Origin: Burkholderiales bacterium 67-32
Lineage (GTDB): Bacteria > Pseudomonadota > Gammaproteobacteria > Burkholderiales > Burkholderiaceae_B
NCBI GenBank assembly: GCA_001898625.1
Contig: MKUP01000006.1
Coordinates: 236,453 to 300,452 of the forward strand
Direction: 5' to 3'
DNA length: 64,000 nt
Under the pieces are notes generated by a model. The model was not told where the DNA came from. It ran no database searches and saw only the letters and a list, made by a program, of their open reading frames with translations. Below are positions 1-64,000 of the stretch, piece by piece. How positions within the stretch are numbered: the stretch's first letter is position 1; every line of letters begins with the position of its first letter. A program made the position numbers and the translations under genes.

Positions 1-1
1 G

Positions 2-868
2 GACATCACGGCCAGCGGGACCATCAAGGTCGGCAACCTGGTCGCGCGGGGGCTCAAGGCCAGCAACGTCTCCGCCTCGGTGCGCGTGGCCAAGGGGCGC
101 GCCGACGTGAGCGGCCTGAAGGCGTCGCTGTACGGCGGCTCGCTGTCGGGCAGCGTGTTCGCGGACGCGGCCACGAATCGCGTCGGCCTCGCGCCCACGC
201 TCACCAACGTCGCGCTGCAGCCGCTGTTGTCGGATCTGAAGCACAAGGACGGACTGGTCGGCCGCGCGACGGTCGCGCTCAACCTGACCGCGACCGGCAA
301 GACCGTCGGGCAGATGAAGCGGGCCCTGAACGGCACGGCCAGCCTCGCGGTGCGCGACGGCGCCGTCAAGGGCGTGAACATCGCCCAGTCCCTGCGCGAG
401 TTCCGCTCGCTGCTGTCGGCGCACAAGGACGACGCCAGGCAGCACCAGGACTCGCTCCAGACCGACTTCTCGGAAATGCAGGCCCAACTGGTGTTCGCCA
501 GCGGCATCGGGACCGTGCGCAGCCTGAGTATCAAGGCGCCGCTGCTGCGTGTTTCGGAAGGAGAACCGGCCCGTATCGACATCCCGGGCGAACGCTTCGA
601 CCTGGTGGCGCTGGTCACCGTCGTGAACACCTCCACGGGCCAGGACGGCAAGGACCTCGCGGACCTGCGCAACGTCACCGTGCCGGTCCACGTGGCCGGC
701 CCCTTCGCGTCGCCGTCCTATACGATCCAGTGGAGCAAGGTCGCCGCCGACGTGCTCAAGAACACCGTCAAGAACAAACTCAAGGAAGAGCTGGGCATCG
801 AGCCGTCCGAGTCGGGCGACAAGCTGCGGGGCAAGGTCAAGGACCGGCTCAAGGGATTGTTCCGGTAG
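2..868 (+). CDS. AsmA family protein, C-terminal part (5' end outside window)
   Basis: The reading frame is open from base 2, so the gene begins before the window; the GTG at 80 is probably internal. About 288 residues are visible. They contain repeated beta-rich segments of the AsmA C-terminal type: a block around 'YGGSLSGSV', then the 'LNGTASLAVRDGAVKGVNI' block followed by a helical stretch. AsmA-like proteins are large inner-membrane-anchored periplasmic proteins involved in outer-membrane lipid homeostasis. The C-terminus is rich in Lys, Glu and Arg. A MOSC gene follows 24 bp downstream on the same strand. The family call is fairly secure; the specific paralogue is not. Confidence 0.75.
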   Translation, partial: DITASGTIKVGNLVARGLKASNVSASVRVAKGRADVSGLKASLYGGSLSGSVFADAATNRVGLAPTLTNVALQPLLSDLKHKDGLVGRATVALNLTATGKTVGQMKRALNGTASLAVRDGAVKGVNIAQSLREFRSLLSAHKDDARQHQDSLQTDFSEMQAQLVFASGIGTVRSLSIKAPLLRVSEGEPARIDIPGERFDLVALVTVVNTSTGQDGKDLADLRNVTVPVHVAGPFASPSYTIQWSKVAADVLKNTVKNKLKEELGIEPSESGDKLRGKVKDRLKGLFR

Positions 869-892
869 TCGAATCTTCAGCACGGAAAGCCG

Positions 893-1765
893 ATGTCCAT
901 TTCCATCTCCGGCCTCTACATCTATCCCATCAAGTCCTGCGGCGGCATCGCCCTGGACCGTTCCGCGATCGGCATGGCCGGCCTGCATAACGACCGCCGG
1001 TGGATGGTGGTCGACGGCAACGGCGTCTTTCTGACGCAGCGCAGCCATCCGGCCATGGCCCGGGTCCGTACCGAACTGCGCGACGGCTACCTGATCGTGA
1101 CCGCGCCCGGGCAGCCTCGCCTGGATATTCCGGTCGACGTGATCGAAGACGACGACAGCGTGCGCACGCGGGTCACGGTCTGGCGCGACGAGGTCGACGC
1201 CGTGGACGAAGGCGACCTGGCCGCCCAGTGGTTCGGCGCGCTGCTGGGCACGCCGTGCCGGTTGGTCAAGGTCCATCCGCAATCGCAGCGGCTTGCCAGT
1301 GTGGACCGGATCGATCAATGGCTGACCGGGCATCCCGCGGTGGAGGGCTTTTCCCGCCAGCATGTCTTCGCGTTCGCCGACGGCTATCCCATCCTGGTGG
1401 CCAACGAGGGATCTCTGGCTGAACTGAACGAGAAGCTGGTCGCCAGCGGCGAGACGCCCGTCGGCATGGACCGGTTCCGGCCCAATGTGGTGCTGAGCGA
1501 ATTCGGCGCCTTCGACGAGGACTACACCGTGCTCGTGGCCATCGGCGATATCCGGATGGCATTGGTCAAGCCCTGCGTGCGCTGCGAGATTCCCAATACC
1601 GACCAGTTCACCGGCGCGCGGGCGGCCGAGCCGATGTCCACGCTCACGACCTTCCGCAGCCAGCCCGGCGGCGGTGTCACTTTCGGGATGAACGCCATCG
1701 TCAGCGCGCCGCTGGGAGCGGTCCTTAAGGTAGGAGATCGCGCCGAGGTGCTGCTCGATTTCTGA
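893..1765 (+). CDS. MOSC domain-containing protein (YcbX-like)
   Basis: A 290-residue protein. It has an N-terminal MOSC beta-barrel domain (residues 1 to about 120, opening 'SISISGLYIYPIKSCGG') and a C-terminal MOSC domain. The latter carries the motif 'KPCVRCEIPNTDQ', whose Cys residues are placed like the molybdenum-cofactor ligand of YcbX and mARC proteins. Such proteins reduce N-hydroxylated compounds using molybdenum cofactor and an electron-transfer partner. This copy lacks the C-terminal 2Fe-2S ferredoxin domain of E. coli YcbX, so it would need a separate partner. The ATG at 893 follows GGAAAG. A strong hairpin terminator lies downstream. Confidence 0.85.
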   Translation: MSISISGLYIYPIKSCGGIALDRSAIGMAGLHNDRRWMVVDGNGVFLTQRSHPAMARVRTELRDGYLIVTAPGQPRLDIPVDVIEDDDSVRTRVTVWRDEVDAVDEGDLAAQWFGALLGTPCRLVKVHPQSQRLASVDRIDQWLTGHPAVEGFSRQHVFAFADGYPILVANEGSLAELNEKLVASGETPVGMDRFRPNVVLSEFGAFDEDYTVLVAIGDIRMALVKPCVRCEIPNTDQFTGARAAEPMSTLTTFRSQPGGGVTFGMNAIVSAPLGAVLKVGDRAEVLLDF

Positions 1766-1808
1766 TCGCGTCCAGGACGGCGGCCAGCCGTTCGCTCAAG
1801 CCATGGCA

Positions 1809-1833
1809 CGCGTCCTTCGGGGCGCGTTTTTTT
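1809..1833 (+). terminator. Rho-independent terminator after the MOSC gene
   Basis: Seven-base-pair stem CGCGTCC/GGGCGCG (one T-G pair) closed by a TTCG tetraloop and followed directly by seven T. It lies 44 bp after the MOSC stop codon. Confidence 0.85.
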
Positions 1834-1850
1834 ATGCCCGCGGTTTCTTT

Positions 1851-1932
1851 AAATCGATTTTTATTGACATAAACGATTGTTAAATAATATAAAAAAATAA
1901 TCGAACAAAATAATAAAAATCGATTTGTTCGA
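1851..1932 (+). promoter_or_regulatory. AT-rich promoter/operator island before the first Bug gene
   Basis: About 85 bp of very AT-rich DNA in a GC-rich window. The 10-bp palindrome AAATCGATTT occurs at 1851-1860 and again at 1917-1926. The second copy lies inside a larger inverted repeat, TCGAACAAA (1901-1909) and TTTGTTCGA (1924-1932). A possible -35 TTGACA is at 1864-1869, with TAATAT at 1885-1890 (15-bp spacer) or TATAAA at 1888-1893 (18-bp spacer). The arrangement looks like a regulated promoter for the operon starting at 1982. No regulator gene is adjacent. Confidence 0.55.
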
Positions 1933-1981
1933 GTGGGTTGCCAAGCATTGCCGGAGATGCGGATTCTTCAGGAGAGTGCTC

Positions 1982-2959
1982 ATGATGTGGTTACCTCGCC
2001 GTGCGCTGGTTGTTGCCGTGGTTGCCTGCCTTGCCGGACCACCGGTTGTGCTGGCCCAGACCTATCCGGCGCAGCCGGTCAAGATCGTCGTTCCTTTCCC
2101 GCCGGGCGGCGCCACCGATCTGCTCGCGCGCCGGATCGCCGAGCAGCTTGCGCCTCGGCTCGGCCAGCCCGTGGTGGTGGAAAACAAGGCAGGGGCCGGC
2201 GGCATGATAGGCAGCCAGCAGGTGGCACGTGCCGTGCCTGACGGCTACACGCTGGTGGTGGGCGTGACCGGCTCGCATTCCATCGCCAGCCACCTCACGG
2301 CCAAGCCCCTCTACGATGCGGTCCGCGACTTCGAGCCGGTCGCCCTGTTGGTGACCGCGCCGCTGGTGCTGGTAGTGCGTCCTTCGCTGCCTGTCTCGAC
2401 ACTGGGCGAGTTCGTCGCCTATGCGCGGCGCAAGCCCGGCTCGGTCACCTACGGTTCGTCCGGGGCGGGCACCTCGATGCATCTGACGGCGGAACTGATC
2501 AGCCGCGAGGCGGGGATAAGCCTGACGCACGTGCCGTACAAGGGCAGCGCCCAGGCCATGGCGGACCTGCTGGGCGGACAGATCGACGCGCTGTTCGTCG
2601 ATCCGCCGGTCATCGCCCCCCACCTGGGTTCGGGCAAGCTCAAGCCGCTGGCGGTCAGTTCGCGCCAGCGCAACCCCGTCCTGCCGCAGGTGCCCACCAT
2701 GGCCGAAAGCGGCCTGAAGGATTTCGAAGTGTTGTCCTGGCAAGGCCTGTTCGCGCCCGCCGGTACACCCGCGCCGGTGGTCGAGCGCCTGCACCGCGAG
2801 GTGGCGGCGGTGCTGGCCATGCCGGAAGTCTCCGGTTTTTTCGCCCAGCAGGGATTCGTGGTGGCGGGGGGCTCGGTGGCCGACTTCCAACGCTTCGTGG
2901 CCGATGAGTCGCGCCGCTGGGGCGAGGTCGTCAAACAGGCGGGCATCGCAGTCAATTGA
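1982..2959 (+). CDS. Bug-family (TctC-like) periplasmic substrate-binding protein
   Basis: A 325-residue receptor of the tripartite tricarboxylate transporter family, which binds small carboxylates or related solutes in the periplasm. It has a hydrophobic signal peptide ending near 'LAQ'. The mature start 'TYPAQPVKIVVPFPPGG' is the family hallmark, followed by 'VVVENKAGAGG' and 'DGYTL'. ATG at 1982 is chosen because AGGAG lies 7 bp upstream; a second ATG follows at 1985, and an upstream in-frame TTG at 1925 has no signal-peptide sense. It opens an operon with a second Bug receptor, an amidohydrolase and a GGT-like enzyme. No TctA or TctB membrane genes are nearby, so its transporter partner is unknown. 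Confidence 0.9.
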   Translation: MMWLPRRALVVAVVACLAGPPVVLAQTYPAQPVKIVVPFPPGGATDLLARRIAEQLAPRLGQPVVVENKAGAGGMIGSQQVARAVPDGYTLVVGVTGSHSIASHLTAKPLYDAVRDFEPVALLVTAPLVLVVRPSLPVSTLGEFVAYARRKPGSVTYGSSGAGTSMHLTAELISREAGISLTHVPYKGSAQAMADLLGGQIDALFVDPPVIAPHLGSGKLKPLAVSSRQRNPVLPQVPTMAESGLKDFEVLSWQGLFAPAGTPAPVVERLHREVAAVLAMPEVSGFFAQQGFVVAGGSVADFQRFVADESRRWGEVVKQAGIAVN

Positions 2960-3017
2960 TGCCTTCTTTCCACGCCGGTGCCAGCCAGGCGGGCACCACA
3001 TCTATGGAGGAGTGTGC

Positions 3018-3965
3018 ATGAAACCGCTGTTCGCCTTGCTGTGGACCGTATTGCTCGTGTCGTCGACGTCCGCCATGGCCGCTTCGGCCTATCCCGAGCG
3101 CGCGATCCGCTGGATCGTGCCGTTTACCGCGGGCGGCCCGGCCGATGCGATCGCGCGCCTGCTGGTACCCAAGCTGAGCCAGGAACTGGGCCAGCCCATC
3201 GTGATCGAGAACCGGGCCGGCGCGAACAGCAACATCGGCCACGAGGCCGTCGCGCGCGCCGAGCCCGATGGCTACACCATTCTTTACGTCGTGCCCAACG
3301 TGGTCACGAATCCGTCGCTCTATAACGTCGCGGTCGATCCGGTGAAGGAACTGACCCCGGTGGTGCAGCTCACCGCACAGGCCTATCTGTTGCTCGCGGG
3401 CAGCGCTTTCAAGCCGGCCTCGGTGGCCGACATCGTGGCGAAGGCCCGCCAGGGCGGGGTGACTTGCGCTTCGGGCGGCGGCCTGTCGGGTTTCGGCTGC
3501 GACTGGCTGCGCTCCATGACCAAGGCCGATTTCGTGCAAGTGCCGTTCAAGGGCAATGCGCCGGCGCTCACCGCCCTGATGGGCGGGCAGGTCGACATCA
3601 TGATCGACCTCTTCAACACCGCCTTGCCTCAGGTCAAGGCGGGACGCGTGCGGCCGGTCGCGCTGACGCGTGCCGAACGCGGCTCGCCGCTGCCCAACCT
3701 GCCCATCATTGCCGAAACGCTGCCCGGTTTCGTCCTGGTCGGCTGGCATGGCGTGATGGCACCGCACGGCACGCCCGAGCCCATCGTGCGGAAACTCAAC
3801 GCGGCTTTCGCCAAGGCACTGGGCGATCCCGACGTCCGGCGGCGCATCGAGGAAAGCTACATCGAAGTGGTGCACGGCACGCCGGCGGATTTCGGGCGTG
3901 TCATCAAGGAAGACCTTGACAAGTACGCGCGCATCACCCAGGCTGCCGGTATCGCCAGGCAATGA
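3018..3965 (+). CDS. Bug-family (TctC-like) periplasmic substrate-binding protein
   Basis: A 315-residue receptor, second in its operon. The signal peptide ends around 'SAMAAS'. The mature protein opens with the family motif 'YPERAIRWIVPFTAGGPAD', then 'IVIENRAGANSN' and 'DGYTI'. The ATG at 3018 has GGAGG 7 bp upstream. Its stop overlaps the amidohydrolase ATG in an ATGA, so the two are probably translationally coupled. It is clearly divergent from the receptor encoded just upstream, so this is not a recent tandem duplication; the two may serve different solutes. Ligand unknown. Confidence 0.9.
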   Translation: MKPLFALLWTVLLVSSTSAMAASAYPERAIRWIVPFTAGGPADAIARLLVPKLSQELGQPIVIENRAGANSNIGHEAVARAEPDGYTILYVVPNVVTNPSLYNVAVDPVKELTPVVQLTAQAYLLLAGSAFKPASVADIVAKARQGGVTCASGGGLSGFGCDWLRSMTKADFVQVPFKGNAPALTALMGGQVDIMIDLFNTALPQVKAGRVRPVALTRAERGSPLPNLPIIAETLPGFVLVGWHGVMAPHGTPEPIVRKLNAAFAKALGDPDVRRRIEESYIEVVHGTPADFGRVIKEDLDKYARITQAAGIARQ

Positions 3966-5662
3966 TGACCGCCGCCATGGAGGGTGGCGGCGACGACGTG
4001 GTCATGCGAGGAGGCCGCGTCCTGACCATGGATGCGCGCTCGTCGGTGGCCAGCGCGCTGGCCTTCGCGGGCGGCAGGTTGACCGCAGTGGGCACGGATG
4101 CCGGTGTGTCCACGCGGATCGGCAAGCGCACCCGGGTCATCGAGTTGCGGGGCAGGACGGTCATGCCCGGCATGATCGACGGCCATGCCCACATGGACCG
4201 CGAAGGCCTCAAGTCGCTGCTGCCGTCGCTATCCGGATGCGAGTCGATCGTGGAGCTGGTCGAACGGGTGCGGCACATCGCGGCGGCGACGCCACCCGGC
4301 CAGTGGATCGTGACCATGCCGCTGGGCGAGCCGCCCGAGTATCCGTGGTCGCCCGACATGTACGCCGAGGGGCGGCTGCCTGGCCGCGAAGATCTGGATC
4401 GCGCCACCACCGCCCACCCGGTCTTGATCCGCTGCGCGTGGGGACATTGGCCGGGGCGCGTGCCCACGGTTTCCGTTGCCAACAGCGTGGCGCTGCGGCT
4501 GGCCGGCATCGGCCAGGATCCGGTGTCGCCTTCGCCCCGGCTGCGCATCGAGACGGATGCCGCGGGCGTGCCCACCGGACGCCTGTATGAAGACGACTTG
4601 CAGCCGCTGGCCGAGTTCACGGTGTTCCGGCGGGCACCGCACTTTACCGAAGACGAGCGCGCGCTGACGCTGGCCGCGTCGATGTCGGCCTACAACCGCT
4701 ACGGGACCACGGGCGTGTTCGAAGGGCATGGTGCCGCGCCGGAACTGATACGCGCCTATCGCGCGGCGCGTGGACGGCGTGCGCCCAGTGTGCGTACGCG
4801 CCTGGTTTTCAGCCCCGGCTGGAGCGGTGCTTCGGACGACGACGTGCGCGCCTGGGTGCGCGAACGTGCCTCGCGCCTGCATGGCAAGGGCGAAGGTGAC
4901 GAGTGGCTGCGGCTTGAAGGACTGTTCGCCGAACTACAGACTCAGCCGGACGATGCCCGCCTGCGCGCGGCCTGTGAACCGCGTACCGGCTGGGCCGGGT
5001 TCCGCTACGACTGCGGGTTGCCACCCGAGCGGCTGGGTTTGCTGTTGGAAGAAGCGGCTCGCGCCGGGCTGCGCGTGTGCGGCATCCAGGCCGGCATGGC
5101 CGAGCGCTTCGCCGAGGTCGGCGAGCGTGTGCCTATCGACGGCCTGCGCTGGGTGGTCGCGCATCCGGCCACGCTGGATGGGCGCCAGATCGGCGCCATC
5201 CGCGACCATGGCATGGTCGTCACCACGCACACCGGCGCCTACGTCTGGCGGCGCGCGTCGGCGACGTTGCAACGCGTGGGGCCGGCGCGCGAAGAGACCA
5301 TCTGCCCGATACGCTCGCTGCTGGAGGCGGGCGTGCCGGTTTCGCTGGCGACCGACAACGTGCCGGTCTCGCTGTGGCCATGCGTCTGGCATGCCGTGGC
5401 CCGCATCGATCGCGACACCGGGGCCGTGATCGCGCCGGGGCAACGCATCGACCGTATGCAGGCGCTGCGCTGCGCGACGGTGCACGGCGCGTGGTTGTGC
5501 CTGGACGAGACCGATCGTGGTTCGCTGGAAACCGGCAAGCAAGCCGACCTGCTCGTGTTGCGGGACAATCCGCTGGACGTGGAGCTTGCCCGCTTGAGCC
5601 AGATGGAGGCCGACATGACCTGGGTCGGCGGGCGGCAGGTCTATCCCGGCGACAACGCCTGA
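3962..5662 (+). CDS. Amidohydrolase family protein (YtcJ-like)
   Basis: A 566-residue metal-dependent hydrolase of the amidohydrolase superfamily. The N-terminal beta part leads into 'VMPGMIDGHAHMD', with the metal-ligand pair His75 and His77. The late 'LATDNVP' supplies the usual aspartate. The C-terminal 'GSLETGKQADLLVLRDNPLDV' is the typical composite-barrel return. Family members hydrolyse amides, ureas or cyclic imides; the substrate is not deducible here. The start overlaps the preceding Bug stop by 4 bp, and a GGT-like enzyme follows 14 bp later. The operon may import a compound and break amide or gamma-glutamyl bonds in it. Confidence 0.88.
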   Translation: MMTAAMEGGGDDVVMRGGRVLTMDARSSVASALAFAGGRLTAVGTDAGVSTRIGKRTRVIELRGRTVMPGMIDGHAHMDREGLKSLLPSLSGCESIVELVERVRHIAAATPPGQWIVTMPLGEPPEYPWSPDMYAEGRLPGREDLDRATTAHPVLIRCAWGHWPGRVPTVSVANSVALRLAGIGQDPVSPSPRLRIETDAAGVPTGRLYEDDLQPLAEFTVFRRAPHFTEDERALTLAASMSAYNRYGTTGVFEGHGAAPELIRAYRAARGRRAPSVRTRLVFSPGWSGASDDDVRAWVRERASRLHGKGEGDEWLRLEGLFAELQTQPDDARLRAACEPRTGWAGFRYDCGLPPERLGLLLEEAARAGLRVCGIQAGMAERFAEVGERVPIDGLRWVVAHPATLDGRQIGAIRDHGMVVTTHTGAYVWRRASATLQRVGPAREETICPIRSLLEAGVPVSLATDNVPVSLWPCVWHAVARIDRDTGAVIAPGQRIDRMQALRCATVHGAWLCLDETDRGSLETGKQADLLVLRDNPLDVELARLSQMEADMTWVGGRQVYPGDNA

Positions 5663-5676
5663 CAACTGGAGTGTGC

Positions 5677-7257
5677 ATGGACTGGACTTTGCCCTACGGC
5701 TCGCAGCGCCAGCCGGTGTTGGCCGACAACGTGGTGACGACTTCCCAGCCGCTGGCGGCGCGGGCTGGCGCATCGATGTTCGATCGCGGCGGCAATGCCG
5801 TCGACGCCGCGATCGCCGCCGCCGCCGCGCTGACCGCGGTCGAGCCGGTCATGAACGGACTCGGCGGCGATGCCCAGGTGCTGCTGTGGGACGGCAGGGA
5901 AGTCGTCGCCCTGAACGGCACGGGCAGGTCGCCCGCGGCCTGGACGCCCGAGCGTTTCGCCGGGTGCGAGCGCATGCCCAACGAGGGTTGGGAATCGGTG
6001 GTGGTGCCGGGCGCGGTGGCCGTCTGGGCCGACCTGAGCGAACGCTACGGCAAGCTGCCGCTGGACGTCGTGCTCGCCCCCGCGATCCACTATGCGCGCG
6101 AGGGCGTTCCGATATCGCCGGCCATCGCGCGCCAATGGCGCATCCACGCCCCGCGCTTGAAGGACCAACCCGGCTTCGCGCAGGTCTTTCTGCCCGGAGG
6201 ACGCATGCCCGAGGCCGGCGAGCGCTTTCGCTTTCCCGAGCTGGCCGCGTCGCTCGAGCGGATCGCCGCATCCCGGGGCCGCGACTTCTACGAAGGCGAG
6301 ATTGCCGGCCGCCTGGTTGCCGACGCCCGCCTCCACGGCGCGGCGTTGACCGCGCAGGACCTGGCCAATCACCGGTCCCGCTGGGTACGGCCCCAGTCCG
6401 TCGACTACCGCGGCCTGCAGGTGCATGAAATGCCGCCGCCATCGCAAGGATTGGCGGTGCAGATGGCGCTGGGCATCCTGCGCCACTTCGACCTTGGACC
6501 GACGCAGGACGCCGCGCTGCGCGCGCACCTGCAGATCGAAGCGATGAAGATCGCTTTCGCCGACATCTATGGGCACGTCGCCGACCCCGCCATGATGCGG
6601 ATGGATCCGGCGCAACTGCTCGCCCCCGCCTACCTGGCCGAGCGCGCATGCGGCATCGATCCGCGCCGGGCGGGCCGCCACGAGGCGTGCGACATACCGC
6701 GTCATTCCACCGTCTACCTCGCCGCCGCCGACCGAGGCGGCATGATGGTCTCTTTCATCCAGTCCAATTTCCAGGGCTTCGGCTCGGGCGTGGTGGTGCC
6801 GGGCACTGGCGTCAGCCTGCACAATCGGGCATCGGGCTTCTCCCTGCGCCCCGGCCACCCCAATCGGGTCGGTGGTGCCAAGCAACCCTTCCACACCATC
6901 ATTCCCGGCCTGTTGCTGCGCGACGGCGAACCGTGGGGGGCCGTGGGCGTGGTCGGCGCCAACATGCAGCCGCAAGGACAGATGCAGGTCATCTCGGCGC
7001 TGGAGGACCTGGGCCTGAATCCCCAGGCCGCGCTCGACATGCCGCGCTGGCGCGTCGATGACGATGGAGAAGGGGTGAGGGTGGAGGCGGCGTTCCCGGC
7101 CGACGTCGAGGCCGGGTTGCGCGAGCGTGGGCACCCCGTGACGCGCACGCCGGCCGGGAGCATGGAGTTCGGCGGCGGCCAGTGCCTGGTCCGGGCAGGA
7201 GAGAGCTACGCGGCGGGGTCGGATCCGCGCAGGGACGGGGTGCCGGTGGGGATGTGA
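5677..7257 (+). CDS. Gamma-glutamyltransferase family protein
   Basis: A 526-residue Ntn-hydrolase of the GGT family. The N-terminal hallmark 'ASMFDRGGNAVDAAIAAAAAL' is near residues 30-50, with 'VEPVMNGLGGDAQVLLWDG' following. The predicted autoprocessing nucleophile is Thr345 in 'RHSTVYLAAAD', where the small subunit would begin. The glycine-rich 'QPQGQMQVI' stretch follows. There is no obvious signal peptide, unlike classical periplasmic GGT, so a cytoplasmic gamma-glutamyl hydrolase or acylase is possible. The ATG at 5677 follows GGAG. The 3' end overlaps the end of the convergent TPP-enzyme gene by 52 bp. Confidence 0.88.
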   Translation: MDWTLPYGSQRQPVLADNVVTTSQPLAARAGASMFDRGGNAVDAAIAAAAALTAVEPVMNGLGGDAQVLLWDGREVVALNGTGRSPAAWTPERFAGCERMPNEGWESVVVPGAVAVWADLSERYGKLPLDVVLAPAIHYAREGVPISPAIARQWRIHAPRLKDQPGFAQVFLPGGRMPEAGERFRFPELAASLERIAASRGRDFYEGEIAGRLVADARLHGAALTAQDLANHRSRWVRPQSVDYRGLQVHEMPPPSQGLAVQMALGILRHFDLGPTQDAALRAHLQIEAMKIAFADIYGHVADPAMMRMDPAQLLAPAYLAERACGIDPRRAGRHEACDIPRHSTVYLAAADRGGMMVSFIQSNFQGFGSGVVVPGTGVSLHNRASGFSLRPGHPNRVGGAKQPFHTIIPGLLLRDGEPWGAVGVVGANMQPQGQMQVISALEDLGLNPQAALDMPRWRVDDDGEGVRVEAAFPADVEAGLRERGHPVTRTPAGSMEFGGGQCLVRAGESYAAGSDPRRDGVPVGM

Positions 7258-8975
7258 GGGGTCCCCAGCGCCTGGCTGGTGGCGGGCGCCAGCATCGCTT
7301 CGATGACCGCCGGCCGTCCCGCGCGCACGCTGGCCAAGCCCTGCGCCAGGGCCGTGCGCAGCTCGCGCCGGTCCTCGACGCGGATGGCCTGTGCGTCGCC
7401 GGCCGCGGCGGCCAGGTCGGCCAGGCGCGAACCGGCGCTGGCCGCGACCCAGTAGGCATCGGCGGCATGGGCCGCGCCCGTGGGATGGACGAGTTCGGTC
7501 GAGGCCTTGGGTGAGCGCCAGCCGCTGTTGTTGTAGATGACGGTGAGCATGGGGGCGCCGTAGGTCCGGGCGACCCAATAGGCGCTGGCGGGAACGCCGA
7601 AGACATAGCAGCCGTCGCCCACCAGGGCGATGACCTCGGCATCCGGGGCCGCCAGTTTCGCGCCCACGGCGGCGTTGATGCACCAGCCCAGGCCGCTGCC
7701 GCCGCTGGCGTAGAAGCTGCCGGGGCGGCTCATGCGTAGCGTCGAGGCAATGACGTACGCGTTCGAGGGTTCTTCGCACAGAACGATGCTGCGTTCGTGC
7801 AGCAACTCCTTCACGGCCAGCGTCACTTCCTGCGCTGTCAGCGGGCCGCTGGCGGGCGCGGGTCCGGTGGCGGCCGGCGATCGTGTCCGGATCCACGCCA
7901 GCCGTTCGCGCTTCAGCGCGGCATCCACTGGTAGTCCGGCCCGCAGAAGCTGGTCGAGCGCCACGCCGCTGTCGGCCTGGTGGCGTTCGTGCGCCTCGAA
8001 GTGCCAGGCGCCCAGGGTAGGCTTGAGCGGGTCCGCATCGATGTGGATGACGCGGGCGTCCGGAGCCGGTCCGGTGTTGCGGGGCAGCCAGGGCACGTCG
8101 ACGTCGAGCAGCACGATGGCGTCGGCCTCGTCGACGAGCCAGTCGCGCCGGTACCCCAGGTGGCAGGCGTGGTCGCCGGGGAAGTTCATGTACTGCGGGC
8201 CGACCTCCACCACGCCCAGACCGTACTTGTCGCACACGGCAACCAGTTTCCCGGCCGTGGCCGGATCGCGTCCGGCATACGTGGTGATCAGCAGGGGCCG
8301 GCGGGCGCCGGCCAGCAGCGCATGCAGGTTCTCGACCGCGTCCGGCGCGAGCGCGGCCTTGCCTGCGGGGCCACGCAGTCCTGGATCCGGCGTGGCGTCG
8401 GGCGCGGCGGCGTCCCATACCTCGCGCGCGCCCGTCAGGTAGACGGGGCCCTGCGGTTCCGAGGCCGCGAGCTGGTGCGCGCGCAGCACAGTCGTCTCGG
8501 TGGTGGCCGGATCCCGCAGTTCGTACAGCCATTTCATGAACGGCGCCACCAGATCGTGCTGGCGCGTGGTGTCCTGGATGTAGTGGATGTATTCGGTGCG
8601 CGAACCCGTCCGCGCCGCGTCCTCGGACACGGGCGACAGCCCCGCCACCACGATGACCGGCACGCGTCCGCGGCAGGCGTTGTGGACGCTGCCCCCCAGG
8701 TTCTGGGTGCCCACGTCCACGTGCACCAGCACGAGCTGGGCGCGGCGCGTCAGCATGGCATGGCCGTGGGCCGCGCTCAGGGCGGTCATCTCGTGCGGGC
8801 AGACGATGACCTTCGGCGCCGGCTCGCCGGCCTCTCGCAGGCGCGCCAGCGCCTCGATGAAGGCCGGATGGTCGCTGCCCAGGTTGGCGAAGATGTATTC
8901 GATGCCCAGGCGGGAGGCAAGGCGGATGAGGCGTTCTGCGGCCGAGGGATGGGCCGCGCTTTCTTTCAAGGCCAT
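7206..8975 (-). CDS. Thiamine pyrophosphate-requiring enzyme (acetolactate synthase/benzoylformate decarboxylase-like)
   Basis: A 589-residue TPP enzyme with the three usual domains. The N-terminal pyrimidine-binding domain carries the catalytic-type Glu in 'CPHEMTALSAAHGHA'. The C-terminal domain carries the TPP/Mg motif beginning 'ALVGDGCYVFG' and ending 'YNNSGW'. No regulatory subunit is beside it, which argues against a biosynthetic acetolactate synthase; a 2-oxo acid decarboxylase or lyase fits better. It is convergent with, and overlaps, the GGT-like gene. It is divergent from the monooxygenase gene across 259 bp that holds probable LysR boxes. Substrate unknown. Confidence 0.85.
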   Translation of the reverse strand: MALKESAAHPSAAERLIRLASRLGIEYIFANLGSDHPAFIEALARLREAGEPAPKVIVCPHEMTALSAAHGHAMLTRRAQLVLVHVDVGTQNLGGSVHNACRGRVPVIVVAGLSPVSEDAARTGSRTEYIHYIQDTTRQHDLVAPFMKWLYELRDPATTETTVLRAHQLAASEPQGPVYLTGAREVWDAAAPDATPDPGLRGPAGKAALAPDAVENLHALLAGARRPLLITTYAGRDPATAGKLVAVCDKYGLGVVEVGPQYMNFPGDHACHLGYRRDWLVDEADAIVLLDVDVPWLPRNTGPAPDARVIHIDADPLKPTLGAWHFEAHERHQADSGVALDQLLRAGLPVDAALKRERLAWIRTRSPAATGPAPASGPLTAQEVTLAVKELLHERSIVLCEEPSNAYVIASTLRMSRPGSFYASGGSGLGWCINAAVGAKLAAPDAEVIALVGDGCYVFGVPASAYWVARTYGAPMLTVIYNNSGWRSPKASTELVHPTGAAHAADAYWVAASAGSRLADLAAAAGDAQAIRVEDRRELRTALAQGLASVRAGRPAVIEAMLAPATSQALGTPHIPTGTPSLRGSDPAA

Positions 8976-9048
8976 CGGAGTTTCCGGGAGTGGGGGTCGG
9001 TCGCCACCTTAGCCGCGCCCCGGGGCCGCCTGCCATCCCCGAACGCTA

Positions 9049-9072
9049 ATGCGCGGCATGCGCGAACGCTAT
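9049..9072. promoter_or_regulatory. Putative LysR-type operator element (first copy)
   Basis: The 24-bp element begins ATGC-N3-GCATGC and matches the element at 15874-15897 at 18 of 24 positions. It lies between the divergent TPP-enzyme and monooxygenase genes. The shared ATGC/GCAT arms suggest a common regulator, most likely the LysR protein encoded at 11941-12840. Confidence 0.45.
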
Positions 9073-9102
9073 GCCCGGCCGCTTCGCGTCCATCGGCGAA
9101 TC

Positions 9103-9117
9103 ATGCATATCGTGCAT
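9103..9117. promoter_or_regulatory. Putative LysR box ATGC-N7-GCAT
   Basis: A perfect ATGC-N7-GCAT dyad that fits the T-N11-A rule of LysR-type regulators. It is 118 bp upstream of the monooxygenase ATG. Identical arms and spacing occur at 15883-15897 and 15928-15942. Confidence 0.5.
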
Positions 9118-9234
9118 GCCGGGCATAAGCGGCACATTCTCGACGCGGGTACGGGCCCTTCGTATGGTGGCGACAGGACGCCGGCCCCGCGATTCGGGGC
9201 GCGGCGATGTTCATCGATCAGCCATACATTCATC

Positions 9235-10443
9235 ATGACATCAGAAACTCAGGTAGTGATCGTTGGGGCCGGCCCGGTGGGCCTGGTGACCGCGCTGGCG
9301 CTGGCGCGGTCGGGAGTCGAGGTGGTGGTGCTGGAGGCGCTGCGGGAACTGCCCCGCGAGCAGCGCGGCGCGGCCTTCCATCCCCCCACGCTGGAAATGC
9401 TCGAACCTCTCGGGATCACGGACGACCTGCTGCCGCTGGGCCTGCGCATCCCGGTCTGGCAGATACGGGACAAGGAAGAGGGCGTCGTCGCCGAGTTCGA
9501 TCTCGGCATGCTGGCGGGGGAAACCCGCTACCCCTATCGGTTCCACCTGCCCCAGCATCACCTGGCCGCCGACGTGCTGGTCAAGCTCGAGCGGGAACCG
9601 CGCGCGACGGTGGTGTTCGGCGCGAGCGTCGAGGAAGTGAAACAGGACGGGGAACGCGTCGAAGTCCGGTACGGCGATGCCGACGGACGGTTCGAGACGA
9701 TCGCCGCCCGCTGGGTGGTGGGATGCGACGGCGCCCGCAGCGCGGTCAGGAAGAGCAGCGGCATCGACTACGAGGGCTTCACGTGGCCGGAGCGCTTCCT
9801 GGTCACCAACGTCGACGAAGATCTTGCCGGCGAAGGCTTTGCCGAAACCTCGTACGTGGCCGATCCGGACAAGTGGGCCGTCATCCTGCGGCTGGCCGAT
9901 CCCCGGGTAGGGAGTCTGTGGCGCATCGCCATGCCGTCCGATCCCGACCTGCCCGAAGAGCAGGTGCTGGCCGAGGACTACGCCCAGGACATGCTGCGCG
10001 ACGTGCTGGGCCGGGAGCGGGACTGCAAGCTGGTCTACCAGAGCACCTACCGGGTCCATCAGCGCGTGGCCTCCCGTTTCCGCGACGGGCGCGTGCTGCT
10101 GGCGGGCGACGCGGCCCACATCAACAATCCCATAGGCGGATTCGGATTGAACGGCGGCGTGCACGACGCCATCAACCTGTCGGAGAAACTGGCCGCGGTC
10201 TGCGCAGGGGCGGACTGCGCGCTGCTCGATCTCTACGATCGCCAGCGGCGGCACGTGGCGGTCGAGAACGTGCAGCGCCAGAGCATACGCAACAAGCGGC
10301 TCATGCAGGAGCGCGATCCCGGCGTGCGTCGGCAGAACATCGACGAGCTGCGCACGGTGGTCCGCGATCCGGAACTGGCGAAGTCCTACCTGCGCGACAG
10401 TTCCATGATCAGTTCGGTGGCGCAGGCCGCCGCGATCCGCTGA
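9235..10443 (+). CDS. FAD-dependent aromatic monooxygenase
   Basis: A 402-residue group A flavoprotein monooxygenase. It has the N-terminal Rossmann motif 'VVIVGAGPVGL' (residues 7-17), the central 'VGCDGARSAVR' DG motif and the C-terminal 'LLAGDAAHINNPIGGFGLN' GD motif. Such enzymes hydroxylate phenolic rings using NAD(P)H and O2. It is followed 21 bp later by a semialdehyde dehydrogenase. It sits in a cluster with a hydroquinone-dioxygenase-like enzyme and maleylacetate reductase, so formation of hydroquinone from a para-substituted phenol is an attractive inference. The substrate is not provable from the sequence. The ATG has only a weak Shine-Dalgarno. Confidence 0.88.
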   Translation: MTSETQVVIVGAGPVGLVTALALARSGVEVVVLEALRELPREQRGAAFHPPTLEMLEPLGITDDLLPLGLRIPVWQIRDKEEGVVAEFDLGMLAGETRYPYRFHLPQHHLAADVLVKLEREPRATVVFGASVEEVKQDGERVEVRYGDADGRFETIAARWVVGCDGARSAVRKSSGIDYEGFTWPERFLVTNVDEDLAGEGFAETSYVADPDKWAVILRLADPRVGSLWRIAMPSDPDLPEEQVLAEDYAQDMLRDVLGRERDCKLVYQSTYRVHQRVASRFRDGRVLLAGDAAHINNPIGGFGLNGGVHDAINLSEKLAAVCAGADCALLDLYDRQRRHVAVENVQRQSIRNKRLMQERDPGVRRQNIDELRTVVRDPELAKSYLRDSSMISSVAQAAAIR

Positions 10444-10464
10444 CCCTTGCCGATGGAGACAACG

Positions 10465-11931
10465 ATGGCCACTCCCGTCATTTCCGCCTTCCTGGATGGA
10501 AGGCATGTTTCACGTCCGGAACTGCGCCGTTTCGAGAAGCGCGATCCCGCCACCGATGCCTTGATCTCGGAGGTCGAGGAGTCCGACGCCGGGCTGGTGG
10601 ACGAAGCGGTGCAAGCCGCCAGGCGGGCGGCGCGAGGGATCGCGGCTGCCGCTTCCGCCGACCAGCGGGCGGACTGGCTGCTGAAGATCGCCGGCGCCAT
10701 CCGGCGGCGGTTCGACGCTTTCGTGGACGCCGAGGTGCGCGACACCGGCAAGCCCCTGTCCATGGTCCGCGGCGTCGAGATCCCGCGTGCCATCGCCACC
10801 TTCGAGACCTTCGCGGAACTGCTGCGGACGCATCGCGACGATGTGGTGGTCACGGCGCTGCCGGAGGGCCGGCGCGCCGTCAACATGACCACGCGCCTAC
10901 CGCATGGCGTGGTGGCCATCATCTGCCCCTGGAACTTCCCGCTGGTGCTGGCCGTCTGGAAGATCGCCCCGGCGCTGGCCTGTGGCAACGCCGTGGTGGT
11001 CAAGCCTTCCGAGGAAACGCCTTCCTCGGTGGCGCTGCTGGCCCGGGTCATCGAAGAAATCGAGCTACCCAAGGGCCTCTTCAACGTCGTCTACGGTTTT
11101 GGCCAGGATTCGGCGGGCGCTCTGCTGGCCGCGCATCCCGGTGTGAACGCGCTGACGTTCACGGGCGAGACCCGGACGGGCGAGGCGATCATGGCGGCCG
11201 CGGCGCGCGGCGTCCGGCCGGTGTCGCTGGAACTGGGCGGCAAGAATGCAGCCGTCGTCTTCGGATCGGCCGATCTCGACGCCGCGATCGAGGGATCGGC
11301 GCGGTCCGCCTTCCTGAACGCGGGGCAGGTGTGCTTCGGCACCGAGCGCATCTACGTGCACCGGCCGCTGTTCGAGCGCTTCGTCGACGGCCTGTCGGCG
11401 CGGGCCGCCGCGCTGCGGATGGGCGATCCGCTGGATCCCGGCACGACCATGGGGCCGCTGATCAGCCGGCGCCACCGCGACAAGGTGCTGCGAGCCTGCG
11501 CCGTGGCGCGCGACGAAGGAGCGACCGTGCATGCCGGCGGCCAGGCCCCGGCCATGGCCGGGCGCCTGGCCGAGGGGGCGTGGATGGCGCCGACGATCTG
11601 GACCGGGCTGGACGAATCGTCCACCATCGTCCGGCACGAGGTGTTCGGCCCCTGCTGCCACATCGCTCCCTTCGACGACGAGGAAGAGGCCGTGCATCTG
11701 GCCAACGACAGCGAATACGGCCTGGCCGCGGCCCTGTGGTCGCGCGACCACGCCCAGGCGCTGCGCGTGTCCGCCCGCTTGCGCGCGGGCGTGGTCTGGG
11801 TCAACGCCTGGGGGATACGCGACCTGCGCACGCCCTTCGGCGGCCTGGGGCGGTCGGGCATAGGCCGCGAGGGCGGGCTGGCTTCTCTGGATTTCTATAG
11901 CCAGCAGCGCAATGTATGTTCGCTGGTGTGA
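10465..11931 (+). CDS. Aldehyde dehydrogenase, probable (hydroxy)muconic semialdehyde dehydrogenase
   Basis: A 488-residue NAD(P)-dependent aldehyde dehydrogenase, about the length usual for 2-hydroxymuconic semialdehyde dehydrogenases. 'CPWNFPLVLAVWKIAPALACGN' and 'LTFTGETRTGEAI' form the nucleotide site. The general base is the Glu of 'LELGGKNAAVVF', and the catalytic Cys290 is in 'GQVCFGTERI'. The ATG at 10465 is preferred (GGAG 6 bp upstream) over the ATG at 10453. In this cluster it would oxidise the ring-cleavage semialdehyde, 4-hydroxymuconic semialdehyde, to maleylacetate. It overlaps nothing and converges with the LysR gene 9 bp downstream. Confidence 0.88.
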   Translation: MATPVISAFLDGRHVSRPELRRFEKRDPATDALISEVEESDAGLVDEAVQAARRAARGIAAAASADQRADWLLKIAGAIRRRFDAFVDAEVRDTGKPLSMVRGVEIPRAIATFETFAELLRTHRDDVVVTALPEGRRAVNMTTRLPHGVVAIICPWNFPLVLAVWKIAPALACGNAVVVKPSEETPSSVALLARVIEEIELPKGLFNVVYGFGQDSAGALLAAHPGVNALTFTGETRTGEAIMAAAARGVRPVSLELGGKNAAVVFGSADLDAAIEGSARSAFLNAGQVCFGTERIYVHRPLFERFVDGLSARAAALRMGDPLDPGTTMGPLISRRHRDKVLRACAVARDEGATVHAGGQAPAMAGRLAEGAWMAPTIWTGLDESSTIVRHEVFGPCCHIAPFDDEEEAVHLANDSEYGLAAALWSRDHAQALRVSARLRAGVVWVNAWGIRDLRTPFGGLGRSGIGREGGLASLDFYSQQRNVCSLV

Positions 11932-11940
11932 AAGGGAGCA

Positions 11941-12840
11941 CTAGCGATCATTGAACGCTTCCCGGACCTGGTTGCGGAACCACTGGTTGGCCAGGTCCTT
12001 GTGGAAGCGTTCATGCCAGAACAGCTTGACGTCGAAGCCGGGGATCTTGATCGGCAGTTCCAGCACCTGGGCGCCGATGATGCGGGCCGCGGTGACGCCT
12101 GCCCGGCGGGGCATGGTTACCAGCATGTCGGACTGCGGCAGGAAGGTCAGCACGGTGAAAAAATTCGGCAGGCACAGGACGATGCGCGCGGGGTCGAGCA
12201 TGTCGCGCAGGAATTTTTCCAGTCCGTCGTAGCCCGGCGGCAAGGGCGAAATGAGTGCGTGCGAGGCCGACAGGTATTGCTGGACGGTCAGCGTTCCCCG
12301 GACTTCGGGGTGGTCGCCCCGGGCCAGGCAGACGTAGTCGGAGTGGTAGATGCCGGTCTGGTAGAAGCCGGTCCCGAATTCCGAGAGGTTGCCGAAGGCG
12401 AGATCGACCTCGCCGCTTTCCAGCGCCTCGTCCATGCCCTTGGGCCGCATCGGCAGGGCGCGCACCCGCAGGTTGGGGCTGTGCGGCCGGAAGCGGGCCA
12501 TCAGGCTGGGGACGAGGATGGCGGCGGCGAAGTCGGTGGCGAAGAAGCTGAAGGTGCGCGAGGAGGTACAGGGGTCGAAGGTCTTGGGCGGCTCGAAGCG
12601 CTGGCTGACGATGTCCAGCACCTCGCCCACGCTGGAGGCGAGCGACAGCGCGCGGGGCGTGGGCATCATGCCTTCGGACGTACGGACGAACAATTGGTCG
12701 CCGAAGTAGTCGCGCAGGCGGCTGAGGGATTGGCTCATCACCGGCTGGCTCAGGCCCAGGCTCTCGCCGGCGACGGTCACGCTCTTCTCGCGCAGGATGG
12801 CGTCGAACACGGCTAGCAATCGGAGATCGAGGGAGCGCAC
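11941..12840 (-). CDS. LysR family transcriptional regulator of the catabolic cluster
   Basis: A 299-residue LysR protein. The N-terminal winged helix-turn-helix ('SVTVAGESLGLSQPVMSQSLSRLRDYFGD') resembles NahR/NodD-type activators, and an effector-binding domain follows. It ends the minus-strand run dioxygenase, hydrolase, Bug, LysR. Conserved ATGC-N7-GCAT boxes lie in both divergent promoters of the cluster (9049-9117 and 15874-15942). This makes it the obvious candidate activator, probably responding to a pathway aromatic. Effector and binding are inferred. Confidence 0.88.
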   Translation of the reverse strand: MRSLDLRLLAVFDAILREKSVTVAGESLGLSQPVMSQSLSRLRDYFGDQLFVRTSEGMMPTPRALSLASSVGEVLDIVSQRFEPPKTFDPCTSSRTFSFFATDFAAAILVPSLMARFRPHSPNLRVRALPMRPKGMDEALESGEVDLAFGNLSEFGTGFYQTGIYHSDYVCLARGDHPEVRGTLTVQQYLSASHALISPLPPGYDGLEKFLRDMLDPARIVLCLPNFFTVLTFLPQSDMLVTMPRRAGVTAARIIGAQVLELPIKIPGFDVKLFWHERFHKDLANQWFRNQVREAFNDR

Positions 12841-12855
12841 GCTTGGTTCTCCGGT

Positions 12856-12878
12856 GGCTCCCGCCTCGGGCGGGAGCC
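12856..12878. promoter_or_regulatory. Stable stem-loop between Bug and LysR genes
   Basis: A perfect 10-bp stem GGCTCCCGCC/GGCGGGAGCC with a TCG loop sits in the 95-bp gap between the Bug stop and the LysR start. There is no T-tract, so it is either a weak or factor-assisted terminator or an mRNA stabilising or processing element that would lower LysR expression relative to the upstream genes. Confidence 0.5.
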
Positions 12879-12935
12879 AGGATAGGTCAATGGCCGTTCA
12901 TTCTGTCCAGCCGGCGGGGGAGCGTCAAGGCGCCG

Positions 12936-13916
12936 CTAGTCGACCGAGGCGCCGGTCTCTTTCGCGATCCGGGCCCAGCGCGCCGTGTCGGCCGAGATGT
13001 AGTTCCTGAATTCTTCCGGCGAACTCGGCGCGACATCGACGTTCAAGGCCTGGAAGCGGCGCTTGACCTCGGGCTGCGCGAGGACTTTGGCGATGCCGGC
13101 ATTGAGTCGGGCCACGATGGCCGCGGGCGTTCCGGCGGGCGCCACGACGCCCAGCCAGGACTTGCTGTCGTAGTCCGGGACGCCCGCCTGGGCGATGGTG
13201 GGCAGCTCGGGGCGTGCGGCCGAGGGTTTGGCGTTGGTGAGGCCCAGGGCCTTGAGCCGGCCCGCCTGGATGAACGGGTCCGCCGCCGCGAGGTCGGCGA
13301 ACATCATCTGCACGTTGCCGGTCATGACGTCGTTCAGCCCCGGCACGGTCCCCTTGTACGGGACGTGGGTGATGCTGACGTGGGCCATTTGCTTGAAGTG
13401 TTCCGCGCCCAGATGATTCGAGGTGCCCGCGCCGGCGGAAGCGTAGTTGAGCTGGCCCGGGTGTTTTTGCGCGTAGCGGATGAGCTCGCCCACGCTGCCG
13501 ACCGGCAGAGAGGGGGACACGACCAGAACCTGCGGCACCTCGGCCACCAGCGAGATCGGCGTGAAATCCCGCACGGGGTCGTACTTCACCCGTCCCTTGG
13601 GATAGACACTGGGCGCGATGGTCAGGGACGACGCCGCCATCATCAGCGTGTAGCCGTCCGCGTCGGCGCGCTGCACGTACTCGGATGCGAGCAGCGTGCC
13701 GGCACCGGGGCGGTTCTCCACGATCACGGGCTGGCCCAGGGAGTCCTTGAGCCGTTCCGCCAGTACGCGGCTCATGATGTCGGCGATGCCGCCGCTGGTG
13801 AAGGGGACCACCAGATGCAGCGGCCGGGTGGGGTAGGAGGTTGCCTCGGCCGCCGAGACGAACGCCGGGGCGAAGAGAAGCAGGCGGGCGAAGGCCCGCG
13901 GCAAGCGCGCATGCAT
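12936..13916 (-). CDS. Bug-family (TctC-like) periplasmic substrate-binding protein
   Basis: A 326-residue receptor with a signal peptide ending near 'SAAEA'. The mature start is 'SYPTRPLHLVVPFTSGGIAD', followed by '[13 protein letters not shown]' and 'DGYTL'. GGAGA is 7 bp upstream of the ATG at 13916. It lies between the alpha/beta hydrolase and the LysR gene of the probable hydroquinone cluster, suggesting it binds the aromatic acid or ester that feeds the pathway. No membrane subunits are nearby. Confidence 0.9.
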   Translation of the reverse strand: MHARLPRAFARLLLFAPAFVSAAEATSYPTRPLHLVVPFTSGGIADIMSRVLAERLKDSLGQPVIVENRPGAGTLLASEYVQRADADGYTLMMAASSLTIAPSVYPKGRVKYDPVRDFTPISLVAEVPQVLVVSPSLPVGSVGELIRYAQKHPGQLNYASAGAGTSNHLGAEHFKQMAHVSITHVPYKGTVPGLNDVMTGNVQMMFADLAAADPFIQAGRLKALGLTNAKPSAARPELPTIAQAGVPDYDSKSWLGVVAPAGTPAAIVARLNAGIAKVLAQPEVKRRFQALNVDVAPSSPEEFRNYISADTARWARIAKETGASVD

Positions 13917-13991
13917 GGTGTGTCTCCGTTCTGATTATGGGGTCGGCCGCCGGCCGGACGGAAGGCCCGGCGGCGGCGCCGGATGCCTGGG

Positions 13992-14780
13992 TCAGGCCGC
14001 CAGTTTCTCTTTCTCGCGCGCGGCCGATTCGGTCTGGCGCAGGAAGGATTCGATCGCCGTGATGGCCTGCAGCGGCGTTTCGATCGAGGGGTAGTGGCCG
14101 GCGTCGGCCAGGACCGTCAGGCTGCTGTCGCGGTACCAGCGCAGGCTGGTTTCCCGCGCGGCCTTCTCGCTCGCGGCGGGATCGTGCGCGCCCACGATGG
14201 CATGGAAGGGCACGGTGCTGCCGTCGACCTCGCGGTGGATGTCGGTGGCGGCCGCGTCCGCGGCATAGGCGGCGAAGGCTTCGGGTTTCATCGCCGCCCA
14301 GGACGCCTCGGCCAGTTGCCTGACCTGCGCGGCGCCGTAGCGCTTGCCCGTGCCGTTGTCGATGATGGCTCCGCGCTTGGACAGGTCGTGCGCGGCTTCG
14401 CTCATCAGGCGCCGATGGGCGGGATCGCGGGAGGCGCCCTGGGCGCTCAGTCCCGCCAGCGAGACGATGGAGCGGATGCGCCGGGGCGCGGCCACCGCCA
14501 GCATCTGGGCGGCCAGCGCGCCCATCGAATGGCCGAGCACGTGGGCATGCGTCCAGCCCAGGTAGTCCAGCAGACGAATGGCATCGATGACGACTTCGCG
14601 CAGGTGGCACAGGCCGGGCAGGGCCCGCGAGGCGCCGTAGCCGCGGTAATCCATGACGACGTACTGGCATGCGTCGCCGTCGGCCATCGCAAGCATGGAT
14701 TCAAGCGGCCGGGCGCCGAACAGGCCCGGCAGGACCAGCACTTTCCGGGGGCCCGTGCCGAAGGTGGTGAATGTATTCAT
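13992..14780 (-). CDS. Alpha/beta hydrolase
   Basis: A 262-residue alpha/beta-fold hydrolase. The oxyanion region is at 'LPGLFGARP', the nucleophile elbow 'GHSMG' is near residue 85-90, the acid is probably in 'IVGAHDPA', and the catalytic His is in 'LADAGHYPSIETP'. It is located between the ring-cleavage dioxygenase and a Bug receptor on the minus strand. It may hydrolyse an aromatic ester or lactone feeding the pathway; a classical C-C meta-cleavage hydrolase is less likely, since hydroquinone cleavage needs none. Specific substrate unknown. Confidence 0.85.
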   Translation of the reverse strand: MNTFTTFGTGPRKVLVLPGLFGARPLESMLAMADGDACQYVVMDYRGYGASRALPGLCHLREVVIDAIRLLDYLGWTHAHVLGHSMGALAAQMLAVAAPRRIRSIVSLAGLSAQGASRDPAHRRLMSEAAHDLSKRGAIIDNGTGKRYGAAQVRQLAEASWAAMKPEAFAAYAADAAATDIHREVDGSTVPFHAIVGAHDPAASEKAARETSLRWYRDSSLTVLADAGHYPSIETPLQAITAIESFLRQTESAAREKEKLAA

Positions 14781-14821
14781 GGCGGCGTCTTCTTGGGTGG
14801 GGGTCGAGTCCGCGATGGAGC

Positions 14822-15784
14822 TCAGAGATGGATGGGGTCGGCCTTCTGCATGAAGGCCTTGAGCTCTTCATGCGAGACGTCGAACTGCGGGGAGATCTTC
14901 AGGTCGGTGCCGAGTTCTTCCTCGGTCTCGTCCATCTTGAAGCCCAGCGACTTGGTGGCTTCGAACATCGCGCCGCCCGGGGTCCGCACGTAGGTGGACT
15001 CGAAGTAGCCGCGGTTCTTGCGGTCGGAGAAATCGGTGAAGCCCATGCCCTCGGTCTCGAGTTTGACGCGCATCTGCGTGTCGTAGTCGGGAACGTCGAA
15101 GGCCCCATGGTGGACGATGCCCTCGGCCACCGTCCAGGTTCCCTGCCGCATGTCGGGCGCATGCAGGATGTCGATGCGTTTGCCGGCACCGCCCTCGGCC
15201 ACCTCGTAGCGCGTGAACAGTCCGTCGGATAGCGTGCGGCGGAAGCTCCAGGCCGCGTGCATGAAGGTGTCCATGTCCTCCAGCTCGCGCACGGTCACGG
15301 TCCAGTTGTGGAAGCCGCGCACGGCGTACTGCTCGGGAACGTAGTCGGATTTCCAGGGTTTGCGCCGGTCGGTCGGGTCCTCGACCACTTCGAAATCGAT
15401 GCCGGCGTGGACCACGCGCAGGTATTTTTCGCCGAAGCGTTCCGACTCGCCGGCGATGGCGATGCCATGGCGGCGGAAATGCTCGCGCCAGAAATCGAGC
15501 GAACCCGGCGGGACCGAATACGCGATCGCGGTGAACTGCCCCGAGCCCTTGCGGCCCACGAGTTCGGTGCGGCGCATGGGGAAGGTCGTCATGACCGTTC
15601 CGGGCGTGCCGTCGGCGTCGCTGAAGTACAAGTGATAGATGGGTATCTTGCCGTCGTAGAACAGCGTCTGCTTGATGAAGCGCTGCCCCATCACCTTTAC
15701 GAAGAAATCCACATCGCCTTGCGCCGTGGCGGTGCACAGCGTGATGTGATGCAGGCCCTGTATCGAGCTAGAGCGTTCGGTCAT
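14822..15784 (-). CDS. Ring-cleaving extradiol dioxygenase of the PcpA/LinE (hydroquinone 1,2-dioxygenase) type
   Basis: A 320-residue two-domain vicinal-oxygen-chelate protein. The N-terminus 'GLHHITLCTATAQGDVDFFVK', the middle 'ELEDMDTFM' and the C-terminal 'DRKNRGYFESTYVRTPGG' are recognisable as the PcpA/LinE family. That family cleaves hydroquinones between C1 and C2. Predicted Fe(II) ligands are His13, His226 and Glu275, matching the ligand pattern I recall for PcpA. ATG at 15784 has AGGAG upstream; an upstream in-frame extension lacks family sequence. It is divergent from maleylacetate reductase. With the aldehyde dehydrogenase at 10465 and the reductase at 16023 it gives hydroquinone to 3-oxoadipate. 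Unsubstituted versus substituted hydroquinone cannot be decided. Confidence 0.88.
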   Translation of the reverse strand: MTERSSSIQGLHHITLCTATAQGDVDFFVKVMGQRFIKQTLFYDGKIPIYHLYFSDADGTPGTVMTTFPMRRTELVGRKGSGQFTAIAYSVPPGSLDFWREHFRRHGIAIAGESERFGEKYLRVVHAGIDFEVVEDPTDRRKPWKSDYVPEQYAVRGFHNWTVTVRELEDMDTFMHAAWSFRRTLSDGLFTRYEVAEGGAGKRIDILHAPDMRQGTWTVAEGIVHHGAFDVPDYDTQMRVKLETEGMGFTDFSDRKNRGYFESTYVRTPGGAMFEATKSLGFKMDETEEELGTDLKISPQFDVSHEELKAFMQKADPIHL

Positions 15785-15873
15785 GTCGTCTCCTGTGTGG
15801 TGCCGCGCCTCCTCACGACAGGCGCCGGGGCAGTATCCGGCAGCGCATCGCGGGGCACCATACCGGTTTCGCG

Positions 15874-15897
15874 ATGCGCCGCATGCGAAATCGGCAT
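15874..15897. promoter_or_regulatory. Putative LysR-type operator element (second copy)
   Basis: ATGC-N3-GCATGC-type element, 24 bp, 18 of 24 identical to 9049-9072. Its distal part (15883-15897) is a full ATGC-N7-GCAT box. It lies in the 238-bp gap between the divergent dioxygenase and maleylacetate reductase genes. Confidence 0.5.
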
Positions 15898-15927
15898 ACA
15901 AGGCCAGGCCGCCCGATGGCGCGCCGC

Positions 15928-15942
15928 ATGCCGTTTTCGCAT
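15928..15942. promoter_or_regulatory. Putative LysR box ATGC-N7-GCAT
   Basis: The reverse complement of this 15-mer matches 15883-15897 at 14 of 15 positions. The two boxes form a large inverted repeat 45 bp apart between the divergent dioxygenase and maleylacetate reductase genes. Confidence 0.5.
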
Positions 15943-16022
15943 CGGATGCATAAGGGTTCCGTTATCGACCCGGCGGGGCCGGCGTCCCTACCATGTCCGC
16001 CGGACATCAAGGGAGAGCCGTC

Positions 16023-17120
16023 ATGCAAGGTCGCAGGAATCCGTCGGAAGGCATCGCCGCCTTCGTCTATCGCAGCGCGCCGGCGCGCGTGGTGTTCGGG
16101 GAGGGCAGCCTGCGCCACCTGGCGCGCGAGCTGGAGATGTTGCGCATGAAGCGCCCGCTGATCCTGTGTACGCCCGAACAGGCGGCCGACGCGCAGGCCG
16201 TGGCCGGGAGTCTGGACGGCGCTCAGCCGTCGGTGTTCGCCGAGGCGGTGATGCACGTGCCGGTGGCGGTGGTCGGGGCGGCGGTGGCCCGGGCTCGCGC
16301 ATCGGACGCGGACGGCCTGGTCGCGCTGGGCGGCGGCTCGGCCACAGGCCTGGCAAAGGCCATGGCCCTGGAGCTGCCGCTGCGCATTCTCGCCATTCCC
16401 ACCACCTATGCGGGGTCGGAGATGACGTCCATCTACGGCTTGACCGATGGCGGTGAAAAACGCACGGGCCGCGACGACCGGGTGTTGCCCGCCACCGTGC
16501 TGTACGACCCGGCGTTGACGCTGAGCCTGCCCGCGCCGCTGTCGGCCAGCAGCGGCCTGAACGCGATCGCGCACTGCGTCGAGGCGCTGTATGCGGCGGA
16601 CGGGAATCCCGTGGTGTCGCTCATGGCCGAGGAGGCAATCGGCGCCCTGGCGCGGGGGCTGCCCGAGGTGTTGCGCGATCCCGGTGCGCTGCCGGGGCGC
16701 GAGCGTTGCCTGTACGGCGCCTGGCTCGCGGGCATGGCGCTCAACGTGGTGTCGATGGCCTTGCATCACAAACTGTGCCACGTGCTGGGGGGTAGCCTGA
16801 ACCTTCCCCATGCCGAGACCCATGCCATCGTGCTGCCCTATGCGGCTGCCTATAACGCGCCCGCCGCCCCCGCCGCCATGGCGGCGATCCGCCGCGCGCT
16901 GGGCGCGCAGGACGCGGCCGCCGGCCTGCATGCGCTGGGCCGGGCGCTGGGGGTACCCAAGGGGCTCAGGGAACTGGGGGTGCAGGCGTCGCAACTGGAC
17001 CGGGTCGCGGACCTGGCGGCAAGCCAGCCTTATCCGAACCCGCGTCCGCTGGAGCGGGCGGCGATCCGGGAACTGCTGCAACAGGCCTACGAAGGCGACG
17101 CGCCGACACCGGTACGGTGA
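16023..17120 (+). CDS. Maleylacetate reductase (iron-containing alcohol dehydrogenase family)
   Basis: A 365-residue protein. It has the nucleotide-binding 'LVALGGGSATGLAKAMAL', then 'IPTTYAGSEMTSIYG', 'SSGLNAIAHCVEALYA', 'HHKLCHVLGG' and 'LPHAETHAIVLPY'. All are recognisable maleylacetate reductase blocks rather than general alcohol dehydrogenase ones. The enzyme reduces maleylacetate to 3-oxoadipate with NAD(P)H. ATG 16023 is chosen because GGGAGAG precedes it; an in-frame ATG at 15993 lacks such a site. It is divergent from the PcpA-like dioxygenase across a region with LysR boxes. Its presence strongly supports a hydroquinone or hydroxyquinol route. Confidence 0.92.
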   Translation: MQGRRNPSEGIAAFVYRSAPARVVFGEGSLRHLARELEMLRMKRPLILCTPEQAADAQAVAGSLDGAQPSVFAEAVMHVPVAVVGAAVARARASDADGLVALGGGSATGLAKAMALELPLRILAIPTTYAGSEMTSIYGLTDGGEKRTGRDDRVLPATVLYDPALTLSLPAPLSASSGLNAIAHCVEALYAADGNPVVSLMAEEAIGALARGLPEVLRDPGALPGRERCLYGAWLAGMALNVVSMALHHKLCHVLGGSLNLPHAETHAIVLPYAAAYNAPAAPAAMAAIRRALGAQDAAAGLHALGRALGVPKGLRELGVQASQLDRVADLAASQPYPNPRPLERAAIRELLQQAYEGDAPTPVR

Positions 17121-17136
17121 GCGCGCCGGGCTGCGG

Positions 17137-17957
<821 letters not shown>

Positions 17958-18103
17958 TCAGCCTCTTCGGTCCCGGCCGGGTGGCGGGGACGAATCGTCC
18001 GGCGCCTTCGGCGGCCGGCATCCGGTTTCCGGATGATGTGATTATTTCCTTATTTGCGCGGCGCAGCAAATTGGAAATGACGCGTATCAGACGTTTCCAG
18101 GCG

Positions 18104-18706
18104 CTACGCCGTTTCCGGAAGGGCGCGCAGCAGGTGGAAATGTACCGCGCCGGCTTTGTCCTGCCGCAGCAATTCGGTGCGGGACGGTGCCGAGATCGGC
18201 GCTTCCGCCTCAATATAGAGCATCCCGCCGTCGGTAAGCGCTTGCAACGCGGCCGGCAGGATACGATTCAGCCAGTCCTGCCCGAACGGCGGATCCAGCA
18301 GCACGAGGTCGTAGCGGGCAGCCGCGCGCGCCAGGTAGGTGCGCGCGTCGCCGGTCACGATATTGACATTGCTGGCGCCCAGGCGCGTGCGCAGCTCCTC
18401 CAGGGACGCCGTCGCGCGGCGGTCGGTTTCGACCAGTACCGCCTCGGCCACGCCGCGGGAGGCGGCCTCGAAGCCCAGCGCGCCCGAGCCGGCGAAGGCA
18501 TCGAGCACGATCTTGTCGGAGAATTCGCCGCCCCAGAGATGGTTGAGCCAGTTGAACAGCGTCTCGCGCACGCGATCCGGCGTGGGCCGCAGGTCGGGCA
18601 GGTCCAGGACGGGCAGCGGGGTGCGCTTGTAGCGGCCGCCGATGATGCGGACCTTGTGGGGGGCGGTGCGGTGGGAGCGGGCGGCGGAGGGGCGGGATGA
18701 GGGCAT
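18104..18706 (-). CDS. rsmD: 16S rRNA (guanine(966)-N(2))-methyltransferase
   Basis: A 200-residue SAM-dependent methyltransferase. It shows 'RIIGGRYKR', 'TPDRVRETLFNWL', the SAM-binding 'VLDAFAGSGALGFEA' and the catalytic 'DPPFG', all typical of RsmD, which modifies G966 of 16S rRNA. It is divergent from ftsY across 114 bp, as in many proteobacteria. Confidence 0.96.
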   Translation of the reverse strand: MPSSRPSAARSHRTAPHKVRIIGGRYKRTPLPVLDLPDLRPTPDRVRETLFNWLNHLWGGEFSDKIVLDAFAGSGALGFEAASRGVAEAVLVETDRRATASLEELRTRLGASNVNIVTGDARTYLARAAARYDLVLLDPPFGQDWLNRILPAALQALTDGGMLYIEAEAPISAPSRTELLRQDKAGAVHFHLLRALPETA

Positions 18707-18820
18707 GGCGATGGACCGGTAGAATCCCAGATTCTATACGCCGGCGGCCGCGAGTCCGCCGGGCGGGCCGCCGCCCGTTGTTCCGATGATGCCGCAGGCC
18801 GTTACAGCAGACAGGTTTCC

Positions 18821-20011
18821 ATGTTCAGTTTCTTCAAGAAGAAGACCCCTTCGCCTCCACCCGAGCAGGACCGTGTCCAGGAATCGGAGGTCAAGCCTGT
18901 CCCTGCCGCCACCGCGCCCGGCGCGGTCGAGCAGCGCGACGCGCAGGAGGCCGACCGCCCCGTGGCACCCGCCCCTCAGGAGCCGGCCGCCCCAGCCGTG
19001 GCGGCGCCCGTCGAGCCACCCGCGCCGATGCCGCCTGCCCAGGCGTCCGCTCCGATCCCACCCGCCCCGGCGCCTGTTCCCCAGGCGGCTGCGCCCGCCA
19101 AGTCGTCGTGGCTGGCGCGCCTGAAGACCGGACTGTCGCGCACCGGCCAGAGCCTGACCACGCTGTTCGTGGGCGTGAAGGTCGACGAGGACCTGTTCGA
19201 GGAACTGGAAACCGCGCTGATCATGGCCGATACCGGCGTGGACGCGGCGCAGTCGCTGCTCAAGGGGCTGCGCGAGCGCGTGCGCCAGGAACGCATCGAG
19301 GACGGCGACAGCGTGCGCCGGGTCCTGCGCGAGCTGCTGGCCGAGCACCTGCGGCCGCTGGAGCGCCGCTTCGACCTGGACCGCCCCGCGCCCATCGTGA
19401 CCATGATCGCGGGCGTGAACGGGGCCGGCAAGACCACGTCCATCGGCAAGCTGGCGCGCACCTTCCAGCAACAGGGCCGCCACGTGCTGCTGGCCGCGGG
19501 CGACACCTTCCGCGCGGCCGCGCGCGAGCAACTGGTGGAGTGGGGCCGCCGCAACGACGTCACGGTCATCGCCCAGGAGGGCGGGGATCCGGCCGCCGTC
19601 GCCTTCGACGCGGTCAAGTCCGGCCAGGCGCGCGGCATGGGCGTGGTGATGGTCGATACCGCCGGCCGCCTCCCCACGCAGCTGCACCTGATGGAAGAGG
19701 TCAAGAAGATCAAGCGCGTGATCGCCAAGGCCGAGGCCTCGGCCCCGCACGAGGTGCTGCTGGTGATAGACGGCAACACCGGGCAGAACGCGCTGGCGCA
19801 GATCAAGGCCTTCGACCAGGCCCTGGGCCTGACCGGCCTGATCGTGACCAAGCTGGACGGCACCGCCAAGGGCGGCATCCTGGCCGCGGTGGCGGCCGGC
19901 GCGCAGGGCGTGCGGCCGGTGCCGGTGTACTGGATAGGCGTGGGCGAGGGGATCGACGACCTGCAGCCCTTCGTGGCGGACGAGTTCGCCGGGGCGCTCC
20001 TGGGGAATTGA
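18821..20011 (+). CDS. ftsY: Signal recognition particle receptor FtsY
   Basis: A 396-residue SRP-GTPase. Residues 1 to about 95 form a Pro/Ala/Glu-rich acidic A domain, followed by the helical N domain and the GTPase domain. The latter has the P-loop '[15 protein letters not shown]', 'DTAGRLPTQ' and '[10 protein letters not shown]'. It docks SRP-ribosome complexes at the membrane for co-translational insertion. It stands alone here: the gene that follows in E. coli (ftsE) lies about 22 kb downstream in this window, after unrelated catabolic genes. Confidence 0.97.
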
Positions 20012-20030
20012 ACCCCGGCGGTAGCGGGTC

Positions 20031-20939
20031 TTAGGCCGGCCGCTCCATGAACGCCAGCACCTGCCGGCCCAGCTCGTCCTCGGCGGTATTGAAGTGCGCC
20101 ACGATGGATGTGTGGTTGTGGCCCGCCATCCAGACGAAGCGCGGCGCGCGGCGCCGGACGCGGGTCAGCGCGGCAAGCAGCTCCACGCAGTGCACGTCGA
20201 TCAGCGGGTTCTCGTATTCGGCCACGGCGATCATGGTGGGCAGCGCCTGTGCCGTGACGTGGTTGACCGGCGAGCCGTCCTCCATCGTGGCGGGCGAGAT
20301 GCCGTAGTAGGCCTCCACCCGGTTGGCGTTGGGGTTCTCCGCCGAATTCTCGGCCCGCACGCGGCCGGACACCACCACCAGGCCGGCCAGGCCGTGGCCT
20401 TCGGGCGGATGGAAGCGGGCATCGTAGGCGTAGTGCGCGGCATGGGTGCCGCCGGCCGAATGCCCCATCAGGAAGATGCGGCCGGGATCGGCACCCAGCT
20501 CGTCGGCGTGGGCGCGCACCCAGGCCACCGCGGCGGCGATGTCCTGCGTGCCGCTGGGATAGGGATGGGCCGGCGCCAGGCGGAATTCGACGTTGACGCC
20601 GATGATGCCGTGCCGGGCGAAGTACCACAGCACGTTGCTGTAGATCTCCGCCGTACGGTCCTTCTCGCCTTCGACGAAAGCCCCCCCGTGGACGAACATC
20701 AGCACCGGCCGGCGCGCGGCCGCTGAGCCCTGCGGCTGGAAGACGTCCAGGCACTGGCGCGGATCGCCGCCGTAGGGGATGTCGCGCGTGACCGTGGCCA
20801 GTTTCGGGGCGTCGCGAAGGATCTCGGAGAATCCCAGCACCATCTGGCGGACATGGGCCTGCACGCTGGTGCCCCAGCGCGGGCCGAGTTCCGCCATGGC
20901 CTGGCGCAGGGAGGGCGGGATTTCGGGCGGGTTCGGCAT
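20031..20939 (-). CDS. Alpha/beta hydrolase (esterase, HSL-like)
   Basis: A 302-residue alpha/beta hydrolase. The oxyanion motif is 'MFVHGGAF', the nucleophile elbow 'GHSAGG' and the catalytic His probably in 'MAGHNHTS'. This HGG...GxSxG layout is that of small-molecule carboxylesterases or arylformamidase-like enzymes. It follows a Bug receptor by a single base and aspartate dehydrogenase beyond that, so the three form an operon. The substrate is unknown but may be the solute bound by the Bug protein. Confidence 0.85.
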   Translation of the reverse strand: MPNPPEIPPSLRQAMAELGPRWGTSVQAHVRQMVLGFSEILRDAPKLATVTRDIPYGGDPRQCLDVFQPQGSAAARRPVLMFVHGGAFVEGEKDRTAEIYSNVLWYFARHGIIGVNVEFRLAPAHPYPSGTQDIAAAVAWVRAHADELGADPGRIFLMGHSAGGTHAAHYAYDARFHPPEGHGLAGLVVVSGRVRAENSAENPNANRVEAYYGISPATMEDGSPVNHVTAQALPTMIAVAEYENPLIDVHCVELLAALTRVRRRAPRFVWMAGHNHTSIVAHFNTAEDELGRQVLAFMERPA

Positions 20940-20940
20940 G

Positions 20941-21909
20941 TCAATCCACCTTGCCGATGCGGCGAACGGCAGCCTGCACGCGTTCAGCGTCGGCCTTCCA
21001 GTAGGGCGCGAATTCGGGCGCGTCCATATAGTCGAGGGGGCTGCCCAGGTTGACGAAGACCTGCTGCAGTCCCTGCTGCGCGGCGACCTTGCGCACCGCC
21101 CCGCGCAGCGCGTCGATGACGGGCTTGGGAGTGGCGGCGGGGGCGATCAGGGCCGACCATTGCGTGAACTCGACATCGTAGCCCAGCGACTTCAGGCTGG
21201 GGACACCGGGCATCGAGGCCAGCGGTTTGGTGCCCCAATGGGCGAGCGGCCGCATCTTGCCTGATTTGACGAAGGTGCTGGCGTTGGCCGGCCCGCTGGC
21301 TGCCAACTGGATCTGTCCGGCCAGCAGCGACACCAGGGCCGGGCCGCCGCCCGAGAATGGCACGTGGGTGATGGGGGCGCCCGACGCGGCCTTCAGCATT
21401 TCCATGGGAATGTGCATGGCGCCGTATACGCCCGATGACCCGTAGTTCAGCGCCTGCGGGTTCTTTTTGGCATCCGCGACCAGTTCGGCCACCGACTTCC
21501 ATGGCGCGTCGGCCCGGACCACCAGCAGGTTGGGGTCGGCGGTGATGCGCGCAATGGGCACGAACTGGTCCAGTTGGAAGGCCGGCTTGCGGCCCAGCAG
21601 GCGGTCGGCCTCGGGCAGTCCCGAAATGGACGACAGCGTAAGCAGCAGCGTGTAGCCGTCGGGTTTGGCGCGCGCGACCATGCCCGTGCCCACGACACCG
21701 CCGGCGCCGCCCTTGTTCTCGACGATGACGGGCTGTTTCAATTCCTGGCCCAGGGCATCGGCCAGCGGGCGTGCGATGTTGTCGGCCAGGCCGCCAGCCG
21801 CGTTCGGCACGACGATCGTGATGGGTCCCGCGGGGAAGGGCGCGGCGGCCGTCGCGGGGCCGGCGAAGGTGCCCAGCGCGGCCAGGCAGGGGATGAGTTT
21901 CTTGAGCAT
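20941..21909 (-). CDS. Bug-family (TctC-like) periplasmic substrate-binding protein
   Basis: A 322-residue receptor. The signal peptide ends around 'ATAAA' and is followed by 'PFPAGPITIVVPNAAGGLAD', 'VIVENKGGAGG' and 'DGYTLLLTLSS'. ATG 21909 has AAGGA 7 bp upstream. It is the middle gene of the operon aspartate dehydrogenase, Bug, esterase. Operon context suggests a dicarboxylic amino acid or an ester as ligand; this is inference. Confidence 0.88.
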   Translation of the reverse strand: MLKKLIPCLAALGTFAGPATAAAPFPAGPITIVVPNAAGGLADNIARPLADALGQELKQPVIVENKGGAGGVVGTGMVARAKPDGYTLLLTLSSISGLPEADRLLGRKPAFQLDQFVPIARITADPNLLVVRADAPWKSVAELVADAKKNPQALNYGSSGVYGAMHIPMEMLKAASGAPITHVPFSGGGPALVSLLAGQIQLAASGPANASTFVKSGKMRPLAHWGTKPLASMPGVPSLKSLGYDVEFTQWSALIAPAATPKPVIDALRGAVRKVAAQQGLQQVFVNLGSPLDYMDAPEFAPYWKADAERVQAAVRRIGKVD

Positions 21910-21934
21910 GCAGGGTCCTTGCAACAATGAGCGT

Positions 21935-22732
21935 TCAGATCACGATGGCGTTCAGGCGGTTGCGCACGGCGCGCACGATGGACATGCCGGCCAGCGCCGA
22001 GGTCTTGGGGTTGGCGGCGAAGGCCGCGGCCTCGACCATGACTTCCATCCTGCCGAAAGCGCCGCGCGCCGAAATGGTGTGCGTGTTGCCACCGGCGGCG
22101 GGGTCGGCGATCAGGCGGACCCGGGTGTGGTCCAGCCCCATGCCGGCCAGGCCGACCATGGCGGCGACGTTGGCATTCTGCGGGAAGGTGGCGGCGGCTT
22201 CGCGCGCGGTGCCTTCGAAGAACACCGTGGCTTCGGCCAGATGATCCAGGTCGCACAATCGGGCGGCCGCCGTGCCCCGCCAACTGCCGGGCGGCTTGCG
22301 TCCGGTGTAGTCCACCGACGCCAGGCCGCTGTCGCGCGCGGCGGCCAGCGCGTCGACGCCGGCCAGCGCGCCCGGTACCAGCGTCAGTTGCGCCTGGCCC
22401 GCCTGGCAGGCCGCGTCCAGCCGCTCGATCATGCCGGGCAGCGCCAGCGCGCCCACCGACGCGACGATGGTGTCGATGCCCTGTTCCAGCAGCCTGGGCA
22501 CCAGGGTGCCCAGCACTTCGTGGCCGGCGCATTCGACGGCGAAGTCGGGGCGGGTTTCCAGTCCGTCGACCGACAGCACGACTTGGCCATGCCCGCCCAG
22601 CTTGCTGCGCGCATCGTCGGCCCGCTCCGCCCGTTCCAGCACCAGCCACCGGCCGATGCGCGGATCGTTCTTCAGTTGATCAAAAATCGACTGCCCCATG
22701 GCTCCGAAACCTGCGAGCAAGATGGTTTTCAT
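21935..22732 (-). CDS. nadX: L-aspartate dehydrogenase-like protein
   Basis: A 265-residue protein with an N-terminal Rossmann motif 'ILLAGFGAMGQSI'. The C-terminal domain blocks 'PQNANVAAMVGLAGMGLDHT' and 'GGNTHTISARGAFG' are typical of L-aspartate dehydrogenase. The enzyme interconverts aspartate and iminoaspartate or oxaloacetate plus ammonia. In NAD synthesis it can replace NadB, but here it heads an operon with a Bug receptor and an esterase, without nadA or nadC. A catabolic role on a related imino or amino acid is therefore also possible. It is divergent from a GcvA-type LysR gene. Confidence 0.85.
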   Translation of the reverse strand: MKTILLAGFGAMGQSIFDQLKNDPRIGRWLVLERAERADDARSKLGGHGQVVLSVDGLETRPDFAVECAGHEVLGTLVPRLLEQGIDTIVASVGALALPGMIERLDAACQAGQAQLTLVPGALAGVDALAAARDSGLASVDYTGRKPPGSWRGTAAARLCDLDHLAEATVFFEGTAREAAATFPQNANVAAMVGLAGMGLDHTRVRLIADPAAGGNTHTISARGAFGRMEVMVEAAAFAANPKTSALAGMSIVRAVRNRLNAIVI

Positions 22733-22837
22733 GCGGGAATGCCTCCGGTTCGTCAGACTTGAATCGTGCGGGCCTGGGCGCCGGCAGGCAATCGATATAT
22801 AGTCAATCCGGTTTACTTTTCATCAACACCACCCTGG

Positions 22838-23719
22838 ATGAAGCTGCCTCCCCTGAACCCCCTGCGGGTGTTCGAGTCCGCCTCGCACACCTTGAGTTTC
22901 ACGCAGACCGCCCGCGAGCTGCATGTGACCACGGGCGCGGTCAGCCGGCAGATTCGCGTGCTGGAGGAGTTCCTGGGCATGCGGTTGTTCGAGCGGGCCA
23001 GCGGCGAGGTGCGCCTGACGCCGGCGGGCAGGGAGTACCGCGACGACCTGAGCGGGGCCTTCGAACGGATCTCGCAGGCAACCACCAAGGCCCTGGGCCG
23101 GAACCGCGACAAGCCGCTGCACGTGTGGTGCCAGATGACGTTCGCCATGCGCTGGCTGTTGCCGCGCATGGCCGAGTTCCATGCGCGGCATCCGGACCGC
23201 GATGCCGTGTTCACCACCTCGCTCAAGCAACTGGACAACCTCAGCGATGCCGACGTCGCCATCTGCATCGGTCATGGCGACTGGCCGGGCGTGATCGCCC
23301 ACCGGCTGGTGGACATCGAACTGCTGCCGGTATGCAGCCCGGCCCTGCTTGCCGGTCCGGTGCCCCTGCGCGAACCGGCGGACCTGGCGCGCCACACCCT
23401 GCTGCAGTCGGCGGCCCGGCCCGACTACTGGGGGCGGTGGCTGGCGGCGCACGGCGTCGAAGGCGTCGACCCCGCGCACGGGCTGACGTTCGAAAACGTC
23501 ACGCTGGCCTACCAGGCGGCGCTGCAAGGCATGGGCGTCGCGATGGGGCAGCATGCGCTGGTGGCCGAGGACCTGGCCGCCGGCCGGCTTGTCGCGCCCT
23601 TCGCGGGCCGGCTCGTGCTGGATTCGGCCTTTTACCTGGTTTATCCCGAGCGCCTGCAGAACGATGCGCATGTCTGCGACTTCCGGGACTGGGTGATGGC
23701 GCAGGCGCGGGTGGCCTGA
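22838..23719 (+). CDS. LysR family regulator (GcvA-like)
   Basis: A 293-residue LysR regulator starting 'MKLPPLNPLRVFESASHTLSFTQ', a GcvA-subfamily opening. The helix-turn-helix is 'TQTARELHVTTGAVSRQIRVLEEFLG', and the C-terminus 'CDFRDWVMAQ' is also GcvA-like. The ATG at 22838 fits family length; in-frame codons upstream are not conserved in character. Divergent transcription from nadX suggests it controls that operon. Confidence 0.88.
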   Translation: MKLPPLNPLRVFESASHTLSFTQTARELHVTTGAVSRQIRVLEEFLGMRLFERASGEVRLTPAGREYRDDLSGAFERISQATTKALGRNRDKPLHVWCQMTFAMRWLLPRMAEFHARHPDRDAVFTTSLKQLDNLSDADVAICIGHGDWPGVIAHRLVDIELLPVCSPALLAGPVPLREPADLARHTLLQSAARPDYWGRWLAAHGVEGVDPAHGLTFENVTLAYQAALQGMGVAMGQHALVAEDLAAGRLVAPFAGRLVLDSAFYLVYPERLQNDAHVCDFRDWVMAQARVA

Positions 23720-23746
23720 GCGCGCCCTCGTTTGGGGCGTGATGTG

Positions 23747-23762
23747 TTGACTGTTCAGTCAG
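23747..23762. promoter_or_regulatory. TetR-type operator, site A
   Basis: TTGACTGTTCAGTCAG, a near-perfect dyad (one mismatch between the 7-bp arms), related to the perfect palindrome at 31764-31779. It lies upstream of the promoter of the decarboxylase/molybdenum hydroxylase operon, 65 bp before site B. Confidence 0.6.
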
Positions 23763-23781
23763 CTTGGTCCAAAAAAAATCT

Positions 23782-23810
23782 TTGATATACCTTGTCGTCG
23801 GATATAAGAT
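23782..23810 (+). promoter_or_regulatory. Predicted sigma-70 promoter of the decarboxylase-hydroxylase operon
   Basis: TTGATA at 23782-23787, a 17-bp spacer and TAAGAT at 23805-23810, in locally AT-rich DNA. It is bracketed by operators A (upstream) and B (at the expected start site), which fits repression. Confidence 0.55.
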
Positions 23811-23811
23811 G

Positions 23812-23827
23812 TTGACTGTTTAGTCAA
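23812..23827. promoter_or_regulatory. TetR-type operator, site B
   Basis: TTGACTGTTTAGTCAA, a dyad with one arm mismatch. It sits immediately after the predicted -10 element, so a bound repressor would cover the transcription start. It is 64 bp before the ATG at 23891. Confidence 0.65.
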
Positions 23828-23890
23828 TTTTCAATCCGCGTGGGAACCTGCCATCCCGTTGCCGCGCACCCATGATCTCGACGCCATTCT

Positions 23891-24883
23891 ATGAAAAGCC
23901 TGCAATTGAGCATGAGTTGTGCGAACTACGACCGGACGTCCGCGCTGATGGACGGCCGGGCCGGTATCGAAGGCGTGGACCTGATCACGTCGCAGCTCGA
24001 GCCCGAGGAGTCGTTCCACCGCGCCTTCAAGTATGCGGAGTTCGACATCTGCGAGATCTCGCTTAGCAGCCATACGATGATGACTTCCCGCGGCCAGAAC
24101 GCGTATGTCGCGATCCCCGCCTTCGTCTCGCGGCTGTTCCGCCACTCCGGCATCTACATCCGCACCGACCGGGGCATCCGGTCCCCGTCGGACCTGGCGG
24201 GCAAGAAGGTGGGGCTGCCTGAATACCAGATCACGGCCAACGTGTGGATACGCGGCATCCTGCAAGACGACTATGGTCTGGACCCCGCGTCCGTGCGGTG
24301 GCGGCGCGGTGGCGTCGAGCAGGCGGGACGCGAGGAGCGCGCGCCCATCAAGCTGCCGCCGGGCATCGAACTGGAACAGATTGCCGGCGACAAGACACTG
24401 AGCGGGATGCTGGCCGATGGCGAACTGGATGCCGTCATCAGCGCGCGGGCGCCGTCCTGTTTCCTGCGGGGCGAACCGGGCGTCGCCCGCATGTTCCCGG
24501 ACTATCCGAGCGTGGAAGCGGACTACTTCCGGCGCACGCGCATCTTTCCGACCATGCATGCCATCGGCATCCGCAAGGAGCTGGCCGAGCGGCATCCATG
24601 GCTGGCGGTGAATGTGCTCAAGGCGTTCACCCGCGCCAAGGATCTGGCCTTCATCGAGATGGGGCAGATCGGCCACCTCTATCACAGCCTGCCCTGGGGC
24701 GTCGCAGCCTTTGAACAGGCCAGGCGCGACATGGGCGACGACTACTGGAGCTATGGGTTCGAGGCCAATCGCCACGTGTTGGAGACCTTCGTGCGCTATC
24801 ACCACCAGCAGGGCCTGTCGGCGCGCCAGGTCGCGCCCGAGGAGCTGTTCTCGCCGTCCACGCTCGACCTGACCCGGATCTGA
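23891..24883 (+). CDS. 4,5-dihydroxyphthalate decarboxylase-like protein (periplasmic-binding-fold)
   Basis: A 330-residue protein without a signal peptide. It begins 'MKSLQLSMSCANYDRTSALMDGR', as in the 4,5-dihydroxyphthalate decarboxylase (Pht5-like) family, and has matching length. That family has the fold of ABC-type solute receptors and is often auto-annotated as such; the absence of an export signal and of ABC partners favours a cytoplasmic decarboxylase-type role. It is the first gene of an operon with the molybdenum hydroxylase subunits (11-bp gap to the next) and lies under operators A and B. The actual substrate is unproven; phthalate itself is not implied by the neighbours. Confidence 0.75.
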   Translation: MKSLQLSMSCANYDRTSALMDGRAGIEGVDLITSQLEPEESFHRAFKYAEFDICEISLSSHTMMTSRGQNAYVAIPAFVSRLFRHSGIYIRTDRGIRSPSDLAGKKVGLPEYQITANVWIRGILQDDYGLDPASVRWRRGGVEQAGREERAPIKLPPGIELEQIAGDKTLSGMLADGELDAVISARAPSCFLRGEPGVARMFPDYPSVEADYFRRTRIFPTMHAIGIRKELAERHPWLAVNVLKAFTRAKDLAFIEMGQIGHLYHSLPWGVAAFEQARRDMGDDYWSYGFEANRHVLETFVRYHHQQGLSARQVAPEELFSPSTLDLTRI

Positions 24884-24894
24884 GGCGGGGCGCC

Positions 24895-25779
24895 ATGAAA
24901 CCGTCTCCCTTTTCCCTGCACCTGCCGGAGTCGTTGTCCGAGGCGCTGGACCTGCTGGCGAGCCGCGACAATGCCCGCGTGATCGCCGGCGGCCAGTCCC
25001 TGATGCCCATGCTCAACCTGCGGCTGGCCTTCCCGGACGATGTCATCGATCTGAACGGCATCGCCGAACTGGCGGGCCTGCGCGAGGATGGCGACGACAT
25101 CGTCATCGGCGCGATGACCCGCCAGCGCGACATCGAGTTCTCGCCGCTGGTGGCCGAGCGTCTGCCCCTGCTCAAGGAAGCCATCCTGAACGTGGGGCAC
25201 AGGCAGACGCGCAACCGTGGCACGCTGGGCGGCAGCGTCTGCCACCTGGATCCCTCCGCCGAACAGCCGACGGTCGCGATCGCCATGGACGCCCGGCTTT
25301 CCCTGCGCAGCGTGCGCGGCGAGCGGATGGTGTCCATGCGGGAGTTCGCCGTGGACCTGATGACCTCGTGCCTGGAGCCCGATGAAATCCTGGCCGCTGT
25401 CCGCTTCACGCCCTGGCCCGCGCGTGCCGGCCATGCGTTCATCGAGTACGGCCGCAGGCACGGCGACTTCGCCATCGTGTCGGCCGCCGCGCTGGTCCTG
25501 CTGGATGCAAAGGGCGCGGTCGAACGCTGTTCGCTGACCCTGGGGGGCGTGGCGTCGGTGCCGTTCCGAGTCGAGGCAGCCGAGCGCCTGCTCCACGGAA
25601 ACGTCCCCACCGAGGCGGTGGTGCGCGCAGCCTGCGCGCAGGCCGCCCGGTGCGAGGCGGTCGGCGATCCGACCTATCCCGCGTGGTACCGCCAGCGGCT
25701 GGCCCAGCGCCTGCTCGAGCGCGCACTGTTCAAGGCGCTCGAACGCGCCGCCGTCCTCTCCCAGGAACACTCATCATGA
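24895..25779 (+). CDS. Molybdenum hydroxylase FAD-binding (medium, CoxM-like) subunit
   Basis: A 294-residue FAD subunit of a xanthine-oxidase-family hydroxylase. FAD motifs are 'VIAGGQSLMPMLNLRLAFP' (about residues 30-50) and 'RNRGTLGGSVCHLDPSAE'. The C-terminal domain is of the CO dehydrogenase flavoprotein type. It passes electrons from the iron-sulfur subunit to an acceptor. Its stop overlaps the small-subunit ATG in ATGA, giving the classic M-S-L order of these enzymes. Confidence 0.93.
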   Translation: MKPSPFSLHLPESLSEALDLLASRDNARVIAGGQSLMPMLNLRLAFPDDVIDLNGIAELAGLREDGDDIVIGAMTRQRDIEFSPLVAERLPLLKEAILNVGHRQTRNRGTLGGSVCHLDPSAEQPTVAIAMDARLSLRSVRGERMVSMREFAVDLMTSCLEPDEILAAVRFTPWPARAGHAFIEYGRRHGDFAIVSAAALVLLDAKGAVERCSLTLGGVASVPFRVEAAERLLHGNVPTEAVVRAACAQAARCEAVGDPTYPAWYRQRLAQRLLERALFKALERAAVLSQEHSS

Positions 25780-26282
25780 AGAAACTCGAAGTCGGCGAGC
25801 TGGCGCGGATATCGCTGTGCGTCAACGGCGCGCAGCACGCGGTCAGCGTGGAGCCGCGCACGACACTGGGCGATTGCCTGCGCAACGACCTGGGGCTGAC
25901 CGGCACCCACCTGGGCTGCGAGCACGGCGTTTGCGGCGCCTGTACGGTGCACGTGAACGGGGCCACCGCGCGCAGTTGCCTGATGTTGGCGGCGCAGGCG
26001 CAGCGGTACGAGATCCATACGGTCGAATCGCTGGCGGGCAATGGCGAACTCAACGATCTGCAGCAGGCATTCCGGGAGCTGCATGGATTGCAGTGCGGTT
26101 TCTGCACCCCGGGCATTCTGATGACCCTGACCGAATTGCTGCGCGACATGCCCGAGGCGACCGAGGAAGACGTCAGGCTGGCCTTGTCCGGGCACATCTG
26201 CCGCTGTACCGGATACCAGAACATCGTGGCCGCCGCCATGCGTACCCTGGAAAGCAGGAGGGCCGTCCATGAACGCGCGTGA
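25776..26282 (+). CDS. Molybdenum hydroxylase 2Fe-2S (small, CoxS-like) subunit
   Basis: A 168-residue protein with two [2Fe-2S] sites. The plant-type ferredoxin motif is 'GCEHGVCGACTVHVNG' plus a later 'SCL'. The C-terminal helical site is 'QCGFCTPG' with 'CRCTGYQNIV'. ATG at 25776 overlaps the CoxM-like stop by 4 bp, and its own 3' end overlaps the large-subunit start by 14 bp. Tight overlap supports stoichiometric translation of the three subunits. Confidence 0.94.
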   Translation: MKKLEVGELARISLCVNGAQHAVSVEPRTTLGDCLRNDLGLTGTHLGCEHGVCGACTVHVNGATARSCLMLAAQAQRYEIHTVESLAGNGELNDLQQAFRELHGLQCGFCTPGILMTLTELLRDMPEATEEDVRLALSGHICRCTGYQNIVAAAMRTLESRRAVHERA

Positions 26283-28626
26283 CCGGGTTCCGGCCTCCCA
26301 TATCGGCAAGCGCGCGCTGCGCGCCGAGGACGTCCGTCTGCTGACGGGAGCGGGCCGCTACGTGGCCGACATCGACCTGCCCGACGCCCTGCACGTCGCC
26401 TTCGTCCGCAGCCCCTACGCCCATGCGCTGATCCGCGGCGTGGACGGCTCGGCCGCGCTGGAGGTTCCGGGCGTGGTCGCGGTCATCGACGCGCGCGAGA
26501 TGGCGACCTACGTCGAGGCCTTGCGCATGCCACTGGGCTGGCCGACCAGCGACCTGCCGCCCGACATCACGCCCTACGTGCTGTGCCCCGAGGAAGTGTG
26601 TTTTGTGGGCGAGGCGGTGGCGATGGTGCTGGCGACTTCCCGCTACATCGCGGAGGATGGCGCGGCGCTGGTGATGGTGGACTACGACCCGCTGCCGGCC
26701 GTCTCCGACGTGCACGCCGCGCTGGAGCCCGACGCGCCCAAGGTGCGGCGCGAGGCGCCCGGCAACGTGCTGCGGGAATTCCGCGTGGGCTACGGCGAGT
26801 GCGACGCGGCGTTCCAGGATGCGCCGCACGTTTTCCGCGAGACCATTTCCCAGCACCGCGGCGGCGCCCATCCGATGGAGTGCCGGGGCATGGTGGCGCA
26901 GTATGACAAGCACCAGGGCGCGCTGATGATCTGGGCTTCGACCCAGATGCCGCACGAACTGGCTTTCACCGTCGCCAAGGCGCTGGGCCTGCCCGACTCG
27001 CTGGTCCGGGTGGTGGCGCCCGACGTGGGTGGCGGCTTCGGCTGCAAGTTCGTGGTCTATCCCGAGGAACTGGCGGTGGCCGCCGTTGCCTGGCACCACA
27101 AGCGCGCGGTCAAGTGGATCGAGGACCGCATGGAACACTTCCTGGGCGCCATCCAGGAGCGCGACCAGCTCTGGGACGTCGAGGTGGCCTGCGACGACAA
27201 GGGCGTGGTCCGGGGCATACGCGGGACCATGCTGCACGACCAGGGCGCCTATACGCCCCAGGGTGTGAACTGCGCCTACAACTCCAGCACGGCGGTGACC
27301 GGCCCTTATGCCATTCCCGCCTACGAGATGCGGGTCACGGTGGTGCAGACCAACAAGATCTACGTGATCCCGGTCCGGGGCGCGGGGTATCCGCAGGGCA
27401 CCTTCGTGATGGAGCGGCTGCTGGACCGGATCGCCTTCGAGCTGGGCGAGGACCGCGCGGCGGTGCGTGCGCGCAATCTCGTATTGGCGGAGAAGATGCC
27501 CTACACCAAGCCGCTGACCGCCCGGTCGGGCCGGCCCATCGTGCTCGACAGCGGCGATTACCTGGATGCCCAGCGCCGCGTGCTGGAGCAGATCGACTAT
27601 GCCGGCTTCGACGCGAAGCGCCAGGCGGCGCGGCGCGACGGACGCTACATCGGCCTGGGTTTCGCCCACGCGGTCAAGGGGACGGGGCGCGGACCGTTCG
27701 AGTCCGGCAGCGTACGCGTGTCGTCGAACGGGCACGTCGCCGTGGCCACCGGCGCGATGGCGATGGGGCAGGGCCTGAACACCGCCATGGCCCAGATCGC
27801 CGCCGAACAACTATGCGTGCCGGTCGAGGCGGTGCAGGTGATATCCGGCGATACCGCCCACACGTCGATGGGCGTGGGCGGGTTCGCCAGCCGGCAGACC
27901 GTGACCGCCGGTTCGTCCGTGCACTATGCCGCCGTGGCCGTGGCGGCCAAGCTGCGCAAGGTCGGCGCCATCATGCTGAAGATGGACGAGTCGGCGGTCT
28001 GCCTGCGCGACGGCACGGTCTGTGCGACCGACGATCCAGGCCGCGCGGTGACCTACAGCGAAATCGCGCGCCTGCTGCGAGGCATACCCGGCTACGACCT
28101 GCCGCCCGGGGTGGGCGCGGGCCTCGAGGCCACCATCCATTGGGAGCCCACCGACATGGCCTATGCGCATGGCTTCCACGCCTGCGAGGTCGAGGTGGAC
28201 ATCGTGACCGGCGAAGTGCGCGTCCTGCGCTATGTCGCGACCCACGACAGCGGTACGCTGATCAATCCCATGACCGCCGAAGGACAGATCCACGGCGGCA
28301 TCGTGCACGGTATCGGCAATGCCTTGTTCGAGTGCATGCGCTACGACGACCAGGCCCAGCCCATCAGCACGACTTTCGCGGACTACCTGCTGACGACCGC
28401 CACCGAGGTGCCGCCCCTGGAGATTTCGTTCACCGAGTCTCCGGCTCCCAGCAATCCGCTGGGAGTGAAAGGCGTGGGCGAGGCCGGGACGATTCCCGTC
28501 ACCGCGGCCATCGCCTCGGCCATCGACGACGCGTTGGCGGATTTCAGGATCCGGGTATCACGGGTGCCCGTGGAGCCGGTCGAGCTCGTCCGGCAGATCG
28601 CCGCGCACGAGCAGGCGGCGGGCTGA
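26269..28626 (+). CDS. Molybdenum hydroxylase molybdopterin-binding (large, CoxL-like) subunit
   Basis: A 785-residue subunit carrying the Mo-cytosine-dinucleotide-type cofactor. It has the N-terminal 'RALRAEDVRLLTGAGRYVADI', the cofactor loop 'APDVGGGFGCKF', and the C-terminal 'GVGEAGTIPVTAAIASAIDDAL', whose Glu is the catalytic base. The CO dehydrogenase active-site signature AYXCSFR is absent; the corresponding region reads 'RGAGYPQGTFVMER'. It is thus a hydroxylase for an aldehyde or (N-)aromatic compound rather than CO. Cofactor maturation genes are not in the window. Substrate unknown. Confidence 0.92.
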   Translation: MNARDRVPASHIGKRALRAEDVRLLTGAGRYVADIDLPDALHVAFVRSPYAHALIRGVDGSAALEVPGVVAVIDAREMATYVEALRMPLGWPTSDLPPDITPYVLCPEEVCFVGEAVAMVLATSRYIAEDGAALVMVDYDPLPAVSDVHAALEPDAPKVRREAPGNVLREFRVGYGECDAAFQDAPHVFRETISQHRGGAHPMECRGMVAQYDKHQGALMIWASTQMPHELAFTVAKALGLPDSLVRVVAPDVGGGFGCKFVVYPEELAVAAVAWHHKRAVKWIEDRMEHFLGAIQERDQLWDVEVACDDKGVVRGIRGTMLHDQGAYTPQGVNCAYNSSTAVTGPYAIPAYEMRVTVVQTNKIYVIPVRGAGYPQGTFVMERLLDRIAFELGEDRAAVRARNLVLAEKMPYTKPLTARSGRPIVLDSGDYLDAQRRVLEQIDYAGFDAKRQAARRDGRYIGLGFAHAVKGTGRGPFESGSVRVSSNGHVAVATGAMAMGQGLNTAMAQIAAEQLCVPVEAVQVISGDTAHTSMGVGGFASRQTVTAGSSVHYAAVAVAAKLRKVGAIMLKMDESAVCLRDGTVCATDDPGRAVTYSEIARLLRGIPGYDLPPGVGAGLEATIHWEPTDMAYAHGFHACEVEVDIVTGEVRVLRYVATHDSGTLINPMTAEGQIHGGIVHGIGNALFECMRYDDQAQPISTTFADYLLTTATEVPPLEISFTESPAPSNPLGVKGVGEAGTIPVTAAIASAIDDALADFRIRVSRVPVEPVELVRQIAAHEQAAG

Positions 28627-28705
28627 CGCCTTGCCACACCGCCGGCATCCCGCCGGCAAATTCATCGATCCAAGCAGTTCTTACTTCCTGGGAAGGGGTT
28701 GAACA

Positions 28706-29701
28706 ATGTCTAGGTTGAACAAGATGCGCGTGTGCGCAGGCGTCGTTGCGGCGCTATCCATGGCTGCTTCGCAGCAGGGCCATGCCGACGTGCGGTTTCC
28801 GACCAAGGCGGTGCGCATTGTGGTCGGCTTCACGCCCGGCGGCGCGGCGGACCAGACCGCGCGCATCATGGCCGAGAAGCTGGCGGAGAAATGGAAACCC
28901 CACGCCGTGGTGGTCGAGAACGTGATCGGTGCGGGCGGCAACATCGGCGCGCTGAATGTCTACCGGTCGCCGCCGGACGGCCACACCCTGCTGCTGGTCA
29001 GCAACACGCACGCGATCAATCGCGTGCTCTACACCGAGACCGAGTTCGACATCACCAAGGACTTCGCCTTCGCGGGCATGATGACGTCCTCGGCCATCGT
29101 GATCGCCGTCAACCCCAAGGCCAAGATCAAGACCATGCCGGAGCTGCTGGCGAAGATGGAGCGGGAAAAGGGCGAGATGAACTACCTGACCTGCGGCGCG
29201 GCCACGGCCCACCATTTCGCGATGGAGCTGATCAAGGTCGAAACCCACACCAAGGCTGTTCACGTACCGCATCGCGGCTGCAGCCCGGCCGTGGTGGACG
29301 CGGTCGCGGGGCACGTCGACACGGTCGTGGCGACCATGCCCACGGTGCTGCCCTTCATCAAGAGCGGCAAGCTGGTGCCCATCGCGGTCACGTCGGCGAA
29401 GCGCTCGGAGTCGGCCAAGGATATCCCCACCGTGGCGGAATCCGGCATTCCCGCGCTGAAGAACTTCTCGGTGGAAAACTACTACGGCCTGGCCGCACCC
29501 GCGGGGACGCCCAAGGACGTCGTGGCCAAGATCGAGAGCGACGTCAGGCAGGCGCTGGAATCGCCGGAAACCCGCGCCAAGCTGTCGGGCGCAGGACTGG
29601 ATGTGTTCTTCCTGGATTCGGCACAATCGGCCGAACTGATCAAGCGAGACGTGGCGAGCTACGGCGCGGCAGCCAGGACGGCCGGTATCAAGGCGGAGTG
29701 A
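28706..29701 (+). CDS. Bug-family (TctC-like) periplasmic substrate-binding protein
   Basis: A 331-residue receptor. The signal peptide ends near 'GHA', the mature start is 'VRFPTKAVRIVVGFTPGGAAD', followed by 'VVVENVIGAGGN' and 'DGHTLLL'. The AAGGGG-containing leader precedes ATG 28706. It is 79 bp after the large hydroxylase subunit and ends just before a strong terminator, so it closes the operon. It probably binds the compound degraded by the hydroxylase pathway. Confidence 0.9.
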   Translation: MSRLNKMRVCAGVVAALSMAASQQGHADVRFPTKAVRIVVGFTPGGAADQTARIMAEKLAEKWKPHAVVVENVIGAGGNIGALNVYRSPPDGHTLLLVSNTHAINRVLYTETEFDITKDFAFAGMMTSSAIVIAVNPKAKIKTMPELLAKMEREKGEMNYLTCGAATAHHFAMELIKVETHTKAVHVPHRGCSPAVVDAVAGHVDTVVATMPTVLPFIKSGKLVPIAVTSAKRSESAKDIPTVAESGIPALKNFSVENYYGLAAPAGTPKDVVAKIESDVRQALESPETRAKLSGAGLDVFFLDSAQSAELIKRDVASYGAAARTAGIKAE

Positions 29702-29711
29702 TCCGCGGCGT

Positions 29712-29745
29712 GCCGGGGCGGGCAGTCCACGCCCCGGCGTTTTTC
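29712..29745 (+). terminator. Rho-independent terminator of the hydroxylase operon
   Basis: A perfect 9-bp stem GCCGGGGCG/CGCCCCGGC (29712-29720 and 29730-29738) followed by GTTTTTCC. It lies 10 bp after the Bug stop and before the convergent CoxG-like gene. Confidence 0.88.
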
Positions 29746-29752
29746 CTTTTGC

Positions 29753-30280
29753 CTACGACGGCGCTCCCTCTTTCCTGAACAGCCGCTTCCAGCGAGGGAC
29801 GGCATTCCCGCTGGGTTCGACCGTTGCTGCCTCGCCGGCACCTTGTCGCATGAGCGCGTTGAACTTGCCGAAGAAATCGTCCGACAGCTTGCGCGCCGCG
29901 GCCTCGATCAACCGCGCGCCGACCTGCGCCAGCTTGCCGCCGATCGAGGCATCGACGGTGTAGTTCAGCCGCGTGGCATCGGCTTCGGGTTCGAGCCGGA
30001 CGGCGGCCGTACCCTTGCCGAATCCGGCGGCGCCGCCCTGGCCCTCGAACTCCAGGCTGTAGGAGGTCGGGGCCTGGATGTCCAGCAGCCGCAGCTTGCC
30101 CTTGAATTTCGCGCTGACGGGACCGATGCGCACGCTCATCTCGACCCGATAGGCATGCTCGCCGTCTTCGGTGATGGCATCGCAGCCAGGAATGCATTGC
30201 CGCAGCACTTCCGGATCATTCAGCGCTTCCCACGTCGTCTGCTGGTCCGCCGGTACCAGCTGTTCGCCAACCAATTGCAT
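29753..30280 (-). CDS. CoxG-like SRPBCC family protein (carbon monoxide dehydrogenase subunit G family)
   Basis: A 175-residue SRPBCC-fold protein. The CoxG hallmark 'EALNDPEVLRQCIPGC' is near residues 20-35, followed by beta-strand blocks 'VSAKFKGKLRLLDIQAP' and 'LNYTVDASIGGKLAQVGARLIE'. CoxG proteins help anchor or mature molybdenum hydroxylases at the membrane. AAGGAG precedes ATG 30280. It follows cupin copy 1 by 24 bp and converges on the hydroxylase operon, so the accessory protein and its enzyme are encoded on opposite strands but appear to share the same operator motif. Confidence 0.88.
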   Translation of the reverse strand: MQLVGEQLVPADQQTTWEALNDPEVLRQCIPGCDAITEDGEHAYRVEMSVRIGPVSAKFKGKLRLLDIQAPTSYSLEFEGQGGAAGFGKGTAAVRLEPEADATRLNYTVDASIGGKLAQVGARLIEAAARKLSDDFFGKFNALMRQGAGEAATVEPSGNAVPRWKRLFRKEGAPS

Positions 30281-30297
30281 CGCTTGTTCTCCTTGGA

Positions 30298-30892
30298 GGC
30301 GTGTCTAGTTGCGGTGGCTGGACGTGAGGTGTCCGTCGCGTTTCTGGAAGAGGTCGTCGCTGGCGTAGCCCATGAGTTCGGGCTGTGCGCGGCCGAGCAT
30401 GACCTGGAAGTAGACGGGTTCGAGGCTGCGGTTCTCGTAGCCGTGGATGACGCCGGGCGGGCAGGCGGCGCATTCCCAGGGGGCGAGGCGGCGCCAGGCC
30501 TTGTTGCCGGCCTCGTCCTCGAAGAAGACGTCCAGGAAGCCCTGCAGGACGAAGAAGACTTCCTCGACCTCGTGGGTGTGGGCGGCGTTTCCCTGTCCGG
30601 GCTCGACGTACATGATGCTCAGGGTGAATCCGCGGGCGGGGATGGCGGAGGTATCGCCGTGCTTGCCGGAGCCGCCGGCGCCGATGAAGCGGTGCTGGGC
30701 GCGCTTGAAACCTTCGATCCTGGCGTCCTCGAAGGCGGCCCAGTCGGGGGTCTTGTCGCGGAAGCGGCCGACGTAGCGGGCGGCGATGTCTTCGAGCGAA
30801 GCGTGCTCGAGTTCGGGTGGTCGGGGGTGGCGTGCGGTGGCCATCGTGGGTTCCTCGGGGGTGGATGGAGGGCGATGGCGTGCGACGGCCAT
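30298..30892. repeat. Direct repeat, copy 1 (cupin gene and leader)
   Basis: A 595-bp segment almost identical to 34344-34938 (offset 4046). I count three differences, all silent in the cupin frame or its upstream in-frame extension. Similarity continues, less perfectly, through the predicted promoter and operator to about 30935. The copies are in direct orientation about 3.5 kb apart. Confidence 0.92.
30305..30844 (-). CDS. Cupin domain-containing protein, copy 1
   Basis: A 179-residue single-domain cupin. Metal motif 1 is 'GNAAHTHEVEEVFFVLQG' (two His and a Glu) and motif 2 is 'PPGVIHGYEN', so a mononuclear metal site is likely. It could be a small dioxygenase, isomerase or decarboxylase; no specific family is recognised. 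ATG 30844 is chosen for GAGGA at about 7 bp; an in-frame ATG at 30892 would add 16 residues but has no ribosome-binding site. The protein is identical to that at 34351-34890. It precedes the CoxG-like gene by 24 bp on the same strand. Confidence 0.85.
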   Translation of the reverse strand: MATARHPRPPELEHASLEDIAARYVGRFRDKTPDWAAFEDARIEGFKRAQHRFIGAGGSGKHGDTSAIPARGFTLSIMYVEPGQGNAAHTHEVEEVFFVLQGFLDVFFEDEAGNKAWRRLAPWECAACPPGVIHGYENRSLEPVYFQVMLGRAQPELMGYASDDLFQKRDGHLTSSHRN

Positions 30893-30903
30893 CGTACGAC
30901 CAC

Positions 30904-30932
30904 ACGATAGGGTAAATTGACTAAATGGTCAA
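30904..30932 (-). promoter_or_regulatory. Predicted promoter of cupin copy 1 overlapping operator site C
   Basis: On the minus strand TTGACC (30932-30927) is followed by a 17-bp spacer and TATCGT (30909-30904). The operator dyad TTGACTAAATGGTCAA (30917-30932, one arm mismatch) overlaps the -35 element. A bound repressor would block RNA polymerase. The same architecture occurs before cupin copy 2. Confidence 0.6.
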
Positions 30933-30969
30933 TGTTAAGCGCCGGAAATCCGATCCGGCGCAATGGCCA

Positions 30970-31656
30970 TCAATCCTTCTTCAGGTACCGGATCACCATG
31001 TCCGCCGCGTGCTCCAGGCGCTGTCGAACCCGCTGCGGCGTCATTAGTTTCTGGCGGAAGATGGCCTCGAAGGTGTGCTGGTTGTTGACGTAGTGAGCGG
31101 TCAGCGAGGTGACGGAGATGTAGAGATCGATGGGGTCGATGTCGTCGCGGAAGACGCCCGCCTCGCGGCCGCGGGCCAGCAGTTGTTCGATCGTGTCCAG
31201 CAGCGGGTTGTACAGGTCCGAGATGGCCGCGTCGCTGGCGACGTGCCGGCCGCCGGCCAGGTTCTCGCTCATCAGCAGGCGCTGGAACTCGGGAAACTGG
31301 ACCCAGATCTTGCCCGTGGAGATGACCAGCCGGCGCATCGCTGCTTCGGGGTCCACGGTGCGCAGCTGGATGTCCTGCTGCCGCGCCCGGATGTTCTCGT
31401 AGGTATGGGTCAGCACCGCGACGAACAGGCCATCCTTGTTGCCGAAGTGGTGGTAGAGCAGGTTCTTGTTTACGCCCGCCCGCAGCGCGATCTCGTCCAC
31501 GCGCGCGCCTTCGAAGCCTTTCTGCGAGAACTCCTGGATGGAGGCCTCGATGATGGACAGGCGGGTGCGGGCGGCGCTTTCCCGCGGGCCGCTGGCCCGG
31601 CGCCGGGGTGTTGCGGGAACGGTGGTGTCTGCTTTTTTTGGAGTCATGGCGGACAT
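30970..31656 (-). CDS. TetR family transcriptional regulator
   Basis: A TetR-type protein of 228 residues from ATG 31656. In-frame starts at 31647 (ATG) and 31737 (GTG) are possible and none has a clear ribosome-binding site. The N-terminal DNA-binding domain includes 'ARTRLSIIEASIQEFSQKGF' and the helix-turn-helix 'ARVDEIALRAGVNKNLLYHHFGNKDGLF'. The ligand-binding domain is CECR/YcdC-like in style. The perfect palindrome TTGACTA-AA-TAGTCAA lies between it and the divergent aldehyde dehydrogenase; related palindromes precede the two cupins and the hydroxylase operon. It is the best candidate for the common repressor and is probably autoregulated. Confidence 0.88.
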   Translation of the reverse strand: MSAMTPKKADTTVPATPRRRASGPRESAARTRLSIIEASIQEFSQKGFEGARVDEIALRAGVNKNLLYHHFGNKDGLFVAVLTHTYENIRARQQDIQLRTVDPEAAMRRLVISTGKIWVQFPEFQRLLMSENLAGGRHVASDAAISDLYNPLLDTIEQLLARGREAGVFRDDIDPIDLYISVTSLTAHYVNNQHTFEAIFRQKLMTPQRVRQRLEHAADMVIRYLKKD

Positions 31657-31763
31657 GAGGGCCTGGATGCTAGGGGGCCGTGCAAGTGTACATGCAGCGG
31701 GATTCGCGCCTCGTGCGCGGGCCGGCCGGGTGGCCACGGGATTTTCGTTTTATCGTCTTTAAA

Positions 31764-31779
31764 TTGACTAAATAGTCAA
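31764..31779. promoter_or_regulatory. TetR-type operator, site D (perfect palindrome)
   Basis: TTGACTAAATAGTCAA: perfect 7-bp arms with a 2-bp centre. It lies between the divergent TetR and aldehyde dehydrogenase genes, only 12 bp before the aldehyde dehydrogenase ATG. It is identical to site E before cupin copy 2. Confidence 0.75.
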
Positions 31780-31791
31780 ACAAAACATAGA

Positions 31792-33261
31792 ATGAAGTCC
31801 GATCCCCTCTTTCCTGATCTTGCGAGCGAGCCCGCCTTGGATATCCTGCACAGCTTTATCGATGGCCAGTCCGTACCCGGCACCGGGACGACGATCACGC
31901 TGGAGTCGCCCCAGCATGCCGACCGCCGCATCCACCTGGCCGAGGCCTCCGACGAGCTGTGCGCGCAGGCGGTCTCCTCCGCCCTGGCCGCGTTCCGCCG
32001 CCACGCGGCGGCACCGGTGGTGGAGCGGGCGGCCTTGCTGAACAAGGCGGCGGATCTGCTGGAGGCGCGGGTGGGCGCCGTGGCGGAGCTGCTGGTGAGC
32101 GACGTCGGCAAGCCCGTCCGGGTGGCGCGCGTCGAGGTCGTCCGCGGCGTCCAGTTCCTTCGGGCCTGCGCGGTGCAGCTCCAGACGTTGACCGGCGAGA
32201 TGCTGCCGCTGGATGCCGTCGCGGCGGGTGTGGGGCGGCATGGCCTGGTACGCCGCGTGCCATACGGCGTCGTGGCCGCGATTACCCCGTTCAATGCGCC
32301 GGTCAACCTGCTGGTGCAGAAAGTGGCGCCGGCCCTGGCGGCGGGCAACGCCGTCGTGGTCAAGCCGCATCCGGCCGGAACGCGCGCGGCGCTGGCCGTC
32401 GCCGCGCTGTTCGTGGAGGCGGGGCTGGCGCCGGGGTTGTTCAACGTGGTTTGCGGCGACCGGTCCCCGGCACAGGCCCTGGTGCGGGATGCGAGGGTCC
32501 GGGTCGTGACGTTCACGGGCGGCACGGCGGCCGGCGATGCGCTGGCGCGCATGGCCGGTGCGAAGAAGTTCGTGGCGGAACTGGGTTCGAATGCCGCCAA
32601 TGTGGTGCTGGCCGACGCGGACCTGGCCGATGCCGCCCGCCGCATCGCTGCCGCCGCCTTCGAAGCGAGCGGCCAGCAGTGCGTGTCGGCGCAGCGCGTG
32701 ATCGTGGAGGCTTCGGCCTACGATGCCTTCCTGCCGCTGTTCGTGGAAGCGGCCCGAGCCTTGCGCGTGGGCAGCGCGGACGACGAGGCCACCGACGTCG
32801 GTCCCATGGTTTCGCGTGCGGCCGCCGACCGCGTTATGGGCATGGCGCGCCGGTCGGTGGAGCGGGGTGCCCGATATGCCCTGGAGCCGAAGCAGGACGG
32901 CTGCCGGGTCAGCCCCGGCATCCTGGTCGATGCGCCCGCCGATAGTCCCATCTGGGCGGACGAGGCCTTCGGCCCGCTGGCCGTCGTGCAGCGCGCCGCC
33001 GATGCGCAGGAGGCGCTGCAACTGGCGAACGATTCGCCGTTCGGCCTGCAGGGCGCGGTGTTCACCCGCAGCCTGGGCAATGCCTTCCTGTTTGCCGACG
33101 GCTTCGAGGTGGGATCCCTGTGGATCAACGAGGCCAGCCGCTTCCGGCTCGACATGTATCCCTTCGGCGGCGCCAAGGAGTCGGGCTTCGGCCGCGAAGG
33201 CGTGCGCTACGCGATAGACGAACTGTCGCAGTTGCGCTTCATCGGCATCCGGCCGCTGTAG
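31792..33261 (+). CDS. Aldehyde dehydrogenase family protein
   Basis: A 489-residue NAD(P)-dependent aldehyde dehydrogenase. It has 'AITPFNAPVNLLVQKVAPALAAGNAVV', 'VTFTGGTAAGDAL', the general base in 'AELGSNAANVVLA' and catalytic Cys297 in 'GQQCVSAQRV'. The Cys context and 'GSN' in place of 'GGK' resemble lactaldehyde/glyceraldehyde-type members more than benzaldehyde dehydrogenases. It is divergent from TetR. The ATG has no visible ribosome-binding site and lies 12 bp from the operator, so the transcript may be nearly leaderless. Probably oxidises an aldehyde intermediate of the hydroxylase pathway. Confidence 0.88.
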   Translation: MKSDPLFPDLASEPALDILHSFIDGQSVPGTGTTITLESPQHADRRIHLAEASDELCAQAVSSALAAFRRHAAAPVVERAALLNKAADLLEARVGAVAELLVSDVGKPVRVARVEVVRGVQFLRACAVQLQTLTGEMLPLDAVAAGVGRHGLVRRVPYGVVAAITPFNAPVNLLVQKVAPALAAGNAVVVKPHPAGTRAALAVAALFVEAGLAPGLFNVVCGDRSPAQALVRDARVRVVTFTGGTAAGDALARMAGAKKFVAELGSNAANVVLADADLADAARRIAAAAFEASGQQCVSAQRVIVEASAYDAFLPLFVEAARALRVGSADDEATDVGPMVSRAAADRVMGMARRSVERGARYALEPKQDGCRVSPGILVDAPADSPIWADEAFGPLAVVQRAADAQEALQLANDSPFGLQGAVFTRSLGNAFLFADGFEVGSLWINEASRFRLDMYPFGGAKESGFGREGVRYAIDELSQLRFIGIRPL

Positions 33262-33266
33262 CGCGG

Positions 33267-33298
33267 GCCCCCCTTCGCGGCGTCGGCCGGAGGGGGGC
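33267..33298. terminator. Stem-loop between convergent genes (probable bidirectional terminator)
   Basis: An 8-bp stem GCCCCCCT/AGGGGGGC (33267-33274 and 33291-33298) sits between the convergent aldehyde dehydrogenase and Bug genes. The flanking T-tract is weak. Confidence 0.5.
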
Positions 33299-33316
33299 TT
33301 CCCGGTTCTTCCCAGG

Positions 33317-34282
33317 CTAGTTGATGGTCGCGCCGGACTGTTTGACGACCACGCGCCACTTCTCGATCTCGGCCTTCAGGAACGCCTGGAACGTTTCCGG
33401 ACTGCCGCCCATGATGTCGAATCCCTGGCCGATCAATTGCTGCTGCACGTTCGGCCGCGCCAGCACCTTGGCCGATTCGGCGTTGACGGTGTCGACCACG
33501 GCGCGCGGCGTGCCGGCGGGCGCGACCAGTCCGAACCAGGCCACGGCCTCGAAGCCGGGCAGGCCGCTTTCGTTCAGCGTGGGAACGTCGGGCAGCCAGG
33601 ACAGGCGGTTGCGGGTCGTGACCGCAAGCAGGTTGACGTTGCCGTTCTTGGCCAGCGCGAGCGCGTTGGGAATGTTGGGGAACATCAGGGTGGTCTCGTT
33701 GCGCATGACCGCCGTCAACGCTTCCGACGAACCCTTGTAGGGCACGTGCATCAACTGTACGCCGGTCATGGACTTGAAGAGTTCGCCCGCCAGATGCTGC
33801 GAAGTCCCGTTGCCGCCGGAGCTGAAGCTGAGTTCGCCGGGCTTGGCGCGGGCGGCCTTGACCAGGTCGGCGACGGACTTGATGCCGGAGGCGGGAGAAA
33901 CCACGAGGGCGTTCGGGTTCGAGGCCAGCACGATGATGGGTGCGAAGTCCTTGACCGGGTCGTACGGCATCTTTTTGTAGAGGGACGGATTGATGGCGTG
34001 CGAGCTGACCGAGGCCAGCAGCAGCGTGTAGCCGTCGGGCGGCGACTTGGCGACGTGCTCGCCGGCGATGTTGCCGCCGGCGCCGGGACGGTTCTCGACG
34101 ACGAACGCGACCTTCAGCGCCTTGCCCAGTTGCTCGGCCATGACGCGCGCCAGCATGTCCGAGGTGGCGCCGGGCGGGGCGGTGACGACGATCCGCACGG
34201 GCTTGGCGGGATAGGTGTCGGCGGCGGCCGGGGCTGTCAGTGCGACGGTCGCGCAGACGAATGCCAGTTTCATTCGATTCAC
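33317..34282 (-). CDS. Bug-family (TctC-like) periplasmic substrate-binding protein
   Basis: A 321-residue receptor. The signal peptide ends around 'APAAA', followed by 'DTYPAKPVRIVVTAPPGATSD'. The usual PGG loop is PGA here, a small departure in the ligand-binding loop. '[11 protein letters not shown]' and 'DGYTLLLASVS' follow. It lies 68 bp after cupin copy 2 on the same strand and may be co-transcribed with it under operator E. It would then be the second Bug receptor of the TetR-linked block. Confidence 0.88.
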   Translation of the reverse strand: MNRMKLAFVCATVALTAPAAADTYPAKPVRIVVTAPPGATSDMLARVMAEQLGKALKVAFVVENRPGAGGNIAGEHVAKSPPDGYTLLLASVSSHAINPSLYKKMPYDPVKDFAPIIVLASNPNALVVSPASGIKSVADLVKAARAKPGELSFSSGGNGTSQHLAGELFKSMTGVQLMHVPYKGSSEALTAVMRNETTLMFPNIPNALALAKNGNVNLLAVTTRNRLSWLPDVPTLNESGLPGFEAVAWFGLVAPAGTPRAVVDTVNAESAKVLARPNVQQQLIGQGFDIMGGSPETFQAFLKAEIEKWRVVVKQSGATIN

Positions 34283-34343
34283 AGCGTGTACTCCTGCAAA
34301 TGGGGCGCCGCGCGGGCATCGTTACGCCCGGGAATGGGCGCGG

Positions 34344-34938
34344 GGCGTGTCTAGTTGCGGTGGCTGGACGTGAGGTGTCCGTCGCGTTTCTGGAAGAGGT
34401 CGTCGCTGGCGTAGCCCATGAGTTCGGGCTGAGCGCGGCCGAGCATGACCTGGAAGTAGACGGGTTCGAGGCTGCGGTTCTCGTAGCCGTGGATGACGCC
34501 GGGCGGGCAGGCGGCGCATTCCCAGGGGGCGAGGCGGCGCCAGGCCTTGTTGCCGGCCTCGTCCTCGAAGAAGACGTCCAGGAAGCCCTGCAGGACGAAG
34601 AAGACTTCCTCGACCTCGTGGGTGTGGGCGGCGTTTCCCTGTCCGGGCTCGACGTACATGATGCTCAGGGTGAATCCGCGGGCGGGGATGGCGGAGGTAT
34701 CGCCGTGCTTGCCGGAGCCGCCGGCGCCGATGAAGCGGTGCTGGGCGCGCTTGAAGCCTTCGATCCTGGCGTCCTCGAAGGCGGCCCAGTCGGGGGTCTT
34801 GTCGCGGAAGCGGCCGACGTAGCGGGCGGCGATGTCTTCGAGCGAAGCGTGCTCGAGTTCGGGTGGTCGGGGGTGGCGTGCGGTGGCCATCGTGGGTTCC
34901 TCGGGGGTGGATGGAGGGCGATGGCGCGCGACGGCCAT
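34344..34938. repeat. Direct repeat, copy 2 (cupin gene and leader)
   Basis: Second copy of the 595-bp segment at 30298-30892. Protein-coding differences are silent. Upstream of 34938 the copies diverge more strongly but keep the same -10, -35 and operator. The pair flanks the TetR, aldehyde dehydrogenase and Bug genes. Confidence 0.92.
34351..34890 (-). CDS. Cupin domain-containing protein, copy 2
   Basis: Encodes the same 179-residue metal-binding cupin as the gene at 30305-30844 (motif 1 'HTHEVEE', motif 2 'PPGVIHGYEN'). The start is again assigned at the ATG with GAGGA, at 34890. It differs from copy 1 by two silent bases. It is followed on the same strand by a Bug receptor rather than by a CoxG-like gene, so duplication has placed one cupin in each of two transcription units controlled by the same motif. 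Confidence 0.85.
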   Translation of the reverse strand: MATARHPRPPELEHASLEDIAARYVGRFRDKTPDWAAFEDARIEGFKRAQHRFIGAGGSGKHGDTSAIPARGFTLSIMYVEPGQGNAAHTHEVEEVFFVLQGFLDVFFEDEAGNKAWRRLAPWECAACPPGVIHGYENRSLEPVYFQVMLGRAQPELMGYASDDLFQKRDGHLTSSHRN

Positions 34939-34949
34939 CGTTCAGCCGC

Positions 34950-34978
34950 ACGATAGGTTTAGTTGACTAAATAGTCAA
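34950..34978 (-). promoter_or_regulatory. Predicted promoter of cupin copy 2 overlapping operator site E (perfect palindrome)
   Basis: On the minus strand TTGACT (34978-34973), a 17-bp spacer and TATCGT (34955-34950). The operator TTGACTAAATAGTCAA (34963-34978) is a perfect palindrome identical to site D and covers the -35 element. Confidence 0.65.
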
Positions 34979-35046
34979 TATTTTGAAATGGAGAACTGAA
35001 TTATCCTAATTTTTATTTGGTTTTTTCTAGAAATATCTTCTTGTTA

Positions 35047-35062
35047 TTGACTAAATGGTAAT
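35047..35062. promoter_or_regulatory. Degenerate TetR operator, site F
   Basis: TTGACTAAATGGTAAT keeps the left arm of the palindrome but the right arm is decayed. It is 84 bp from site E in an AT-rich stretch (about 34955-35065). It may be an auxiliary half-site or a relic. Confidence 0.3.
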
Positions 35063-35070
35063 CAAATTGA

Positions 35071-35086
35071 CCCGACCGAGGTCGGG
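35071..35086 (-). terminator. Hairpin terminator after the desuccinylase-like gene
   Basis: A perfect 7-bp stem CCCGACC/GGTCGGG with a two-base loop, just after the stop of the minus-strand gene at 35096. On that strand it is followed by TCAATTTGAT, a modest T-rich tail. Confidence 0.55.
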
Positions 35087-35095
35087 CCGGAAAAC

Positions 35096-36046
35096 TCAGG
35101 CGACCCGCCGCGCCAGCCTGACCACGGTCACGCCGGGCACGAGCTGCCGCAGCGAAGGCATGACCAGCGTGCAATGGTCGTACGGCGTCGTCACGGGTTC
35201 GCCGTCCTGCCAGCCGATGACGGTGCCGGCGCGTTCCAGCTCTTCCAGTCCCTGCCAGGGCTGGGCGAACCGGAAGTCCATGCTGCGCGCGACCACCGGC
35301 TGCGTGACTTCGATCGCCTGCTGGACATCCGGCGCGGGGGTGATCCACTCGGCGGGAATGTCGCTTTCGTCGACGATGCCCGAAGCGCGCAGGAAGCGCC
35401 CCACCTGGTCCAGTGCCACGGTCCGGCTCTCGAGCGCGCCGTGGTAGCCGCACTCGATCAGCAGCGAGCGCGTGCCGTTGTCGGCCATCTGCCCGAAGCG
35501 GCCGTAGTCGCGCATGCGCACGCCGTCCTTGTGGCCGGCATCGACGATGACGTGGCGCGGCGCGCCCAGTTCGCGGGCCAGGTCCAGGTTGCGCGGCTGC
35601 ATGCCCGTCAGCAGCAGCGGCGCGCAGGGTTCGTGCATGGAGTGCAGGTCCAGCAGCCAGTCGGCCTGCCGCACCCAGGGCAGCAGTGCCGAGGCGCGCG
35701 TGCGCTCGCGGGTGGTGGGGGCGGCGAGCTTGTCGTCGCTCCAGACCCGGTTCAGGTCCTCGTCCAGGTAGCGCGAGGCGTCGTGGCGGGCGGCGTCGAA
35801 GGTGTCGAACGCGGCCAGGTTGCAGAACGCCAGCGTCAGCTTGCCGCGGCGGGGCCGCAGGCCGGCCTCGAGCGCGGTCTTGACCGCCCAGGCGCCGCAC
35901 AGCTCGTTGCCGTGCACCAGCGAGGTGACCATGGCGTGGCGGCCGGGCGTGCCCGAGTCGAAGTGCCAGACGCCTTCGACGCCGGTGTTGCCGGCGCGGA
36001 CGGCGGACAGGTCGGGCACGGGCAGCAGGAAATCGTGGGTCGCCAT
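35096..36046 (-). CDS. Succinylglutamate desuccinylase/aspartoacylase family protein
   Basis: A zinc-dependent carboxypeptidase-like deacylase of 316 residues. The zinc motif is 'LVHGNELCG' (His and Glu) and the later zinc His is in 'LDLHSMHEP'; the catalytic-type Glu is probably in 'LLIECGYHG'. ATG 36046 is preferred (GAGGA 6 bp upstream); an ATG at 36052 overlaps the Bug stop as ATGA. Family members remove acyl groups from N-acyl amino acids. The upstream genes are a Bug receptor, a LysR and an amino-acid ABC importer, fitting uptake and deacylation of an acylated amino acid. Confidence 0.85.
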   Translation of the reverse strand: MATHDFLLPVPDLSAVRAGNTGVEGVWHFDSGTPGRHAMVTSLVHGNELCGAWAVKTALEAGLRPRRGKLTLAFCNLAAFDTFDAARHDASRYLDEDLNRVWSDDKLAAPTTRERTRASALLPWVRQADWLLDLHSMHEPCAPLLLTGMQPRNLDLARELGAPRHVIVDAGHKDGVRMRDYGRFGQMADNGTRSLLIECGYHGALESRTVALDQVGRFLRASGIVDESDIPAEWITPAPDVQQAIEVTQPVVARSMDFRFAQPWQGLEELERAGTVIGWQDGEPVTTPYDHCTLVMPSLRQLVPGVTVVRLARRVA

Positions 36047-36048
36047 CT

Positions 36049-37032
36049 TCATTCCTCGATCTTGGCGAACTCGACGATGCGCTTGTACTTCTCGGTTTCC
36101 TTGCGCTGGAACTGGGCCAGGTCGACCCCCGAGGCGGCCACGGTAGACCCCGATTCCTGCATCTTGCTGCGGAACTCCGGCATCTTCAGGACATCGTCCA
36201 GCGCGGCGCGCAGCTTGGCGACCACCGGTCCGGGCACGTTGGCGGGGCCGTACAGGCCGAACCAGATGTCCATGTTGACGTCCTTCAGTCCGGCTTCGGC
36301 GAAGGTGGGGATCTCCGGCGCGAGCGGCGCGCGCGAGGCCTGCATCAGGCCGATGGGTACCAGCTTGCCGGCGCGGATGTTGGCCAGCGCGCTCGACAGC
36401 ACGAACACGCCGAATTGCAACTGGCCGCCCATGATGTCGCTGGCCAGCGGCGCGACGCCGCGGTAGGGCACGTGCACGAGTTGCAGGCCGCCCGCTTCCT
36501 TCACGCTTTCGGCGGACAGGTGCAGGGCGGTGCCGACGCCCGAGGTGCCGAAGCTGAACTTGCCGGGATTGGCGCGGGCCTGGGCCAGGAAGTCGGAGAT
36601 GTTCTTGATGGGCGAGTTGGCCGACGCCACCAGCACCATGGGCTGCGTGCTGATCATGCCGATGGGGGTGAAGTCCTTCAGGCCGTCGTATTTGACCGCC
36701 TTGTTGATGAGGCTGGCGATGGCCATCTCGTTGGACGCGCCCAGCAGCAGCGTGTAGCCGTCGGCGCGGGCCTTAGCCACGCGCTGGGCACCGATCGCGC
36801 CGCCGGCGCCGCCCACGTTTTCGACGATGACGCGTTCGCCGATGCGCTTGGACAGCGCTTCGCCGAACAGGCGGGCGGTCAGGTCGGTGCTGCCGCCGGC
36901 CGGGTAGCCCACCACCAGGGTGATGGGTCGGGCGGGATAGTCGTCCTGTGCGTGGGCGGGAACGGCGGCGCCGGCGGCAAAGGCGGCGAGCGCCAGCATG
37001 AGCGCGCGGCGCGTAAGGGTAGGCTGGTTCAT
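36049..37032 (-). CDS. Bug-family (TctC-like) periplasmic substrate-binding protein
   Basis: A 327-residue receptor. The N-terminus 'TRRALMLALAAFAAG' has a twin-arginine-like pair before the hydrophobic core, ending 'PAHAQ'; Tat export is possible but not certain. The mature start is 'DYPARPITLVVGYPAGGSTD', then 'VIVENVGGAGG' and 'DGYTLLLGA'. ATG 37032 is taken because the longer frame adds a non-signal extension. The gene is coupled to the deacylase downstream. A symmetric element at 37098-37126 lies upstream. Confidence 0.88.
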   Translation of the reverse strand: MNQPTLTRRALMLALAAFAAGAAVPAHAQDDYPARPITLVVGYPAGGSTDLTARLFGEALSKRIGERVIVENVGGAGGAIGAQRVAKARADGYTLLLGASNEMAIASLINKAVKYDGLKDFTPIGMISTQPMVLVASANSPIKNISDFLAQARANPGKFSFGTSGVGTALHLSAESVKEAGGLQLVHVPYRGVAPLASDIMGGQLQFGVFVLSSALANIRAGKLVPIGLMQASRAPLAPEIPTFAEAGLKDVNMDIWFGLYGPANVPGPVVAKLRAALDDVLKMPEFRSKMQESGSTVAASGVDLAQFQRKETEKYKRIVEFAKIEE

Positions 37033-37097
37033 GGAGGGGCCCCGTACAGAGCAGTTATCGTGCCGCCATCCTTGCGCACGGCAGGGATGCAAAGGTG

Positions 37098-37126
37098 CGA
37101 ATCGGGCACATGTGCGTGCGGATTCG
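37098..37126. promoter_or_regulatory. Nested dyad upstream of the Bug-deacylase operon
   Basis: The 10-bp palindrome GCACATGTGC (37106-37115) is nested within CGAATC (37098-37103) and GATTCG (37121-37126). It is about 65 bp upstream of ATG 37032 and may bind the LysR protein encoded next door. Confidence 0.35.
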
Positions 37127-37185
37127 GCCCACATTCAGGGTTTGCCCCAGGCCGGTGCGGCAAGCGGGGAATATACGAAACGCTT

Positions 37186-37211
37186 GGCGCCCCGGCTTGG
37201 TGCGGGGCGCC
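37186..37211 (-). terminator. Probable terminator of the LysR gene
   Basis: A perfect 9-bp stem GGCGCCCCG/CGGGGCGCC with an 8-base loop, 24 bp after the LysR stop on the minus strand. The tail on that strand (AAGCGTTTCGTATATT) is only moderately T-rich. Confidence 0.5.
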
Positions 37212-37235
37212 CGATGCGGCATCCCGCCGCTCAGG

Positions 37236-38147
37236 TCAGCGCGCGAATTCCGTCGCCGCCCAGACCGCTTCGACCACGTCGGCCTGGCGGGCGCGGGGCC
37301 GGTACAGCCGGACTTCGAACGGGACTTCGTCGCTGCGGCCGCCCAGGACCACCATGTTGCGGCGCTGGCAGTCGGCCGCCACCATGGACCAGGGCAGCCA
37401 CGCGACGCCCAGGCCCTTCTTGACGAATTCGTAGACGGCGTCGGCCGAGTCGCAGCGCAGGAACACGTTCATGCCCGCGAGTGGATTGCGCTCGAAATGC
37501 TCGCTCAGCAGCCGCTCCATGGACAGGCCGATGCCGTAGGCGATCAGCGGCGTTGCCTGGCTGGCTCCGATCAGGCTGTAGCGAGGCTTGCCCTGCGCAT
37601 CGGCCACGCTGACCGGCACCAGCTTTTCCGTGGACAGCGTCAGGTGGCGATAGCGGTGGCCGTTCAGCGGCACCGACAACGCCCGGTGTTCGTAGCAGCA
37701 CAGCATGTCGACCTTGCTTTGTTCCAGCATGCCGGCAAGGTCGGATGTCGCGCCGGTGATGATGTCGATCTGCGCCTTGCCGCGCAGCGGGCTGCGCGGC
37801 ATGTGCGTGATGCGGGCCAGCCAGTCGGCCACCAGGGTGCGGGCCAGCGTGCGGCCCGTGCCTATGCGCAGGCTCATGCCCTGGTTGGTGCCGTGGCGCT
37901 GGATTTGCGAGCGGGCGTTGGCGACGCTTTCGACCGTGCGTTCGGCGGTCTTGAGCATGACCTCGCCCTCGGGGGTGAGCTGGACCGGCGTGCGATTGCG
38001 TTCCACCAGCGGCGAGCCGGCCCAGACTTCCAGCGCGCGGATGCGGCGGCCGAAGGCGGGGTGGGTGACGTGCCGCATTTCGGCGGCGCGCACGAAGCTC
38101 TGCGTCCGGGCGAGCGCGATCAGGTCTTCGAAAAGTTTGAGGTCCAT
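37236..38147 (-). CDS. LysR family transcriptional regulator
   Basis: A 303-residue LysR protein. The DNA-binding helix region is 'QSFVRAAEMRHVTHPAFGRRIRALEVWAG', and 'VERNRTPVQLTPEGE' is the wing. The C-terminal effector domain includes 'CDSADAVYEFVKKGLGVAWLPWSM'. It sits between the AapJQMP transporter operon (99 bp upstream) and the Bug-deacylase pair, all on the minus strand, and probably controls one or both. Effector unknown. Confidence 0.88.
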   Translation of the reverse strand: MDLKLFEDLIALARTQSFVRAAEMRHVTHPAFGRRIRALEVWAGSPLVERNRTPVQLTPEGEVMLKTAERTVESVANARSQIQRHGTNQGMSLRIGTGRTLARTLVADWLARITHMPRSPLRGKAQIDIITGATSDLAGMLEQSKVDMLCCYEHRALSVPLNGHRYRHLTLSTEKLVPVSVADAQGKPRYSLIGASQATPLIAYGIGLSMERLLSEHFERNPLAGMNVFLRCDSADAVYEFVKKGLGVAWLPWSMVAADCQRRNMVVLGGRSDEVPFEVRLYRPRARQADVVEAVWAATEFAR

Positions 38148-38246
38148 GAGTTCCGGATTTTAATGCCTCGGGAGCTTATCCCCGACAGGCTTGCTCAATC
38201 GTAATAATTGGGCATGTCGGCTTCATGGCGCCACCGCCGGGTCGGT

Positions 38247-38993
38247 TCAGTGCAGGATCTGGCTCAGGAACAGTCGGGTACGGTCGTTCTGCGGGTTCGA
38301 GAAGAAGGCCTCGGGCGTGTTCTGTTCGACGATCTGGCCCTGGTCCATGAAGATCACGCGGTCCGCCACCTGCCGGGCGAAGCCCATCTCGTGCGTCACG
38401 CACAGCATGGTGATGCCGGTCTCTGCCAGCGAGGTCATCACGTCCAGCACTTCCTTGACCATCTCCGGATCGAGCGCCGAGGTCGGTTCGTCGAACAGGA
38501 TGATCTTGGGCGACATGCACAGCGACCGCGCGATGGCCACCCGCTGCTGCTGTCCGCCCGAGAGCTGCCCGGGATACTTGTGCGCCTGTTCCGGGATGCG
38601 CACGCGCTCCAGGTACTGCATGGCGGCGGCCTCGGCCTGGGCCTTGGGCTGCTTGAGCACCCAGATCGGGCCCAGTGTCAGGTTCTGCAGGACGGTCAGG
38701 TGAGGGAACAGGTTGAAGTGCTGGAACACCATGCCGACTTCCCGCCGGATCGCTTCGATATCCTTCAGGTCGCTGGTCAGTTCGATGCCGCCCACGGCGA
38801 TGCGGCCCTGCTGGTGTTCCTCCAGGCGGTTGATGCAGCGGATCAGGGTCGACTTGCCGGAGCCGGAAGGCCCGCAGATGACGATGCGTTCGCCGCGCTC
38901 CACGGCAAGGTCGATGCCGCGCAGCACCTGGTACTTGCCGAACCATTTGCTGACGCCTTCCATTTGTATGATCGGCTGCGTGGATGAGGACAT
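38247..38993 (-). CDS. aapP: Amino-acid ABC transporter ATP-binding protein (AapP type)
   Basis: A 248-residue ABC ATPase. The Walker A is 'GPSGSGKST', the signature '[15 protein letters not shown]', Walker B '[12 protein letters not shown]' and the switch His 'VTHEMGFA', as in polar amino-acid importers (GltL/AapP/BztD). ATG 38993 has AGGAAA upstream. It is last in the order J-Q-M-P, 44 bp after aapM, and would energise uptake of a broad range of L-amino acids. Confidence 0.92.
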
Positions 38994-39037
38994 GGCGGGT
39001 TTCCTGTCGGGGGCTGGCGTCCGGGCGGGAGGGGAGC

Positions 39038-40099
39038 TCATCGCTCCCGGTCCGTGCGCAGGCGCTTCTCCAGCGATTGGCTGTAGCGCGACATCGCGAA
39101 GCAGAATACGAAGTAGATGGCGGCGATGAACAGGTAGGCCTCGACCGAGAAGCCCGGCCAGGCGGCATCGGCCAGCGAGGCCTTGGCCGACTGGGTGAGG
39201 TCGAAGATCCCGATGATCACCACCAGCGAGGTGTCCTTGAACACCAGGATGAACATGCTGACCAGCGGCGCGATGATGGTCCTGAGCGCCTGCGGCAGGA
39301 TGATCAGGCGCATCTGCTGCCAATAGCTCAGGCCGATCGAGTCCGCGCCCTCGTACTGGCCCTTGGGGATGGCCTGCAGGCCGCCGCGCACCAGTTCGGC
39401 CAGGTAGGCGGCGGCGAACAGGATGATGGCGATCTGCGCGCGCAGCAGCTTGTCTATGCTCATGCCTTCCGGCAGGAACAGCGGCAGCATGACCGAGGAC
39501 ATGAACAGCAGGCTGATCAGCGGCACGCCGCGTATCAGTTCGATGTAGACCACGCACAGGGCCTTGATGGCGGGCAGGCGCGAGCGGCGTCCCAGCGCCA
39601 GCAGCACGCCCAGCGGAAAGGCCAGGCCCATGCCGAAGGTCGCCAGGATCAGCGTCAGCGGCAGGCCGCCCCATAGCGTGTTCTCGACGTATTGCAGGCC
39701 CAGCACGCCACCCCACATCAGGATGCCGGTGGCCGTCAGCGCGACGATCCAGATCAGCGCCAGCCAGCGGTTCCAGAAGCGGCGCAGGCAACTGGCCACG
39801 ACGGCGCCGATCAGCAGCGCGCTGGCCAGCAGCGGGCGCCATTGTTCGTCGTACGGATACAGGCCGAACAGGATCAGCCGGTGCTTCTCGGCGATGAAGG
39901 CCCAGCACGCGCCGCCGGCCTCGCGGCATTCCTGCGCCGACGAGGCGACGAAGGTTGCGCGTATCAATCCCCATTCCACCAGCGCGGGAACGATCATCAT
40001 CAGCACCCACGCCACCAGCAGCGTCAGCAGGATACTCAATGGTGATGAGAAGAGGCTCTCTCGTACGTGCTTCGCCAGCCCGGCCTGGGGGAACTTCAT
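39038..40099 (-). CDS. aapM: General L-amino-acid ABC transporter permease (AapM type)
   Basis: A 353-residue inner-membrane permease. It has an N-terminal hydrophobic segment, then a periplasmic region with '[16 protein letters not shown]', a feature of the AapM/BztC type. The C-terminal permease core is '[17 protein letters not shown]', with the EAA loop '[27 protein letters not shown]'. The start overlaps the aapQ stop by 4 bp. It pairs with AapQ to form the channel. Confidence 0.92.
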
Positions 40100-41250
40100 C
40101 GTTCCACCAGCGCCATGCGGCGGTTGTAGAAGTTCATCAGCACCGAGATCGTCAGGCTGACCGCCAGGTACACCGCCATGATGATCAGCACGCCCTCGAT
40201 CGCCTGGCCGGTCTGGTTCAACGTCGTGTTGGCGATGGAGACGATGTCCGGATAGCCGATGGCGACGGCCAATGAGCTGTTCTTGGTCAGGTTCAGGTAC
40301 TGGCTGGTGACGGGCGGGATGATGACCCGCAGCGCCTGGGGCAGCACGACCAGCCGCAGGACCTTGCCGCGCCGCAGTCCCAGGGATTCGGCGGCTTCCC
40401 ACTGGCCGCGGTGCACGGACTGGATGCCGGCGCGCACCACTTCGGCGATGAAAGCCGCCGTATAGATCACCAGCCCGAACAGCAGGGCCGTGAATTCGGG
40501 AGTGAGGGTGGCGCCGCCGGTGAAACCGAATCCCTGCAGATGGGGCACGTCGAACTGCGCTGGCGCGCCGCCCGCCAGCCAGCCCGCCAGCGGCAGCCCG
40601 ACCAGCAGCGCGGCGACCCAGCGAGCGATGGGGCGCACGTCTCCGCTATGCTGCTGGCGCCGCCGCATCCAGTGGGCCAGCGCCAGCGACAGCGCGACCG
40701 CCAGGCCGAAGCCCGCCGCGGCCAGGTCGAAGCCAAGATGGTCGGCGGGCAGCGGCAGCTTGATGCCGCGGTTGGACAGGAACACGCCGGGCAGGAGTTC
40801 CAGCGCCTGGCGGGCCGGTGGCAGGGTCTCGGTGATCAGCGCATACCAGAGGAAGAGTTGCAGCAGCAGCGGCGTGTTGCGCATCAGCTCGACGTACACC
40901 GAGGCCAGCCGCGCCACCAGCCAGTTGCGCGACAGGCGGGCGATGCCCACCACCGTGCCCAGGATCGTCGCCAGCACGATGCCGGCGGCCGCTACGCGCA
41001 GCGTGTTCAGCAGGCCCACCAGGATGGCCCGCCCGTAGGTGTCCTGCGGGTCGTAGCGGATGGGGGTTTCGCCGATGGCGAAGCCCGCTTCGCGTCCCAG
41101 GAAGCCGAAGCCCGACGAGATGTTGCGGGCCGCCAGGTTGGCCAGCGTGTTCGAGACCAGGAACCAGGCCAGCCCGGCGACGGCGGCCAGGGCCAGGGCC
41201 TGGTAGACCGCCGACCGGACGGAGGGATTGCTCCAGCTCAACCGGGACAT
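40096..41250 (-). CDS. aapQ: General L-amino-acid ABC transporter permease (AapQ type)
   Basis: A 384-residue multi-spanning permease. '[19 protein letters not shown]' begins the conserved core, and the EAA loop is '[27 protein letters not shown]'. The periplasmic insertion and length match AapQ/BztB rather than short polar amino-acid permeases. It lies 7 bp after aapJ and overlaps aapM by 4 bp. Confidence 0.92.
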
Positions 41251-41257
41251 GCGCGCG

Positions 41258-42277
41258 TCAGCGGATGGGCAACGCGTACATCAGGCCGCCCTGGGTCCAG
41301 AGGGCGTTGGCGCCGCGCTGCATCTTCAGGGGGCTGCCCTGGCCGACGTTGCGCTCGAAGCTCTCGCCGTAGTTGCCGACCTGCTTGACGATGTTGTAGG
41401 CCCACTTCTCGTCCACGCCCAGGTTCTTGCCGGCGCCGGGCGTCACGCCCAGGATGCGCTGGACGTTGGGATTGGTGCTTTTCAGCATTTCGTCGACGTT
41501 CTTGGACGTGATGCCGTATTCCTCGGCCTCGATCATCGCGTTCAGCGTCCACTTGACGATGGTCGCCCACTGCTCGTCGCCCCGGCGCACCATGGGCCCC
41601 AGCGGTTCCTTCGAGATCATCTCGGGCAGCACGATGTAGTCGTCCGGGTTGGACAGCTTGGTGGTGCGGATCACGTTCAGCGCCGAGATGTCGGTGGTGT
41701 AGGCGTCGCAGCGGCCGGCGGCGAAGGCGCGGACCAGTTCGTCGAACTTGTCGATGACCACGGGCTTGAAGGTCAGCTTGTTGGCGCGGAACCAGTCGGC
41801 CAGGTTCAGTTCGGTGGTGGTGCCGGGCTGCAGGCAGATGGCCGCCTGGTTGAGTTCCTTCGCGCTTTTGACGCCCAGCTTCTTCGACACCAGGATCCCC
41901 TGGCCGTCATAGAAGTTCACACCCACGCCGGTCAGGCCCAGCGCCGCGTCGCGCTGCAGGGTGATGGAGGTGTTGCGCGGCAAGACGTCGACCTCGCCCG
42001 ATTGCAGCGCGGTGAAGCGCTGCTGGGTATTGAGCGGGGTCAGCTTGAACTTGGTGGCATCGCCGAACAGCGCGGCCGCGACGGCCTTGCACAGGTCCAC
42101 GTCGATGCCGGTCCAGTTGCCCTTGCTGTCGGGGTTGCTGAAACCGGCCACGCCGGTCGAGACGCCGCACTGCACGAAGCCCTTCTTCTTGACGGCGTCC
42201 AGCGTGGGGCCGGCGTGGGCGGCATGCGCGGCGCCCAGCATCAGGGCGGCGGCGAGGAAGGTTTTCAATGCTTTCAT
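41258..42277 (-). CDS. aapJ: General L-amino-acid ABC transporter substrate-binding protein (AapJ type)
   Basis: A 339-residue periplasmic receptor. The signal peptide ends 'AAHA', followed by 'LDAVKKKGFVQCGVSTG'. Ligand-site blocks include 'GNWTGIDVDLCKAVAAALFGD', 'VDVLPRNTSIT' and 'GRCDAYTTDISAL', characteristic of AapJ. It is the first gene of the minus-strand transporter operon and diverges from ftsE across 146 bp, where both promoters must lie. Confidence 0.94.
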   Translation of the reverse strand: MKALKTFLAAALMLGAAHAAHAGPTLDAVKKKGFVQCGVSTGVAGFSNPDSKGNWTGIDVDLCKAVAAALFGDATKFKLTPLNTQQRFTALQSGEVDVLPRNTSITLQRDAALGLTGVGVNFYDGQGILVSKKLGVKSAKELNQAAICLQPGTTTELNLADWFRANKLTFKPVVIDKFDELVRAFAAGRCDAYTTDISALNVIRTTKLSNPDDYIVLPEMISKEPLGPMVRRGDEQWATIVKWTLNAMIEAEEYGITSKNVDEMLKSTNPNVQRILGVTPGAGKNLGVDEKWAYNIVKQVGNYGESFERNVGQGSPLKMQRGANALWTQGGLMYALPIR

Positions 42278-42423
42278 GGCGGGCTCCTAGCGCGGACGGC
42301 CCTGGACTATAAAGCATCGCCAGCCATGGCCTCCTTGGGGAAACGTACCGTAGCATGTGTTCGGTATGATGAAAACCTCGGGGCCTGTCGTCTCCGGACG
42401 GCCCAGGTTACTATTTCGACCTC

Positions 42424-43119
42424 ATGATCGAATTCCAGCAAGTCTACAAATCCTATGGCCGCGGCATCGACACGCTGGCCGATGTGACCTTCGGCATCGC
42501 CCAGGGTGAATTCGTCTTCGTCTCCGGCCCTTCCGGGGCGGGCAAGTCGACCCTGCTGAAGCTCATCGCGGGGCTGGACGTCCCCAACCGGGGCACCGTC
42601 CTGGTCAACGGGAAGAACGTCGGCAAGCTGCCCGGCCGCTTCCGTCCGTACCTGCGGCGCGCCATCGGCACCATCCTGCAGGACGTGCATCTGCTGAGCG
42701 ACCGCAGCGCCTTCGAGAACGTCATGCTGCCTCTTACCGTGACCGGCCATTCGCGCTCGGCCGCCGCCAAGCGCGCGCACGCCGCTATCGAGCGGGTCGG
42801 CCTGTCGGGCAAGGACGGGTTGCGGCCGCAGGAGCTGTCCGGCGGCGACCAGCAGCGGCTGGCCATCGCGCGGGCCATCGTCAACCGCCCCGGCCTGTTG
42901 ATCGCCGACGAGCCCACCGCCAACCTGGACCGCGAGAGCGCCCGCCGCATCGTCGAGGTCTTCCGCGACTTCAACCGCGTGGGGGTGACCACGATCCTGG
43001 CCACGCACGACGAAAGCCTGATCACCGACTACGCCACGCGTGTGCTGCTGGTGAAGGAAGGCCGGGTCACCGACGGCGGCAAGCGCACGCCGCGGCTGGG
43101 CGGGGAGGTGCAGGCATGA
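42424..43119 (+). CDS. ftsE: Cell division ATP-binding protein FtsE
   Basis: A 231-residue ABC ATPase. The N-terminus is 'MIEFQQVYKSYGRG', the Walker A 'GPSGAGKSTLLKLIAGL', the signature 'LSGGDQQRLAIARAIV' and Walker B 'LLIADEPTANLD', all as in FtsE. With FtsX it regulates peptidoglycan hydrolysis at the septum. Its 3' end overlaps the ftsX ATG by 4 bp. It is separated from ftsY by about 22 kb in this window. Confidence 0.95.
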   Translation: MIEFQQVYKSYGRGIDTLADVTFGIAQGEFVFVSGPSGAGKSTLLKLIAGLDVPNRGTVLVNGKNVGKLPGRFRPYLRRAIGTILQDVHLLSDRSAFENVMLPLTVTGHSRSAAAKRAHAAIERVGLSGKDGLRPQELSGGDQQRLAIARAIVNRPGLLIADEPTANLDRESARRIVEVFRDFNRVGVTTILATHDESLITDYATRVLLVKEGRVTDGGKRTPRLGGEVQA

Positions 43120-44021
43120 GCCCCCTGATCCGCCAGCATCGCTACGCGCTGGGCGTGACCCTGCGCCGGCTGCTGTCGCAGCCGTTCTCGTCCATCGCCA
43201 ACATCCTCGTTATCACGCTGGCGCTGGCCATCCCCCTCCTGGGCGCGGCGGCGCTGATGTCGCTGCGGCCGGTGGCCAGCCACCTGACGGCCGACCCCGA
43301 GATGACCGTCTTCATGCAGGTCAGCGCCACGCCGGCCGAGACCGGCGCCGTGGCCGACCGGATCCGGCGCGACCACGCCAGCGAGATCCAGGCCCTGCGG
43401 GTGATCAGCCGCGACCGCGCGCTGTCCGAGCTCAAGGCCAACCCGGCCTACGCCCAGGCCCTGGCGGTGCTGCCCGACAACCCGCTGCCCGACGCCATCG
43501 TGGTAACGCTGGAAGGCGAAGACCTGGCCCAGCGGTCGGCCAAGCTCGCCGCCCTGTGGAAGACCTGGGCCAAGGTCGACATGGTGCAGGTGGATAGCGC
43601 CTGGGTGCAGCGGCTGGAGGCCATCCTGCGCTTCGCCCGCGCGAGCCTGCTGTTCCTGGCCCTGGTGGTGGCGGTGGCGGTGCTGGCGGCGGTATTCAAT
43701 ACCGTGCGCATGCAGGCCCTGTCCCAGCGCGAGGAAATCGGCGTCGCACGGCTGGTGGGCGCCACCGAGTCCTTCGTGCGGCGGCCCTTCCTGTACCTGG
43801 GGGCGATCAGTTGCGGCGTGGCGGCACTGGCCGCGATCGGGCTGGTGGCCGTGGTGCTGGATCCGCTCAACGCCGCGCTGGCGGACCTCGCCCGCAGCTA
43901 CGGGACCGAGTTCGCGCTGCGCCTGCCGCAGTGGGAATGGCTGGGGGCGTTCGTGGTCGGGGTGGCCCTGCTGGGGGCGCTGTCCGCGCGCTGGTCGGTC
44001 ACCCGGAATACCCGCTTCTGA
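43116..44021 (+). CDS. ftsX: Cell division protein FtsX
   Basis: A 301-residue MacB-type membrane protein with one N-terminal membrane segment. A periplasmic domain ('LTADPEMTVFMQVSATPAE' region) follows, then three C-terminal membrane segments around 'LFLALVVAVAVLAAVFNTVRM'. It is the membrane partner of FtsE and is coupled to it by ATGA overlap. It converges on a LysR gene; a GC-rich stem (44030-44047) without a T-tract lies in the gap. Confidence 0.95.
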   Translation: MSPLIRQHRYALGVTLRRLLSQPFSSIANILVITLALAIPLLGAAALMSLRPVASHLTADPEMTVFMQVSATPAETGAVADRIRRDHASEIQALRVISRDRALSELKANPAYAQALAVLPDNPLPDAIVVTLEGEDLAQRSAKLAALWKTWAKVDMVQVDSAWVQRLEAILRFARASLLFLALVVAVAVLAAVFNTVRMQALSQREEIGVARLVGATESFVRRPFLYLGAISCGVAALAAIGLVAVVLDPLNAALADLARSYGTEFALRLPQWEWLGAFVVGVALLGALSARWSVTRNTRF

Positions 44022-44063
44022 TCCTCATGCCCCGCCGCCGCGCGGGGTGCCATCCCCGGAGCG

Positions 44064-44972
44064 TCAGAGGCTTTCCTCGTCGCTCCAGTCTCCATTCTCG
44101 GCCAGCCGCCGCTTGAGCCAGTCGACCAGGGCCCGCACCCGGGGCAGGGCGCCGCGGGTGCGTGGCAGCAGCGCCTTCAAGGCCAGTTCCGGCAGCCGAT
44201 AGCCGTCCAGCACCGTGCGCAACTGCCCGCGCGCCAGCGCCGGCGCGGCCATGCCCGCCGACAGGACGGTGATGCCGTTGCCGGCGATGGCCGAGGTGCG
44301 CAGCACGCGGCTGCTGTTGGAGGTGAAGCGCGACCGCACCTCCACCTGCGCCGTGCCGTCCGCGCTTTCGAACTGCCATAGCGCGCCCGATGGCGTGAAG
44401 ACCAGGCAATCGTGGTCGGTCAGTTCGCGCGGATGGACCGGGTTGCCGCGCGCTTCCAGATACGATGGCGCCGCGCAGACGACGCGGGGATACGGGGCCA
44501 GCCACTCGTCATCGACGTTCGCATACAGCTCGGGCAGGGCGCCGACCACGATGTCGAAGCCTTCCTCCACCGGGTTGACGGATCGGTCCAGCATGACGAC
44601 GTCCAGCAATACCTGTGGATGGGCTTGTTGGAACTCGGTCAGGAGGCGGGCCAGGTAAGGGGCGCCCAGCGTGGTCGGGATCTTGATGCGGATGCGGCCC
44701 AGCAGCCCGCCCCGCGTTTTCGTCATTTCCCCCAGCGTGTCGTCGAAGTCGGCCACCAGGCCGGCGATGCGCGGCAGGAACTGCTCACCCAGGTCGGTCA
44801 GCGTGACGCTGCGGGTGGAGCGGTTGAACAACTGCCCCCGCATCTTCCATTCCAGTTGCCCCACCCGCTTGGTGATCACCGAGGGGGAAACGCCCAACTG
44901 GCGCCCCGCTTCGGAAAAGCTGCCGGTACGGACGGTCGCCAGGAAGGCGCGCATGTTGTCCAGCGTGTCCAT
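44064..44972 (-). CDS. LysR family regulator (CrgA-like), probable regulator of the Rieske oxygenase operon
   Basis: A 302-residue LysR protein starting 'MDTLDNMRAFLATVRTGSFSEAGRQLGVSPSVITKRVGQLE', a CrgA/DmlR-subfamily opening with the helix-turn-helix near residues 18-38. It is divergent from the Bug-oxygenase operon across 116 bp containing the inverted repeat AGTGAT-N18-ATCACT. It probably senses the aromatic substrate or product. Confidence 0.88.
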   Translation of the reverse strand: MDTLDNMRAFLATVRTGSFSEAGRQLGVSPSVITKRVGQLEWKMRGQLFNRSTRSVTLTDLGEQFLPRIAGLVADFDDTLGEMTKTRGGLLGRIRIKIPTTLGAPYLARLLTEFQQAHPQVLLDVVMLDRSVNPVEEGFDIVVGALPELYANVDDEWLAPYPRVVCAAPSYLEARGNPVHPRELTDHDCLVFTPSGALWQFESADGTAQVEVRSRFTSNSSRVLRTSAIAGNGITVLSAGMAAPALARGQLRTVLDGYRLPELALKALLPRTRGALPRVRALVDWLKRRLAENGDWSDEESL

Positions 44973-44990
44973 CTTTCTCGAAATGAAAAA

Positions 44991-45020
44991 AGTGATCGGG
45001 CGAATTCGTGGATTATCACT
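44991..45020. promoter_or_regulatory. Putative LysR operator in the oxygenase divergent promoter
   Basis: Inverted repeat AGTGAT (44991-44996) and ATCACT (45015-45020), spacer 18 bp, in locally AT-rich DNA between the divergent LysR and Bug genes. Confidence 0.4.
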
Positions 45021-45088
45021 CAGATCAAAAGTAATTACGATGTCGACCTTAGAAACGGGCGTGGCTCAACCGCGCCGAGGAGACGATC

Positions 45089-46066
45089 GTGAAGCAATTG
45101 GTGGCACCGCTGGCAGCGGGCATCGTGGCATGGACCTGTATGGGGTCCGCGTGGGGGCAGGGCGGCGACGCGTACCCGACCAAGCCGGTCCGGATCATCG
45201 TTCCTTTCCCCGCGGGCGGCACGGCGGACTCGATCCCGCGCATCGTGGCCGAGAAGCTCGCCTTGAAGTGGTCGCAGCCGGTCATCGTCGAGAACCGGCC
45301 CGGCGCCGGCGGCAACATCGGCGCGGATACCTTCGCCCGGGCCGAGCCCGACGGCTATACCCTGATCGCCAGCCCGCCGGGGCCGATGGCGATCAACTTC
45401 AACCTGTACAAGAAGCTGGGCTACGACGCCCGCCGGTTCGCGCCCATTTCGGTGGCCGCGACCATGCCCACCGTGCTGGTGGTGCGGCCCGAGCTGGCCG
45501 CCATGCCGCCCCAGGAGCTGTTCCGCCAGATCCGCGGGAATCCCGACAAGTTCACCTATGCCTCGCAGGGCAACGGCACGACCTCGCACCTGGCCGCCAA
45601 CCTGTTTAGCATGGAGCTGCGGGCCCAACTGCTGCACATTCCCTACAAGGGGACGGCGCCCGCGCTGACGGATCTGATAGGCGGGAAGGTGGACCTGATG
45701 TTCGACAACATCAGTTCGTCGCTGGCCTTCCATCAATCGGGGCGGGTGAAGATCATCGCCGTGGCGGCGGACAAGCGGGTGGCCTCGCTGCCCGACGTGC
45801 CGACCTTCGGCGAGCTGGGTCTGCCCGACGTCGTGGCCGGCAGTTGGGTAGCCTTCGCCGCCCCGGCCGGGACGCCGCCGGCCATCACCGCCAGGATCAG
45901 CCAGGCGGTGGCCGAGATCGTCCGCATGCCGGACGTGCAGAAACGATTCGCCGACCTGTCGGCGGCCGCCGTCGGGGACACGCCGGCCGAGATGGCCGCT
46001 TTCGTCGGCAAGGAAGCTGAGCGTTGGGGGGCGGTGATCCGCACCGCCCACGTCACGCTGGATTGA
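45089..46066 (+). CDS. Bug-family (TctC-like) periplasmic substrate-binding protein
   Basis: A 325-residue receptor with a GTG start at 45089 preceded by GAGGAGA. The signal peptide ends 'SAWGQ'. The mature protein has '[20 protein letters not shown]', '[12 protein letters not shown]' and 'DGYTLIAS'. It is the first gene of the Rieske oxygenase operon, so it is likely to bind the aromatic carboxylate that the oxygenase attacks. A short hairpin separates it from the alpha-subunit gene. Confidence 0.9.
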
Positions 46067-46071
46067 GGAGT

Positions 46072-46089
46072 GCCGGCCTGGGGGCCGGC
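46072..46089 (+). promoter_or_regulatory. Intra-operon stem-loop between Bug and oxygenase genes
   Basis: A 7-bp stem GCCGGCC/GGCCGGC with loop TGGG, immediately after the Bug stop and just before the alpha-subunit ribosome-binding site. No T-tract is present, so mRNA stabilisation or differential expression is more likely than termination. Confidence 0.45.
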
Positions 46090-46103
46090 GACGAGGAACA
46101 GAA

Positions 46104-47360
46104 ATGGAAACGACCATAGAGGATCGCGTCGGGGCCGGCATGCCGGCCTGGCCGGATACGCTGGCGCGCGTGCCGTTCGAGGTGTACCAGAGCCGGGCGG
46201 TGCACGACCAGGAACAGAAAAACATCTACGAAGGCGCCACCTGGAACTACCTATGCCTGGAGGCGGAGCTGGCCGAACCCGGCGACTACGTGTCCACCTT
46301 CATGGGTGCCATGCCCGTGGTGGTGACGCGCGACGCCGACGGCGAGCTGTACGGCTTCGAGAACCGGTGCGCGCACCGGGGAGCGCTGATCGCGCTGGAG
46401 AACGCCGGTAACGCCAAGGGTTTTTCCTGCGTCTACCACGCCTGGGCCTACGACCTGCAGGGCAACGTCAAGGGCGTGGCCTTCCAGCACGGGGTGAACG
46501 GCAAGGGCGGCATGCCGGCCGCGTTCGACGCCGGCCGGCACGCGCCGCGCAAGCTGCGCATCGCCACCACCTGCGGCCTGGTGTTCGGCAGCCTGAGCGA
46601 CGACGTCGATCCCATCGAGGAATACATCGGCGAGGACGTGCTGGCGCGCATCCGCCGGCTGCTGGGCGACCGGCCGCTGGAGGTCATCGGCCGCTACACG
46701 CAGGTCCTGCCCAACAACTGGAAGCTGTATTTCGAGAACGTCAAGGATTCGTATCACGCGAGCCTGCTGCACCTGTTCCTGACCACGTTCGAGATCAACC
46801 GCCTGACCCAGCGCGGCGGCCTCATCGTTTCGCCCGACGGCGGCAGCCACGTCAGCTACTCGATCATCGACAAGACCGCCGAGGCCGGATCGGAATACAA
46901 GGATCAGGAACTGCGGGTCGACAACGAGCACTACCGGCTCCAGGACCCGAGCTTCCTCGACTACGTGGACGAGGTCGGCGACGGCATCACCCTGCAGATC
47001 CTGTCGGTGTTCCCGGGCTTCGTGCTGGGACAGGTCAACAACAGCATGGTCGTGCGGCAGGTGCTGCCCAAGGACGTCGACGCGACCGAACTGAACTGGA
47101 CTTATCTCGGCTATGCCGACGACACGCCCGAGCTGCGGCGCATGCGGCATCGGCAATTGAACCTGGTCGGGCCGGCGGGGCTGGTCTCGATGGAGGATGG
47201 CGCGGTGGGCGGCTTCGTTCAGCGCGGCGTGGGCACGGCGCGGGAATACTCGGCGGTCCTGGAGATGGGGGGCGAAGACACGGCATCGTCCGACACGCGC
47301 GCCACCGAAGCGTCGGTGCGCGGTTTCTGGAAAGCCTATCGCCGCCACATGGGAGTCTGA
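46104..47360 (+). CDS. Rieske aromatic-ring-hydroxylating oxygenase, large (alpha) subunit
   Basis: A 418-residue oxygenase. The Rieske [2Fe-2S] motif is 'CAHRGALI...CVYHAW' (about residues 87-110). The mononuclear iron site is '[13 protein letters not shown]', giving Asp/His/His. '[14 protein letters not shown]' is reminiscent of anthranilate and salicylate-5-hydroxylase-type subunits. GAGGAA precedes the ATG. It forms a heteromer with the small subunit encoded 1 bp downstream and receives electrons from the reductase that follows. The most likely substrates are aromatic carboxylates such as anthranilate, salicylate or a halobenzoate; I cannot choose among them. Confidence 0.9.
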
Positions 47361-47361
47361 C

Positions 47362-47868
47362 ATGGACCAATCGGATGTCAAACAATGGCTGGACGCCCGG
47401 ATGTGCGCGCAGCTACGCATCGACCGCCTCAACGCCGCCTATGCCCGGTGCATAGACAGCGACGAACTGGAGGCCTGGCCGGATTTTTTCGACGAAGGCT
47501 GCCTGTACACCGTCACGTCCGACGACAACCACCGCCGGGGATTCGTGGGCGGCATCGTCTACGCCGACTCGGTGGGCATGCTGCGCGACCGGGTGTCGGG
47601 CCTGCGGGAAGCCAACATCTATGAAGGCCACCGCTATCGCCACCTGGTCGGCCCCGCCTCGGTACTGTCGCTGGAGGATGGCCGGGCCCGCGCCGAGACG
47701 CCCTTCGCCGTCTATCGCATCATGCGCACCGGCCGCACCGACCTGTTCGTGACCGGCCGCTACGTCGACGTGCTGCGCCTGGACGCCGGCGACGAGGCGA
47801 AGATCGTGGAACGGCGGGTCGTATGCGACAGCTCCAGCTTCGACACGCTGCTGGCGATTCCGCTATGA
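47362..47868 (+). CDS. Aromatic-ring-hydroxylating oxygenase, small (beta) subunit
   Basis: A 168-residue protein of the SnoaL/NTF2-like beta-subunit fold. 'IDSDELEAWPDFFDEGCLYTV' and 'RYRHLVGP' are typical of beta subunits, which stabilise the alpha3beta3 hexamer. The ATG follows the alpha stop by one base, and the stop overlaps the reductase ATG by 4 bp. Confidence 0.9.
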   Translation: MDQSDVKQWLDARMCAQLRIDRLNAAYARCIDSDELEAWPDFFDEGCLYTVTSDDNHRRGFVGGIVYADSVGMLRDRVSGLREANIYEGHRYRHLVGPASVLSLEDGRARAETPFAVYRIMRTGRTDLFVTGRYVDVLRLDAGDEAKIVERRVVCDSSSFDTLLAIPL

Positions 47869-48860
47869 CCTGGCAAGTCACCGTGGCCGGCACGCCGCAC
47901 GGCTTTCCCTGCGAACCGGGGGAGTCGCTGCTGGACGCCGCCGAGCGGGCCGGCTTCGAGCTGCCGTATTCCTGCCGGAAAGGGGTATGCGGCAATTGCG
48001 AGGGCGGGCTCGACAGCGGCGAGGTGGCCGTGGCGGGGGTGGCCCGCGCGGCGTCAGGGCAGGGCATCCTGTACTGCCGGGCCACGCCGTCGAGCGACGT
48101 GACCATCCGTCCGGCCTCGATACGCCCGGCCGACCGGTCCGCGCGCAAGCGCGTCCAGGCCAGGATCCACAGGATCGACCGCCTGGCCGACGACGTCACG
48201 CTGTTGCGGCTGCGCCTGCCCACGGGCGTACGGGTGAAGTTCCGCGCCGGACAATACCTCCAGGTCGTGCTGCGGGACGGCCAGCGGCGGCAGTTTTCGA
48301 TGGCCAACCCGCCGGGCATCAGTGACGAGGCGCACCTGCACATCCGCCATGTGCCCGGCGGCTACTTCACCGGCACGGTGCTGCCGGCGCTGGAGCGTGG
48401 GCAATCGCTGGAGGTCGAACTGCCGTTCGGCGATTTCCATTGGCGCGAGGAGCACCAGGGGCCGATCGTCTTCGTGGCCACCGGAACCGGCTTCGCACCC
48501 ATGGCGTCCATCATCGAGGACATGCTCAAGCGCAGGATCGAACGGCCGCTTTCACTGTACTGGGGCGGGCGCACGCTGCGTCACCTGTACGCGCTGGAAA
48601 CCGTGGCCGCCTGGCGTGCCCGCCATGCCGGCCTGCGCTTCGTTCCCGTCCTGTCGGACGAGCCGGCCGGCACGCTGGACGGCGCGCGGACCGGGATGGT
48701 CCACCATGCCGTGCTGGAAGATTTCCCCGACCTGTCTTCGGCGCACGTCTACGCGTGCGGCTCGCCCGCCATGATCGCGGCGGCGCGCGGCGAGTTCGCC
48801 GAGCGCGCCGGTTTGCCGTCCGCGCAATTCTTCAGCGACGCTTTCGTCGTGGGGCCGTGA
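47865..48860 (+). CDS. Oxygenase reductase with N-terminal 2Fe-2S domain
   Basis: A 331-residue iron-sulfur flavoprotein. The plant-type [2Fe-2S] domain is N-terminal ('SCRKGVCGNCEGG' plus 'LYCRATP'), followed by the FAD site 'RQFSMANPP' and the NAD site 'FVATGTGFAPMASIIEDM'. The fusion of ferredoxin and reductase in one chain makes this a two-component, class IB-like system similar to benzoate and anthranilate dioxygenases. ATG 47865 is coupled to the beta-subunit stop. It ends the operon. Confidence 0.92.
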   Translation: MTWQVTVAGTPHGFPCEPGESLLDAAERAGFELPYSCRKGVCGNCEGGLDSGEVAVAGVARAASGQGILYCRATPSSDVTIRPASIRPADRSARKRVQARIHRIDRLADDVTLLRLRLPTGVRVKFRAGQYLQVVLRDGQRRQFSMANPPGISDEAHLHIRHVPGGYFTGTVLPALERGQSLEVELPFGDFHWREEHQGPIVFVATGTGFAPMASIIEDMLKRRIERPLSLYWGGRTLRHLYALETVAAWRARHAGLRFVPVLSDEPAGTLDGARTGMVHHAVLEDFPDLSSAHVYACGSPAMIAAARGEFAERAGLPSAQFFSDAFVVGP

Positions 48861-48939
48861 GCGGCGGCCGCGTTTTCGTTACCTGAAGATGAATTGTCAT
48901 AATCCGGAGCCCTGCTGAACGCTACCATTGAGGCTTTTC

Positions 48940-50550
48940 ATGCCCGCGGCCGACCTGCTCCCGATGGTAGAACAAGAACTCAAGTTTTCCGTCCCCTGGG
49001 CCGCGCGCAAGGCTGTCGCCGGCCAGTTCGTTTCCCTGTCATCCGCGCCCCGCATGCATCTGCGCGCGGTGTACTTCGACACCCCCGACAGGCAGCTGGC
49101 CCGCCAGCGCGCGGCGATCCGGCTGCGCCAGGAGGGCCGCAAGTGGGTGCAGACCTTCAAGATGGCCGGCGCCGACGCCATGTCGCGCGTCGAACTGAAT
49201 CATCCCAGTCCCGGCCGTACCCTGGACCTGTCCGTCTATGCCGGCACGCCCGCCGAAGCGGTGCTGGCCGGCCTGACCGCCGAACTCGGCGTGCGCTACG
49301 AGACCGACGTCTGGCGCAAGGCGGCCGCGGTGCGTACCCGCGCGGGTTCGGTGGAGGTTGCCTACGACGTGGGCACGATCCGGGCGCAGGGACTGGAGCT
49401 GCCGGTGTGCGAGCTGGAGTTCGAACTGCTGTCCGGGCGGCCCCAGGCGCTGTTCATCGTGGCCGGCCGCTGGCTGGCCCGGCATGGCCTGGTGCTGGAC
49501 CTGCGCAGCAAGGCCGAGCGCGGCGACGGGCTGGCCAATGCCGCGGCTCGCATCGCTGCCGCGCCGCTGGACGAACGGCCCCAGGTCAGGGAAGCGGAGA
49601 TCGCCGCGTTCTGGGCGCCGCGCTTCGCCACCGGGATCGGGCTGGGCCGGGACGAGACGCCCGATCAGGCGCTGGCCGCGATGACCGCTGAATGCTTCGA
49701 GCAGATTGCTCGCAACGCGGCGCCGTTGGCGGCAGCCGACGCGCCTCCCGGGGTGAGGCTGGGCGGTGCCGAGCACGTGCACCAGTTGCGAGTCGGCATG
49801 CGCCGGCTGCGATCGGCCTGGAAGCTGCTGGACGGCAATGCCGAACTGCCCCCGGCGGGGTTGCAGGACGGCGCGCGCCGGCATTTCGCCGACTTCGGCC
49901 GGGTCCGCGACCAGGACGTGATGGGCGGCGAGGTCCTGTCCGCGCTGGTCGATGCCGGCATGCCGCCCTTGACGTGGCAGCCGCAGGGCGGGACCGATGC
50001 GGCCACCCTGGCATCGTCCGTGGACTTCCAGTCATGGCTGCTAGGTCTTCTGGCCTGGAACGTGGGAATACGCGAGCCCGCTCCCGGTTTGCCCATGGCC
50101 GGCGGTCTGCCGGCGGCCGAACCGGCCGTGGCACCGGAGCCCGCGCGCCCCGTCCGTCTCGCGCGCGCCGTCACGCCGCGCCTGCGGAAATGGCACGGCC
50201 GGCTGGTCCGCGAGGGGCGGCATTTCGTGCGGCTGGAGGACGAGCGCCGCCACGCGCTGCGCAAGCTGGCCAAGCGCCTGCGCTACGGCCTGGCCTTGTC
50301 GGCGCCCCTGTACCGCGCCGCGCGCGTTCGCGCCTATCGCAAGAAGCTCGCGGCCCTGCAGGACATCCTGGGCGAGATCAACGACCTGGTCGTGGCGCGC
50401 ACGCACTATGCATCGCTGGCCGACGCGCATTCCCAGGCCTGGTTCGCGTTGGGATGGATCGCCGCGCGCCTGCGGGAACTGGAGGTTCAGGCCGAGGCGG
50501 CCTTCGGCGTGCTGGCCGAGGTCAAGGTGCCCTGGAAGGCCCGGCGGTGA
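48940..50550 (+). CDS. CYTH and CHAD domain-containing protein
   Basis: A 536-residue protein. The N-terminal CYTH domain has the signature ExExK in 'EQELKF' near residue 10 and is probably a triphosphatase tunnel, as in E. coli YgiF inorganic triphosphatase. A C-terminal CHAD domain from about residue 220 ('VHQLRVGMRRLRSAWKLL', 'LRKLAKRLRYGLAL') is His/Arg-rich and binds polyphosphate. ATG 48940 has GAGG upstream; ATG 48964 is an alternative. It overlaps the end of the convergent racemase-family gene by 29 bp. Confidence 0.9.
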   Translation: MPAADLLPMVEQELKFSVPWAARKAVAGQFVSLSSAPRMHLRAVYFDTPDRQLARQRAAIRLRQEGRKWVQTFKMAGADAMSRVELNHPSPGRTLDLSVYAGTPAEAVLAGLTAELGVRYETDVWRKAAAVRTRAGSVEVAYDVGTIRAQGLELPVCELEFELLSGRPQALFIVAGRWLARHGLVLDLRSKAERGDGLANAAARIAAAPLDERPQVREAEIAAFWAPRFATGIGLGRDETPDQALAAMTAECFEQIARNAAPLAAADAPPGVRLGGAEHVHQLRVGMRRLRSAWKLLDGNAELPPAGLQDGARRHFADFGRVRDQDVMGGEVLSALVDAGMPPLTWQPQGGTDAATLASSVDFQSWLLGLLAWNVGIREPAPGLPMAGGLPAAEPAVAPEPARPVRLARAVTPRLRKWHGRLVREGRHFVRLEDERRHALRKLAKRLRYGLALSAPLYRAARVRAYRKKLAALQDILGEINDLVVARTHYASLADAHSQAWFALGWIAARLRELEVQAEAAFGVLAEVKVPWKARR

Positions 50551-51250
50551 AGGCGCGGGGCCGCAGGCCCGCGTGGAACCAGGACACCAGGGTATAGGTA
50601 TCGAACACCGGCAGCCCCAGGTCGGCCTCGACCGCCGCCGAATGGACAGGGAAGTTCGCGCATTCGCTGACGATGGCGCCGACCTCGGGGTGCCGGCCGA
50701 CCAGCCGGCGGGCCGCCGCGACGACCTCCCGCTCGTGCGCCGCGGTGTCGAACGCCGTCCGGTTCTCGAGCAGGTCGCGCTTGAACAGCGAATCGGGCGG
50801 CAATCCCTCGACCGGCGGCACGCCGGCCACGCCCACGCCCTGGAAATGGGCGGGCGTCAGGGCCTCGGCCACGGGTGTCAGCACGCCTACGGTCCTGCCC
50901 GGCGGCAGCAGCGTCTGCGCCATGGGAATCTGCAACAGGCTGGACGTGGCGATGGGCACCGGGCAGCGCGCGGCCAGCTCGCGTTGCAGCACCGCCAGGA
51001 AGCCGCAACTGGTCACGATGCCGTCCACCCCCATGGCCGCCAGCCCGGCGGCCGCCTGCGCGAACAGCTCCAGCGTGCCGCCGGCCTCGGGGCCGGCGAC
51101 GCGGGCGCCGGTCGCGCCCTGGACCATCGCATACTGGACCGGGAAGGGCCAGGTGGCCGCATGGCCGATGTCGCCCGGGACGCGCTGGAAGCCCGTGTCC
51201 AGCAGCAGGATGCCGATGGACACGCCGTGCAGGGAACGGGCGCGCGCCAT
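50522..51250 (-). CDS. Aspartate/glutamate racemase family protein
   Basis: A 242-residue protein of the Asp/Glu racemase, arylmalonate decarboxylase and maleate isomerase superfamily. The two active-site cysteines are in 'GIVTSCGFLAVLQ' and 'VSECANFPVHSAAV', suggesting a two-base mechanism. Arylmalonate decarboxylase has only one, so racemase or isomerase activity is more likely. It is 5 bp after an ABC binding protein and downstream of an aldehyde dehydrogenase, an operon probably linked to the catabolic region to the right. Confidence 0.82.
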   Translation of the reverse strand: MARARSLHGVSIGILLLDTGFQRVPGDIGHAATWPFPVQYAMVQGATGARVAGPEAGGTLELFAQAAAGLAAMGVDGIVTSCGFLAVLQRELAARCPVPIATSSLLQIPMAQTLLPPGRTVGVLTPVAEALTPAHFQGVGVAGVPPVEGLPPDSLFKRDLLENRTAFDTAAHEREVVAAARRLVGRHPEVGAIVSECANFPVHSAAVEADLGLPVFDTYTLVSWFHAGLRPRAFTAGPSRAP

Positions 51251-51255
51251 GGGGC

Positions 51256-52230
51256 TCAATCCACGAAGCAGTTGCAGTGCTCGAAGGCCGCCGGGACGGG
51301 TTTGCCCAGCTGGGCGAATTTCTTGCGGCTGATCAGCGCGGCATAGTCCTGGCGGCCCGGTTTGATGGGGGCGAGCTCGGTGGTCTTGCGGCCCTTGAGC
51401 AATTCCGCCGCCAACCGGGCGGCATGCGCGCCCTGCACCTGGTAGGACGCGGCGTAGGACACGGCGACCACGCCCTTCTTGATCAGCTCGGTTTCCGCGC
51501 TGAGGATGGGAATACGGTAGCGGTCGGTGACCGAGGCCAGCGCCGGCATCGAGGATTGCACCAGGCTGGAGCCGATGGCATAGACGAAGTCGACGCCCGA
51601 CAGCATCTGGGTGCGCTGCTGCACGTCGATGGCCGCATCCACGCTGACGGCCTGCAACGCCAGGCCGGCCCGCTTGGCGGCGCCTTCGATGGATTTCATG
51701 GCGACCACGTCGTTGGCTTCCCCGGGGGCATACAGGACGCCGAACTTCTTCGCGTCGGGAAAGATCTGGCGGGCGAACTCCAGCACCGCGTCGTAGTCCA
51801 TCGCGCTGGCCGAACCCACGAAGCGGGGCCCGCCCTGGTTCCAGTTCGGCACCAGCCCGGCGGCGACCGGATCGCTGATCAGCACGAACACCAGCGGGAT
51901 GCGCTTGTCGCTGACGCTGGTGATGGCGGCCTGCGACACCGGCGTGGTCACGGTCAGGATGACCGAGGGCTTGTTGGCCTCGATCTGGTTCAGGATCTGC
52001 GGGATCATGGCCGGCGTGAAGTTGGCGTCGCTGTAGACGAAGCGCACGTTCTTCCCGTCCACGTAGCCCAGCCTGGCCAGCTCCTGCTTGAAGCCCGATA
52101 CGCTCTGGTCCAGGGCCGGATGCGGGCCGAAGTTGGCGATGCCCACGACCATGGGTTCCTGCGCGCCCGCCGCGCAACTGGCCACGAGGGCCGTTCCGGC
52201 CATCAGCCGTCCGAGAAGTTTGCCCAGCAC
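51256..52230 (-). CDS. ABC transporter substrate-binding protein (TrpX/PF04392-like), orphan
   Basis: A 324-residue periplasmic binding protein. The signal peptide ends 'CAAGAQ', followed by 'VVGIANFGPHPALDQSVSGFK' and 'FVYSDANFTPAMIPQIL', blocks of the ABC_sub_bind family. It ends with the unusual 'CNCFVD'. No permease or ATPase adjoins it; the only such genes in the window (58065-59757) lie beside its paralogue at 59784-60773. The two binding proteins may share that translocator. Confidence 0.85.
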   Translation of the reverse strand: MLGKLLGRLMAGTALVASCAAGAQEPMVVGIANFGPHPALDQSVSGFKQELARLGYVDGKNVRFVYSDANFTPAMIPQILNQIEANKPSVILTVTTPVSQAAITSVSDKRIPLVFVLISDPVAAGLVPNWNQGGPRFVGSASAMDYDAVLEFARQIFPDAKKFGVLYAPGEANDVVAMKSIEGAAKRAGLALQAVSVDAAIDVQQRTQMLSGVDFVYAIGSSLVQSSMPALASVTDRYRIPILSAETELIKKGVVAVSYAASYQVQGAHAARLAAELLKGRKTTELAPIKPGRQDYAALISRKKFAQLGKPVPAAFEHCNCFVD

Positions 52231-52294
52231 GGTTTTCTCCTGCCAAGAACGGGAAACGCCCGTGCACCGCTTGGCCGGCGCGCGGGCGCGAGTG

Positions 52295-53722
52295 TCAGGC
52301 CTCGAGTTCCGAAAGCTCGGTCAGGGGCTTGATGCCGCCTTCGTTGGCGATCAGCGCGCGCTTGCGGACGTAGCGCAGGATGCTGGTCGCGCCATAGCGC
52401 GAGCCGCCCATGCCGGACATCTTGAAGGCGGTCTTCTCGCCGTCGAACATCATGCCGCGCTGCAGCTCGGTGTCGTTGATGCTGACGCCGCCCGCCTCCA
52501 TCAGCGTCGCGAAATCACCCGCGGTGTGGGTGTCGGGACCGAACACGGCGCCCGACAGGCCGAAGACCGTGTCGTTGACCAGGCGGGCGGCCTCCTCGAC
52601 GGAGCCGAATTTCATGACCGGCACGACGGGACCGAAGGTTTCCTCGGTCATGACCGCCATGCTGTGGTCCACGCCGGTGACGATGGTGGGATCCAGCCAG
52701 ATCGCGCCGCCCACGTTTTCGACCTTGCCGCCCGACAGGATCCGGGCGCCGCGCGCCACCGCGTCCTGAAGCTGGGTTTCGACGATGGCGCCCTGGGCCT
52801 CGAAGATGAACGGGCCGTAATGGCCGCCGTCCCCCGCCGCGTGGCTGCGCCGCAGCGTGGCGGCCTGCCGCAGCAGTTCGGCGACGAACTCGTCATGCAC
52901 CGAGGCATCCACGTACACGCGCTCGATCGCATAGCAGACCTGCCCGGTGTTGTAGATGGCGCTGCGCAGGATGCTGGTGGCGGCGCGGGCGAGATCCGAG
53001 CCCGCCAGCACCACCGCCGGATCCTTGCCGCCCAGTTCCAGGAAGGCCGGGATGAAGGCTTCGGCCGCGGCAAGCGCGATCCTGCGGCCGGTCTTGATGC
53101 TGCCCGTGAAGACGATGGCATCGCTGTTGGCCACCACGGCCTGCCCGGTTTCGGCGCCGCCGCGCACCAGCGTGATGATGTGCGCGAGCTCGGGGACGTC
53201 GTCGATCGAACGCTGCAGCGGCTCGACGAAGCGCGGCGTGACTTCGCTGGGCTTGACCATCACGGCCGCGCCGGCGACCAGCGCCGGGATCGCGTCGATG
53301 AAGGACAGCACCAGCGGAAAATTCCAGGGGCTGATGACGCCCACCAGCGGGTAGGGAACCAGGGTGGTCTTGAAGATGATCTCGTCGTTGTGCGAGAACT
53401 TGCGGAAGGGCTGGGCCAGCACCTGGGGCGCCGCCTCGCAGTAGCCGTGGATGAAGTGCTCGACGGCGCCGAGTTCCTCGTGGGAGATGCGCGTGCGGCC
53501 GGTGTCGACGCTGAGCGCCGCGGCGATTTCGGTCGCGTGCCGGCCCAGGGCCTCGGCCCATTTCTTCAGGATGGCGACGCGGCGCTCCAGTCCGCCCGAG
53601 AACCAGGCACGCTGCGCCTCGCGCGCCGCCTTGGCCTTGGCGGCGATGTCCGCCGGGCTGGTGGATTCGAACCGGTAATCCCGTTCGCCGCTGCGTGGAT
53701 TCCGTACTTCCATGACTGCCAT
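52295..53722 (-). CDS. Aldehyde dehydrogenase family protein
   Basis: A 475-residue enzyme. It has 'ISPWNFPLVLSFIDAIPALVAG', 'IVFTGSIKTGRRI', the general base in 'LELGGKDPAVVL' and catalytic Cys263 in 'GQVCYAIERV'. The spacing and 'CYAIERV' resemble benzaldehyde or salicylaldehyde-type dehydrogenases, but the aldehyde is unknown. It lies between the orphan binding protein (64 bp downstream) and the AraC regulator. The upstream gap contains a GATTTCCTAG site. Confidence 0.86.
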   Translation of the reverse strand: MAVMEVRNPRSGERDYRFESTSPADIAAKAKAAREAQRAWFSGGLERRVAILKKWAEALGRHATEIAAALSVDTGRTRISHEELGAVEHFIHGYCEAAPQVLAQPFRKFSHNDEIIFKTTLVPYPLVGVISPWNFPLVLSFIDAIPALVAGAAVMVKPSEVTPRFVEPLQRSIDDVPELAHIITLVRGGAETGQAVVANSDAIVFTGSIKTGRRIALAAAEAFIPAFLELGGKDPAVVLAGSDLARAATSILRSAIYNTGQVCYAIERVYVDASVHDEFVAELLRQAATLRRSHAAGDGGHYGPFIFEAQGAIVETQLQDAVARGARILSGGKVENVGGAIWLDPTIVTGVDHSMAVMTEETFGPVVPVMKFGSVEEAARLVNDTVFGLSGAVFGPDTHTAGDFATLMEAGGVSINDTELQRGMMFDGEKTAFKMSGMGGSRYGATSILRYVRKRALIANEGGIKPLTELSELEA

Positions 53723-53812
53723 TGTGTGCCTCGCTAGTTGTTCCCATCGGGGGATGGGACGATCCTATGCGAAGCATGGGGCGGCGATCAGCCCCGCGCG
53801 CTCATCAATGCC

Positions 53813-53822
53813 GATTTCCTAG
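53813..53822. promoter_or_regulatory. Shared motif GATTTCCTAG, site 1
   Basis: Located about 95 bp upstream of the aldehyde dehydrogenase ATG in the gap after the AraC gene. The 9-mer ATTTCCTAG recurs at 60881-60889 and, inverted, at 60968-60976. Candidate AraC target. Confidence 0.4.
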
Positions 53823-53859
53823 AAAAGGCATCTGTTTCCCGAAAGCGGGCCGGATGCGA

Positions 53860-54975
53860 TCAATGCGTACCCGGCGGATGCAGCGGATCGCCGGCGTGGC
53901 GGGCCAGGACTTCCTCGGCGCTGCCCATGCGGCGGGCGTCCTTGGGCGCGAAGCCGAAGTGCTCGCGGAACGAGGCGGTGAAGCTGGTCTGATGCTGGTA
54001 GCCCACGGCACAGGCCACTTCGTTGACGGACAGGCGGTCCTGGATGAGCAGGTTCAGCGCGCGGTTCATGCGGTGGCTGTGGCCGAACTCGAACACCGTC
54101 ATGCCATACAGGAACTTGAAGCCGCGCTTGAGCTTGGACGTGTTGGTGCCCACCGCGCGCGCCAGTTCCGGGATGGTGGGCACGCGCGTCATGTCCGACA
54201 GCATGATGTCGCGCGCCTTCTCGATCAGGCGCAGGTCGCGGGTGGAGAACACGCCCGGGGCGTTCTCGCTTTCTATGTGGTTCTGCCACAGGTCCAGCGA
54301 GGCGCACAGGATCTCGCTGGCTTTGGCCTCGGCCAGCAGCAGGCGGCGATAGCCCTGGTAGGGGTTGGCCAGCAGTTTCTCGATGGCGTGCAGCACTTCC
54401 ACGCCCACCGGCATCTGATGGCAGAAGACCTGTTCGTTGCCCACGGCGTCCAGCTTCTTCTGGAAGGCGTTGCCGGCGCCCAGCGAGGCGCGGACGAAGG
54501 CGTCGAAATAGGCCTGCGTGACATACATGCTGACCATGCGCCACGATCCGGGGCCGCAATGTACCTGGTAGAGCATGTCGTCGCCCTGCTGCACCACCGT
54601 GAGGTTGGGCGAGCCGATCTGCACTTCGCCCGACTCCGAGAACTCGACGCGCGCCGGGCCCTTGAGCACGAAGTGGAATTCGACGAAGCCTTCAGGCAGC
54701 ACGCTTTCGGTGCGCTCCTTCGTGTAGCGGCAACTGGTGATGACCAGGAAGATCTCGTCCCGCAGGCTGATCAGTTCCCAATAGCCCTCGGACGGATCCT
54801 GGGAAACGGCCACGCGCTGCCCGTAGATGCCGGGGCCCTTGGCCTGGGGAACGGCGTGCTCGGCCGTTGCGCGCAGGCTGTGGAAGGCTTCGGTGGTCCG
54901 GGCATGCCGGCCCGCCAGCCGCGTCCTGAACAGTCCGTCGTCGCTCTGGTCGGGACGAAAGGGGAAGGTATTCAT
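53860..54975 (-). CDS. AraC family transcriptional regulator
   Basis: A 371-residue regulator. The N-terminal half is a sensor domain of unrecognised type ('FVEFHFVLKGPARVEF' is cupin-like). The C-terminal AraC DNA-binding domain has 'TIPELARAVGTNTSKLKRGFKFLYG' as the first helix-turn-helix and 'SVNEVACAVGYQHQTSFTASFREHFG' as the second. ATG 54975 is divergent from the first UbiD gene across 204 bp. It probably activates the neighbouring decarboxylase, dehydrogenase and transport genes; the effector is unknown. Confidence 0.9.
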   Translation of the reverse strand: MNTFPFRPDQSDDGLFRTRLAGRHARTTEAFHSLRATAEHAVPQAKGPGIYGQRVAVSQDPSEGYWELISLRDEIFLVITSCRYTKERTESVLPEGFVEFHFVLKGPARVEFSESGEVQIGSPNLTVVQQGDDMLYQVHCGPGSWRMVSMYVTQAYFDAFVRASLGAGNAFQKKLDAVGNEQVFCHQMPVGVEVLHAIEKLLANPYQGYRRLLLAEAKASEILCASLDLWQNHIESENAPGVFSTRDLRLIEKARDIMLSDMTRVPTIPELARAVGTNTSKLKRGFKFLYGMTVFEFGHSHRMNRALNLLIQDRLSVNEVACAVGYQHQTSFTASFREHFGFAPKDARRMGSAEEVLARHAGDPLHPPGTH

Positions 54976-55089
54976 CGGCTCTCCGTGCGGCCGGACATTC
55001 GGCGGTGGCATACGGTACGGTGGCGCGGTCGACCGGGCAATCCGGGCTAACACGCGTATGGCGGCGTCCGCGACATCAAGTTGTTCCGT

Positions 55090-55098
55090 AATCCTAGG
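55090..55098. promoter_or_regulatory. Related motif AATCCTAGG, site 2 (weak)
   Basis: Shares only TCCTAG with the ATTTCCTAG sites. It lies about 85 bp upstream of the first UbiD gene in the AraC divergent promoter. Position supports it more than sequence does. Confidence 0.25.
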
Positions 55099-55179
55099 TT
55101 TTCGCCACATCCGGCAAAGAAGCGTGGCCCCGGCCGTTGCTATCGTCGGATCTCCGTCCAACGCAAGACCTTCACATCG

Positions 55180-56520
55180 ATGAGACACTACCTCGACAAG
55201 CTCCAGTCCCGGGGCGAGCTGGTCGTCGTCCACAAGGAAGTGGATCCGCGCTTCGAGGCCGCCGCGATCGCCCGCCGGCTGCAGTCCGAGTCCAGGCAGG
55301 CCGTGCTGTTCTCCCATGTCCGCGGCAGCGCGCTGCCCGTGGTCATGAACGTCTACAGCGAACACCAGCGCCTGCGCGAAATCATCCGCTGCGGGCGCAA
55401 GACCTTCTGCGAACGCCTGGGCGAGGAGATCGCGTTGGCGGCCACGCTGGGGCAGGGCGCCTGGATGGAAGATACCGACACTGGCGACGACTGGTGCTCG
55501 GGCACGCTGTCCGATCTGCCCATCCTGACCTATCACGAGCGCGACGGCGGTGCTTACATCACCTCGGGCATCTTCCTGGCGAAGCATCCGGACAGCGGCG
55601 TGTCCAACCTGTCGTTCCACCGGTCGATGAAGATCTCCGACGGCGAACTGCGCGTACGCCTGGGCAGCACGCACGACCTGGCGCGCTGCCAGCAGGCGGC
55701 CGAGCGCGACGGCAAGCCGCTCGAGGTGGCGATCCTGGTCAGCGCCGCGCCCGAGTTGTTCATGGCGGCCTGCGTGTCGCTGCCGCCGGACGCCAGCGAG
55801 CTGGCCCTGGCCGCGGCCATACGCGGCGGACCGCTGCGCATGAAGCGGTGCAGGACCATCGATCTGTCGGTGCCGGCCGCGGCCGACATCGTGATCGAGG
55901 GCCGCATCCTGCCCAACGAACGCCGTCCGGAGGGCCCCTTCGGCGAGTTCATGGGCTACTACGTGGAGGTGGGTGACAACCATGTGTTCGAGGTCACCCA
56001 CGTCGGCTGGCGCAAGAACGCCGTCTTCCACGGCCTGATCTGCGGCTCCAAGGAGGACCTGCGTCCGCTGGAGGCGGCCACGGCCGCCCGCATCTACCAG
56101 GCGCTCAAGGCCCAGGTGCCGGGCGTGCTGGACGTCTCGTGCCAGCCCACGGTCATGAACACCATCATCAAGATCCGCAAGCAGTACGAAGGCCACGGCG
56201 GCCACGCGCTGCTGGCGGCAATGGGATCGCACCTGGACTACAACAAGTTCTGCGTGGTGGTGGACGAGGACGTCGACATCTATGACATGGACGAGGTGGT
56301 CTGGGCGTTCGTGACGCGTGGCCGCGCCGACACCCGCAGCATGGTGGTGCCCAACGTGCCGGGTTTCTATCGCGATCCCCACAAGGATCACTGGGGGCGC
56401 CTGGCGCTGGATGCGACGCGCCCGTGGGGCCGGGAGGCGGAGTTCGCGCGCAAGCGGATCCCGGGCGAAGACACGGTGGACCTCGCGGAGTACCTGGGCT
56501 CGCAGTGGCCCGCGGCTTAG
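55180..56520 (+). CDS. UbiD family decarboxylase, first copy
   Basis: A 446-residue UbiD-type (de)carboxylase, dependent on prenylated FMN in characterised members. The active-site stretch 'NERRPEGPFGEFMGYY' carries Glu251 and Glu256 at the positions of the conserved acid residues. The C-terminal part includes 'GSHLDYNKFCVVVDEDVDIYD'. Such enzymes decarboxylate (or carboxylate) phenolic or unsaturated acids. It is divergent from the AraC gene and 99 bp before a second, highly similar UbiD gene. No UbiX-type prenyltransferase is in the window. No clear ribosome-binding site is seen. Confidence 0.9.
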   Translation: MRHYLDKLQSRGELVVVHKEVDPRFEAAAIARRLQSESRQAVLFSHVRGSALPVVMNVYSEHQRLREIIRCGRKTFCERLGEEIALAATLGQGAWMEDTDTGDDWCSGTLSDLPILTYHERDGGAYITSGIFLAKHPDSGVSNLSFHRSMKISDGELRVRLGSTHDLARCQQAAERDGKPLEVAILVSAAPELFMAACVSLPPDASELALAAAIRGGPLRMKRCRTIDLSVPAAADIVIEGRILPNERRPEGPFGEFMGYYVEVGDNHVFEVTHVGWRKNAVFHGLICGSKEDLRPLEAATAARIYQALKAQVPGVLDVSCQPTVMNTIIKIRKQYEGHGGHALLAAMGSHLDYNKFCVVVDEDVDIYDMDEVVWAFVTRGRADTRSMVVPNVPGFYRDPHKDHWGRLALDATRPWGREAEFARKRIPGEDTVDLAEYLGSQWPAA

Positions 56521-56619
56521 TGGCCGGGATTGACCAATACCGGCCTGATCATCGCTTTTCCTCAAACCGTCATGTGGCTGCCCGGGCCGAAATAGCCGAG
56601 CGGCCCGCTGGAATCCATC

Positions 56620-57951
56620 ATGAGAGACTACCTGGCCAGGCTGAAGGCTCGCGGCGACCTGATCGTCATCGACCGCGAGGTCGATCCCGTCCACGAACTG
56701 GCGGCCGTGGCGGTGCAGTTGCAGCGCAAGTCCGGCAAGGCGGTGCTGTTCAACAAGGTCCGCGGCAGCGACATGCCGGTGGCGATCAACGTCTACAGCA
56801 ACCACGACCGCCTGTGCGAGATCATCCGCTGCGGGGACAGGAATTTCTGCGAACGGCTGGATGAACAGATCCACGAGGCCGCCGGCAATGCCGCATGGCA
56901 GCGCGACGCCGGGCCTCAGGAATGGCGCGAGGGCAAGCTGAGCGACCTGCCGCTGCTGACGCACCATGGGCGGGATGGCGGCGCCTACATCACGTCGGGC
57001 ATCTTCGTCGCCAAGGACCCGCAGACGGGCGTGCCCAATCTGTCGTTCCATCGTTCCCTGTACGTGTCGGACCAGGAACTGCGCATCCGCCTGGGCAGCT
57101 CGCACGACCTGTACCGCTACCAGCAGGCCGCCGAGGAACGGGACCAGCCGCTGGAGGCCGCCATCGTGATCGGCGCGCCGCCCGAGGTGTTCATGGCGGC
57201 CTGCGTGTCGCTGCCGCCCGAAGGCAACGAACTGGCGCTGGCGTCGGCCATGCGGGGCGCACCCCTGCCCATGCGTCCATGCAAGACCATCGCCCTGTCG
57301 GTGCCGGCCGAGGCCGAGATCGTGATCGAGGGCCGCATTCTGCCGCACGAGCGCCGACCAGAGGGACCCTTCGGCGAATTCATGGGCTACTACGTGGAGG
57401 TGGGCGACAACCACGTGTTCGAGGTCACCCACGTTTCGTGGCGCCAGGGCGCGGTCTACCACGGGCTGGTCTGCGGTTCGCACGAGGACCTGCGGCCGCT
57501 GGAGGCGGCCACGGCGGCGCGCATCTACAAGCACCTGAAGGGCCAGGTCGCGGGCGTGCTGGACGTGACATGCCGGCCCACGGTCATGAATACCATCGTG
57601 AAGATCCGCAAGCAGTACGAAGGGCACGCCCAGCACGTCCTGCTGGCCGCCATGGGGTCGCACCTCGATTACAACAAGCTGTGCGTGGTGGTGGACGAGG
57701 ATGTGAACATCTACGACATGGAAGAGGTGATCTGGGCTTTCCTGACGCGCGGCCGGGCCGATACCCGGACCATGGTCGTCAAGGACGTGCCAGGCTTCTA
57801 CCGCGATCCTCACAAGGACCACTGGGGGCGGTTGGGGCTGGATGCCACCAAGCCATGGGGCCGCGAGGCCGAGTTCGAGCGCAAGCGCATCCCGGGGGAT
57901 GACGCGGACATGGTGCTGGCGGATTATCTGGCGCCCGGGCAGCAACTCTAG
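56620..57951 (+). CDS. UbiD family decarboxylase, second copy
   Basis: A 443-residue paralogue of the preceding gene. It is very similar throughout, especially from 'AEIVIEGRILPHERRPEGP' onward (Glu248 and Glu253), but clearly diverged at silent and N-terminal positions, so the duplication is not recent. The two may form a hetero-oligomer or act on different acids. It is followed by a strong bidirectional terminator. Confidence 0.9.
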   Translation: MRDYLARLKARGDLIVIDREVDPVHELAAVAVQLQRKSGKAVLFNKVRGSDMPVAINVYSNHDRLCEIIRCGDRNFCERLDEQIHEAAGNAAWQRDAGPQEWREGKLSDLPLLTHHGRDGGAYITSGIFVAKDPQTGVPNLSFHRSLYVSDQELRIRLGSSHDLYRYQQAAEERDQPLEAAIVIGAPPEVFMAACVSLPPEGNELALASAMRGAPLPMRPCKTIALSVPAEAEIVIEGRILPHERRPEGPFGEFMGYYVEVGDNHVFEVTHVSWRQGAVYHGLVCGSHEDLRPLEAATAARIYKHLKGQVAGVLDVTCRPTVMNTIVKIRKQYEGHAQHVLLAAMGSHLDYNKLCVVVDEDVNIYDMEEVIWAFLTRGRADTRTMVVKDVPGFYRDPHKDHWGRLGLDATKPWGREAEFERKRIPGDDADMVLADYLAPGQQL

Positions 57952-57990
57952 TACCGGTGCGGATCGCAGGGCCCGTCCGCTAAAAAGCAA

Positions 57991-58022
57991 ACAGGGATAC
58001 TGCGACGTATCCCTGTTTTTTT
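57991..58022. terminator. Bidirectional Rho-independent terminator
   Basis: A perfect 10-bp stem ACAGGGATAC/GTATCCCTGT with a 6-base loop, followed by a run of T on the plus strand and preceded by an A-rich stretch. It serves both the UbiD operon (+) and the convergent ABC operon (-). Confidence 0.9.
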
Positions 58023-58064
58023 ATCGGCCCTGGCAAGGGCGCCGGCAGGAGCCGCCGCCGACAC

Positions 58065-58976
58065 TCAGGCGGCGCTGGCCCGGATGGCCCGCGAGGGGCT
58101 GCGGCCAGGCTTGCGGCGCACCAGGCTGATCAGCGTCACGAGCACGAACAGCGCCGTGACCATCTTCAGGTCCGAGGGCTGGAAGCCGAAGGCCAGCACC
58201 AGCGATATCAGCTGGAAATAGACCACCGACCCCAGCACGGGGGCGGCTACTTGGCGAAAGATGGTGCGGTTGCCGATGATGGCCTCGCCCAGCAGCAGCG
58301 AGGCCAGGCCGTTGATCAGCGTGCCGAAGCCCATGTTCACGTCGGCGAAGCCCTGGTTCTGCGCCAGCAGGCCCCCGCCCAGCGCGGCGATCAGGTTGGC
58401 CAGCCCCAGGCCGACCAGCGTGTAGGCCTTGACGTTGATGCCCTGGGCGCGGGCCATGGCCTGGCTCGAACCCAACGCGCGCATGGCCATGCCGTGCTGC
58501 GTGCCCAGGAACCAGAAGATCAGGCCGATCAGCACGACGTCGATCACGGCCAGGAACACGATGCGGTTGGCCAGGCTGCCGTCGTCGCCAGGCAGGTAGG
58601 AGAACAGGTTGGGGAAGTTGAACAGGGCGGTGTTCGGCTGTCCCATGACGCGGATGTCGATGGAGTAGAGCATGGACAGCACCAGGATGCCGCACAGCAG
58701 CGTGTTGATCTTGACCCTTTCATGGATGTAGGCCGTGGCGGTGCCACCGAGGAAACCGGCCAGGGCGCCGATCAGCAGCGCCGATACTGGTTCGAGCCCG
58801 ATCACCAGGCACTTGGCGGTGACGCAGGCGCCGAAGGCCAGCGTGCCTTCGCCGGTCATGTCGGCGAAGCTGAGGATGCGGAAGGGAATCATCACGGCGA
58901 TGGCGATCAGGGCGTAGATCAGGCCCTGCATCATTCCCATGGGGACCAGGTTCAGGAAAGTGGAAAGGAAGTTCAT
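58065..58976 (-). CDS. ABC transporter permease (TrpY-like)
   Basis: A 303-residue polytopic permease with about eight hydrophobic stretches. It opens with 'MGMMQGLIYALIAIAVMIPFRILSFADMTGEG', the pattern of the permease that accompanies PF04392 binding proteins. It lies 4 bp after the ATPase gene and is last in the operon binding protein, ATPase, permease. Confidence 0.87.
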   Translation of the reverse strand: MNFLSTFLNLVPMGMMQGLIYALIAIAVMIPFRILSFADMTGEGTLAFGACVTAKCLVIGLEPVSALLIGALAGFLGGTATAYIHERVKINTLLCGILVLSMLYSIDIRVMGQPNTALFNFPNLFSYLPGDDGSLANRIVFLAVIDVVLIGLIFWFLGTQHGMAMRALGSSQAMARAQGINVKAYTLVGLGLANLIAALGGGLLAQNQGFADVNMGFGTLINGLASLLLGEAIIGNRTIFRQVAAPVLGSVVYFQLISLVLAFGFQPSDLKMVTALFVLVTLISLVRRKPGRSPSRAIRASAA

Positions 58977-58980
58977 GGGT

Positions 58981-59757
58981 TCACGCCGCTGCTAGGAGAT
59001 GGGATTCGTCGTCGAAGGCGGCGACCAGTCGTTCGACGGTCATGCCGCGCTTCTGCTCGCCGGACAGGTCCGCGATGATGCGTCCCTGCTGCATCATGAT
59101 CAGCCGGTTGCCGTAGGTGATGGCATGGCTCATGTTGTGGGTCACCATCAGCGTGGTCAGGCCGGTCTCGGACACCACGCGCGAGGTCACTTGCATGACC
59201 TTCTCGGCGGTCTTGGGATCGAGCGCCGCGGTGTGTTCGTCCAGCAGCAGCAACTGTGGCTCGCGCAGCACCGCCATCAGCAGCGACAGCGCCTGGCGCT
59301 GGCCGCCGGACAGCAGGCCGGCCTGGGCCTTCATGCGGTTCTCCAGGCCCAGTCCGAAGGTCTCCAGGCGGGCGCGGAACTCGGCCATCATCGTGCTGGT
59401 CAGGCCTCGGCCGAAGGTGCGGCGGGCGCCGCGCCGGGCGGCGACGGCCAGGTTTTCCTCGATGCTGAGCGCGGCCGCCGTTCCCACCGACGGGTCCTGG
59501 AACACGCGGGAAATGTATTTCGCGCGCTTGTGCGTGGGCAGGCGCGTGATGTCGTTGCCGTCGATGCGGATGTGGCCGGCGTCGGGCAGGACCTCGCCGG
59601 CCAGCATGTTGAGCAGCGTCGATTTACCGGCGCCGTTGCCGCCGACGACGACGGCGAAGTCGCCGCGCTGCAAGCCGAGGGATACCTCGTCGATGGCGAT
59701 GCGTTCGTCCGGCGAGCCGGCGTGGAAGATTTTCTGCAGTTGTTGGACGTCTAGCAT
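58981..59757 (-). CDS. ABC transporter ATP-binding protein (TrpZ-like)
   Basis: A 258-residue ATPase. The Walker A is 'GGNGAGKSTLLNMLAG', the signature 'LLSGGQRQALSLLMAV', Walker B 'LLLLDEHTAALDP' and the switch 'VTHNMSHA'. 'DEH' in place of the common 'DEP' is typical of the TrpZ/PF04392-associated group. It lies 26 bp after the binding-protein gene. The importer's substrate is unknown; an aromatic compound is suggested by context. Confidence 0.9.
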   Translation of the reverse strand: MLDVQQLQKIFHAGSPDERIAIDEVSLGLQRGDFAVVVGGNGAGKSTLLNMLAGEVLPDAGHIRIDGNDITRLPTHKRAKYISRVFQDPSVGTAAALSIEENLAVAARRGARRTFGRGLTSTMMAEFRARLETFGLGLENRMKAQAGLLSGGQRQALSLLMAVLREPQLLLLDEHTAALDPKTAEKVMQVTSRVVSETGLTTLMVTHNMSHAITYGNRLIMMQQGRIIADLSGEQKRGMTVERLVAAFDDESHLLAAA

Positions 59758-59783
59758 GAGGTAAGCCTTGATGCGGAAACGGG

Positions 59784-60773
59784 CTACTCGACGAAGCAGG
59801 CGCAGTCGTCGAACGAAGCGGGAATGGCGAGGCCCAGCTCCTTGAACTTGGTCTTGTTGATGGTGGTGATGTAGTCGTCCGGGCCCGGACGCGCGGGCGC
59901 GAGCTGCGAGGTGGGCGTGCCCTTGAGGATGCGGTCGGCCAGGACCGCGGCATTGGTGCCTATGGATTTCAGCGAGACCGCGTAGTTGGCGGCGGCCATG
60001 CCGCTTTTCACGAATTCGGTCTCCGAGCTGAGAATGGGGAACTTCAATTGCTTGGCCGCTGCCGCCACCGCCGGAATGGCCGACTGCACCAGATTGGAGC
60101 CTGTGATGTAGGCAAAGCCTATGCCCCGAAGCAACTGTGCGCGCTGTGGAATGTCGCCCACGGCATCGACGCTGACCGGCACGAATTTCAGGCCGGCCCG
60201 CTTGGCGGCTTCTTCCAGCTTCTGGGTGGTCACCACGTCGTTGACTTCGCCGGGGTTGTACAGCGAACCGAAGGACGTCGCATGGGGGAACAGCTTCTTG
60301 CCGAAGGCCAGCGCGGCGTCGAAATCCTGCATGTCCGATGCGCCGGTGAAGCGCGCGCCGCCTTGCTGCCAGTTGGGCACCAGGCCGGCCTTGACCGGGT
60401 CGGTCACCATGGCGAACACCATGGGCGTCTTGCGATTGGAGACCGCCGACAGCGCCGTCTGCGAGACCGAGGTGGTGATGGTCAGGATCAGTTCGGGCGA
60501 CTTGGCCGAGATCTGCGTGAACATCTGCGGCATCAGGGCCTGGGTGAAGTTCGCGTCGCTGTAGACGTAGATGGTGTTCTTGCCGTCCACGTAGCCGCGC
60601 CGGGCCATTTCTTCCTTGAAGCCCTCTATGGTCTGTGCGATGGAAGGGTGGGGGCCGAGGTTGGCGATGCCGATCACGGTTTCCGACGTGGCTGCGCCGG
60701 CGTAGCCGAGAAGGGCGGCCGCCGCCGCGTGAAGGAAGAGGGCGCGCGGGAAAGACAGGCGAAACGCAAGCAT
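59784..60773 (-). CDS. ABC transporter substrate-binding protein (TrpX/PF04392-like)
   Basis: A 329-residue binding protein. ATG 60773 begins a good signal peptide ending about 'GAATSE', followed by 'VIGIANLGPHPSIAQTIEGFK' and 'YVYSDANFTQALMPQM'. It ends 'CACFVE', paralleling 'CNCFVD' of its paralogue at 51256. It heads the complete importer operon and is divergent from the porin gene, so outer-membrane entry and inner-membrane import genes are paired. Confidence 0.88.
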   Translation of the reverse strand: MLAFRLSFPRALFLHAAAAALLGYAGAATSETVIGIANLGPHPSIAQTIEGFKEEMARRGYVDGKNTIYVYSDANFTQALMPQMFTQISAKSPELILTITTSVSQTALSAVSNRKTPMVFAMVTDPVKAGLVPNWQQGGARFTGASDMQDFDAALAFGKKLFPHATSFGSLYNPGEVNDVVTTQKLEEAAKRAGLKFVPVSVDAVGDIPQRAQLLRGIGFAYITGSNLVQSAIPAVAAAAKQLKFPILSSETEFVKSGMAAANYAVSLKSIGTNAAVLADRILKGTPTSQLAPARPGPDDYITTINKTKFKELGLAIPASFDDCACFVE

Positions 60774-61123
60774 GGCGTTGGACTCGCTGGAGGGCTTCGA
60801 ATGCCGAATTTTTAGCACCGAACCACGGGCCGCCCCCACCCTCGCACGGACGAGTCCCGATCGCCTAGATGTTCTTGCCTATTTCCTAGATGAGGCACGC
60901 CCAGCCTGGCGGCGCGCGGCGCGCGGCGGGCCCGGCGGGTGAAATTGTGGCGATCCATTCCGGATTGCTAGGAAATCCGCACCGTGTGGGGATGCGCCCT
61001 TGTAGGGGCGGCCCGGGCTGCCTAGTCTGCGCGGCAGGGAGGCGAATCGGTTCGCCTTTCGCCGGTTCGAAAGGGCCGTGACCTTCATCGAGAACATGGG
61101 GCCGCCTGGCGCGGGAGAAAGGC
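60774..61123. promoter_or_regulatory. Divergent promoter region between ABC importer and porin
   Basis: 350 bp without a convincing gene. Two CCTAGATG direct repeats begin at 60864 and 60885, 21 bp apart (two helical turns, as for tandem AraC half-sites). ATTTCCTAG is at 60881-60889, and an inverted copy at 60968-60976 sits within the imperfect palindrome GGATTGCTAGGAAATCC. No clear sigma-70 boxes were identified. Confidence 0.45.
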
Positions 61124-62260
61124 ATGAAAAGATGGTTGATCGGAGCGGCCGCGGCCGCCGCATGCGTGGGGGCCGCGCATGCGCAGTCCAACGTGACGCT
61201 GTACGGTTTTCTGTATAGCGGCTTGCGCTATGTGAACAACAGTGGAGGCCACAGCGTGACGGGCCTGGCCACCGGGCCCTCGCGCTGGGGCATGCGTGGC
61301 AACGAGGACCTGGGCAACGGCCGTTCCGCGTTGTTCACCCTGGAAAGCGGTTTCGACATGGGATCGGGCAGCTCGCGCCAGGGCGGACGGCTGTTCGGCC
61401 GCCAGGCTTACGTGGGCCTGAACGACAACGGGCTGGGCACGGTCACCTTCGGCAGGCAGTACGACATGGTGGCTTCGTTCCTCTCTCCCTATGTGCCCGC
61501 GGGCAAGTGGAACGGCTACATGGCGCACCCCGGCGACGTCGACAACCTGAACTTCCAGTTCCGGCTGAACAACTCGGTGAAGTACGTCACGCCCGTCATC
61601 AACGGCTTCCAGGCCGGCGCGGTGTACAGCTTCGGCGAGGTGGCCGGATCCAGCAAGCAGAACAGCGCCCACAGCATGGGGTTGAAGTACAAGTCGGGCG
61701 ACTTCTCGGTCGCGGCCGCTTACATGCGGGTGAACAACCCGGCCACCGCGGTGTCCGAGGGCAACTGGAACACCATCCTGCTGCCGGCGTTCACCTCCAC
61801 CTCGCAGCGCAACGCCTACACGGTCAGCCCGCAGGCGATGACGACCGTCGGCGTCGCGGCGGACTACCAGGCGGGCAGCGTCAAGTATGCCGCCGCCTAT
61901 ACCCAGGTCCGCTACGACAAGGTGGGCGGCACGGTGGCGGGCCTGCCCGTCAGCGACGCGAAGTACAGCAACCTCGACCTGAACGTGGCCTATTCCGTCA
62001 ACGCCAGCTGGCAGCTCGGCGCGGGATATACCTATACCTTCGGCAAGGTGGATGCCACCGGCTTCAAGCCCAAGTACCATCAGTTCAACCTGATGACCAA
62101 CTACTTCCTGTCCAAGCGCACCATCCTGCAACTGGCGGCCATCCACCAGCGCGCCGCGGGCGATGCGCAGAACGCGTACATCCTGTACGGCAGCACCGGC
62201 GGCGCGTCCAGTTCGCGCGGCCAGACCATGCTGCTTGCGGGTATCTTCCATCTGTTCTGA
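61124..62260 (+). CDS. Gram-negative general porin (beta-proteobacterial type)
   Basis: A 378-residue outer-membrane porin. The signal peptide 'LIGAAAAAACVGAAHAQ' precedes the family opening 'SNVTLYGFLYSGLRYVNNSGG'. 'SRWGMRGNEDLGNGRSALFTLESGF' is the conserved early block, and the protein ends in Phe ('AGIFHLF'), the C-terminal assembly signal. GGGAGAAAGG precedes the ATG. It may be a substrate-specific pore for the adjacent pathway rather than the housekeeping porin, because it sits between a catabolic importer and a TPP enzyme. Confidence 0.93.
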   Translation: MKRWLIGAAAAAACVGAAHAQSNVTLYGFLYSGLRYVNNSGGHSVTGLATGPSRWGMRGNEDLGNGRSALFTLESGFDMGSGSSRQGGRLFGRQAYVGLNDNGLGTVTFGRQYDMVASFLSPYVPAGKWNGYMAHPGDVDNLNFQFRLNNSVKYVTPVINGFQAGAVYSFGEVAGSSKQNSAHSMGLKYKSGDFSVAAAYMRVNNPATAVSEGNWNTILLPAFTSTSQRNAYTVSPQAMTTVGVAADYQAGSVKYAAAYTQVRYDKVGGTVAGLPVSDAKYSNLDLNVAYSVNASWQLGAGYTYTFGKVDATGFKPKYHQFNLMTNYFLSKRTILQLAAIHQRAAGDAQNAYILYGSTGGASSSRGQTMLLAGIFHLF

Positions 62261-62306
62261 TTCGTTTCGGCACGATCCGCCCGCTTGCGGGCGGATCCCA
62301 GATTCC

Positions 62307-63956
62307 ATGATTCCTCTCTCTTCCGCACGTACCGGCGCCGCCATCCTGGCCGACACCCTCCATGGATTCGGCGTGCGCCATGTCCTGCACATTCCCGGCG
62401 AAGGCATCCTCGAGATCGTCGATGCGCTGGCCGATCGCCACGCCGACGTGCGCCTGACGTCCTTCCGCCACGAGGCCGGCATGGCCTATGCCGCGCAGGC
62501 ACTGGGCCGGGTGGCCGACATGCCGGGCGTCTGCCTGGCCGCCCGGGCCCCGGGGGCCCTGAATACCCTGCTGGCCGTGCACACGGCCGAGACCGACGCC
62601 GCTCCCATGCTGCTGATCGTGGGCCAGGCGGACGCCCGCCAGGCCGGCCGCGATCCGCTGGGGGGACAGGACCTGGGCGAGGTGTTTCGGCCGGTGGCCA
62701 AGTCCGTGCTGTACGCCGGCGAGGCCACGCGCCTGCCCGAGGTGCTGGCGCGCGCCTGGCGCGACGCGATGTCGGGACGCAGGGGGCCGGTCGTGGTGAT
62801 CGTGCCCGAGGACGTCATGCACCAGGAAGCCCGCGTTCCGGACCTGCCGCCGCCGGCCCCCGTCCATCCCGCGCCCGCGGCGTATGACATGGAGCAACTG
62901 CGGACGCTGTGCGCGGCCGCGCGCCGGCCCTTGCTGCTGCTGGGCGGCACCGGCTGGGACGACGCGTCGCTCGACCGCGTGGCCGCGTTCGCCGCGCGCG
63001 CCGGCTGGCCCGTGGCGACCGCCTATCGCCGTGCGGATCTGGTCGACCATGCCGATCCGCATTTCGTGGGCGAGACCGGCATAGGCATCGCGCCGGCCCT
63101 GGCCGAGGGTTTCGCGCAGGCCGATCTGGTCCTGGCGGTGAACGTCAGGCTGGGCGAAATCAACACCTTCGGGGCCGGAGGTTTCGGCGGTTTCAAGCTG
63201 CTGGAGGCGCCGCTGCCCAGCCAGACGCTGGTGCACGTACATGCCGAGGCCGGTGAACTGAACCGGGTCTTCCAGGCAGACCTGGCCATCCAGGCGGGGC
63301 CCCGGGAGTTCGCCGCGGCGCTGGACGGCCTGTCCGTGCCGCTGCCCGCGGCAGAATGGCTGTCCGCGCTGCGCGCCGCGCGCGAGCGATATGTGGGAAC
63401 GGGTATCTGCGATGCCCCGCTGGACCTGCGCAAGGCCTTCGAGCAACTGCGCGCACACCTGCCGGCGGGCGCTGCCGTGACCGTGGGCGCCGGAGCCTAC
63501 GCCGTCTGGCTGCACCGCTATTTCGCGCTGCGGCGCGGCGACGTGCTGCTGGGCCCCAAGAGCGGTGCCATGGGCTACGGACTGCCCGCGGCGGTGGGCG
63601 TGGCGCTGGCCGATCCTTCACGCCCGGTGGTTGCCGTGGCCGGCGACGGCTGCTTCCTGATGCATGCGGAGGAACTGGCGACCGCCGTCCAGGAAGGATT
63701 GAAGATCCTGGTCGTGGTCGTGAACAACGCGGGCTATGGCGCCATACGGGGCAGCCAGATGAGGCTGTTCGGCCGTGCCGTCGGGACCGACCTGCGCAAT
63801 CCCTCCTTCGCCGACTATGCGCGGGCCTTCGGCGCCCATGCCGAGCGGGTCGAGACGACCGACGGGTTCCTGCCCGCGCTGGAACGGGCCCGCGCGGCAG
63901 CGGGGCCGGCGCTGATCGAGCTCGTCCTGCCGGCGTCCGTGGGCAAGCCGGCATGA
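62307..63956 (+). CDS. Thiamine pyrophosphate-requiring enzyme (acetolactate synthase-like decarboxylase)
   Basis: A 549-residue TPP enzyme. The catalytic-type Glu is in 'SFRHEAGMAYAAQALG' (about residue 55). The C-terminal TPP/Mg motif begins 'VAGDGCFLMHAEEL' and ends 'VVNNAGYGA'. It is not close to the TPP enzyme at 7206-8975. No regulatory subunit is adjacent, so a 2-oxo acid decarboxylase or lyase is likely. It is 46 bp after the porin. Its stop overlaps an ATG at 63953, suggesting a coupled next gene. Confidence 0.85.
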   Translation: MIPLSSARTGAAILADTLHGFGVRHVLHIPGEGILEIVDALADRHADVRLTSFRHEAGMAYAAQALGRVADMPGVCLAARAPGALNTLLAVHTAETDAAPMLLIVGQADARQAGRDPLGGQDLGEVFRPVAKSVLYAGEATRLPEVLARAWRDAMSGRRGPVVVIVPEDVMHQEARVPDLPPPAPVHPAPAAYDMEQLRTLCAAARRPLLLLGGTGWDDASLDRVAAFAARAGWPVATAYRRADLVDHADPHFVGETGIGIAPALAEGFAQADLVLAVNVRLGEINTFGAGGFGGFKLLEAPLPSQTLVHVHAEAGELNRVFQADLAIQAGPREFAAALDGLSVPLPAAEWLSALRAARERYVGTGICDAPLDLRKAFEQLRAHLPAGAAVTVGAGAYAVWLHRYFALRRGDVLLGPKSGAMGYGLPAAVGVALADPSRPVVAVAGDGCFLMHAEELATAVQEGLKILVVVVNNAGYGAIRGSQMRLFGRAVGTDLRNPSFADYARAFGAHAERVETTDGFLPALERARAAAGPALIELVLPASVGKPA

Positions 63957-64000
63957 GCGCGCCCGCCCGGCCGCCCGAAGGGCGCGCGACCTCCCTTGGG
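63953..64000 (+). CDS. Possible start of the next gene (truncated by window end)
   Basis: An ATG at 63953 overlaps the TPP-enzyme stop as ATGA and stays open for the remaining 16 codons ('MSAPARPPEGRATSLG'). The sequence is too short to identify. Overlap style matches other coupled pairs in this window. Confidence 0.4.
   Translation, partial: MSAPARPPEGRATSLG

Follow-up and report, generated by a model that had tools for sequence, protein, structure and literature searches.

Repeated RutR-type palindromes point to a TetR-controlled regulon of four transcription units in a predicted catabolic gene cluster

We analyzed a 64,000-nucleotide stretch of DNA, referred to as the window, from Burkholderiales bacterium 67-32, a soil bacterium (Pigmentiphaga). 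It contains a cluster of predicted catabolic genes with the following layout:

22766-23719 and 37236-38147, two LysR genes flanking the cluster
23891-24883, plus strand, 4,5-dihydroxyphthalate-decarboxylase-like protein, first gene of its operon; sole PDB match at E ≤0.01 is 9jp7 (E 1.5e-95)
24895-25779, plus strand, FAD subunit of a molybdenum hydroxylase (Pfam FAD_binding_5, CO_deh_flav_C)
25776-26282, plus strand, 2Fe-2S subunit of the molybdenum hydroxylase, start ATG inferred (Pfam Fer2_2, 98.4 bits; Fer2)
26269-28626, plus strand, molybdopterin subunit; its closest relatives of known structure are 6-hydroxypseudooxynicotine dehydrogenase and quinoline 2-oxidoreductase
28706-29701, plus strand, Bug/TctC periplasmic receptor, at the end of the decarboxylase/Mo-hydroxylase operon
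29753-30280, minus strand, CoxG, behind cupin 1 (Pfam COXG, 107.9 bits, cut-off 22.2)
30305-30892, minus strand, cupin 1 (Pfam Cupin_2)
30970-31656, minus strand, TetR-family repressor P0001 (TetR_N and TetR_C_29)
31792-33261, plus strand, aldehyde dehydrogenase (ALDH), listed from ATG 31792
33317-34282, minus strand, Bug/TctC receptor, behind cupin 2
34351-34938, minus strand, cupin 2, 99.5% identical to cupin 1 in DNA

The true start of the ALDH is probably TTG 31837 rather than ATG 31792, because the predicted -10 element overlaps the ATG, indels occur among relatives in the segment before 31837, and the open frame of the orthologue in G105, a genome of another genus, starts at the matching codon.

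Both strands of the whole window were searched with the pattern TTGACTANNTAGTCAA at up to three mismatches, which gave six matches:

23747-23762, box A1, TTGACTGTTCAGTCAG, 3 mismatches, 5' of the -35 predicted for the decarboxylase/Mo-hydroxylase operon
23812-23827, box A2, TTGACTGTTTAGTCAA, 1 mismatch, directly 3' of the predicted -10
30917-30932, box B, TTGACTAAATGGTCAA, 1 mismatch, right arm forming the predicted -35 of cupin1-coxG
31764-31779, box C, TTGACTAAATAGTCAA, 0 mismatches, between tetR and ALDH, left arm forming the predicted ALDH -35
34963-34978, box D, TTGACTAAATAGTCAA, 0 mismatches, right arm forming the predicted -35 of cupin2-Bug
35047-35062, box D2, decayed, 3 mismatches, 84 bp from box D

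The original prediction had named these six positions, the last as decayed, and had seen the palindrome nowhere else in the window. Both points held: shuffled windows contained 0.12 matches on average, and none of 100 shuffles reached six. Its count of five promoters was too high, since the boxes, although all intergenic, fall in four intergenic regions, with 23747 and 23812 in one and 34963 and 35047 in another. Boxes C and D are, as it had noted, identical perfect palindromes, the former beside tetR, and of the window's 21 perfect 7-2-7 palindromes no other two share a sequence. The window search found no box in front of the AspDH/hydrolase and AstE/Bug units, suggesting that the regulon is narrower than the whole neighbourhood.

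The genome-wide search proposed with the prediction was run with TTGACTANNTAGTCAA. At up to one mismatch, the genome holds four sites, all within this 11-kb cluster; at two mismatches there are three more, all of them within long ORFs from the mechanical listing. At up to three mismatches, 72 sites were found versus 183 for a reversed control pattern, so 3-mismatch sites away from the cluster carry no weight.

Next to the predicted promoters, the boxes occupy positions that would likely block RNA polymerase. Boxes B, C and D each contribute one arm to a predicted -35 element: TTGACC in box B, 17 nt before TATCGT (cupin1-coxG); TTGACT in box C, 18 nt before TAGAAT (ALDH); and TTGACT in box D, 17 nt before TATCGT (cupin2-Bug). 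Boxes A1 and A2, 65 bp apart, bracket the predicted promoter of the decarboxylase/Mo-hydroxylase/Bug operon (TTGATA from 23782, 17 nt, TAAGAT to 23810), and A2, directly after the -10, thus sits over the likely transcription start. Across the 12 box/gene arrangements of genomes G000 and G105, a -10 matching at least four of six positions lies 16-18 nt from a box arm in only four. A regulator that binds these boxes yet activates, or does both, is conceivable: passages of PMC6245113 describe RutR stimulating carAB P1 from an upstream site, and box A1 lies upstream of its predicted -35. With three boxes over -35 elements and A2 behind a -10, however, we regard such an activator or dual role as improbable.

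Of 268 family genomes, 5 carry a TetR orthologue with 61% identity or more, and the next best protein reaches 43%. Exact TTGACTRNNYAGTCAA occurs in all five (12 sites, all within the clusters) and in 9 of the remaining 263, one site each. The motif is therefore not frequent in unrelated promoters, judged by TTGACTANNTAGTCAA in its own genome and by exact TTGACTRNNYAGTCAA across the family. The four Pigmentiphaga genomes are closely related and thus not independent. There, the palindrome of box C is also present at the orthologues and box B is the same in all four; box A1 has an inner pair G..C in three and A..T in one, retaining its symmetry, and box D2 keeps one TTGACT half in all four while the other half varies.

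G105 shows the arrangement in a different gene order. Its TetR is 61% and its 2Fe-2S subunit 73% identical to those of the window, the cluster is reshuffled over 13.5 kb, and this cluster holds five of the seven genome sites at up to two mismatches. The boxes precede four units, namely ALDH-hydrolase-decarboxylase-Mo hydroxylase (two boxes), coxG, ABC transporter-AspDH and cupin-tetR, so that the AspDH and hydrolase genes, box-free in the window, lie behind boxes here. These observations also bear on whether the repeats are mere copies of a duplicated promoter segment without operator function. In favour of this, the two cupin genes are copies that arose recently or were converted, and TTGACT is similar to a -35 element; as the cupins are near-identical, boxes 30917 and 34963 may share one ancestral promoter, though the 120 bp upstream of the two genes are at present only 52% identical. 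Outside the cupin promoters the flanks of the boxes differ, both arms are retained although a promoter needs one, box A1 in G192 differs symmetrically, and the G105 boxes precede rearranged units; mere copying is thus extremely unlikely.

In 13 of 13 stretches around related decarboxylase genes, neither a site at up to three mismatches nor a TetR relative (E 1e-8) was found. The two most similar to the cluster, which differ from it in this same respect, are L179 (genome G442) and L182, which comes from the same genome as the window. L179 shares the decarboxylase (65%), FAD (58%) and FeS (61%) subunits, ALDH (63%), hydrolase (51%) and cupin (74%), but a thiamine-diphosphate enzyme stands where no Mo large subunit was seen. 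L182 shares the decarboxylase (64%) and the FAD (56%), FeS (62%) and Mo (50%) subunits, but no relative of the cupin, ALDH or hydrolase was seen.

P0001 belongs to the TetR family by its TetR_N (61.7 bits, cut-off 24) and TetR_C_29 (125.6 bits, cut-off 26.2) domains. One of the closest known systems is the well-known regulator RutR of Escherichia coli, also a TetR-family protein. The RutR box is a 16-bp palindrome with the consensus TTGACCANNTGGTCAA. The E. coli sites, TGGACTAAACGGTCAA in the rut region and TTGACCATTTGGTCCA at carA, have the design of the boxes found here, and box B, read on the minus strand as TTGACCATTTAGTCAA, is two positions off the carA site, a likeness of the site only. 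When the E. coli stretches were shuffled 200 times each, single sites at up to three mismatches arose in 62 shuffles for rut and 31 for carA; chance would often yield one, so the status of these as RutR boxes rests on the literature and not on our searches. RutR likewise controls a catabolic operon locally, with a box in the region adjoining its own gene, and its residues K52 and K62, described as contacting DNA, are both present in P0001. The proteins otherwise differ considerably. P0001 is 27% identical to RutR, scores 59.7 bits with TIGR03613 (cut-off 368) and 61.4 bits with NF011584 (cut-off 230), and reaches only 23.5 bits with TetR_C_3 (cut-off 25), for which E. coli RutR scores 198.8; TetR_C_29 fits P0001 far better. 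Its predicted targets are Mo-hydroxylase, decarboxylase, ALDH and cupin genes, and no rut-type gene was seen among 19 window proteins scanned with Pfam. PMC10891134 gives W77, Y97, W167, Q171 and Q179 as the uracil contacts of RutR, and none of these five is kept in P0001 in an alignment with RutR, so uracil was rejected as its ligand and a different one is expected.

We then compared uncharacterised TetR_C_29 regulators that are 36-45% identical to P0001 and come from an Acidobacterium and other Proteobacteria; all six that were scanned have TetR_N and TetR_C_29. The core RACYA-N2-TRGTY adjoins tetR in 23 of 73 homologous loci, its pattern RACYANNTRGTY having been picked after inspection of the homologues' upstream palindromes, which are part of the same data. 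All 23 are among the 33 loci with a K[NQ]..YH[HY]F recognition helix, compared with 0 of 39 with KR..YYYF and 0 of 1 other; the Fisher value is 2e-11, which, as the homologues share ancestry, is no kinship-corrected probability. Ten of the 33 lack a box at up to 360 nt from tetR; G105 is among them, with its box before the cupin gene. In a count that included Pigmentiphaga, 20 loci had the core against 0.15 expected, or about 1.8 if the expectation is taken from the density of the core in all 77 loci, where 59 copies, the boxes among them, occur in 842 kb. The homologue counts leave aside the 17 weakest loci (L097-L113), L046-L048, which repeat the genes of L018, L019 and L045, the locus of the window itself (L016) and 6 of 36 ortholog-search matches given no locus; the 73-locus count also leaves aside four Pigmentiphaga loci. 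The homologues differ from the cluster in the outer box bases, for example GTAACTA or CAACCA arms, and in neighbourhoods without this enzyme set, some loci reaching only 1.5 kb per side: AspDH occurs at 46-47% in L059 and L060, and the remaining relatives, at up to 45%, are of Bug, ALDH, LysR and, once, CoxG.

We consider it reasonably likely that RutR-type boxes are not pyrimidine-specific and that a large TetR_C_29/RutR-like clade with K-[NQ]-x-x-Y-H-[HY]-F helices reads the core ACYA-N2-TRGT with varying outer bases, its members having diverged in ligand domain and in the pathways they control. In the Pigmentiphaga protein, this grammar would serve a catabolic regulon of several units whose boxes form part of -35 elements. 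If this helix/box rule holds, operators of many unstudied TetR_C_29 regulators could be read from sequence.

The helix classes also help to judge whether the palindromes are instead recognised by another regulator, which could be an unlinked TetR or one of the two LysR proteins. The LysR genes stand on either side of the cluster, the Pigmentiphaga loci keep both, and the genome holds 13 RutR matches at E 1e-5 or better, P0001 being one and the best (58.5 bits; next 43.7). G105, however, has boxes and TetR, whereas the 36 kb read there contain no match to either LysR gene at E 1e-15, and a LysR-type site was rejected on this ground. The nearest P0001 paralogue found (C10:513916, L209, 39% identical) has no site at up to two mismatches nearby, and its DKRLIYYYF helix, with no core around, belongs to the class never seen with the core. 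A further paralogue, L208 (34% identical), likewise lacks the core in its surroundings, and its helix, SKQILSHHF, is of another kind. Binding by another regulator is accordingly unlikely.

Taken as sequence evidence, these data strongly support the one-repressor reading of the original prediction, which the cluster-specific near-exact sites and the G105 boxes before four units leave as the best-supported one. We estimate at roughly 86% the probability that the local TetR repressor (30970-31656) acts on four units through 16-bp RutR-type boxes. A TetR dimer would bind the box TTGACYR-N2-YRGTCAA. When no inducer is present, it would cover the -35 elements of cupin1-coxG, ALDH and cupin2-Bug, bracket the promoter of the decarboxylase/Mo-hydroxylase/Bug operon from two boxes, and probably limit its own transcription from the region common to tetR and ALDH. 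A small ligand, probably a pathway substrate or intermediate and not uracil, would release TetR, and the four units would be switched on together. The RutR-type box, the arms doubling as predicted -35 elements and the box-free AspDH/hydrolase genes of the window go beyond the original prediction.

The four gene groups probably serve the breakdown of an aromatic acid, and we infer a single pathway in which an aromatic or N-heteroaromatic acid is oxidised, hydroxylated and decarboxylated. Pyridine or pyrimidine acids may come into consideration as substrates, since the closest Mo subunits of known structure use N-heterocycles. Among the papers listed in literature searches, which covered the starts of abstracts, no characterised cluster with such a gene content was seen. 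In the running text of open papers, no report of the full palindrome was found in several spellings, and none of the half-site with TetR was recognised among the matches listed. The predicted regulon would itself be new; the type of control is already known. In plasmid records, the cupin had no match at E 1e-30 and TetR matched 24, all below 60% identity.

The regulon is thus predicted down to single boxes, with a candidate regulator protein named. An inducible regulon would offer a direct handle on an uncharacterised pathway, through the inducer and then the substrate, and with the ligand in hand, repressor and box could be turned into a pair for inducible expression. Among the other cupin paralogues (L202-L204), L204 has no site and the others only two 3-mismatch sites, given no weight; one of these, L203:10284, lies about 150 nt in front of a cupin gene.

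Six matches to the palindrome TTGACTANNTAGTCAA were found in the window at ≤3 mismatches, where 0.12 were expected. They lay at the six positions originally noted and nowhere else in the window:

23747 and 23812: boxes A1 and A2, in the LysR/decarboxylase intergenic region; unit decarboxylase-FAD-FeS-MoCo-Bug (three Mo-hydroxylase subunits, then a periplasmic receptor)
30917: box B, in the cupin1/tetR intergenic region; unit cupin1-coxG
30970-31656, minus strand: TetR-family protein P0001, the candidate repressor
31764: box C, in the tetR/ALDH intergenic region; tetR divergent from ALDH (aldehyde dehydrogenase)
34963 and 35047: boxes D and D2 (decayed), in the cupin2/AstE intergenic region; unit cupin2-Bug

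The placement in promoter regions was borne out, but the sites occupy four intergenic regions rather than five promoters. A search of the complete genome (6.66 Mb, 34 contigs; window at C6:236453-300452) placed all four sites with ≤1 mismatch inside the window cluster. Three more sites had 2 mismatches, each within a long open reading frame; one such frame, ~8 kb past the window (C6; L005, 1278-2102), presumably encodes an Asp/Glu-racemase or maleate-isomerase-like protein.

Boxes A1, A2, B, C and D were retained in all four Pigmentiphaga genomes, with a symmetric difference in A1 of G192, while only one half of D2 was conserved. A box arm formed the -35 element of the predicted promoters of ALDH (TTGACT-18-TAGAAT), cupin1 (TTGACC-17-TATCGT) and cupin2 (TTGACT-17-TATCGT), and A2 lay directly 3' of the predicted operon promoter (TTGATA-17-TAAGAT). 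A -10 element scoring ≥4/6 at a spacing of 16-18 nt accompanied 4 of 12 box/gene arrangements in G000 (the window's genome) and G105 (another genus of the family), as compared with 8 of 102 TTGACY places generally, a control set that contains the boxes themselves. Most likely, a TetR dimer would sit on each 16-bp box and block RNA polymerase at the -35 or start site; the box pair around the operon promoter may act jointly, and ligand binding to TetR would most likely free all units. TTG 31837 is the probable start codon of ALDH, because the G105 open frame starts at the matching codon and indels occur among relatives before this position.

TetR matches at E ≤1e-40 were present in 29 of 268 family genomes. 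Identity of at least 61% was confined to five, namely G000, G192, G196, G197 (two copies) and G105; the best match thereafter was 43-44% identical. The window belongs to the genus Pigmentiphaga, and TetR was 98% identical in P. kullae K24. Exact TTGACTRNNYAGTCAA occurred in 14 of the 268 genomes, including all five of these (3 sites in G000, 2 in G192, 2 in G196, 4 in G197 and 1 in G105) and, at one site apiece, 9 of the other 263. The chance of all five falling among the 14 was estimated by hand at ~2e-7 for independent genomes, which exaggerates, as four of the five are closely related. No relative of 24 window query genes lay within 1.5 kb of the nine stray sites (E 1e-12).

In G105, relatives of the cluster genes were 51-80% identical and their order was changed, with boxes in front of the following units:

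ALDH-hydrolase-decarboxylase-Mo hydroxylase: two boxes, 2 mismatches apiece
coxG: one box, 2 mismatches
ABC transporter, then AspDH: one box, 2 mismatches
cupin-tetR: one box, 0 mismatches

These account for five of the seven sites at ≤2 mismatches in that genome. Both LysR genes were absent from the 36 kb read there (E 1e-15). For comparison, thirteen stretches around related decarboxylase genes were read; none had a TetR relative at E 1e-8 or a site at ≤3 mismatches. Judged on sequence, the original inference that one repressor controls four transcription units, presumably of a single pathway, is very probably right.

RutR, the E. coli TetR-family pyrimidine regulator, recognises a box of known consensus. 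At ≤3 mismatches, the sole TTGACYANNTRGTCAA match upstream of rutA/rutR was TGGACTAAACGGTCAA (2 mismatches; a match arose in 62/200 shuffles) and upstream of carA TTGACCATTTGGTCCA (1 mismatch; 31/200 shuffles); we take both to be the published RutR boxes. P0001, the best RutR match in its genome, resembles RutR in keeping both K52 and K62, but keeps 0/5 uracil contacts and scores far under the cut-off of the RutR model. Two papers describe a RutR dimer binding a ~16-bp palindrome, K52 and K62 contacting DNA in a homology model, and a carAB box at -192 to -177 relative to P1 (PMC10891134; PMC6245113). The predicted regulon is new and of a familiar type, a local TetR-type repressor with RutR-type boxes.

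The core RACYANNTRGTY, derived from palindromes already seen in homologues, occurred ≤300 nt upstream of tetR, or in its first 30 nt, at 20 of 77 tetR loci (expected, 0.15 from shuffles or ~1.8 from core density in the same loci). Excluding the four Pigmentiphaga loci and taking loci as independent of kinship, an upstream core accompanied 16/33 K[NQ]..YH[HY]F helices, 0/39 KR..YYYF helices (26 of which are one common helix) and 0/1 other; on either flank, the counts were 23/33, 0/39 and 0/1. The seven loci gained had the core on the side unseen when the pattern was chosen. The KR..YYYF loci contained 17 cores in 461 kb, none adjoining tetR. TetR_C_29 was detected in all six homologues scanned (four K[NQ]..YH[HY]F, two KR..YYYF). 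Possibly, an operator rule reaches beyond this regulon, which, if true, is the more interesting part of the finding. At L059 and L060 (6272-8741), a TetR 41% identical to P0001 and an AspDH of 46-47% are close neighbours, and a box core directly follows tetR.

As for the enzymes, the single PDB match of the decarboxylase at E ≤0.01 was 4,5-dihydroxyphthalate decarboxylase, and the Mo subunit was closest to 6-hydroxypseudooxynicotine dehydrogenase and quinoline 2-oxidoreductase. The cupin genes (30305-30892 and 34351-34938) were 97.8-99.8% identical within each genome (n=4) and 91-96% between genomes, whereas their upstream 120 bp were 41-52% identical within a genome versus 83-93% between orthologous cupin1 copies. 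Such concerted evolution suggests ongoing gene conversion. Strain SAGV5 (G197 C9; L119-L122, ~841.8 and 959.7 kb) has two oppositely oriented copies of the cluster, ~118 kb apart, with cupin genes and their promoters identical between both copies. The window's genome has a second decarboxylase/Mo-hydroxylase cluster (L182; C19, ~13 kb; 64%, 56%, 62% and 50%) with no box. At L179 (G442), where the Mo large subunit was not found, much of the enzyme core adjoins a thiamine-diphosphate enzyme, which may hint at a 2-oxo-acid step. At L203 (G204; 6726-10131), a hydrolase, AspDH, FAD monooxygenase and 66% cupin adjoin apparent meta-cleavage lower-pathway genes.
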